Assembly: GCA_007693325.1 (NCBI GenBank)
Contig: REDW01000090.1
Span: forward strand, 1-32,503
Reading direction: 5' to 3'
DNA: 32,503 nucleotides
Source of the DNA: Spirochaetaceae bacterium
GTDB lineage: Bacteria; Spirochaetota; Spirochaetia; DSM-27196; PWMO01
The notes beneath the pieces were generated by a model. That model saw only the letters and a list, made by a program, of their open reading frames with translations, had not been told where the DNA came from and ran no database searches. A program made the translations under genes and the position numbers. This document shows, in pieces, positions 1-32,503 of the stretch. Positions within the stretch are counted from its first letter, which is position 1. Each line of letters starts with the position of its first letter.

Positions 1-181
1 AGCTCAATAACCTTCTTTGCTGACCAGTTTAGCGTTCACAAATGTGTTCGGCGGCCAGGCGCCGGGCCTTCTCCAACTGCTGCCACACTCCGCAGCGCAC
101 TTGACGCAACCGGGACCACGTACAATGATAACACTGCGGCCGAGTTCAACGGCGAATTGAAACGAATAGAGGGAGGAGTGC
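1..181 (+). promoter_or_regulatory. Leader and probable promoter region of the desaturase gene
   Basis: I see no gene in this stretch. A TTGACG at 101-106 and a TACAAT at 121-126 resemble sigma-70 elements, but the spacing between them is only 14 bp. The pair is therefore a weak candidate, and another -10 within 121-132 may be used. A strong ribosome binding site (GGGAGGAG, about 170-177) lies just before the ATG at 182. Confidence 0.35.
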
Positions 182-1204
182 ATGGCAGGCCAGATTGCAT
201 GGTATCGCACGCCGATTGACAAGCAGGTGCTGCGCGAGCTGACTCAGAAGAGTGACCTGAGAGGCCTGGCTCACGCGCTGAGCTTTCTGCTGATCTATCT
301 GACAACCACTGCTATTACGCTCTACTTCTTTTTGAATGAGATGTGGGTGCCGATGGTGATTGCCGCATACGTGCACTCGATGTTTCACGGGTTTGTGGGC
401 ATGGGGGCGTCGGTGCACGAGCTGTCCCACGGGACGGCGTTCAAGACCAAATGGCTCAACGAGTTCTTCTTCCGCCTGTTCGCCTTTCTGACCTGGAACA
501 GTTACTACCACTTCAAGGAGAGCCACAAGCGCCACCACCAGTTCACCGGCTTTGACGAGCTGGACCGCGAGATAAAACCGGAGCCGATCCCGTTTACCAG
601 AGCGCAGGTGATAGGTTGGTTCACCTTCGACTGGGCGCATTTCAAGAACATCATCGGGACTAATATTGCCCACGCGATGGGAAACACCGATGTGGACTTC
701 TTTTTCTGGTGCCCGTTGTTGAGCAGAGAGAACATCAAGACCAGGAAGCTGATAGCCTGGGCGCGCTTCATGATAATCGGACACCTGCTGCTGGTGGCGC
801 TGTTTGTATACTTCGAGCTTTACATTCTGATTTACACGGTAACATTTGGCTATTTCTTTGCCACCTTTCTGGTGCACGGCTGCGAGATACAGCAGCACTC
901 GGGGTTGATGCGCAACGTCCCCGACTGGAGAGTAGTGGCTTACACCGCGGACTTCGGTCCGGTGATGTCGTTTCTGTACTGGAACATGAACTACCACGCC
1001 GAGCACCACATGTACTCAGCGGTGCCGTTCTACAATCTGCCCAGACTGCGCAAAGCGCTGGAGCCCGATATGCCCACGCCGATCAAGGGCTACTTCCGTG
1101 GCCTGTGGCACGTGTTGCGTCTGAAGCGCAAACAGAAGCAGGATCCCGAGTTCCGCTATCTGCCCGAGTTTCCCGCTACCGCTACCCCGCCCAAGCTGGC
1201 GTAG
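182..1204 (+). CDS. Membrane fatty acid desaturase family protein
   Basis: This 340-residue protein is an integral-membrane di-iron oxygenase of the fatty acid desaturase/hydroxylase superfamily. All three histidine boxes are visible: HELSH at 79-83, HKRHH at 115-119 and HAEHH at 272-276. They are separated by hydrophobic membrane segments at roughly 30-75 and 195-235. The family inserts double bonds or hydroxyls into acyl chains of membrane lipids, using O2 and electrons from a ferredoxin or cytochrome b5-type donor. No electron donor is encoded nearby, and the exact substrate (acyl lipid, carotenoid or sphingolipid-like) cannot be told. The start is well supported by an AG-rich ribosome binding site. 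Its 3' end overlaps the convergent isomerase gene by 23 bp. An O2-dependent enzyme next to an oxygen-sensitive corrinoid system suggests a facultative or aerotolerant host. Confidence 0.88.
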   Translation: MAGQIAWYRTPIDKQVLRELTQKSDLRGLAHALSFLLIYLTTTAITLYFFLNEMWVPMVIAAYVHSMFHGFVGMGASVHELSHGTAFKTKWLNEFFFRLFAFLTWNSYYHFKESHKRHHQFTGFDELDREIKPEPIPFTRAQVIGWFTFDWAHFKNIIGTNIAHAMGNTDVDFFFWCPLLSRENIKTRKLIAWARFMIIGHLLLVALFVYFELYILIYTVTFGYFFATFLVHGCEIQQHSGLMRNVPDWRVVAYTADFGPVMSFLYWNMNYHAEHHMYSAVPFYNLPRLRKALEPDMPTPIKGYFRGLWHVLRLKRKQKQDPEFRYLPEFPATATPPKLA

Positions 1205-2084
1205 CACGGCGGGCTGCCTCAAAGCACTCGCGCGCTACCTTCAACAGTTCCAGTGAATCAAGCCAACGATCGCTGTCTTCCACCCAGCGGCCGTCGCTGC
1301 TGCGGTAGCGTCGGGCGTAATTGATAGAGGAGCGCAGTAGCTCCGGAGCAAAGACCAGGTAGTCACCGGCTCGGGCGCCTTGCAGGAATCCGCTCATTGC
1401 CCGCGTCCACATCTCGCGATAGTGCTGCATGGCGAGGTCCATACTGGGGTCGGCCAGCGGGACCTGCATCGCGCCGCTATTTCCGACGCGCGCGTGAATG
1501 AAGAAGATGCGCTGGAACACCGGTTGCAGGAGCTTCAGTTTATCCCCAAAGTCACCGTAGACCATCTCGCTTCCGGTGTACCAGTGGCTGAAGTCGCCGT
1601 TGAGCCGCACATCAGGTACCCTCTCTATCATCTGGAGCGTGCGCCACGGGTCCTGGGTTATGGTGGCTCGGTGGGTCTCTATGTAGAGCGGAATGCCAAA
1701 CTGCGCCGATGCATCGACTACAACCTGGGCCAGTTCCGCTACTTTGGAATCGTTCTCGAATCCCCAGCCGATGTGCATGGTTCCGCAGTCGTAGCCCGCC
1801 CGGCTCCAACGTCGAGCACAGGCGATGATTTCATCCGCCGTGTTGGCCCTGCCGAGGGTGGCTGCACCGAGCCCGTAGCGGCGGTATTCGTCGGGATTAT
1901 CGCTCTGGACTCCGTGGTAACCGCTCTGCGCCAGAGCCTGCGTCAGCCAGGACGGCTCTCCGGTGGGCGCCTCTGACCAGCTCGGCAGATCTTCCAGCGT
2001 GGCGAGGTTCAGGTAGAAGCGCAGGCGCGGAGGTGCCGCTGATCCGTCACTCGTCCGCTGAACACGCCCGTCTGAATCACTCAT
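1182..2084 (-). CDS. Sugar phosphate isomerase/epimerase-like TIM-barrel protein
   Basis: This 300-residue protein resembles the xylose isomerase-like TIM-barrel (AP endonuclease family 2) superfamily. Typical elements are the early strand ending in HGVQSDNPDEYRRYG, a central strand IPLYIETHRATITQDPWRTL with an acidic and a histidine ligand, the following strand RLNGDFSHWY, then FIHARVGNS and the late FAPELL. These carry the metal-binding Glu/Asp/His positions of sugar isomerases. The ATG at 2084 has GGAGT upstream and follows the RACo stop by 3 bp, so it is the last gene of the corrinoid operon. Its role is unknown. Being co-transcribed with corrinoid machinery, it may isomerise the demethylated product, which would fit a sugar substrate. 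It could equally act on another small polyol or keto compound. Confidence 0.75.
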   Translation of the reverse strand: MSDSDGRVQRTSDGSAAPPRLRFYLNLATLEDLPSWSEAPTGEPSWLTQALAQSGYHGVQSDNPDEYRRYGLGAATLGRANTADEIIACARRWSRAGYDCGTMHIGWGFENDSKVAELAQVVVDASAQFGIPLYIETHRATITQDPWRTLQMIERVPDVRLNGDFSHWYTGSEMVYGDFGDKLKLLQPVFQRIFFIHARVGNSGAMQVPLADPSMDLAMQHYREMWTRAMSGFLQGARAGDYLVFAPELLRSSINYARRYRSSDGRWVEDSDRWLDSLELLKVARECFEAARRATPAWAG

Positions 2085-2087
2085 ATC

Positions 2088-3977
2088 TCATAACTCCCCA
2101 AACCCCATGTGCTGAATGTAGGCGGTCTGAAAGTCCGGCGAACTGGACAGCTCGATATAGCGCACGTTCTGTGCGATGTGGTTGCACTGCCGTGATACGG
2201 TGCGCGAGGTGATGCTCATGACTGTGCCGATACCGGCAGCATTGCCGAGAACCTCGATGCGGCCGCGCACCTGTTGCGGAATCAGGCCCACGGCCAGCGC
2301 GCTCTCAGGGTTCATGTAGCTGCCAAACCCGCCGGCCAGGTAGACCGTGGCTACGTCGCTTACCTGCACTTGTGCGTCCGCCAGCAGCGTATCGATGCCG
2401 GCAGCAATCGCGGCTTTGGCCAGCTGCAGTTCGCGGACGTCGTGCTCGGTCAGATAGATCGCCTCACCGTCGCGGGTCTGGTCTGCTTCTGCTACCAGGA
2501 ACGCCGGGCTTGATTCAAACTCGATGCAGCGTGTGCGGATGGCCGAGGGAACACTCTGCGGCAGTTCATCCTGTCGCAGCAGCCGCCCGGTTTCATCAAC
2601 CGCGCCGGTCTGCAGCAGTACCGCTACTATATCCAGCATTCCTGAACCGCAGATTCCGCTCGCCGGTGTGGAGTTGATGGTAGTCAGAGATACGTGGCCC
2701 GTGTTTTGTTCCGCGTTATCCGGGTTGTCTTCAGGATAGAAAGCGAAGCAGTTGATCGCGCCGTCAACACCGCCAACGCCAAAACGGATCTGGGCGCCTT
2801 CAAATGCCGGACCGGCCGCGGTTGAGCAGGCGGCCAGCCAGTCGCCGTTTCCCAGCACAATTTCGCCGTTGGTGCCGATATCGATCAGCAGACTGACTTC
2901 GGCGCGCTCTCGCATGCGCGACGCGACAATGGCTGCAACCACATCGGCACCCACGTACCCGGAGATTCCCGGTAGCGTCACCACCCTGGCGTACGGGTTA
3001 ATCCGTATGCCAAGATCTGCGGCTGCCAGTGACAGCGCTCGCGTAGCCACCGGGATGAACGGTGATACCCCGATTGCCGCGGGATCCAGGCCGCTGAAGA
3101 AGTGCAGCATGGTAGTGTTGCCGGCCACCGCAGCAAGGTAGATGTCGCTGAGCGCCACTGCGTTACGCTTGGCCAGGGAGGTCAGCATGGCGTTGACCTG
3201 GTCCACGATTGCCTGGTGGACCGGTGCTACACCGTGCTTCTGGGAATAGGTGATCCGCGTCACCACGTCGGCGCCAAACTCGGCCTGACGGTTGATCTCG
3301 GAGTAGACGTCTATCGCACGGGCGCTGAGCAGATCCACCAGGTAGGCTGCAACTGTGGTGGTGCCGATGTCCACCGCTACGCCCCACAGGGTAGCGGCTG
3401 TGACTCCGGGCTCGACCGCCAGCAGCCGCCCGTGATCTTCCTCTTCCTTGTCTATCAGCGCGGTTACTTCAAAGCCGTGGCGCCGGATATCCTGCGCCAG
3501 TGACTGCAGCGCCCGCACCGATAAGCTCTGCGTTGCACAACCGCTGGCGCTGAGAACCCGCTCCAGGTCCGGCCTCTGGTCTTCAATCGAGGGCGGCGCA
3601 AGGCTGAGGGCGCGCTTGGCAAGCAGGGGGTCGTTCTCAAGCGCTGCTGCAACCAGCGTAGCCTTGTTGCGGGTCTCGGCGTGCCAACGGGGTATTTCAA
3701 TAACCATTGCGTCTGCGGGAACCAGGCGGCAGGCAAAGCGCATCCCGGCGGCCAGGCGCGCCGCAGAGAGCAGCCGCTGTTCCATTTTGCAGGGCTCTGT
3801 GGGGTCTCCTTCTATCACCCGCACCAGGCACTTGCCGCAGGTGCCCGATCCGCCGCACGGTGCGGCAATGGTGAAGCGGCTGTGCTGCAGCACGCTCAGT
3901 ACGTCAGCGGCGCCGCCGGTGGCAACCTGGTGCTGCCGGCCGTCCTGGATGACGCCGATGGTCTGGTTCTGCTTCAT
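2088..3977 (-). CDS. RACo-type corrinoid activation protein (2Fe-2S ferredoxin plus ASKHA ATPase domain, DUF4445)
   Basis: This 629-residue protein matches reductive activators of corrinoid proteins. These use ATP to drive an electron from a 2Fe-2S cluster onto cob(II)alamin that was inactivated by adventitious oxidation, restoring the methyl-accepting cob(I)alamin state. The N-terminal ferredoxin domain holds C41, C47 and C50 (PCGGSGTCGKC) and C83 as cluster ligands. A linker follows, then the ASKHA-type domain with GVAVDIGTTTVAAYLVD near 200, LLIDIGTNGEIVLGNGD near 370, GICGSGMLD and a late LAGGFGSYMNP. Length is normal for the family. The start overlaps the DUF1638 gene by 4 bp, showing translational coupling. 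Its place in one operon with the only free-standing corrinoid protein in the window makes that protein its likely client. Confidence 0.92.
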   Translation of the reverse strand: MKQNQTIGVIQDGRQHQVATGGAADVLSVLQHSRFTIAAPCGGSGTCGKCLVRVIEGDPTEPCKMEQRLLSAARLAAGMRFACRLVPADAMVIEIPRWHAETRNKATLVAAALENDPLLAKRALSLAPPSIEDQRPDLERVLSASGCATQSLSVRALQSLAQDIRRHGFEVTALIDKEEEDHGRLLAVEPGVTAATLWGVAVDIGTTTVAAYLVDLLSARAIDVYSEINRQAEFGADVVTRITYSQKHGVAPVHQAIVDQVNAMLTSLAKRNAVALSDIYLAAVAGNTTMLHFFSGLDPAAIGVSPFIPVATRALSLAAADLGIRINPYARVVTLPGISGYVGADVVAAIVASRMRERAEVSLLIDIGTNGEIVLGNGDWLAACSTAAGPAFEGAQIRFGVGGVDGAINCFAFYPEDNPDNAEQNTGHVSLTTINSTPASGICGSGMLDIVAVLLQTGAVDETGRLLRQDELPQSVPSAIRTRCIEFESSPAFLVAEADQTRDGEAIYLTEHDVRELQLAKAAIAAGIDTLLADAQVQVSDVATVYLAGGFGSYMNPESALAVGLIPQQVRGRIEVLGNAAGIGTVMSITSRTVSRQCNHIAQNVRYIELSSSPDFQTAYIQHMGFGEL

Positions 3978-4717
3978 GATTCGGTTATGACTCCCTCGTC
4001 AAACGATGGGGCGATGGTCTTGCCCGGCTCGATTATCAGAAAACGCTCGTCCCAGTTGCCCTCGACAAAGTCGCGCAGCAGCTCGGAGCTGCCCTGCTGC
4101 TCATCAAAAGCCCACTTCAGGTATTTTGAGGCGCCTCTGGTCTCCTGCTTCTGCGGGTCAGCGGGCAGTTCGGGCCATTCGATGAAGGTGCAGCGGTTAT
4201 ACTTGGCCAGCCAGTCCTGTTCCATTTTCATCAGATACTCGGCATTGTCTTCACCGTACTGCTCGCTGTAGTGCTGATAGGTCTTCTCGTAGCGGTCGCG
4301 GCCCGGCATCAGAACATTCTCCATCCAGCCGCGTGTATACCAGTAGGTTCCCGGGTGGCTGTCAAAGTACTCCTTGTAGCGCTTGCGGCTGCCGAGAAAC
4401 AGCGAGATGCAGTCGTGCGCCCGCGGTACTACCAGGCGATACTTGCTTGACCTGATTCCCACAATTGCATTACTGCACAGGGCGTAGCCGAGCAGTATCG
4501 CATCGTACTCGCGGGACATGGCGTGCGGGCTGTGGCCCGGCGGTGCCTGTTCGGTCTCGATCTGGTTGATGGTCTCCTGCAGCGCGCTGCGCAGCCCGTC
4601 GGGTTGATCGTGAAAACGCTGGTCGAGAAACATCGTGTCAACGATGTTCTCTGAGCGCGAAGCCAGCAGACTTAACTCGCGAAACAGTACTTTGCAGGCG
4701 ATAATCTTCAATCGCAT
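3974..4717 (-). CDS. DUF1638 domain protein
   Basis: This 247-residue protein has the hallmarks of DUF1638: an opening MRLKIIACKVLFRELSLL, the central ILLGYALCSNAIVGI, and VVPRAHDCISLFLGSRKRY followed by a GTYWYTRGW segment. The family has no settled biochemical function as far as I know. It recurs beside corrinoid methyltransferase genes, so a role in cofactor handling or in partnership with RACo is likely. Conserved Cys, His and Asp residues in the central motifs could bind a metal or cofactor. The gene sits between the PocR-type regulator (3 bp gap) and RACo (4 bp overlap) and has a GAGGGG ribosome binding site. No signal peptide or membrane segment is seen, so it should be cytosolic. Confidence 0.85.
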   Translation of the reverse strand: MRLKIIACKVLFRELSLLASRSENIVDTMFLDQRFHDQPDGLRSALQETINQIETEQAPPGHSPHAMSREYDAILLGYALCSNAIVGIRSSKYRLVVPRAHDCISLFLGSRKRYKEYFDSHPGTYWYTRGWMENVLMPGRDRYEKTYQHYSEQYGEDNAEYLMKMEQDWLAKYNRCTFIEWPELPADPQKQETRGASKYLKWAFDEQQGSSELLRDFVEGNWDERFLIIEPGKTIAPSFDEGVITES

Positions 4718-4720
4718 TGT

Positions 4721-6031
4721 CTACCCCTCGGATGGTACAGTATGCTTAGGTTGCCCACCGGATTCACGGAAGCGTCCCGGACTGACCCCGGAGTGCTTCT
4801 TGAACACCTTGGTGAAGTAGCTCTGGTCCTCAAAGCCGACCAGGCCGGCTACATCGATAATCGGTATGCGAGAATTGACCAGCAGCGACTTGGCCTTGGT
4901 GATCCGATAGCGGTTCAGGAACTCGGTGAAGGTGGTCTTCATCTCTTCTTTGAACAGGCGGCTGAAATAGGTTGGGCTCAGCGCTACGTGTGCGGCGATC
5001 TCGTCCAGCGGGATGCGTTCCATGTGGTGCTTCTTGATGTAGGCGATGCTGCGCTGAATGACATCGACGTGTTTGACGTCCTTGAGAATGAACACGCAAT
5101 CGGTGAAGCGGCGCATGATCCGCGACAGCCCGTAGGCAATGTCGTCGGCGTCGGTCATGGTGTAGAGCTGTTGCAGGTAGCGGAAGTTGAGGCCAAAGAT
5201 CTGCTCGTTATCCGCGCCGCCCTGCAGCGCGGCGCGCGAGAGCAACACTGCGAGCTCGAGTACGCGCGCCTTGATTACATCCAGATCACGGCCGGAGGTG
5301 AAGAATACGTACCCCAGTATTTCGTTGAGGATCTTCTGTGCTTCGGTCTGGTTGCCGCTGCGGATACACTCGAGCAGCAGCGACTCTTTCTCCACCGGGT
5401 AGCTCAGGCTGTCTTCGCCTTCGCTGTCGAGCTGCTTGATGTAGTGGATGTACTCCGAAATGCGCGAGTCTACCGCCAGCTTATCGTATTCGGCCTTGAA
5501 GGCTGCCTGGCCGCTTTCGGAGAGGAACGTACTGAGCGTGTAGAGAATTTCGGAGAGGCTCTTGACGCGTGCTGGATCCACGTAGGGCACGTTGCTGAAA
5601 CGGCTCTTGAGTTCAACCGGGTCGGGCAGGACGTCGGGAAAGAGCCGGAAAAACTCCTGTTCAAAAAAATCGATCTCATCGACCCCCAGAACCGGCCCGC
5701 CGAGCAACGCTCCAACGGTTGTTCCCCTGATTACAATCGGTGAGGTCCAGTGGATCAGCGAGATAGGGCAGAAGAAGATGTAACGGCCGCCGAAGCGCTC
5801 AGCGTGATAGATGCTGTACAGGTGAGTATCGCGACAGCCGCGCGGCTTCTCGGCCAGTAGCTGAAGCTTGCAGCAGCCAACGCACGGGTCGGGACCTACT
5901 CCGGCGCGGTAGAGCGAGTTGCCGTTGCGGTCGAGGATCGAGCAGCCCACGCCGGTGGCTCTACTGTAGTCCTCGACTGACATCACCGCCTTGTCGAAAT
6001 CAAACGTTGTCACAGCGGTTGTGGTTGCCAT
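4721..6031 (-). CDS. PocR-domain sensory AraC-family transcriptional regulator
   Basis: This 436-residue regulator has an N-terminal PocR ligand-binding domain (about 10-180) and a C-terminal AraC-type double helix-turn-helix (about 335-430). The PocR part shows the typical Cys cluster PCVGCCKLQLLAEKPRGC, then HAERFGGRYIFFCPISLIHW and GPVLGVDEIDFFEQE. In the DNA-binding part, IPLDEIAAHVALSPTYFSRL and a second helix pair ending in VGFEDQSYFTKVFKKHSG are clear. PocR domains, named after the propanediol/B12 regulator, sense small organic ligands. The gene lies inside the corrinoid operon, so it probably activates that operon and the divergent methyltransferase. The ATG at 6031 lacks a clear ribosome binding site, and an internal Met at residue 17 is an alternative start. 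Confidence 0.9.
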   Translation of the reverse strand: MATTTAVTTFDFDKAVMSVEDYSRATGVGCSILDRNGNSLYRAGVGPDPCVGCCKLQLLAEKPRGCRDTHLYSIYHAERFGGRYIFFCPISLIHWTSPIVIRGTTVGALLGGPVLGVDEIDFFEQEFFRLFPDVLPDPVELKSRFSNVPYVDPARVKSLSEILYTLSTFLSESGQAAFKAEYDKLAVDSRISEYIHYIKQLDSEGEDSLSYPVEKESLLLECIRSGNQTEAQKILNEILGYVFFTSGRDLDVIKARVLELAVLLSRAALQGGADNEQIFGLNFRYLQQLYTMTDADDIAYGLSRIMRRFTDCVFILKDVKHVDVIQRSIAYIKKHHMERIPLDEIAAHVALSPTYFSRLFKEEMKTTFTEFLNRYRITKAKSLLVNSRIPIIDVAGLVGFEDQSYFTKVFKKHSGVSPGRFRESGGQPKHTVPSEG

Positions 6032-6120
6032 ATATGACTGAGTCTATCGTAAAACAGACGTTCTGTATCGAGGAGAGTAGTACACCTCTGCGATACCAGG
6101 CACGGTGGAGAACAGGGAGG

Positions 6121-6147
6121 CACCGCGGGGGGCACCTCCCGGCGGTG
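6121..6147 (-). terminator. GC-rich hairpin directly after the corrinoid protein gene
   Basis: CACCGC at 6121-6126 pairs with GCGGTG at 6142-6147, with further G/C pairing inside. It begins immediately beyond the corrinoid gene stop on the minus strand. No T-run follows. It may be a partial terminator or an mRNA-stabilising hairpin that keeps corrinoid protein output above that of the downstream regulator and activator genes. Confidence 0.5.
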
Positions 6148-6792
6148 TCAGCTCGCTTTGGACTTGCAGTATTCTACTGCAACTTCGGCCGCGCTGGAGG
6201 CGTCCGGCGCGTAAAGATCAGCACCTACGGTCTTGCAGAAGCTGTCGGTTACCGGAGCTCCTCCGACCATAATGCGGAAGCGGTCACGCACACCGTCTTC
6301 TACAATCTTGTCTACGATATTGCGCATCTCGGTCATGGTGGTTGTCAGCAGTGCGGAGCACGCGATAATGTCTGCGTTGTGCTCGATAGCTGCGCTGACA
6401 AACTTCTCTGCCGGCACGTCCACGCCGATGTCGATGACCTCGAGCCCTTTGCCTTCCATCATCATCCGCACCAGGTTCTTACCGATGTCGTGAAGGTCGC
6501 CCTTGACTGTACCAAGGACCACGGTGCCTTGAGACTTGACGCCGGCGGTTACCAGGTGCGGCTTGAGCACGGTAATGCCGGCGTTCATTGCACGGGCGGC
6601 AATCAGGACTTCGGGGACGTAGCACTGGTTGTTCTTGAACTTCTCGCCAATGATGCCCATGCCGTCCATCAGCCCTTCTTCCAGAACGGCACGCGGCTCG
6701 AGACCTTCGTCAAGCGCCTTCTGCACCAGCTCCTTGACTTCGTTTGCTTTGCCGCGCTGCAGGTTCTCGGATAGTTCACTCAGTAGACTCAT
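6148..6792 (-). CDS. Corrinoid (B12-binding) methyl-carrier protein, MtbC/MtaC-like
   Basis: This 214-residue corrinoid protein should shuttle a methyl group between a substrate methyltransferase and an acceptor methyltransferase. The N-terminal helical cap (about 1-85) includes the family's VLEEGLMDGMGIIGEKF and YVPEVLIAARAMNAG segments. The Rossmann B12 domain carries the lower-ligand motif GDLHDIGKN, with D99, H101 and G104, where the His replaces the cobalamin base. DIGVDVPAEKFV, DIIACSALLTTTM and the C-terminal VGGAPV follow. I chose the ATG at 6792 because GAGGAGG lies just upstream and the family normally begins here; an in-frame upstream extension is spurious. It is the first gene of the minus-strand operon, followed by a hairpin, as expected for the most abundant component. 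It is the only free corrinoid carrier in the window, so all UroD-family paralogs may share it. Confidence 0.94.
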   Translation of the reverse strand: MSLLSELSENLQRGKANEVKELVQKALDEGLEPRAVLEEGLMDGMGIIGEKFKNNQCYVPEVLIAARAMNAGITVLKPHLVTAGVKSQGTVVLGTVKGDLHDIGKNLVRMMMEGKGLEVIDIGVDVPAEKFVSAAIEHNADIIACSALLTTTMTEMRNIVDKIVEDGVRDRFRIMVGGAPVTDSFCKTVGADLYAPDASSAAEVAVEYCKSKAS

Positions 6793-6953
6793 TGTTTCCT
6801 CCTCGGAGTCATTGTAACCACTCATGAAATCAGCTAAAGTATAGCCTAATCCCATCGTTTTGTATAAGACATTTTTGCGCTGAATTGTAGTCTTTTGCCT
6901 GGTTTTCGGCACAAACAAACCTACGTGGAAGCTGTGTTACAGGAGGCGTGTAA
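6793..6953. promoter_or_regulatory. Divergent control region between the corrinoid protein gene and the MtaA-like gene
   Basis: This 161-bp A/T-richer stretch separates divergent genes. On the minus strand TATACT (plus-strand AGTATA, 6838-6843) is a good -10 without a good -35, as expected of an activator-dependent promoter. TTTTGC occurs at 6873-6878 and 6893-6898, exactly 20 bp apart, and TTGTA at 6860-6864 and 6885-6889. Direct repeats about two helical turns apart are typical of AraC-family sites, so the PocR-AraC protein may bind here. A strong AGGAGG precedes the ATG at 6954. Confidence 0.5.
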
Positions 6954-7979
6954 ATGACCGGTAGAGAGAGAATAAGCAGGGCTTTACGCGGTGAGGCTGC
7001 CGATTCGCTGCCGCTGATTCCGATCTCAATGATGATAGCCGCCGACGAGATCGGGGTGCCCTACAAGCAGTACGTGCTCGACGCCGCTGCGCACGCCAAC
7101 GGCCAGATTGCCTTTGCGGCGCGCTATGATATCGATCACGTGTCGGCCATATCGTGTCCCACCAGTGAAGCCGCCGATCTCGGCGCGCGCATTTCCTACT
7201 ACGACAATCAACCGCCGGCAGTTGACGAGAGTAACGCACTGCTGCGGGACAAGACGCAGCTGCGCTCGCTGAAGGTGCCCGACCCGGGCAGCGGTGAACG
7301 GATGTCAAAGCGGCTCGAGGTCATCTCGCGCTTGAAGTCCCAGGTGGGTTCCGAGAAGATGGTGGAGGGCTGGGTTGAAGGGCCGATTGCCGAGAGCTGC
7401 GACCTGCGCGGGATCAACACCTTTATGATGGATTTCTACGATGATGAGGTGTTTGTACGCGAGCTGTTTGATTTTGTCTTTGAGGTCGCGATGGCCTTTG
7501 CGCGTCAACAGATCAAGGCCGGTGCCGATGTCATCGGAGTTGGTGATGCCGCCGCCTCGCTTGCAGGGCCGGAGCTGTACCGGCAGTTCATCTGGGAGTA
7601 CGAGAAAAAGTATGTGCGCACGCTGCATGAGATGGGGGCACTGGTGCGATTGCACATCTGCGGCAATACCACGCCGCTGCTGGCCATGCTCGGCGAAGTT
7701 GGGGCGGACATTCTCGACCTGGACTCGATGGTGCCGCTGGACGCGGCCCGCCGCGAAACCCGGGCCGGACAGCTGCTCTCGGGTAACATCGACCCGGTGC
7801 GTGCGCTGCGCGACGGCACACCCGAATCGGTCCACGCCGCCTTCCAGGCCTGCTTCGATCAGGCCGGTGGTAGCTACTACGCGGTCAACGCCGGCTGCGA
7901 GGTGCCGCGCGACACACCGCCGCAGAACATCGAGGCGATGCGCCGTTTTGCGCGGGAAACTCGTGCAAGCAACAGTTGA
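6954..7979 (+). CDS. UroD-fold corrinoid methyltransferase, MtaA/MtbA-like (probable methylcorrinoid to acceptor step)
   Basis: This 341-residue protein belongs to the uroporphyrinogen decarboxylase-fold MtaA/CmuA methyltransferase family. It shows MTGRERISRALRGEAAD at the start and the zinc-site motif LHICGN with H234 and C236. The third ligand is C315 in NAGCEVPRDTPPQN. This H-x-C...C pattern is that of archaeal MtaA/MtbA, in which zinc activates the thiol of coenzyme M. A bacterial version more likely passes the methyl group from the corrinoid protein to tetrahydrofolate or another thiol or folate acceptor. Of the five family members in the window it alone keeps the final Cys. It is divergent from the corrinoid protein gene and shares its control region, which fits the central, common transfer step. 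AGGAGG sits just before the ATG. True UroD is unlikely given the zinc motif and context. Confidence 0.9.
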   Translation: MTGRERISRALRGEAADSLPLIPISMMIAADEIGVPYKQYVLDAAAHANGQIAFAARYDIDHVSAISCPTSEAADLGARISYYDNQPPAVDESNALLRDKTQLRSLKVPDPGSGERMSKRLEVISRLKSQVGSEKMVEGWVEGPIAESCDLRGINTFMMDFYDDEVFVRELFDFVFEVAMAFARQQIKAGADVIGVGDAAASLAGPELYRQFIWEYEKKYVRTLHEMGALVRLHICGNTTPLLAMLGEVGADILDLDSMVPLDAARRETRAGQLLSGNIDPVRALRDGTPESVHAAFQACFDQAGGSYYAVNAGCEVPRDTPPQNIEAMRRFARETRASNS

Positions 7980-8024
7980 CAGCGCGTCAAACCCGGTTTA
8001 GGCTGTCACTCATACATACCGGAT

Positions 8025-8232
8025 CATCAGGGAGGTGCATAGACCACGAAACTACAGCCGGAAAGGAAAAACGGAAACCTGTGTGAATCAGGTGCGGGCG
8101 TGCCGCTGTATGCGGATTTGAGGTCCCTCACTGCCACTGTCCCTCCGGGATGGGAAGGCGAGATGCTGAATATCCGTGAGCCAGAAGACGATTCCTTTCT
8201 TTAGACGAAGCAAACAATACCGTGCTTCGTTC
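8025..8232 (+). ncRNA. Cobalamin (B12) riboswitch
   Basis: Conserved cobalamin-aptamer blocks occur in order: GGAGGTGCAT at 8031-8040, GGAAACCTGTGTGAATCAGG at 8073-8092, the core box GCCACTGT at 8133-8140, GGGAAGGCG at 8152-8160 and GAGCCAGAAGAC at 8178-8189. A downstream arm pairs ACGAAGC (8205-8211) with GCTTCGT (8224-8230). It lies before the BtuB-like receptor, the usual target. Bound adenosylcobalamin or methylcobalamin is expected to lower receptor expression. Exact ends are estimated. Confidence 0.92.
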
Positions 8233-8301
8233 TCTCACGTACAGGGGATGCGTAATGTAGCCGTGGCGTACCCACCGCTGGTGTACCGATCCGCTCTTAC
8301 C

Positions 8302-8357
8302 ATTCCTTCTGTGTAACAACACGCCCGTCGCTCCAGGCGCCGGGTCAAAGAAGGAGT
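8302..8357 (+). promoter_or_regulatory. Ribosome-binding-site masking hairpin, expression platform of the B12 riboswitch
   Basis: TCCTTCT at 8304-8310 is an exact complement of AGAAGGA at 8349-8355, which contains the ribosome binding site of the receptor gene. A T-G and an A-T pair extend the stem outward. Inside, CCCG (8324-8327) can pair with CGGG (8341-8344). No T-run follows, so control at translation initiation is more likely than termination. Confidence 0.65.
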
Positions 8358-8365
8358 ACTGTTTC

Positions 8366-10408
8366 ATGAACTTTCGAATTCTTGCATCGCTGCTGGCAAC
8401 CGCACTGCTTCTGGTGCCGGGCTCTGCAGTGGCTGATTCAGGCGAGGGCGATACGCCACAGGCTGGGCCGGTTATCGACGTTGTAATCACCGCCGACCGC
8501 GTACTGACCGACATCGTGTCCACCGCGGCCCACGTCTCGATCATCACTGCCGACGACATCCGCCAATCCGGCGCCACCAACGTGGTCGAACTCCTCGACC
8601 GCCAGCCAGGGGTGTCGTTCCGGTCGTTCTCCAACGAGGCGCAGGCCCAGGTTGACATGCGCGGCTTCGGGGAAGGCTCATACGGCCGGGTGCTGGTACT
8701 GGTGGACGGCCGGCGCCAGAACAACCCCGACATGTCGGGCATCAACTGGCTCTCCATCCCGATCGATTCAATCGAGCGGATCGAGGTGGTACGCGGCAGC
8801 GAGAGCGCGCTCTACGGCAACAACGCGGTGGCGGGCGTGATCAACATTATCACCAAGACGCCCGAGCGGCCGCTGGAGTTATCCGCAGCAGGCAGCTTTG
8901 GCAGTTTCATGGCCAACCAGCAGCGCCTCGGGCTGGCAACCGCCGGTGAGCGCGCCCGGCTGCGCGCCTCGGCCGAGCACTTCTCCACCGACGGCCACCG
9001 CGACCGCAGCGCCTACCGCGCGCTCAACTTCTCACTCGCCGGCGAGTTCGACCCCACCGACCGATTGAGCCTCTCCCTCGGAGGCCGCTACGCCAACGTA
9101 TTCTACGAGCTGCCCGGCGGGTTGACCAAGGAAGAGTTCGAGGATGATCCGAGCCAGGCGAAGAGGGATGCCCCATGGCCTGACACTGGACGTATAGACA
9201 ACGACGAAGACGAAGCGACCGAAAATCAGTTTGGGGTGGACGCGGGTGTGCTGTGGCAGCTGGGTGATCGGATGAACGCAGAGCTTGCTCTGGCGTTTTC
9301 GCATAAGGAAGTCGAGACCGATTTCACTAGCGAGTTCAATTTTTCCGATACCAATCTGAACACCGTGGCCGCAGCACCGGCGATTGTGATTGATTGGGAC
9401 TTGTCGATCATTCCGGTGCGAACTCGCTTTGGGGTTGATTGGGACTGGGCTAGACAGGACGGTAAGATCTATGATTCCGCTGACCGTGATAATAAGACCG
9501 ATGAGTTTGCGCTTTCTCAATGGACCATCTCTACGGCCCTCGCGAACACATTATATCTCACCGAGCAAATGGATGTCGGTGCTGCTTTACGTTACGACCG
9601 TAGTGTCATAGCGGCGACCAAAGAAGCCGAAGATATCGACGAATCAAAAACTCACCAAGCGGTTGTGTTTGATATTTCGACAGTGTTTCGTCCGGTAGAA
9701 TCGGCAAAGATATACGTTTCCGGCGGTACATTGTTCCGTTATCCCGCGTTGGACGAGCAAGGCCAGGTGAGAGGATTTGCCGATGGCTTCAACGAAAAAC
9801 TGGATCCCGAAACCGGTTTCAATGTGGAATTAGGTGGTGGACTCTACCTCCTTCCCGCCATCCGTGCAGACGTCAGCGTGTACCTGCTGCAGATGCGCGA
9901 CGAGATTGCATATGACGATGTCGAAAATCGCAATATCAATTTTGATCAGACTCGCCGCATCGGTGCTGACCTGCAGATCAGCACCGAGCCGATCGAGCCA
10001 CTGCGTCTGGCGGCTGGCTACAGCTATGTGAACGCGGTCTTCATCAAGGGAGACGACAGGGATAACCAGGTTCCACTGGTGCCAAATCACAGCATTGACG
10101 CGGAACTGGGCGTACGCCCGCTTCGCGGTCTCGAGTTTGGACCGGCGGTTACCTACCGCAGCCAGGCCTACCAGGGCGGCGACACCGGTAATGAACAGGA
10201 CAAGATCGACGCCTATTTCGTGACCGATCTCTTTGTGCGCTTTCGCCCGGCCGGCCTGCCGGGTGACCTGTCGCTGAGCGCTGAGGTGAAGAATCTCTTC
10301 GATTTGAATTATGCTCCGTTGGTTGCCTACAGCGAGTGGGCAGGAAGCAGCGCCTACTATCCCGCGCCCGGGCGTAGTTTCCGGATTGCGGCGGCGTACA
10401 GCTACTAG
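8366..10408 (+). CDS. btuB: TonB-dependent outer-membrane receptor, BtuB-like cobalamin transporter
   Basis: This 680-residue receptor should import cobalamin or related corrinoids across the outer membrane. A signal peptide (about 1-24, ending SAVAD) is followed by a TonB box DVVITADR. A plug domain comes next with SIITADDIRQSGATNVVELL, VDMRGFGEGSYGRVLVLVDG and the closing ERIEVVRGSESALYGNNAVAGVINI. The 22-strand barrel ends in an aromatic residue (AAAYSY), as outer-membrane barrels do. A cobalamin riboswitch upstream makes B12 the likely ligand, which fits a locus rich in corrinoid enzymes. TonB is encoded 14 bp downstream. The middle of the barrel (about 9,150-9,830) is visibly richer in A/T than both ends, suggesting mosaic ancestry or relaxed codon use in the extracellular loops. 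Periplasmic and inner-membrane B12 transport genes are not in the window. Confidence 0.92.
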   Translation: MNFRILASLLATALLLVPGSAVADSGEGDTPQAGPVIDVVITADRVLTDIVSTAAHVSIITADDIRQSGATNVVELLDRQPGVSFRSFSNEAQAQVDMRGFGEGSYGRVLVLVDGRRQNNPDMSGINWLSIPIDSIERIEVVRGSESALYGNNAVAGVINIITKTPERPLELSAAGSFGSFMANQQRLGLATAGERARLRASAEHFSTDGHRDRSAYRALNFSLAGEFDPTDRLSLSLGGRYANVFYELPGGLTKEEFEDDPSQAKRDAPWPDTGRIDNDEDEATENQFGVDAGVLWQLGDRMNAELALAFSHKEVETDFTSEFNFSDTNLNTVAAAPAIVIDWDLSIIPVRTRFGVDWDWARQDGKIYDSADRDNKTDEFALSQWTISTALANTLYLTEQMDVGAALRYDRSVIAATKEAEDIDESKTHQAVVFDISTVFRPVESAKIYVSGGTLFRYPALDEQGQVRGFADGFNEKLDPETGFNVELGGGLYLLPAIRADVSVYLLQMRDEIAYDDVENRNINFDQTRRIGADLQISTEPIEPLRLAAGYSYVNAVFIKGDDRDNQVPLVPNHSIDAELGVRPLRGLEFGPAVTYRSQAYQGGDTGNEQDKIDAYFVTDLFVRFRPAGLPGDLSLSAEVKNLFDLNYAPLVAYSEWAGSSAYYPAPGRSFRIAAAYSY

Positions 10409-10422
10409 GGGAAGGGTTGCAG

Positions 10423-11196
10423 ATGGTAGCGGCGAGACGGCGAGATACAGTTGACCGCAGGCGCATGCGACAGGCGGTGGTAACCGCTCTGCTGCTGCAC
10501 CTGTGCCTGTTTCTCGTTATCGAGTTTGTGCCATCCGCGGATGAGGCCGGGCAGGGCGGTGACGATCGGCTGACGGTTGTCATGGAGCCGCCCGGCGCCG
10601 CTCGCCAGTCCGCCGCCGGTTCCGCCGTGTCGGGGACCAGGGACGGAAATGCCGATACAGAGCAGATCTCAGCGGAGCGTGAGGTTTCTGCCGCAAAGGA
10701 CAACGGCGAGCAGACGGTGGTTGAGCCGGCCGATAACAGCCTCGATAGCGAGGATACCGAGGCCGCAGAGGAGCCGGCCACTGCAGCAGACAGTGAAGAC
10801 CAGGTTGCGGAATCTGAGTCGGAGGGTGATGAGCGTGCACCGATTGGCGGTGCCGCGGCGCCGCGGGATTCTGCTGTAGCGGGTGACGGGCCGGCAGCCG
10901 GTCCGCTGACTAACGGTGCCGACGTTGATGCCTTGGTGGCGGATCTGTACCGGCGGCTGCAGGATCAACTGATCTATCCAATGGCGGCGCGCAGACGCAA
11001 CGTCGAAGGCGTTGTTACCGTCAGAATCCAGGTGGAATCGGACGGCAGCCTCGGCAGCCACGAGGTAGCGGGCTCATCGGGCCATTCGATGCTGGACCGC
11101 GCGGCACTGGATTCGCTTGAACGAGTTTTCCCGATCAGCCACCAGGCCGGTCGCCCTCTATTGATTACCGTCAGAATCGAATACTCGCTGACCTGA
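10423..11196 (+). CDS. TonB-family energy transducer
   Basis: This 257-residue protein is anchored by one N-terminal transmembrane helix (about 19-36, VVTALLLHLCLFLVIEFV). Unlike the usual Pro-rich TonB spacer, it then has a long acidic, low-complexity periplasmic spacer rich in Glu, Asp, Ala and Ser. The C-terminal TonB domain (about 175-257) is typical: DLYRRLQDQLIYPMAARR, EGVVTVRIQVESDGSLGSHE, then GHSMLDRAALDSLERVFP. It should couple the proton-motive force to the adjacent receptor. ATG at 10423 is preferred because GGGGAAGGG is well placed; a TTG 6 bp earlier is less likely. ExbB and ExbD are absent here and must be supplied elsewhere. It probably shares a transcript with the receptor and so falls under the B12 riboswitch. 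Confidence 0.88.
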   Translation: MVAARRRDTVDRRRMRQAVVTALLLHLCLFLVIEFVPSADEAGQGGDDRLTVVMEPPGAARQSAAGSAVSGTRDGNADTEQISAEREVSAAKDNGEQTVVEPADNSLDSEDTEAAEEPATAADSEDQVAESESEGDERAPIGGAAAPRDSAVAGDGPAAGPLTNGADVDALVADLYRRLQDQLIYPMAARRRNVEGVVTVRIQVESDGSLGSHEVAGSSGHSMLDRAALDSLERVFPISHQAGRPLLITVRIEYSLT

Positions 11197-11230
11197 GCCG
11201 GGCTCCAACAACCATTGCCTATGTATTCTC

Positions 11231-11265
11231 CTTGAAAAATGGAAGACTGTCTTCCATTTTTCAAG
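11231..11265. terminator. 35-bp near-perfect palindrome between convergent genes, probable bidirectional terminator
   Basis: Two 17-bp arms, CTTGAAAAATGGAAGAC and GTCTTCCATTTTTCAAG, flank a single T at 11248. As RNA it folds into a roughly 16-bp stem with a 3-nt loop. It lies 34 bp after the tonB stop and before the convergent methyltransferase gene. The A- and T-runs inside the arms give either strand a T-rich 3' side, although no extra T tail follows. Confidence 0.7.
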
Positions 11266-11288
11266 TATGAAACAGAAGAGAAGCTTGC

Positions 11289-11366
11289 CTGCCGGCCGCG
11301 CGCACGTGCCTGCCGGTCGCGCCCCCGTGCTGCCGGCCGCGCCCCCGTGCTGCCGGCCGCGCTCCC
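11289..11366. repeat. 20-bp GC-rich tandem repeat, about four copies
   Basis: The unit CTGCCGGCCGCGCCCCCGTG starts at 11289, 11310, 11330 and 11350, with one extra C between copies one and two. Copy 1 ends in a diverged GCGCACGTG, copy 2 has GGTCGC for GGCCGC, and copy 4 is cut to 17 bp ending in CTCCC. The repeat is intergenic, between convergent genes, and no reading frame across it looks real. Confidence 0.85.
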
Positions 11367-11388
11367 AAATCAAGCTGCACCGCAGTTG

Positions 11389-12441
11389 TCAATAGCGCCC
11401 GTATTCGTCTATGGCGTCGAACATCGCCAGGACGTTCTCGACCGGAGTCTCTTCCAGGATAGTATCGTGGCTGGCTCCGCCCACGTAGCCGCTGCCGGGC
11501 ATCATGATGTCCAGCAGCTTGCGGGTTTCCTCGCGGACAAACGCCGGATTGCCGTCAATCAGCACGTGGTGCGAGTCGATAGCGCCGTTGAGAACGATAT
11601 CTTTGCCGAAATCGCGCTTCAGTCCGGCCGGCTCCATTCCTCTGGCATCCGGTTGTAGTGCGTGCAGCGCGTCGAGTCCCGCGTCAATCAGTTGCGGTAT
11701 CAGTTCGCGGAATCCGCCGCAGCAGTGAAGCATAACCGTGAGGTCGTAGGCATGACCCAGGTCAATCAGGCGCCTTAGTTGGGGAACCAGGAAACGCCCA
11801 AAGAGCTCAGGGCTCAATACGGGGCCGGTCTGGCTGCCGAAGTCATTGCCGAAGAAAAAGATGTCAATCGCGTCGGCTGCCTGTTCAAAGATTGCTCGGC
11901 TCACCGCTTCGTAGTAATCTGTGACCCGGCTGAATAACGCCTCGGCTGCCGCAGCATGATCGTACATCAGGTAGTAGAGGTTTTCCTGGCCCACCAGGTC
12001 GATGGCATCGTGCCAGAACGGTGACCAGTCGCCGCCGAGAATGGCATACTGGTTGTTCCACGCTGCTGCATCCGTCCTGATGGTGGATACGTCCATCCGC
12101 GAAGCCGAAGGCCATGGGAAGGCTTCAACCTCGGCAACGGTTGTGGCATCCGCCAGCGGATGGGACATCGGCTGGCCGTAGCCCATGCCACGACGCTGTA
12201 TTCCAAACGGACTCTCCCAGGTAGCTCCATTCTGCAGAACGGGGTCGGGCCCACAGAACTGTGCATAGACACGGCGAAAGTCGTCGCCGAGCCGGCTGCG
12301 CAGCCCTTCATCGTCAAGCGAGAGGTCCCGTTTTGCCTTATCCCAGAACTCCGGCGATGCTCCGCACCAGCGCGGAACCCGGTCAGGGTCGTCGAAACGG
12401 AAGACTCTGGCGACACGCACTCTGGAGGATAAAGGTTCCAT
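11389..12441 (-). CDS. UroD/MtaA-family methyltransferase, H-x-C...H subtype (first of four)
   Basis: This protein of about 350 residues has the UroD fold. It shows VARVFRFDDPDRVPRW near the start, the acidic patch FFFGNDFGSQTGPVLSPELF in mid-protein, and the metal motif MLHCCGG with H239 and C241. The equivalent of the third zinc ligand is H325 in GGASHDTILEETPVENV. The family moves methyl groups between substrates and corrinoid proteins, and this paralog may be a substrate-specific demethylase subunit. It is divergent from the sensor-fused AraC regulator, so it is likely controlled by it. The start is uncertain: the Met at 12441 begins at the family's usual position, but an in-frame Met at 12504 exists, and neither has a convincing ribosome binding site. 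Confidence 0.85.
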   Translation of the reverse strand: MEPLSSRVRVARVFRFDDPDRVPRWCGASPEFWDKAKRDLSLDDEGLRSRLGDDFRRVYAQFCGPDPVLQNGATWESPFGIQRRGMGYGQPMSHPLADATTVAEVEAFPWPSASRMDVSTIRTDAAAWNNQYAILGGDWSPFWHDAIDLVGQENLYYLMYDHAAAAEALFSRVTDYYEAVSRAIFEQAADAIDIFFFGNDFGSQTGPVLSPELFGRFLVPQLRRLIDLGHAYDLTVMLHCCGGFRELIPQLIDAGLDALHALQPDARGMEPAGLKRDFGKDIVLNGAIDSHHVLIDGNPAFVREETRKLLDIMMPGSGYVGGASHDTILEETPVENVLAMFDAIDEYGRY

Positions 12442-12550
12442 TTGACAAGCATAGTGTTGAGCTGTTGCGGCCGCAACGTGAAAAACTCGGGTCAGTGACA
12501 GCATTAACTGAGGATTTTCGCAGCACGAATTTTCAGCTAAGATAGTAGCG
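12442..12550. promoter_or_regulatory. Divergent control region of the UroD-family gene and the AraC regulator
   Basis: No gene lies here if the shorter methyltransferase start is right. On the plus strand TAAGAT at 12538-12543 is a possible -10 lying only 7 bp before the ATG at 12551, and there is no ribosome binding site. A leaderless regulator transcript is therefore possible. The likely -35 (TTTTCG, 12515-12520) is poor. Confidence 0.35.
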
Positions 12551-14260
12551 ATGTACGAACCCGATGGCTTTCTGGGATATCCACGAAAATCAATTCCCGA
12601 ACGGCCGGCAGATCCGTTGTTGTTTCCTGAAGACGATGCGCGTCATTGGTACGACCTCGAGTATGCCGGATGGAAGGTTGGAAAGCATAATGTACTGGAA
12701 TCGCCCGGCGATGGTCCGCAGGGCAAACGGATAACTCTGCTTGTGCCGGGGGATCATCCCTATTTTCGCACCTATAGTGAGGTTTTTCGTAAAGAGGCGG
12801 AGGCGGTCGGGATGGACATATCGGTCCAGTGGGCGGACTGGGACCCGGTGATGCAGACGATACAGGTCAACAAGACGCTGAAGACTCGCCCTGATCTCAT
12901 CGTGCTGGTTCCCTGTGATATCAGTGCGAGTGCTGATTGGTACCGCAAGATAAACCGTTCCGGTATTCCGGTAATCGCCAGCAATCTGATGCCGGAGGTA
13001 GACTGTTTCCGGTATCTGCTGTCCTGGACAGGTCCAGATGACTGGGAGCAAGCCCGACAGCTTGCCCGGATCTTTGCCGAGAAGATGGATTACGAAGGCA
13101 GCTACGGGATAATCCAGCACACTCCAGGCACGTCGGTCTACTACGCGCGCACCTACGGTGTTATTACCGAGCTGGCGCAGATTGCACCCAGGATGCAGTG
13201 CATTGAGCGAGAGTTTACGTCGTTTGACCCTGAATTGACCGAGAAGACCGTGGTCCAATGGGTGGAAAAGCATGGATTGCGTTTGAAAGGAATAGTCAGC
13301 GCGGACGACAATCTGCCTCAAATGGGGATAAACCGGGCTCTGCTGCGACGGCAGCGCGAGGATGTTGTCCGCGCCGCCGCGGGGGGCAGCGCTGTTGGGC
13401 TCAATCTGCTGTGGAGAGGCAAGCTGGATGTACTCAGTTATCAGTCGCCGGTACTGGACGGAAGCCTGCCGGTCCAGGCAGCTACAGACTGGTTCAACGG
13501 CCTGGCGATTGATCCGGTTTACTATCTTCCGGTGCGGATTCTGACGGCCGATACGGTTGAAGAGTTCCTTTCGTATTGGGAGCGCGTGCGCAGTATTGAA
13601 GTTGAAACGCTGCGCGACTCCATAATTACGGCCAGGCGGGCGGATGTTCAGCAGTTCTTCCGCGATCTGCTGGTTGCCCTGACAGAAACCGAAACAGTCT
13701 CGTCCGACTTTGCTCGAGGGTTGTTCATCGAGCTGCTTTCTGAGACGCACAGCATTATCAAGATGTACGACCTCAATGAGCAGGAACTGATCGGAAACTA
13801 CTCCGACTATTTCAAGAAGCTGTTTCGGCAGCGCTCGATCAAGAAGACCATTGACTGGCTTGAAGGTGTAGCGCTGGCGGTTACCGACCGGTTGCTCTCG
13901 GACAGGGGCGGAACCAGATCACTCGGAGAGCGCGCTGTTGAATACGTTCAGGCCAACTACGCCCAGCCGCTGTCACTCAAGACAATATCGTTCAAATTTG
14001 GTGTTTCCGCGGCATACCTGGGCAACATCTTCAAGCAGCAGACCGGTCAGGCCTTTTCCGACTATCTCAACACGTATCGGATCGAGCGCGCCAAGTACCT
14101 CTTGACGCATTCCAGCATCAGCGCCAAAGAAGCAGCCAGGCTGGTCGGATACAATGATTCAAACTACTTCTATCGCGTATTCAAGAAATACCTGGGTTTC
14201 TATCCTTCGCACCTGCAGGGCAGCTCGCGCAAAGGCTACGACGCTGTCACCGGCGAGTGA
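12551..14260 (+). CDS. AraC-family regulator with an N-terminal sugar-binding-protein-like sensor domain
   Basis: This 569-residue protein joins a type I periplasmic-binding-protein fold (about 30-360) to an AraC double helix-turn-helix (about 455-560), through a helical linker. The sensor half is clearly homologous to the binding protein encoded at 20,918-22,102. Shared segments in the same order include HWYD(L/M)EY.GW, GKR, GDHPY, WTGPDDW, (Y/F)YARTYG with ITELA, and ATDWFNGL against AVDWFNGL. It has no signal peptide, so it is cytosolic. The DNA-binding half shows LSLKTISFKFGVSAAYLGNI and AARLVGYNDSNYFYRVFKKY. The simplest reading is a one-component regulator that recognises inside the cell the ligand imported by the adjacent transporter. 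It lies upstream of the mutarotase/methyltransferase/transporter operon and divergent from another methyltransferase gene, its likely targets. Confidence 0.9.
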   Translation: MYEPDGFLGYPRKSIPERPADPLLFPEDDARHWYDLEYAGWKVGKHNVLESPGDGPQGKRITLLVPGDHPYFRTYSEVFRKEAEAVGMDISVQWADWDPVMQTIQVNKTLKTRPDLIVLVPCDISASADWYRKINRSGIPVIASNLMPEVDCFRYLLSWTGPDDWEQARQLARIFAEKMDYEGSYGIIQHTPGTSVYYARTYGVITELAQIAPRMQCIEREFTSFDPELTEKTVVQWVEKHGLRLKGIVSADDNLPQMGINRALLRRQREDVVRAAAGGSAVGLNLLWRGKLDVLSYQSPVLDGSLPVQAATDWFNGLAIDPVYYLPVRILTADTVEEFLSYWERVRSIEVETLRDSIITARRADVQQFFRDLLVALTETETVSSDFARGLFIELLSETHSIIKMYDLNEQELIGNYSDYFKKLFRQRSIKKTIDWLEGVALAVTDRLLSDRGGTRSLGERAVEYVQANYAQPLSLKTISFKFGVSAAYLGNIFKQQTGQAFSDYLNTYRIERAKYLLTHSSISAKEAARLVGYNDSNYFYRVFKKYLGFYPSHLQGSSRKGYDAVTGE

Positions 14261-14360
14261 GTGACCATTCTCGAAGTTTGAACACTCTATTGTGCTAGTT
14301 TTTTCTGTTGTGGACTTCCTTGTCCGGGCTTTACACTGAATCAGAGTCAGGAGTGAAGCG
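14261..14360 (+). promoter_or_regulatory. Candidate promoter of the mutarotase-transporter operon
   Basis: TTGTGG at 14308-14313 and TACACT at 14332-14337 are 18 bp apart and form a moderate sigma-70-like promoter. AGGAG follows shortly before the ATG at 14361. The A/T-rich stretch 14285-14305 upstream could hold activator sites. No obvious terminator separates it from the regulator gene. Confidence 0.4.
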
Positions 14361-14684
14361 ATGGTACGACACGGACAGGTAATCAGGTTACGTGAAGGAA
14401 TGCTGGACGAATACCGGCGTCAGCACGCGGCGGTGTGGCCCGAAGTAGCGGCCAGGATTCGCGACTGCAATATCCGCAACTACTCGATCTTTCACAAGGA
14501 CGGACTGCTTTTTGCCTACTTCGAATACCACGGTAACGATTTTGCTGCCGATGGCGCCAGGATGGCGGCAGATCCCAAGACCCAGCAGTGGTGGGCGCTG
14601 ATGAAACCGATGCAGGAACCGCTTCCCACGCGTGAGGAAGGCGAGTGGTGGGCTGAGATGGAAGAAGTCTTCTACCAGGAGTAA
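14361..14684 (+). CDS. L-rhamnose mutarotase-like protein (RhaM/RhaU family)
   Basis: This 107-residue protein has the full length and signature of the L-rhamnose mutarotase (DUF718) family, small ferredoxin-like-fold dimers that interconvert alpha and beta anomers. Visible are YRRQHAAVWPEVAARI with the catalytic-type His, CNIRNYSIFHKDGLLFAYFEY, and the closing KTQQWWALMKPMQEPLP with the WW pair of the family. It leads the operon and precedes a UroD-family gene by only 4 bp. The pairing of such a mutarotase with a two-permease ABC transporter recalls the rhizobial rhamnose system RhaSTPQU. No rhamnose isomerase, kinase or aldolase is present here, however, so the sugar may be a modified relative of rhamnose rather than rhamnose itself. 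Confidence 0.9.
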   Translation: MVRHGQVIRLREGMLDEYRRQHAAVWPEVAARIRDCNIRNYSIFHKDGLLFAYFEYHGNDFAADGARMAADPKTQQWWALMKPMQEPLPTREEGEWWAEMEEVFYQE

Positions 14685-14688
14685 TAAC

Positions 14689-15924
14689 GTGCCAGATCCA
14701 CAACTGCAATCCGAGATCCAGCAGATGAGAGCATCAGTCCAGAAGAGCGCCCAGCCTGCCCGGAGCGAGAACTGCCTGGCAAAACGGGAACGGATGCGCA
14801 AGACTCTGCGGCGCGAAGAGGCTGATCGCATTCCTATCAGCGACTTCTTCTGGGGCAGCTTTCTGGAGCGCTGGAAGGCCGATCTCAACCTGCCCGCTGA
14901 TACCGATGTCTACACCTACTACGACCTGGATTGGATTGTCACTATCCCCAACATGGATCCGCGTATCAGGCCATTTGAATTCATCAAGAATAGTGAGCAG
15001 GAAGTCATCGTGAAGACCGGCTACGGGGCGGTTATCCGCAAGGATCTGAATATCCCGATGCCGTACTTCGAGAGTTTTGAAACGGACACGATAGAAAAGG
15101 CTGAAGCACTGGAGTTCGATGACCCCCATGACGACCGCCGCTTCTTTGCTTCCGGAGATAACCAGCTTGCCGGCGTTGGTGATGGGTTTGCGACCAATCT
15201 GCCGCCGTGGGTGCAGACCGTCAAATCATTGTACCCCGATTTCCCGGTCTACGGCAGCGTTTGCGAGGCCCAGGAACAGGGCTGGAGAATAATTGGGTCG
15301 GAAAACATGATGATGTGGATGGGGCTCTATCCTGAGCGCCTGGGGCGCTTCATTCGGCGGGTTGGCGAGTTTGGAGTGGAACTGGCCAAGGCGCAGATCG
15401 AGGCTGCTAACGGAATGCTGGACGGCATGGTTATCTGGGGTGACGTAGCGTACCGCAACGGAATGCTGTTCTCGCCGGACTACTGGCGTGAGTACTTCAA
15501 GCCGTGCGTCAAAGGAATCGTTGATGTCTGCAAAGCCAACGGTATCCCGGTTATTTACCACGGCTGCGGCAATGCCACGGTCATCTACGATGATCTCATA
15601 GAAGCCGGGATTGACGGATACAATCCGGTAGAGGCCAAGGCCGGCCTGGATGTGGTGGATTTGAAGCAGGAGTTTGGCGACCGCCTCAGTTTCTGCGGCA
15701 ACATGGACGTGATGAAGTGGGCCGATCTTCCCATGGACGAACTGAAAGCCTACGTGGTCAGAAAGCTGAATGCCGGCAAAGGCGGCGGGTTTATCTTCCA
15801 GTCCGATCACTCAGTGCCTTCGAGTGTTTCCGGAGAGCGCTACGATTACGTTGTGAAACTCGTGCGAGAATACGGCAACTATCCGCTGCAACTCGGTGAA
15901 TACGACGTGCCGGAACTGGGTTGA
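14689..15924 (+). CDS. UroD/MtaA-family methyltransferase, H-x-C...H subtype (second of four)
   Basis: This protein of about 411 residues starts at GTG 14689, chosen because AGGAG (14677-14681) is 7 bp upstream and the mutarotase stop is 4 bp away. Met 14725 is an alternative. Family features are RMRKTLRREEADRIPISDFF, a central VIWGDVAYRNGMLFSPDYW, and the metal motif YHGCGN with H291 and C293. H374 follows in FQSDHSVPSS, where MtaA has its last Cys. DVVDLKQEFGDRLSFCGNMD is the conserved late barrel strand. It is likely a substrate-side corrinoid methyltransferase, that is, an O-demethylase component. Its N-terminal third is longer than in the other paralogs and may shape substrate choice. 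Confidence 0.87.
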   Translation: MPDPQLQSEIQQMRASVQKSAQPARSENCLAKRERMRKTLRREEADRIPISDFFWGSFLERWKADLNLPADTDVYTYYDLDWIVTIPNMDPRIRPFEFIKNSEQEVIVKTGYGAVIRKDLNIPMPYFESFETDTIEKAEALEFDDPHDDRRFFASGDNQLAGVGDGFATNLPPWVQTVKSLYPDFPVYGSVCEAQEQGWRIIGSENMMMWMGLYPERLGRFIRRVGEFGVELAKAQIEAANGMLDGMVIWGDVAYRNGMLFSPDYWREYFKPCVKGIVDVCKANGIPVIYHGCGNATVIYDDLIEAGIDGYNPVEAKAGLDVVDLKQEFGDRLSFCGNMDVMKWADLPMDELKAYVVRKLNAGKGGGFIFQSDHSVPSSVSGERYDYVVKLVREYGNYPLQLGEYDVPELG

Positions 15925-15938
15925 CAGGGGTAACACAG

Positions 15939-17198
15939 ATGACATCCAGAGAGCGAGTACTCGCAGCAATTGCGCACCAGGAGCCGGATCGAGTTCCGGT
16001 AGACCTCGGCTCCACACCGAGTTCAGGAATATCCGCGATAGCCTATACCCGTCTCATGCGTCACATGGGGATTCAGAACTCAAAGACCCGGGTCTATGAT
16101 GTGGTGCAGGAACTTGCGCAACCCGAGGACCATGTGCTGGACGCCTTTGACGTAGATGTGATTGACATCGGGCGCGCGTTCAATATCGAGGATGATGCCT
16201 GGTATGCGGTAGAGCTTTCGGATGGAAGCAGAGCGTACTACCCGGGCTGGTTTCGGCCGCAGCGCGAGTCTGACGGCGCGCTGAGCGCGACAGTCAACGG
16301 CACCGTCATTGCTCGTAAACCGGTGGGCGCCACATTTTTCGATGCCACGCATTTTCCCTATCTGGAAGGTTACCCCGAAAGCTATGCGCAGCTGCAGCGG
16401 GCGATGGGGATGGTCCATTGGGCGGCGCTGGTCCACTCCCCGTGGGATCATGCAGCCGATCCGGATTTCTGGCAGACGCTGCGCCGCAAAGCGCTGCAGC
16501 TCCGCGAGACTACCGACAAGGCCCTCATGATTGTGGTGGGCTGCAATCTCTTTGAATGGGGTACGTTTCTGCGACGGCTGGACAACTTCCTGATGGACGT
16601 CTACGCCGACGAGCAGAACGTGCAGCGCCTGCTCGACGCCCTGGTTGAGATTCACCTGGCAAACCTGCAGAAGGTGTGTGAAGCGGTGGGCGACGTGGTG
16701 GATATCATCCGCTTTGGTGATGATCTGGGCATGGACTCCGGTCCGTTCATGTCACCGGAGCGCTACCGGACGCTTTTCAAGCCGCATCACCAGCGAATGT
16801 GCCAGTACGTCCAGCAGCACAGCACAATGCACACCTTTCTGCACTCGTGCGGTTCAATCTACCAGCTGATTCCCGATCTGATCGATGTCGGATTTGAGAT
16901 TCTCAATCCGGTGCAGACCAACACCGTTGATATGGATGCCGAGCGGCTCAAACGAGAGTTTGGCTCGGACGTCACCTTCTGGGGCGGCGGGGCAGACACC
17001 AGGCACACGCTCAATAACGGCTCGCCTGCAGCCGTCAGGAACGATGTGAAACAGAGAATCGATGCGCTTGCTCCCGGCGGAGGGTTTGTTTTCAATACTA
17101 TCCACAATATCCTGCCCGATGTTCCTCCCGAGAATGTAGTGGCGATGTTTGAGACGTTGAAGGACTATGGCACTGTGAACGGCAGGACGGCACTATGA
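15939..17198 (+). CDS. UroD/MtaA-family methyltransferase, H-x-C...H subtype (third of four)
   Basis: This 419-residue protein starts at ATG 15939 with AGGGG upstream; an in-frame TTG at 15921 overlapping the previous stop is less likely. It opens with TSRERVLAAIAHQEPDRVPV, typical of the family. It carries IIRFGDDLGMDSGPFMSPE in mid-barrel, the metal motif FLHSCGS with H302 and C304, and H389 in NTIHNILPDVPPENVVAM at the position of the MtaA zinc Cys. It resembles the minus-strand paralog at 11,389-12,441 in these motifs (FGNDFGSQTGPVLSPE, HDTILEETPVENVLAM). The last base pairs overlap the ABC ATPase start by 4 bp, so methyl transfer and import are translationally coupled. The likely role is demethylation of the imported compound through the corrinoid protein. 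Confidence 0.88.
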   Translation: MTSRERVLAAIAHQEPDRVPVDLGSTPSSGISAIAYTRLMRHMGIQNSKTRVYDVVQELAQPEDHVLDAFDVDVIDIGRAFNIEDDAWYAVELSDGSRAYYPGWFRPQRESDGALSATVNGTVIARKPVGATFFDATHFPYLEGYPESYAQLQRAMGMVHWAALVHSPWDHAADPDFWQTLRRKALQLRETTDKALMIVVGCNLFEWGTFLRRLDNFLMDVYADEQNVQRLLDALVEIHLANLQKVCEAVGDVVDIIRFGDDLGMDSGPFMSPERYRTLFKPHHQRMCQYVQQHSTMHTFLHSCGSIYQLIPDLIDVGFEILNPVQTNTVDMDAERLKREFGSDVTFWGGGADTRHTLNNGSPAAVRNDVKQRIDALAPGGGFVFNTIHNILPDVPPENVVAMFETLKDYGTVNGRTAL

Positions 17199-18733
17199 GC
17201 GCAGACTCCTCAGTACAAAACGACATTGGGCTGGCTCTGGAGATGACCAACATCACCAAGGCGTTTCCCGGCACAATTGCGGTTCAGGACGTTACTTTTC
17301 GAGCCTACGCCGGCGAAGTTCACGCGGTCATCGGTGAGAACGGCGCGGGAAAGTCAACGCTGATGAAGATACTGGCCGGTGCGTTTGACGACTATGAAGG
17401 TCAGATCTCCATTAATGGGCGTGCGGTGCAGCTCCACAGCCCGGCGGTTGCACGGGAATACGGTATCGGCATGGTGTACCAGGAATTGAGTCTGGCCGGT
17501 CCCTTGAGTATTGCCGAGAACGTTCTGGTTGGCCGTCTGCCCGGGCGCAAGGGCTTGTTTGTGGACAGGTCCGCCCTGATCGAGCGCGCCAGGTCAAACC
17601 TCGCACGCGTCGGACTCGAAATTGACCCGCGAATAGCGGTAGAAGAGATCAGCCAGCACGAAGCGCAACTGGTGGAGATAGCCAAGGTTCTTGGGCGCAA
17701 CCCCTGTATCCTGGTACTGGATGAGCCTACCTCGGCGCTGTCCAAAGAAGAGATCGACCGACTCTTCGATACTATCTCGCGTCTCAGGAAGAATGGCCTG
17801 GCGATTATCTACATATCGCACCACCTGCCCGAGATCTTTCGCATCGCGGACCGGGTCACCGTTCTGCGTGATGGCCGGCGGATCGACACCTGCCAGACAT
17901 CGCAGACCACTACCGAGCAGCTGGTGAAGATGATGGTGGGCAAGGCTGTCGAAGAGCTCTTCCGCCAGCGGGATCATGAGCCCGGTGGGGAGGCGCTGCG
18001 GATAGAGGGTTTTACCCGTTTCGGCTTCTTCCATGATATAGACCTTCACGTACGAAGCGGGGAAATCCTGGGGCTATACGGGCTCTCGGGTGCCGGGCGT
18101 ACCGAACTTGCGCGCTCTATTATGGGAATAGATCCGCTGGATCGCGGGAGTCTGTATTTTGAAGGCCGCGCGGTTGTTCCCAGGAGCATGCGTCAGATGG
18201 TGGATGAGGGGCTGGCGTACCTCACCGAAGACCGCAAGCTTTCCGGGCTGGCGTTGCGCCTATCGGTGAGGGACAATGTGGTTGCATCGACAATTCCGAG
18301 TCTGTGCCGGAACGGCTGGTATAACGGCAGCGCCGCGCGTCGTATAACGCAATCCCTGATAGAGCGTCTGCACATCTATCCTCCCAAGGACTCCGTAACG
18401 GTTGCCAACCTCTCCGGTGGTAATCAGCAGAAGACGCTGCTGGCAAAGTGGCTGGCTGTGAAGCCGAAGATTCTGATACTCGATGAACCGACCCGCGGTG
18501 TAGATATCAACGCCAAAGTCCTGATTCATCGGACAATAGAACAGATGGCTCAGCAGGGTACTGCTGTGGTCCTGGTATCTTCAGACCTGCCCGAGGTTTG
18601 CAGTCTCGCCGACCGCTGCGCGGTTATACGCATGGGCCACGTCATTGGCGAGGTCAGCGGCAGCGAGATAACCGAAGAACGGCTACTTATGCTGGCAAAC
18701 GGCGAAGGAATCGAGAAAGAGGCCGGAGAATGA
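17195..18733 (+). CDS. Sugar ABC transporter ATP-binding protein (RbsA/MglA/RhaT-like, two ATPase domains)
   Basis: This 512-residue protein is a tandem ATPase of the carbohydrate uptake CUT2 family that powers import through two permeases. The first domain has Walker A GENGAGKST, a Q-loop region GMVYQELSLAGPLSIAENVL, a weak signature EEISQHEAQLVEIAKVL and Walker B ILVLDEPTSALSKEE. The second has the degenerate Walker A GLSGAGRTELA usual in CUT2, signature LSGGNQQK and Walker B ILILDEPTRGVDINAK. Length is normal. ATG 17195 overlaps the upstream stop by 4 bp, and its own stop overlaps the first permease start by 4 bp. It should sit on the cytosolic face of the inner membrane. Confidence 0.95.
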   Translation: MSADSSVQNDIGLALEMTNITKAFPGTIAVQDVTFRAYAGEVHAVIGENGAGKSTLMKILAGAFDDYEGQISINGRAVQLHSPAVAREYGIGMVYQELSLAGPLSIAENVLVGRLPGRKGLFVDRSALIERARSNLARVGLEIDPRIAVEEISQHEAQLVEIAKVLGRNPCILVLDEPTSALSKEEIDRLFDTISRLRKNGLAIIYISHHLPEIFRIADRVTVLRDGRRIDTCQTSQTTTEQLVKMMVGKAVEELFRQRDHEPGGEALRIEGFTRFGFFHDIDLHVRSGEILGLYGLSGAGRTELARSIMGIDPLDRGSLYFEGRAVVPRSMRQMVDEGLAYLTEDRKLSGLALRLSVRDNVVASTIPSLCRNGWYNGSAARRITQSLIERLHIYPPKDSVTVANLSGGNQQKTLLAKWLAVKPKILILDEPTRGVDINAKVLIHRTIEQMAQQGTAVVLVSSDLPEVCSLADRCAVIRMGHVIGEVSGSEITEERLLMLANGEGIEKEAGE

Positions 18734-19788
18734 GCGAGGACAGAGGAACAGAGACTCTTCGGGAAGACCCCGCTGAAGTGGCTCCCAATATGAATGAGGA
18801 TCGGACGCTGCGCCAGAACCGTTTCAGTGTGCTGATAAGCGTACTGGGCATCTACTTTCTGGCCGGAATCCTGATGATCGTGGGTGTAATGGTGTCGGAG
18901 CGCTTTCTCTCGGCGGCCAATATGTTGAGTGTTGTTGGCGGAGTGACCATATTGGGGCTGGTGGCGGTTGGAGCCGCGTTTGTCACGTACTCGGGGCACT
19001 TCGCGGATCTCTCAATTCCCACCACCATGGCCTTCAGCGGCGTAATGGCGGTTGAAGCGCTGCAATTTGGCATCGTAGCGGCAATAATCACCGGGCTGCT
19101 GGTGGGGTTGGTTATCGGCCTTATCAATGGATTTGTTATTGGAAAATTCCGCGCCAACCCGATTGTATGGACACTCGCAATGGCCTTTGTCATCAGAGGC
19201 TTGATGCGTTGGATCTGGAGTAACCGACAGATCTATCCCGAGGTCGAAGGTGCTGCTACCGGAGCGGGCCAGCATTTTGTCAACCTCTACCGCTACCACC
19301 TGCTCGGCGTGATCCCGATGACCGTTGTGGTGTTGGCGGCCTTCGCCATCGTTCTCCATTTTGTCATGAAACAGAGCAGCTTCGGCCGCCAGTTGCAGAT
19401 AACCGGCGCCAGTTTTGAGGCTGCCCGGTTGTCCGGTATCAACGTCTCGCGCAACGTGGGGCTGGCGTTCCTGATCTGCGCCATGACCGCCGCGGTGGCC
19501 GGAATATTCCTTACGTCGCTCTCACGGGTTGGCGCCTACTACATGGGAGAAGGCTACGACTTTGCGGCCGTTACCGCGGTGGTGATTGGAGGGGTTACAC
19601 TGGCTGGAGGCCGCGGCTCAATTGTAGGAGTTATCGGCGGGGTACTGGTAATCGGCCTGATGAGAAACGTCATGACACTCATGGGCATCGATACCTTTGC
19701 ACAGACCATTGTAACCGGGGCTGTTTTCATTCTTGCGGTTGGCATTCAGTCAAACTCGCTGCGACGGCTTGGGAGGGACGATGCGTAG
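18730..19788 (+). CDS. Sugar ABC transporter permease 1 (CUT2, BPD_transp_2)
   Basis: This 352-residue inner-membrane protein has a charged N-terminal tail of about 35 residues and then 8-10 hydrophobic helices. The CUT2 segments VGAAFVTYSGHFADLSIPTT (a variant of the GxxDLSVGS motif), GLINGFVIGKFRANPIVWTL and AAVTAVVIGGVTLAGGRGSIVG are clear. The start at 18730 forms an ATGA overlap with the ATPase gene; a longer in-frame opening would run inside that gene. Its partner permease follows with an 8-bp overlap, so the channel is probably a heterodimer, as in rhamnose (RhaP/RhaQ) or galactofuranose (YtfT/YjfF) importers. Confidence 0.92.
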   Translation: MSEDRGTETLREDPAEVAPNMNEDRTLRQNRFSVLISVLGIYFLAGILMIVGVMVSERFLSAANMLSVVGGVTILGLVAVGAAFVTYSGHFADLSIPTTMAFSGVMAVEALQFGIVAAIITGLLVGLVIGLINGFVIGKFRANPIVWTLAMAFVIRGLMRWIWSNRQIYPEVEGAATGAGQHFVNLYRYHLLGVIPMTVVVLAAFAIVLHFVMKQSSFGRQLQITGASFEAARLSGINVSRNVGLAFLICAMTAAVAGIFLTSLSRVGAYYMGEGYDFAAVTAVVIGGVTLAGGRGSIVGVIGGVLVIGLMRNVMTLMGIDTFAQTIVTGAVFILAVGIQSNSLRRLGRDDA

Positions 19789-20827
19789 TCAGACTGACGT
19801 TGTTACCTTTGTCAACCGATACCGGATCCTGTTGCTGCTGGCACTGGTGTTCCTGTTCATGGCGCTGTTTGCACCACGGTTCCTGAACATGTTCAACATG
19901 ACCATCATAATGAAGAGTGCCAGCCTCAACGCTATGGCGGCAATCGGGTTTACCATCGTTCTGATCTGCGGACATCTGGACCTCTCGGTCAGTTCCACCA
20001 TCTCGCTTGGAGCGGTGCTTGTGATCGGGTTCCGGCCGGATCTTGGTTGGTCGGGGGCTATCGTAGCCGCAGTTGCCGCCGGGGGTTTTGTAGGTCTGGT
20101 AAATGGGCTGCTGGTCGCCAAGGCCAGGATTCACTCCTTCATTGTAACCATTGGGACTCTGACTATCGTTCAGGGCATAATTTACGTTTACACCGGCGGA
20201 GCAGCCCTGAACGTGACCGGTGCGCTGGATTTTGCCGTGGCGGACTTTCTCGAGGATCCAATCCTGCTGTTCTTTCCTCCACGGGTCATCATTACAATAC
20301 TGGTCATCGTGGGATTTGAAGTGTTCTTCCTGCGCACAAAACCCGGAAGAAACTTCTACATGGTTGGTGGAAACCGTGAGACCGCCTGGCTTGCGGGAGT
20401 CAAGGCTGATGCCTACGTGATCTGGGCGTTCATCATATCCGGCTGCGCGGCTGCGCTCTCGGGAGCGCTGTTTGCCATCGGTATCAGTTCCGCTACCACC
20501 GATCTGGGCGTAAATTCCCTGATGATCATTGTTGCGGCCACCATTATCGGGGGTGCGTCCATGAACGGCGGTAAGGGGCAGGTGCTCTACAGCGGAATCG
20601 CCGTATTGATGCTGACGGTTCTGTTCAACGGCTTGAACCGTTTTGGCGTGGGAAGCGAGTTCCGCATACTTGCGAGCGGCGTTATCCTCGCCTCGGTGGT
20701 CCTGTACGAAGCGTATTCCAACTACAAGAAGGAGAGAATCCGGGGCCAGCGGCCGGAGTTGCTGAAGGAGTTGGATCCTCAGCAGCTCAAGAATGTGACG
20801 TCGTCATTAAAGACACGGGAGCTTTAG
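19781..20827 (+). CDS. Sugar ABC transporter permease 2 (CUT2, BPD_transp_2)
   Basis: This 348-residue permease has many transmembrane helices and the CUT2 motif ICGHLDLSVSSTISLGAVL. GLVNGLLVAKARIHSFIVTI and IVAATIIGGASMNGGKGQVL also identify it. ATG 19781 is preceded by GGGAGG inside the end of permease 1 and overlaps it by 8 bp. The two permeases differ widely in sequence, so they are complementary subunits rather than a recent duplicate. The C-terminus is an extended polar tail (about 315-348). Confidence 0.92.
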   Translation: MRSQTDVVTFVNRYRILLLLALVFLFMALFAPRFLNMFNMTIIMKSASLNAMAAIGFTIVLICGHLDLSVSSTISLGAVLVIGFRPDLGWSGAIVAAVAAGGFVGLVNGLLVAKARIHSFIVTIGTLTIVQGIIYVYTGGAALNVTGALDFAVADFLEDPILLFFPPRVIITILVIVGFEVFFLRTKPGRNFYMVGGNRETAWLAGVKADAYVIWAFIISGCAAALSGALFAIGISSATTDLGVNSLMIIVAATIIGGASMNGGKGQVLYSGIAVLMLTVLFNGLNRFGVGSEFRILASGVILASVVLYEAYSNYKKERIRGQRPELLKELDPQQLKNVTSSLKTREL

Positions 20828-20863
20828 GAAAAGGAGGTTTGGCGCGGGCTTAAGTGGAAACCG

Positions 20864-20878
20864 GCAACGCAATGTTGC
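20864..20878 (+). other. Small hairpin between permease and binding-protein genes
   Basis: GCAAC at 20864-20868 pairs with GTTGC at 20874-20878 around a 5-nt loop. It sits in the 90-bp gap before the binding-protein gene, the only sizeable gap in the transporter run. It may be an mRNA-processing or stability element allowing more binding protein than permease. The stem is short, so this is tentative. Confidence 0.3.
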
Positions 20879-20917
20879 ACTGAAATGCGATCGAATTAAC
20901 AAAGGAGATAGAAACAG

Positions 20918-22102
20918 ATGAAACGATTAGGACTGATAGCGCTGGTACTTATGCTGGCTGGTGGAATGGTGGCCTTCGCCGGCGGAGCCCGCGAAGCGGA
21001 TACCGCGGTTGCCGAAGACAATCTCGAACGCTCGCTCGAGGTCGACATATCCGGTTTGCGTTCTGCCGATGGACAAACATTGCTGCCGGAACTGAGCAGC
21101 AAGGAAGTTCCTTCGCGTCCGGATAATCCGCGGTCACTTCCGGAAACCGATCCAATGCACTGGTATGATATGGAGTACCTCGGGTGGGGTGTTGAGGAAA
21201 AGATCAACATCCCTGACTCGCCGGCTGACGGAGCAATCGGCAAACGGGTTATTGCCATAATCAACGGCGATCATCCCTACCTGACCGCGTACTCTACCGG
21301 GATGCAGAAGATTGCGGACGCGTATTCGATGGACCTGACGGTGCTGTCCCCGAACTGGGACCTCGCCGAGCAGAATCAGATGCTCGATGAAGCTATCAAT
21401 GAACGGCCGGATATGATCATCCTTGTCCCGCTGGACGCCCGCGTTGCCATTCAGCAGGTGCGGCGTGTCAATCGCGCCGGCGTGCCGATTATTCTCAGCA
21501 ACATGTTGCCCGAAGAAGAGGCAATGCAATACGCCATTGCGTGGACCGGACCGGATGACTGGGGCCAGTTCCGTGAGATGGCCAGAGTCTGGGCGGATGA
21601 ACTGGGACGCAGCGGCGGTGTGGCTTATATTCGTCACGCACCTGGTGGTTCACCGTACTTTGCACGCACCTATGGTCCGATCACAGAGCTTGCAGAGTAT
21701 GCACCAGATATCGAGACCCTCGATATGCAGGCTCCGGGTTTTGAGGCTGAGGCCACCATGCAGGTTGTCTCCGACTGGCTGACCCGATTTGGTGACCGCC
21801 TGACGGGCATCGGCCTGGCGGACGACTCCGCGCAGGCAATCGGGACCATTGAGGCGCTGCGGCGCGCCGGGCGCGAGGACGTGCTGGTGATTGCCGCGGG
21901 CAACAGCAAGGTTGGTATGGACATGGTGAAGGATGGCGATCTGCTGGCGATAACCTATCAGTCGGCGGAGGCCGATGGCGCGGTTGCGCTGAAGACCGCT
22001 GTTGATTGGTTCAACGGGCTGGACGTGGATCCTGTGCTCTACATCCCGAAGCAGGTTATCACTCAGGAGAATGTTGAAGATTTCATGCCTGCCCAGTGGT
22101 AA
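20918..22102 (+). CDS. Periplasmic sugar-binding protein of the ABC transporter (Peripla_BP_4 type)
   Basis: This 394-residue protein is the extracytoplasmic solute-binding component. A signal peptide (about 1-22, MKRLGLIALVLMLAGGMVAF) likely ends at AFA|GG; no lipobox Cys is seen. An unusual N-terminal extension of about 60 residues with HWYDMEYLGWGVEEK precedes the binding fold. The fold itself runs from RVIAIINGDHPYLTAYSTGM through RPDMIILVPLD, NRAGVPIILSNM, WTGPDDWGQFREMARVW and GIGLADDSAQAIGTIEALR to AVDWFNGLDVDPVLYIPKQV. AAAGGAG-type ribosome binding bases lie about 12 bp before the ATG. The same extension and fold form the sensor half of the AraC regulator at 12,551-14,260, which suggests a shared ligand. 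The sugar itself cannot be read from the sequence. Confidence 0.93.
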   Translation: MKRLGLIALVLMLAGGMVAFAGGAREADTAVAEDNLERSLEVDISGLRSADGQTLLPELSSKEVPSRPDNPRSLPETDPMHWYDMEYLGWGVEEKINIPDSPADGAIGKRVIAIINGDHPYLTAYSTGMQKIADAYSMDLTVLSPNWDLAEQNQMLDEAINERPDMIILVPLDARVAIQQVRRVNRAGVPIILSNMLPEEEAMQYAIAWTGPDDWGQFREMARVWADELGRSGGVAYIRHAPGGSPYFARTYGPITELAEYAPDIETLDMQAPGFEAEATMQVVSDWLTRFGDRLTGIGLADDSAQAIGTIEALRRAGREDVLVIAAGNSKVGMDMVKDGDLLAITYQSAEADGAVALKTAVDWFNGLDVDPVLYIPKQVITQENVEDFMPAQW

Positions 22103-22117
22103 GCAAGAGATTTATGT

Positions 22118-22146
22118 GGCGCCGGGTGAGTAGATTGCCCGGCGCC
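22118..22146 (+). terminator. Strong GC-rich hairpin after the binding-protein gene
   Basis: GGCGCCGGG at 22118-22126 pairs perfectly with CCCGGCGCC at 22138-22146 around an 11-nt loop. No T-run follows. It lies between the binding-protein and the next UroD-family gene and may partly terminate transcription or protect the upstream mRNA. Confidence 0.55.
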
Positions 22147-22205
22147 GTTGCGCGCCGGCAGCGTTGTGGGGTTGGCGGGTGGTGAAGCCTGAAGGAGGCT
22201 CGTGG

Positions 22206-23318
22206 ATGACATCAAAAGAACGAATGCTGCTGGCGCTCAACGGGGAGAAACCTGACCGGCTGCCGATTTCAATTCATCAGTGGCAGGGATATCACCTGGA
22301 CAAGTACATGAACGGAATGTCAGACCTGGAGGCGTGCAAGGAAGTTGGATTTGACGCACAGATTCAGTACTTCGAAGATATGGCCCAATTCTGGCTTGTT
22401 GACGCGGACTATACCAAACTGAATACAAATGAGTGGAAAGATAATGCGGTTGCGGTCAGTACGGACCCCGATAACCGGATTACGCACCATACCATTAGCA
22501 CACCGGGTGGAGAACTCACCTACAAGACCGCAGGTAACCGCAAGACCACGTGGATTACCGAGTACATGATCAAGCACGATGAAGACATCGAACTGATCGA
22601 TAAGTATATGCCGGTTCCTCGCCTGAACCTGGCCCCGGTACAGAAGAAGTACGATGAGATTGGCGATTCCGGCATCCTGCGTGGGTTTGTCTGGGGTGAC
22701 CAGGCCGGCTGCTGGCAGCATTCGGCGTGTCTGTTTGACATCAATGAGCTCATTCTGGCAACGTTTGACAAACCCGATTGGGTGCATCGCTTTTTGACGA
22801 TCCTCATGAACAAGAAGCTTGACTTTGTGGAATCCATGCGCGGAGCCAGATTTGACTTGATTGAGACCGGCGGTGGTGCTGCATCGTCAACGCTGATATC
22901 GCCGGACCTTCATCAAGATTTCTGCTTACCGTACGACCGCAAAGTCCATGACGCCCTGCACGACGCCGGTTTTCTGGTTACCTACCACACCTGCGGGGGC
23001 ACCTACGGTATAGAAGAGCACATTGTGGCCAATGGTGCCGATGTTTCCGAGACTCTCGCTCCCCCGAGTGTTGGCGGAAATCAGGAACCGTGGGAGTTCA
23101 AGCAGAAGATCGGTAACCGCCTTGCGCTGATTGGGGGTGTGGATCAGTTCAATGATCTGGAAGCTCCAGACGACCACGTGCGCTCCACCGTTCACAAACT
23201 GTTTGAAACGGTCGGGGCCGATGGAGGCTACATCTGCGCCTGCTCGGACCATTTCTTTGAGACTCCGGTTGAGAAACTGCGAACAATGGTAGCCGCCGCA
23301 GAAGAGTGCCGCTACTGA
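22206..23318 (+). CDS. UroD/MtaA-family methyltransferase, H-x-C...H subtype (fourth of four)
   Basis: This 370-residue protein starts at ATG 22206, with AAGGAGG 8 bp upstream; an in-frame opening at 22164 is not supported. It begins TSKERMLLALNGEKPDRLPI. Mid-barrel it has DLIETGGGAASSTLISPDLH, then the metal motif YHTCGG with H261 and C263. GNRLALIGGVDQFNDLEAPD and H349 in ICACSDHFFETPVEKL follow. It has extra Cys residues just before the final His (CACSDH), which could join or alter the metal site. Last in the transporter operon, it is probably a substrate-side methyltransferase acting with the corrinoid protein at 6,148-6,792. Confidence 0.87.
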   Translation: MTSKERMLLALNGEKPDRLPISIHQWQGYHLDKYMNGMSDLEACKEVGFDAQIQYFEDMAQFWLVDADYTKLNTNEWKDNAVAVSTDPDNRITHHTISTPGGELTYKTAGNRKTTWITEYMIKHDEDIELIDKYMPVPRLNLAPVQKKYDEIGDSGILRGFVWGDQAGCWQHSACLFDINELILATFDKPDWVHRFLTILMNKKLDFVESMRGARFDLIETGGGAASSTLISPDLHQDFCLPYDRKVHDALHDAGFLVTYHTCGGTYGIEEHIVANGADVSETLAPPSVGGNQEPWEFKQKIGNRLALIGGVDQFNDLEAPDDHVRSTVHKLFETVGADGGYICACSDHFFETPVEKLRTMVAAAEECRY

Positions 23319-23338
23319 TTATCGCGCAACGCGTGCGC

Positions 23339-23367
23339 TTGCCGCGCGGCGCGCTGTGCGCTACACT
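23339..23367 (+). promoter_or_regulatory. Candidate sigma-70-like promoter of the sugar kinase gene
   Basis: TTGCCG at 23339-23344 and TACACT at 23362-23367 are separated by 17 bp. Transcription would begin only a few bases before the ATG at 23377, and no ribosome binding site is seen, so the message could be nearly leaderless. The stretch is GC-rich and can fold, so the call is tentative. Confidence 0.35.
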
Positions 23368-23376
23368 CAGCTCTCA

Positions 23377-24570
23377 ATGAACGAACACAATGAGCTCGTA
23401 GAACGGTTTCGCGCCAAGTTTACGCACGTGCCGGCGGCGGCGGTCCGCTCGCCGCTGCGGGTCTGTCCGCTGGGGGCGCACGTTGATCATCAGGACGGCG
23501 TTGTCACCGGTATGGCTCTGACCGAGAGCGTCAACCTGGTATTCAGCCGCAACGATGACGGCTACGTGCGGGTGCAGAGCATGGATTTCCCCGATGAGGA
23601 GTACTTCCACGTGGACCAGGTGCCCGAGATGGTACCGACGTTCTGGGGCAACTATCTGCGCGGAGCGGTGCTCTCGCTGCAGCGCAGCTACAAGCTGCGC
23701 TACGGCATAAACGGCGTAGTGCGCGGGCGCTTGCCGATAGGCGGCTTGAGCTCGTCGGCGGCGGTGACCACCGCTTACCTGATGGCGCTCTGCGAGGTGA
23801 ACAGCTTGCCGGTGGAGGCGCAGGCGCTGATACAGTTCAGCCACTGGGTCGAGCGCGAGTTCATCGGGCTCAACAACGGTATTCTGGATCAGTCGGCCAA
23901 TATCCTGAGTCTCGATCGCCACCTGATGCGGATGGATTGTCGCAGCGGAAAGTTTGAGATGGTGCCCAAGGCGGCAGGGATGGCGCCGTTCGACGTGGTG
24001 ATTGTTTACTCCGGAATCAGCACTACCTTGATCCAGACCGACTACAACAACCGCGTGGACGAGTGCAAGGTGGCAGCCTGGCTGCTGCAGGAGCTGGCGG
24101 GCTTACCGCTGAGTCCCTTCAAGCAGATCAAGCTGCGCGATATCCCGCATGAGGCCTACCTGGAGCACCGTCGGCAGTTGCCGGGGCGGTTTCGCCGGCG
24201 CGCGGATCACTTCTTCAGTGAACTCGAACGCGTTGAGACCGGTGTCGCTGCGTGGGCCGAGGGCGACATAGACCGCTTTGGTGCCTGCATGTTTGAGTCT
24301 GGTGAAAGCTCAATTGCGCAGTACGAGAGTGGCTGTCCGGAACTGATTACCATCTACCGGGCGCTGCGCCAGTCTGCCGGTGTCTACGGTGCACGCTTTA
24401 GCGGCGCCGGCTACCGCGGTTGCTGCATCGGACTGGTTGATCCGTCTGCGCACGATACAGTCAGGCAGCAGATCGACAGCATCTATCCGCAACGCCATCC
24501 GCAGTTCAGCGACGTCTACCGCATCTTCTTCTCCAGCACCGCGGACGGTGCGCGGGTGGAGACGGTGTGA
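23377..24570 (+). CDS. Galacturonokinase-like GHMP sugar 1-kinase
   Basis: This 397-residue kinase of the galactokinase branch of the GHMP family phosphorylates a sugar at C1. The opening SPLRVCPLGAHVDHQDG replaces the galactokinase signature GRVNLIGEHTDYNDG and closely resembles plant galacturonokinase (which has SPYRICPLGAHIDHQGG). WGNYLRGAVLSLQ, the ATP-binding PIGGLSSSAAVTTAYLMAL and LNNGILDQSANILS also match that branch. The C-terminal GARFSGAGYRGCCIGLVD is the usual third motif. The product would be galacturonate 1-phosphate, or the phosphate of a related uronate or sugar. ATG 23377 is chosen over an in-frame GTG at 23356. Its stop overlaps the nucleotidyltransferase start by 4 bp, pairing C1 phosphorylation with nucleotide activation. 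Confidence 0.85.
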   Translation: MNEHNELVERFRAKFTHVPAAAVRSPLRVCPLGAHVDHQDGVVTGMALTESVNLVFSRNDDGYVRVQSMDFPDEEYFHVDQVPEMVPTFWGNYLRGAVLSLQRSYKLRYGINGVVRGRLPIGGLSSSAAVTTAYLMALCEVNSLPVEAQALIQFSHWVEREFIGLNNGILDQSANILSLDRHLMRMDCRSGKFEMVPKAAGMAPFDVVIVYSGISTTLIQTDYNNRVDECKVAAWLLQELAGLPLSPFKQIKLRDIPHEAYLEHRRQLPGRFRRRADHFFSELERVETGVAAWAEGDIDRFGACMFESGESSIAQYESGCPELITIYRALRQSAGVYGARFSGAGYRGCCIGLVDPSAHDTVRQQIDSIYPQRHPQFSDVYRIFFSSTADGARVETV

Positions 24571-25307
24571 CCGCGGTCATTCTGGCGGCCGGTTACGCCA
24601 CGCGGCTCTACCCGTTGACGCTGGACACCGCCAAGCCGTTACTCGATGTAGCGGGACGCACAATTCTCGACCGTATTCTTGAGAATGTGGCACGCGTTCC
24701 CGCCCTGCGCTCGGTGGTGGTGGTCAGCAACGCACGCTTCTATGACCAGTTCTGCAGCTGGGCATCCACGGCCGACTACGGCGTACCTGTGACCGTGTTG
24801 AACGACGGCTCTACCGATAACACCAACCGCCTGGGGGCGTTGGCGGACCTGCGGTTTGCGGTACGCCGCTACGGCATCGATGACAACACAATCGTGATTG
24901 CCGGAGACAACCTGTTTGACTTTGAGCTGGCCGAGTTTGCCGCGTTCTTTGCCGCTATTGGCGCTGACTGTATCGCGGTGGGCCGGGTTGACGACCCGGC
25001 GCAGTTGCGGCGTACCGGGGTAGTAGAGCTCGACGCGGACTGCCGCGTACTGTCGTTTGAAGAGAAGCCGGCCGAGCCCAGGTCACACTGGGGAGCTCCG
25101 CCGCTCTATCTCTATCGAGCCGCAACGCTGCAACAACCACTGGACGAGTTTCTGCGCTCCGGCGCCGACGCCGATGCGCCGGGCGCCTTTGTGCCGTGGC
25201 TGATCGAGCGCGGCCCTGTCTATGCGTATCGCTTTGACGGTGCGCGCTACGATATCGGAACTCTCGAGAGCTACCGGGCGGTGCAGGCGCTGTTTGCAAC
25301 ACATTGA
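24567..25307 (+). CDS. Sugar-1-phosphate nucleotidyltransferase
   Basis: This 246-residue protein of the NTP-transferase (RmlA/GlmU-like) family transfers a nucleotide to a sugar 1-phosphate. The opening TAVILAAGYATRLYPLTLDT and AKPLLDVAGRTILD hold the phosphate-binding loop and the catalytic Lys. TIVIAGDNLFDFELAEF gives the metal-binding Asp, FEEKPAEPRS the sugar-binding segment, and RYDIGTLESYRAV the final Asp region. Its start is GTG at 24567, within GTGA shared with the kinase stop. It lacks the long C-terminal extension of thymidylyltransferases such as RmlA. Next to a galacturonokinase-like gene, its product is likely NDP-galacturonate or a related NDP-sugar; the nucleotide cannot be told. 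This looks like salvage of a free sugar into glycan precursors rather than catabolism. Confidence 0.87.
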   Translation: MTAVILAAGYATRLYPLTLDTAKPLLDVAGRTILDRILENVARVPALRSVVVVSNARFYDQFCSWASTADYGVPVTVLNDGSTDNTNRLGALADLRFAVRRYGIDDNTIVIAGDNLFDFELAEFAAFFAAIGADCIAVGRVDDPAQLRRTGVVELDADCRVLSFEEKPAEPRSHWGAPPLYLYRAATLQQPLDEFLRSGADADAPGAFVPWLIERGPVYAYRFDGARYDIGTLESYRAVQALFATH

Positions 25308-25332
25308 CCGCCCACAGAAACGGTGGTAAATT
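25304..25332 (+). promoter_or_regulatory. Sigma-70-like promoter of the KamA-family gene
   Basis: TTGACC at 25304-25309 and TAAATT at 25327-25332 are exactly 17 bp apart; the -35 overlaps the stop of the upstream gene. Transcription would begin near 25,339, giving a leader of about 70 bases that includes a small CGGGT/ACCCG hairpin around 25,350. AAGGAG precedes the GTG start at 25411. Confidence 0.6.
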
Positions 25333-25410
25333 CAACCTATATCTGCGGCCGGGTCTACCCGACTACCTATTCCACCGCCACACGGCACTGTCCGCAACAA
25401 GGAGTCTCTC

Positions 25411-26754
25411 GTGAGCGATTCAGCATCGCGCTTCCCGTCCAGGAAGCTGCGCTACTACACCTTACGCAATATCGAAAAGCACCGCCTCTGGAACAGTATC
25501 CCGGCCGAAACCCGGGAGGCAATCAGGGTCGTGGGCCAGGTCCTGCCGTTTCGGGTCAACGACTACGTTCTGGACCAGCTGATCGACTGGAGCGCCATTC
25601 CCGACGATCCGATCTATCGGCTGGTATTCCCGCAGCCGGGCATGCTGTCCGACGGTGACTACCGGCGCGTGGCTGAAGCGCTGCAGCGCCACGCTCCCGC
25701 GGACGAACTGAAGCGGGTTGTGCACGAGATCCGTCAGACGCTCAACCCCAACCCCGCCGGACAGATGGAACTCAACGTGCCGCTGGTAGAAGGCAATCCG
25801 ATTCCCGGTATTCAGCACAAGTACCACGAGACCGTGCTGTTCTTCCCGTCCGCCGGGCAGACCTGTCACGCCTACTGCACGTTCTGCTTCCGCTGGCCGC
25901 AGTTTGTCGGCGAGTCCGACTACCGGTTTGCCGCCCGCGAAACCGACGACCTCGTCGCCTACCTTGCCGGGCAGCCGCAGGTGAGCGACGTCCTGGTGAC
26001 CGGCGGCGATCCATTGGTGATGTCGACCGATGTCTTGCGGCGCTATCTGCAACCGCTGCTGGACGCCAAACCCGAGTGGCCGAGTACCATCCGCATTGGC
26101 TCCAAGGCGTTGGCCTACTGGCCGGCCCGCTTTGTAACAGACGCTGACGCCGATGATCTGCTGCGTTTTTTTGAAGAAATTGTAGCGTCCGGACGCAATC
26201 TGGCGTTCATGGCGCACTTCAATCACTACACCGAACTCTCAACGCCGATCGTGCTTGAGGCAATCCGGCGCATCCGCTCAACCGGAGCCATGATCCGTAC
26301 CCAGTCACCGGTGGTGCGGCATATCAACGACAGTGCCGAGGTGTGGCGGCGCCTGTGGAGCGAGAGCATCAAGCACGGCATGGTGCCGTACTATATGTTT
26401 GTTGAGCGCGACACCGGGGCGCGCAACTATTTCTCGCTGCCGTTGGCGCGCGCGTGGGAGATCTTTCGGGAAGCGGCTTCTGGGGTGTCCGGCCTTGCAC
26501 GCACGGTTCGCGGACCGAGCATGTCAACAACTGCCGGCAAGGTCGAGATACTGGGCCCCGCGTACATTGGTGAGGAGCGCGTGCTGGTTCTGCGCTTTCT
26601 GCAGGGCCGTAACCCCGAGTGGACCTACAGGCCATTCTTTGCGCACTACGATGAAGAGGCAACCTGGCTGAGTGAACTCAAGCCGGCGCAAAACGCCGAG
26701 CGCTTCTTTTTTGAGGACGAGCTGCAGTCCATGATCGATAGCGATAACCGATGA
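25411..26754 (+). CDS. KamA-family (lysine 2,3-aminomutase-like) radical SAM protein
   Basis: This 447-residue protein of the lysine 2,3-aminomutase family uses a GTG start with AAGGAG upstream. The radical SAM cluster motif is C152, C156 and C159 in CHAYCTFCFRWPQF, preceded by KYHETVLFFPSAGQT. VSDVLVTGGDPLVM and IRIGSKALAYWPARF are typical of the family. Near the C-terminus, where KamA has RGHTSG and the PLP-lysine motif PGGGGK, this protein reads VRGPSMSTTAGKVEILG. The canonical PLP site is thus altered or missing, and the substrate is unknown. The end motif RNPEWTYRPFFAHYDEEATW seems specific to a subfamily. No lysine-degradation partners are adjacent. It is convergent with the anti-sigma gene, 39 bp away. 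Confidence 0.88.
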   Translation: MSDSASRFPSRKLRYYTLRNIEKHRLWNSIPAETREAIRVVGQVLPFRVNDYVLDQLIDWSAIPDDPIYRLVFPQPGMLSDGDYRRVAEALQRHAPADELKRVVHEIRQTLNPNPAGQMELNVPLVEGNPIPGIQHKYHETVLFFPSAGQTCHAYCTFCFRWPQFVGESDYRFAARETDDLVAYLAGQPQVSDVLVTGGDPLVMSTDVLRRYLQPLLDAKPEWPSTIRIGSKALAYWPARFVTDADADDLLRFFEEIVASGRNLAFMAHFNHYTELSTPIVLEAIRRIRSTGAMIRTQSPVVRHINDSAEVWRRLWSESIKHGMVPYYMFVERDTGARNYFSLPLARAWEIFREAASGVSGLARTVRGPSMSTTAGKVEILGPAYIGEERVLVLRFLQGRNPEWTYRPFFAHYDEEATWLSELKPAQNAERFFFEDELQSMIDSDNR

Positions 26755-26763
26755 CCGCGCAGG

Positions 26764-26782
26764 CGCCGTCGGCCCGCCGGCG
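26764..26782. terminator. GC hairpin between convergent genes
   Basis: CGCCG at 26764-26768 pairs with CGGCG at 26778-26782 around a 9-nt loop, in the 39-bp gap between the KamA-family stop and the anti-sigma stop. No T-run is present. A bidirectional terminator is possible but weakly supported. Confidence 0.35.
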
Positions 26783-26793
26783 TTCCAGCCCGG

Positions 26794-27282
26794 TCAGGGG
26801 GCCTGGAACTTGCGCAACATGCGCATCAGGTCTTCCAGGTGTGTGGCAATGAAGACACCGATGTAGGCACTCAGTATCAGCCCGAACGTGACTGCCAGGG
26901 TGGCATCGATGCGTGCCTGCGGCAGCAGGCGCAGGCTGCGCACCGTGATGGTGTAGGGCAGTGCCATCATACCGCCGAGAATCAGCACTCCGCTGAAGAA
27001 CCACTTACCGTACTGTGTCCAGAAGCGCGCGTGTGCGCGTTCCTGTTCAACCGCTGTCGATTGAACTGCAGCCATGATCTGGTCTGTCAGGCGGAGGTCT
27101 GCGGCGTCTGCGCTCTTCTCGGCACTACCGCCGCCGCTGAGCAGCAGAGCCAGCGCGGGCTGCAGCCGGTTGTACTCCGCGGCGCAGCGTGGGCAGGAAC
27201 GCAGATGCTTCAAGGTGCGCGGGTCGGGAACCTGGTGGTTGTCCAGTGCCAGGACTCTATGCATCGCCGCGTTACAGTTCAT
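26794..27282 (-). CDS. Zinc-finger anti-sigma factor with two membrane helices
   Basis: This 162-residue protein has an N-terminal anti-sigma zinc-finger motif H-x3-C-x2-C (LKHLRSCPRCAAEY, about 27-40), the signature of ZAS-type anti-sigma factors. Two transmembrane helices follow (WFFSGVLILGGMMALPYTIT and ATLAVTFGLILSAYIGVFIA). It should hold the ECF sigma factor at the membrane until a signal, often redox or envelope stress, releases it. ATG 27282 is chosen because GGAGG lies 5-6 bp upstream inside the sigma gene, and the two genes overlap by 11 bp. There is almost no periplasmic domain, so sensing probably occurs in the membrane or cytosol. Confidence 0.85.
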   Translation of the reverse strand: MNCNAAMHRVLALDNHQVPDPRTLKHLRSCPRCAAEYNRLQPALALLLSGGGSAEKSADAADLRLTDQIMAAVQSTAVEQERAHARFWTQYGKWFFSGVLILGGMMALPYTITVRSLRLLPQARIDATLAVTFGLILSAYIGVFIATHLEDLMRMLRKFQAP

Positions 27283-27850
27283 GATAGTCCTCCGCAATGG
27301 TGCCCGCCAGGCGTACTCGCAAGCGCTGTTTGGCGCGCAGCACGTGAGACTTCACCGTGTTGACCGGTATGCCGGTGGTCCGGCTGACCTCTTTGTGCGT
27401 CAGGCCGAAGAAGAAAAAGAGCTCGATGCACGCTGCTGCCGGTGGCGGCAGCTCGGCTATCGCGTGCTGCAGCTCGCGGCACGCCAGTTGGCGCAATGCC
27501 TGCGTTTCGGGATTGCGGCGCTGATCGGGCGGATCGATCTCTTGTGCCAACAGTGGCAGCTGCTTCTTGGCGATTCGATCCATACCGTGGTTGAATGCGA
27601 TGCGCATCAGCCACGAATAGAACCGTCCGCTGCGACGATACTGGCGCAGGCGCTCGAACGCCTTGAGAAAGACCTCCTGCACGTAGTCCTGAGCATCCTC
27701 GGCCGATCGGTGAAAGCGCGCGCCCAGACGGAACACCTGTCTCTGGTAGCGATCGACCAACAGCCGGTAGGCGTTGGTTTCGCCTTCGAGCACGCGGCTT
27801 ACAATAGCATGGTCGGGTTCCTCCCCGGTAGCTGACACCACCGCAACCAC
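27272..27850 (-). CDS. ECF-family RNA polymerase sigma factor
   Basis: This protein of about 192 residues has sigma region 2 (AYRLLVDRYQRQVFRLGARF, then DAQDYVQEVFLKAFERLRQY and FYSWLMRIAFNHGMDRI). Region 4 follows (AIAELPPPAAACIELFFFFG, THKEVSRTTGIPVNTVKSHV, then AKQRLRVRL). There is no region 1.1 or 3, as expected for the extracytoplasmic-function group. The start is uncertain: GTG at 27850 is 3 bp after the upstream stop, and two more GTG codons follow within the first five. It overlaps its anti-sigma gene and lies downstream of a small membrane protein and a B12-binding radical SAM gene, which may be part of the response it controls. Confidence 0.9.
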   Translation of the reverse strand: MVAVVSATGEEPDHAIVSRVLEGETNAYRLLVDRYQRQVFRLGARFHRSAEDAQDYVQEVFLKAFERLRQYRRSGRFYSWLMRIAFNHGMDRIAKKQLPLLAQEIDPPDQRRNPETQALRQLACRELQHAIAELPPPAAACIELFFFFGLTHKEVSRTTGIPVNTVKSHVLRAKQRLRVRLAGTIAEDYHEL

Positions 27851-27853
27851 CGG

Positions 27854-28195
27854 CTACTTTCGCACCGGCCTGCTTCGGATGTGGCAGAACAGCAGCAGCC
27901 CTGCGCCCACCGCCAGCGGGATCAATCCGCCCAGCAGAACGTAGGAGATCCCCTCCATCAGGGCAAAGAACAGCGTCAGCACCACGCCTACAGCCGTGGT
28001 CAGAAGGCCGGCCAGTAGAGCGTAGGCGTCCAGATCGAACTCGCCCGGCGGCCTTATGCCCTGTTCGATAAGACGCATCTTCTGGCGATGGTTCCACAGC
28101 AGAAAGAAGAACGCGACAACTCCGCCGGTCCCGATTCCTACAATCGGAATGATGGACACAATGATCTGTGCGGCAGCCGAGGGGACCTGGTTCAT
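27854..28195 (-). CDS. Small membrane protein, DUF6249-like
   Basis: This 113-residue protein has a first hydrophobic helix (IIVSIIPIVGIGTGGVVAFFFLLW), a basic and conserved cytosolic segment HRQKMRLIEQGIRPP, and two more helices near 57-78 and 82-103. The layout, with RLIEQG after the first helix, is that of small DUF6249-type proteins often encoded beside ECF sigma and anti-sigma genes. Function is unknown; a part in membrane signalling with the sigma pair is plausible. ATG 28195 is preferred, with AAGGAG 6 bp upstream. Confidence 0.7.
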   Translation of the reverse strand: MNQVPSAAAQIIVSIIPIVGIGTGGVVAFFFLLWNHRQKMRLIEQGIRPPGEFDLDAYALLAGLLTTAVGVVLTLFFALMEGISYVLLGGLIPLAVGAGLLLFCHIRSRPVRK

Positions 28196-28222
28196 GTGCA
28201 CTCCTTAGCGTCTGGAACTGTT

Positions 28223-29752
28223 TCACGCCATTGTACCATCGTCACTGCGCTGCGGGAACAGCGAGTTAGTTACCGTCATGTAGTGGTGGCCCTGAATCGC
28301 CATTGTGAAGACGTGTACCACCCGATCCGGTCTCAGCCGCAGCGCACGCACCAGGAAGCGCACGTAGTACAGTCCGTAGCGCGAGAACGTCTGCCGGAAG
28401 AGTGAATGACAGACACCGGCAATTTCACGCCAGCGGACCCTGGAAGCACCCTTGTCCGTCGGCCGGCGTCGGGGCAGCAGTTGCAGCAGGTGCAGGCAAC
28501 GGGCAAAATAGCGCGATGGTGAGTAGATGGTACGCAGTACGCGGCGGTACCCATTGGCTATCATCGCTTCGGGCAGGCGTGGTGTGAAGTTCATTCGTGC
28601 CGCCGACAGGTTATTGCCGCTGCTGACATCGCGCAGGCGTTGCTCGCGCTGCAGGCGGTGATAGAGTTTGGTCTGCGGCAGCGCCATCAGCAGCCCAACC
28701 ATCGCGGTGGGAATAGCCAGTTCCTGCACAAACCGGATCTGGCGGTCGAAGATCTGCGGTGGATCGCTGTCGAATCCGATGATGAAGCCGCCGGTGACTT
28801 CGATCCCACTTCTCTGGATAGTACGCACGCTGTCCAGGATGTTGCGGCGCAGGTTCTGGCGCTTGCCCGCAGCTGCCAGCGACTGTTCATCGGGGCTCTC
28901 CAGTCCGACAAAGACCATGCGAAAGCCCGCGTTGACCATCAGATCGAGCAGTTCGCGGTCGTACGCCAGGTCAATGCTGGCTTCGGTACACAAATTGAAC
29001 GGGTAGTCGTGCTCTTGCTGCCACGCTACCACCGATTGCAGCAGTTGCTTGGCGCTGCGGTGATTGCCGACAAAGTTGTCATCGACTATGAACATCGAGC
29101 CCCGGAATCCGGTTTCCCAGGCCGCCTGCATCTCAGCGACAAACTGCTGCGGCGGCTTGGTCCTGACCTTCTGCCCGAATAGCTGGATAATGTCGCAGAA
29201 CTCGCAATCGTAGGGACAGCCGCGTGAGAACTGGATCGGCACTGTATCGTACTTCTGCATGTCCAGCAGGTCAAAACGCGGGATTGGCGCAAGCTCAAGC
29301 CCGGGTCTGTCAGCGCTCTGGTAGTGCGCTTTTGGAGTTCCGGCGCGGTAATCCAGAAGAAAATCCCGGAAACTCTCTTCGGCCTCGCCCTGAATAAGAT
29401 AGTCGACTCCGTCAATGGACTCCGGGTCGGCGGTGGGGTAGGGGCCGCCGGCTGCCACCGCTGTTCCGAGTCTGCGGCAGCGCTCGATTACCTGATTCAT
29501 CGATTCACGCTGGACAATCATTGCCGATAGCAGTACCAGGTCAGCGTTGCGGATAGCGTGATCGGTCAGCGGCTCCACGTTCATGTCAACAATGCGGCAG
29601 CGGTACTCAGAAGGGAGCATGGCGGCAACGGTGGCCAGGCCCAGCGGCGGCATCAGCGCGCGCTTACCGACAAAGCGCAGCGCGTGACTGTAGCTCCAGT
29701 AGGTTTCGGGAATCCGCGGATAGACGAAGAGAAACTGTTGTTCGTGTTGCAT
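28223..29752 (-). CDS. B12-binding radical SAM protein with DUF4070-like C-terminus
   Basis: This 509-residue protein has an N-terminal cobalamin-binding domain (about 5-140; RALMPPLGLATVAAMLPSEY, then VDMNVEPLTDHAIRNADLVL and GTAVAAGGPYPTADP). A radical SAM core follows with C179, C183 and C186 in SRGCPYDCEFCDIIQLFG and GSMFIVDDNFVGN. The C-terminal 170 residues, basic and rich in Arg and Leu, fit DUF4070. Relatives include cobalamin-dependent methylases of unactivated carbons, such as hopanoid methylases. The lipid desaturase and membrane-linked sigma system in the window make a lipid substrate conceivable, but nothing proves it. GGGAGG precedes the ATG. It heads the minus-strand run with the sigma and anti-sigma genes and adds to the window's B12 demand. 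Confidence 0.88.
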   Translation of the reverse strand: MQHEQQFLFVYPRIPETYWSYSHALRFVGKRALMPPLGLATVAAMLPSEYRCRIVDMNVEPLTDHAIRNADLVLLSAMIVQRESMNQVIERCRRLGTAVAAGGPYPTADPESIDGVDYLIQGEAEESFRDFLLDYRAGTPKAHYQSADRPGLELAPIPRFDLLDMQKYDTVPIQFSRGCPYDCEFCDIIQLFGQKVRTKPPQQFVAEMQAAWETGFRGSMFIVDDNFVGNHRSAKQLLQSVVAWQQEHDYPFNLCTEASIDLAYDRELLDLMVNAGFRMVFVGLESPDEQSLAAAGKRQNLRRNILDSVRTIQRSGIEVTGGFIIGFDSDPPQIFDRQIRFVQELAIPTAMVGLLMALPQTKLYHRLQREQRLRDVSSGNNLSAARMNFTPRLPEAMIANGYRRVLRTIYSPSRYFARCLHLLQLLPRRRPTDKGASRVRWREIAGVCHSLFRQTFSRYGLYYVRFLVRALRLRPDRVVHVFTMAIQGHHYMTVTNSLFPQRSDDGTMA

Positions 29753-29827
29753 AAGATTTTGCCTCCCTACACCTAACAGACGAGTTCTACCGGCCCAGGG
29801 TTGCAGCTACCGCAGCCAGGGTTGTGC

Positions 29828-29879
29828 TCGACAGGTGGTGCAAAGGGTTGTATAATCTGGTATTTAGTTGCATGCAACA
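29828..29879 (+). promoter_or_regulatory. Strong promoter with an overlapping palindromic operator for the LacI-family gene
   Basis: TCGACA at 29828-29833 and a perfect TATAAT at 29851-29856 are exactly 17 bp apart. Transcription should begin near 29,863. A perfect 12-bp palindrome, GTTGCATGCAAC, lies at 29868-29879, a few bases into the transcript. This is an ideal place for a LacI-type repressor to block its own promoter. I saw no second obvious copy in the window. Confidence 0.65.
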
Positions 29880-29890
29880 AGGGGTACGTT

Positions 29891-30955
29891 ACGGGCCATC
29901 AACCTGAACGCAAGGTAACAGTATACGACATCGCCCGCAGACTCAACATGTCGGCCAGCACGGTATCGCGGGTGCTGAACAATTCCAACCTGGTCGGCAG
30001 CGACACGCGCGCGCGTATCATCAAAGCTGCCGATGAGATGGGCTATCACAAGCGCCGGATTCGCCGCCACCATCGCCGTGCAATTCTGAATGTTGCGCTG
30101 TTCCTGCCGTTTGGCAACAATAACTACCTGCACCTGTTTTACGATACCGCGGAGTTTATCCACTCACTGAACAGTGGGTTTGGAGACGTGCGCGCCAACA
30201 TCATTGCGGTAGTCAACGGACCGAATGTACAGCTCTTCGATCACAAAAAGATGGGCGATATCGACGCCTGCGTATTTGGTTTCACAACGCCTGACCCGCA
30301 GCTGCTCGAGATCATCGATTCGCGTCACATACCGGTAGTACTGATCAACAGGATCAGTACGCGGCGCAACTTCGTGGTCTCCGACCACGCTGCCGGGATG
30401 CGGCTGCTGCTCGATGAACTGCTGGCCGCCAATCCGGGCGTGCGCCCGTGCTATCTGGGTTTCCCGTTGATTGCGCAGGTTTCTGAACTGCGCCGCAACG
30501 GGCTGGTGCAGGCTGCACAGGCGCGCGGCGTCAATTTCACTCTCGATGACGTGTACAACGTAGACAGCATCGCCGCAATCACACCGCGGTTGATCGAGGA
30601 CCTTTTGCAGCGCGGTTACGATGCACTGGTCTGCTTCAACGATGTGCTGGCGGTATACACCTATCAGTGCGCGCTGCGCATGGGGTTGCGCATTCCGCAG
30701 GACTTCTCGCTGACCGGTTTTGACAACTCACCGGTACGCAGCCTGGTGACCGACCCGGTTGTGAGCGTTGACCTCGGAGTTGCTGATATGGGCTTTCACG
30801 CCGGTAGGTGGTTGCGGGACACTATCATAAACAAGACCGGGACATCGCTGCAACTGCACGTGCCCGGACGTCTGATTCCCGGAGTCACCGTTGGAGCATC
30901 GCGGCACAACGGGCAGCGCGCATCCGGATATCCTGGTAAGGGGGGAGACCAATGA
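29891..30955 (+). CDS. LacI-family transcriptional regulator
   Basis: This protein of about 354 residues has an N-terminal LacI helix-turn-helix (VTVYDIARRLNMSASTVSRV, then a hinge near DEMGYHKRR). A periplasmic-binding-protein-like effector domain follows (NVALFLPFGNNNYLHLFYDT, VLINRISTRRNFVVSDHAAG, and the late FSLTGFDNSPVRSLVTDP with SVDLGVADMGFHAG). It overlaps the GH88 gene by 4 bp and so likely controls uronide use. The start is odd: no ATG, GTG or TTG lies between the predicted transcription start and the helix-turn-helix. The codon ideally placed 6 bp after AAGGGG is ACG at 29891, so I annotate it there. Upstream TTG codons at 29801 or 29822 lie before the promoter. A single base change or sequencing error (ATG to ACG) is possible. 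Confidence 0.85.
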   Translation, partial: TGHQPERKVTVYDIARRLNMSASTVSRVLNNSNLVGSDTRARIIKAADEMGYHKRRIRRHHRRAILNVALFLPFGNNNYLHLFYDTAEFIHSLNSGFGDVRANIIAVVNGPNVQLFDHKKMGDIDACVFGFTTPDPQLLEIIDSRHIPVVLINRISTRRNFVVSDHAAGMRLLLDELLAANPGVRPCYLGFPLIAQVSELRRNGLVQAAQARGVNFTLDDVYNVDSIAAITPRLIEDLLQRGYDALVCFNDVLAVYTYQCALRMGLRIPQDFSLTGFDNSPVRSLVTDPVVSVDLGVADMGFHAGRWLRDTIINKTGTSLQLHVPGRLIPGVTVGASRHNGQRASGYPGKGGDQ

Positions 30956-32346
30956 TTGACGTAGATCACAACGTGAAGCCGAAAGACCTGCAGCCGGCGT
31001 TGAGCCGCTTCTTTGAGCTTGCCGCGGGAAAAATCCGGGCCCTCAATGCGCGCTGGGATCCGGGGCACGGAACGCCGGTTTTCACGGTGAGTGGGGCCTA
31101 CACCTCGCGCGGCTGGACCGAGTGGACACAGGGCTTCCAGTTTGGCAATGCAATCTACCAGTTTGATGCCACCGGTGAAACAGAGTTCCTGGAGATCGGT
31201 CGGCGCGCCACCGTAGATGTGATGGCTTCTCACGTGAGCCACATCGGCGTGCACGATCACGGGTTCAACAACGTTAGCACCTACGGCAACCTGCTGCGCC
31301 TGATGGCTGAGGGCCGCATCCCGCAGGACCGCTGGGAGCGCGAGTTCTACCGCCTGGCCATCAAGATTTCCGGCGCGGTGCAGGCGTCGCGCTGGACGCC
31401 CACCGCCGACGGCCTGGGGTTTATTCATTCCTTTAACGGACCGCACTCGCTGTTTTCCGACACCATGCGCACGCTGCGCGTACTGGCGCTTGCGCATCGT
31501 TTCGGGCACACCCTGATGGGTGAGCAGGACCAGAAGATCTCGCTGCTGCGGCGCTTGCTGCAGCACGCCGAAGCCAGCGCCAGGTACAACGTCTACTTTG
31601 GTAGCGGGCGCGACAGCTACGATATCCGCGGCCGGGTGGTGCACGAGTCGATCTTCAACGTGCACAACGGTGTCTATCGCTGTCCGTCCACGCAGCAGGG
31701 CTACACGCCGTTCAGCACCTGGACACGCGGTCTCTCGTGGGTGCTGTGCGGCTGCGCTGAAGAGCTCGAGTTCCTCGCAACGCTGGCACCGCAGGAGATC
31801 ATCGAGGCCGGTGTGGCTGACCTGCCGGACCATGACGCGGTGATCGCGCGGTTTGTCGAAACCGCCGGCGCCACCGCCGATTTCTTCATCGACAATACGC
31901 CCAGCGACGGAGTGCCCTACTGGGATACCGCAGCACCCGGGCTCTCCAGCATGCCCGGCTATCTCGATCGCCCTGCCGATCCGTACAACGATAGCGAGCC
32001 GGTGGACAGCTCGGCAGCAGCCATCTGTGCGCAGGGCTACTTGCGGCTGGGGCGCTACCTGAGTCAAAACGGCCAGGCGGACGCCGGCGCGCGCTACTTC
32101 CAGACCGGGCTTACTATAGCGCGCACGCTGCTGGCGGAGCCCTACCTTTCCACCGACCCCGGGCACGAGGGGTTGCTGTTGCATTCGATCTACCATCAGC
32201 CCAACGGCTGGGATCATGTTCCTGCGGGGCACAAGGTAGCCCACGGCGAATCGTGCATGTGGGGTGACTACCATCTGATGGAGCTGGCGGTATATCTGCA
32301 GCGACTGGCAGCCGACGGACCCTACCTGACCTTCTTTGCAGTGTGA
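30952..32346 (+). CDS. GH88-family unsaturated glucuronyl hydrolase
   Basis: This 464-residue protein matches unsaturated glucuronyl hydrolases. They hydrate the C4=C5 bond of 4-deoxy-hex-4-enuronosyl ends left by polysaccharide lyases, releasing the uronate as an open-chain keto form. The alpha6/alpha6-barrel motifs are visible: VHDHGFNN with D102, FSDTMRTL with D170 (matching the two catalytic Asp residues of the family), STQQGYTPFSTWTRGLSW, GVPYWDT, DSSAAAI and CMWGDYHLMEL. No signal peptide is seen, so it acts in the cytosol on imported oligosaccharides. ATG 30952 overlaps the LacI-family stop by 4 bp, with GGGGGGAG upstream. With the galacturonokinase-like gene, it points to use of plant or algal uronate-containing polysaccharides such as pectin, ulvan or glycosaminoglycans. 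Confidence 0.9.
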   Translation: MIDVDHNVKPKDLQPALSRFFELAAGKIRALNARWDPGHGTPVFTVSGAYTSRGWTEWTQGFQFGNAIYQFDATGETEFLEIGRRATVDVMASHVSHIGVHDHGFNNVSTYGNLLRLMAEGRIPQDRWEREFYRLAIKISGAVQASRWTPTADGLGFIHSFNGPHSLFSDTMRTLRVLALAHRFGHTLMGEQDQKISLLRRLLQHAEASARYNVYFGSGRDSYDIRGRVVHESIFNVHNGVYRCPSTQQGYTPFSTWTRGLSWVLCGCAEELEFLATLAPQEIIEAGVADLPDHDAVIARFVETAGATADFFIDNTPSDGVPYWDTAAPGLSSMPGYLDRPADPYNDSEPVDSSAAAICAQGYLRLGRYLSQNGQADAGARYFQTGLTIARTLLAEPYLSTDPGHEGLLLHSIYHQPNGWDHVPAGHKVAHGESCMWGDYHLMELAVYLQRLAADGPYLTFFAV

Positions 32347-32361
32347 GGTGCACAAACAATA

Positions 32362-32503
32362 ATGAGAGAAACGGAACAACGCGCACGCAGTAAGGTGGTC
32401 AGCGCAGACCAGGCCGCCGCACTGATCAGTGATAACGCGGTGCTCAGCGTCAGCAGCTCCAGCGGCCTCGGTTGCCCGGATGCGGTGCTGGCGGCTATCG
32501 GCC
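32362..32503 (+). CDS. CoA-transferase, N-terminal fragment cut by the window edge
   Basis: Only the first 47 residues are present. KVVSADQAAALISDNAVLSV followed by SSSSGLGCPDAVLAAIG matches the opening of acetate/propionate/3-oxoacid CoA-transferases, which typically read K-x-(I/V)-(S/T)-A-x-E-A-A-x-x-I-x-D-G-x-x-V. It lies 15 bp after the hydrolase gene and is probably in the same operon. The serine-rich SVSSSSG replaces the more usual SGFGG-type stretch. The remainder is outside the window, so the substrate is unknown. Confidence 0.65.
   Translation, partial: MRETEQRARSKVVSADQAAALISDNAVLSVSSSSGLGCPDAVLAAIG

Follow-up and report, generated by a model that had tools for sequence, protein, structure and literature searches.

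The closest described systems are B12-responsive leaders in which one RNA strand is shared between alternative helices. In the metE switch of Mycobacterium tuberculosis (PMC11260477), a strand called anti-TIR hides the start region when ligand is present. An anti-anti-TIR strand captures anti-TIR when ligand is lacking; once ligand is there, the anti-anti-TIR strand folds into a hairpin instead, with a loop able to pair with L5. For the metE corrinoid riboswitch of Priestia megaterium, the published report (PMC10653944) describes a 3' side of P13 that alternates between P13, formed with ligand and an L5-L13 kissing loop, and another helix, whose partner is the 5' side of a downstream hairpin. 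Without the kissing loop, P13 is the weaker of the two. For btuB of Escherichia coli, published accounts (PMC11162775, PMC5359240) place P13 in the pseudoknot and a separate P14 hairpin over the SD, the ON state being a helix between the anti-SD and anti-anti-SD strands.

The window analysed here, a stretch of 32,503 nucleotides from a Spirochaetaceae bacterium, carries a leader in front of a BtuB-like receptor gene for which sequence comparison and folding models suggest a related arrangement. Specifically, we propose, with a probability of about 0.78, that a cobalamin riboswitch represses translation of the B12 receptor via a two-hairpin relay. This is the relay logic described for M. tuberculosis metE (PMC11260477), although the gene is another, the phylum apparently another too, and the likeness concerns the described logic and not the sequence. 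The mycobacterial switch, which has a short ORF in its aptamer, has furthermore been tested in the laboratory, and the one here is predicted from sequence. With P. megaterium metE (PMC10653944), the window would share the double use of the P13 3' side and a weak P13, but the output there is a transcription terminator and here an RBS hairpin. Translational control of a B12 outer-membrane receptor would be common to the window and E. coli btuB (PMC11162775, PMC5359240), as would a P13 in a pseudoknot, a second hairpin covering the SD and an ON state in which another helix keeps the SD free; the E. coli anti-anti-SD strand is not equated with the P13 3' arm. As such, the relay logic is already published, and by analogy the element in the window appears to be a fresh, well-formed example and not a new type of system. 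It would nonetheless show, in clear and testable form, how B12 could control its own uptake among spirochaete-like bacteria, in which such switches seem little studied, no dedicated study having been found in a literature search.

Architecture of the leader

RF00174 matches are present in all six genomes of the genus and in 33 of 46 genomes of the order. The same platform motifs as in the window occur in G000, G002 and G005 of the same genus (g1) and in G025, G026 and G027 of another family (g10), together the six relay leaders. Leaders of the same aptamer subtype in G030, G032 and G033 (g11) are built differently: P13 itself holds the RBS, AGAGGAG, and the start codon follows. The elements of the window, all on the + strand, are as follows.

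7976-8004, +: weak sigma-70-like promoter candidate, TTGACA - 17 nt - TAGGCT, an arrangement common to G002 and G005
8061-8068, +: 5' strand GAAAGGAA of the aptamer-closing helix, partner TTCCTTTC at 8192-8199, read from the sequence
8073-8189, +: aptamer core of the cobalamin riboswitch, RF00174 at 67.6 bits
8096-8102, +: L5 loop GGGCGTG, putative kissing partner of L13, placed by the RF00174 alignment, with 6 or 7 of 7 pairs in nine leaders
8205-8230, +: 8-pair hairpin between aptamer and P13, stacked right before P13 in the predicted fold
8231-8247, +: P13 hairpin with L13 loop CACGTAC at 8236-8242, five standard pairs in 9/9 leaders
8243-8255, +: antisequestor 5' strand AGGGGATG-C-GTAA, of which 8243-8247 is common to P13; 12 pairs with 8297-8308
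8297-8308, +: 3' strand TTACCATTCCTT of the antisequestor, which shares bases with the sequestor strand
8302-8310, +: sequestor (anti-RBS) strand ATTCCTTCT, identical in 6/6 leaders
8311-8345, +: two small hairpins in the sequestor loop, 8311-8314:8319-8322 and 8323-8332:8336-8345, from the predicted fold
8349-8357, +: RBS strand AGAAGGAGT of the receptor gene, start codon at 8366
8366-10408, +: TonB-dependent receptor, BtuB-like, with Pfam barrel and plug
10423-11196, +: tonB-like gene, Pfam TonB_C on the ORF from 10417, start picked by eye

The cobalamin aptamer that the initial annotation had recognized by eye is confirmed by the covariance-model search it proposed, the score lying well above the gathering score of 31.5 bits. 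The match covers model positions 47-167, leaving the peripheral 5' part of the model unmatched, and is the sole RF00174 match across the 3.47 Mb assembly. The g11 leaders have GAGGAA and TTCCTC in the places of GAAAGGAA and TTCCTTTC. Reading TTCCTTTC as a second anti-RBS strand was rejected, its partner being the strand at 8061-8068, with which it closes the aptamer. In the g10 and g11 leaders, the position of the hairpin at 8205-8230 is occupied by other sequence. The promoter candidate overlaps the stop codon of the upstream gene and was missed by a consensus scan because its second hexamer has only 3/6 matches.

The anti-RBS stem in which that annotation saw a translational switch, TCCTTCT (8304-8310) as exact complement of AGAAGGA (8349-8355), stands at exactly these positions and grows to nine pairs (A8302-T8310 with A8349-T8357). 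The inner CCCG/CGGG stem (8324-8327 with 8341-8344) is likewise recovered, within a longer hairpin at 8323-8345. The idea of a translational switch is supported too, but not by this stem alone, which would merely close the RBS and therefore cannot explain switching by itself. Overlooked were the L13 hairpin and the antisequestor, which likely let B12 decide whether the stem forms.

As in other cobalamin riboswitches, a hairpin with an L5-complementary loop lies downstream of the aptamer. This L13 loop has seven nucleotides of the form CACGNNC in nine leaders; in the window it makes six of seven standard pairs with L5, and six is also the number throughout g1 and g10. P13 by itself is weak (-2.5 to -2.7 kcal/mol), so that the kissing loop would be needed to hold it. 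Its 3' arm continues as AGGGRATG-Y-GTAA in the six relay leaders, with TTACCATTCCTT as its partner. In the window, 8243-8255 (AGGGGATGCGTAA) thereby pairs with the strand at 8297-8308 that hides the RBS in the alternative state. Positions 8243-8247 can be used by P13 or by the antisequestor, as one strand with mutually exclusive pairings, and TTACCATTCCTT overlaps the sequestor; the antisequestor therefore rules out both P13 and a closed RBS. The nucleotides themselves show the aptamer and the three helices, the way in which these overlap one another, and their recurrence in relatives.

From this arrangement we infer ligand binding, the direction of the switch and kinetic control. Upon binding of B12, L5 (8096-8102) would kiss L13 (8236-8242) and stabilize the weak P13, which would keep the purine strand 8243-8247 occupied. 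With this strand tied up, the sequestor ATTCCTTCT (8302-8310) would be free to pair with AGAAGGAGT (8349-8357), turning translation off. Without B12, P13 would yield to the 12-pair antisequestor (8243-8255 with 8297-8308), which would form ahead of transcription of the RBS, leaving the RBS open and the gene on. Termination of transcription as the output was rejected, a consensus scan of 7800-12600 having found no terminator-like site on the + strand.

Support for the helices and competing readings

The sequestor stem keeps 9/9 standard pairs in all six relay leaders. Comparison of the stem in relatives, suggested at the outset as a check, shows it kept in 6/6 leaders but so nearly unchanged (one U-A to U-G) that it holds no informative covariation. 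Compared with shuffled sequences, the whole sequestor domain folds better in 6/6 relay-type leaders (z -3.3 to -4.6; 0 to 2 of 500 shuffles reach it). When 8249-8346 is shuffled with its dinucleotides preserved, 51 of 20000 sequences contain an exact TCCTTCT; a duplex as stable as the sequestor stem (-12.0 kcal/mol) arises in 83 of 2000 shuffles, which makes for a moderate signal from a single sequence. Within the inner hairpins, pair 8327:8341 shows a compensatory change from G-C to A-U in G005, and three further one-sided changes in the two hairpins preserve pairing. The shuffle control of the compensatory pair (174/500) is uninformative because it involves just three sequences. Pairs in the six leaders were counted by motif, because MAFFT did not align the sequestor strand correctly across the two families.

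The antisequestor is complete in 6/6 relay leaders, with 12/12 standard pairs and a single bulged base, and it appears in the predicted fold of a transcript that ends before the RBS in all six, across two families. Its spacer varies in length and sequence among the leaders and is poorly alignable or unalignable; in g10, the helix is lengthened by extra pairs of differing sequence (z about -4.6). For transcripts of the window ending at any of seven tested positions from 8308 to 8350, the fold of lowest energy contains the antisequestor, whereas at 8357 it loses to the sequestor by about 6 kcal/mol. At equilibrium, the full-length RNA favours the closed form by about 4 kcal/mol, and the open state would therefore depend on folding during transcription. 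Full-length folding gives the closed form as best in 3/3 g1 leaders and the open form in 3/3 g10 leaders.

Against shuffles, the antisequestor hairpin of the window is not clearly better (z -1.4, 40/500; z -1.15, 27/200), and the values across g1 (z -1.4 to -2.0) are unconvincing. For its 5' strand, RNAduplex gave a plainly negative result: the best duplex is other than the proposed helix, and 1742 of 2000 shuffles do at least as well. Because of this weak shuffle support in g1 and the negative duplex test, the case for the antisequestor rests on conservation. Specifically, the complementarity of GTAA with TTAC and of ATG with CAT exceeds what P13 or the RBS require, and the strands are kept between families. 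P13, sequestor and antisequestor are nearly invariant in the six closest leaders, with changes of the G-U/A-U type only, and covariation within them is nearly absent for this reason.

The same conservation bears on the simpler account of direct sequestration, in which only the stem 8302-8310:8349-8357 matters, promoted by the aptamer through some other route, and there is no antisequestor. Such an account would fit the sequestor domain being the strongest local structure (z -4.57) and the full-length minimum of the window, as well as the g11 leaders, in which P13 itself contains the RBS and the second hairpin is absent. However, the conservation and mutual complementarity, in two families, of ATGYGTAA behind P13 and TTACC ahead of the sequestor would then have no explanation, and the account provides no link from aptamer to stem, so we consider it unlikely.

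Less probable still is a pairing of L5 with CACGCCC (8320-8326) in the second hairpin, which would make that hairpin the actual L13 and turn the sequestor into a direct P13. CACGCCC and the L5 loop GGGCGTG are exact complements, and G005, with CACGCTC, retains the pairing. Yet an exact complement arises by chance in 129 of 5000 shuffles, the strand is required by the inner hairpins, with one compensatory pair, and a P13 with the conserved CACGNNC loop already lies at the expected place. Given its chance level and the absence of CACGCCC from the g10 leaders, this pairing was rejected. A leader peptide (ATG at 8248 to TAA at 8314-8316) that opens the sequestor while the riboswitch controls its start can be dismissed with similar confidence for want of a conserved frame: the frame does traverse the anti-RBS strand behind an SD-like AGGGG, and M. 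tuberculosis B12 switches with leader ORFs are known (PMC11260477), but spacing between AGGGG and ATG is zero, a 2-nt length difference in G005 runs the frame into the receptor, and in g10 it ends after a few codons.

Direct and probable relay wirings in related genomes

The two-hairpin relay has counterparts beyond the six leaders. A pattern built on the P13 of G004 gave 22 matches in 20 of 248 genomes of the class; the Rfam aptamer was present in 6 of 14 loci tested, and seven of the loci were folded. The relay is clear in G004, G015 and G046, where the predicted nascent fold joins the P13 3' arm to the sequestor strand. One pair of this P13-arm helix changes from G-C (G004) to A-U (G015 and G046); read by eye, the sequestor is TCCTTCT/AGAAGGA in G004 versus TTCTTCT/AGAAGAG in G015. 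Among the other folds, the relay is not clear in G094 and in one of two copies in G118, the other G118 copy has a partial relay, and G135 shows the same fold without an Rfam match. In G001, G003 and G017, which carry a consensus-type, third aptamer subtype, the partner of the P13 region GAGGAAGG is a pyrimidine strand adjacent to the sequestor. As judged from their predicted pairings, both trios are independent replicas of the wiring in other sequences. A class-wide pattern search found the element in at least 7 of 394 genomes and no genome beyond those already known; its gap range was too narrow and missed G000 and G005, which bear the element, and the count is therefore a lower bound. A search for related loci in named genomes yielded 80 mostly distant receptors, among which a scan for the platform motifs returned the g11 locus only.

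Leaders of the same receptor thus differ in their use of P13, which is itself the RBS hairpin in g11 and would be part of a relay in g1 and g10. It is tempting, though doubtful, to see here one order in which the same aptamer subtype and receptor have two wirings: the 3' arm of P13, the RBS proper in one clade, would in two others be an RBS-like strand acting indirectly, via a second hairpin, on a new RBS, the relay having turned a former RBS into an antisequestor. If true, an evolutionary path from a direct to an indirect riboswitch would be visible, and the orthologous direct and relay leaders offer a way to test a change of output with the sensor unchanged. The receptor tree gives no age order of the platforms, with unsupported forks and long branches that meet. 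Incomplete receptors in G003 and G028 entered this tree as part sequences, and those in G002, G011 and G032 were left out.

Further features of the related leaders can be noted. The g11 leaders have a second, consensus-type aptamer in tandem just upstream; before the receptors L011, L022 and L025 (G030, G032 and G033), the order is consensus-type and then the subtype of the window, about 100-150 nt apart. Tandem aptamers also precede L018 (G011), the second being cut by the contig end. The leaders of L053 and L044 (G027 and G025) are identical at 326 of 342 aligned bases, while their receptors share only 294 of 625 residues, with similar signal peptides; this suggests that the receptor was exchanged behind a retained leader. 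In L047 and L048 (G007 and G008), about 200 nt separate the riboswitch RBS hairpin from the receptor start. A short frame in this gap reads in phase with the receptor in G008, and in G007 it overlaps the receptor start by ATGA. The G007 overlap is reminiscent of the uPPE2-PPE2 AUGA overlap of M. tuberculosis (PMC11260477).

The receptor, tonB and the corrinoid genes

The receptor scores 138.5 bits against TIGR01779 (TonB-B12), which is under the model cut-off. The tonB-like gene starts 14 nt past its stop codon, with a purine-rich site of its own. Among the loci of relatives, 16 of 17 have a tonB-like frame beside the receptor (E <= 1e-3, several of them weak), and the one locus without it, L043, ends 146 nt after the receptor. 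The suggestion that B12 status also controls tonB by transcript coupling is plausible in view of the short gap and the shared neighbourhood: presumably co-transcribed, the co-directional tonB would follow the control of the receptor by sharing its message. Just after tonB, between convergent genes, lies a perfect 16-bp inverted repeat CTTGAAAAATGGAAGA with a 3-nt loop (11231-11265), which is terminator-like yet was not called by the consensus scan.

The heavy corrinoid demand attributed to this locus is supported by a two-domain B12-binding protein, a RACo-type corrinoid activator and five URO-D/MtaA-like methyltransferases in the window. Specifically, the region upstream of the riboswitch (2091-7976) encodes the RACo-type activator, a DUF1638 protein, a PocR-type regulator, the two-domain B12-binding protein and a URO-D methyltransferase. 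The idea of coupling gains support from the receptor-tonB pair and from the corrinoid-methyltransferase genes nearby. The methyltransferase block also adjoins the receptor in G005 (79-94% protein identity), whereas its genes were not found beside the receptor in the examined regions of G026, G027, G017 and G007, some of them on short contigs. By gene content, the link between B12 uptake and the block therefore holds for the genus branch of the window, to which the claim is limited. Further downstream (11392-23315), four more URO-D/MtaA-like genes stand amid a sugar ABC transporter, an L-rhamnose mutarotase and an AraC-type regulator, so that methyltransferase-like genes and sugar uptake are combined in an unusual way.
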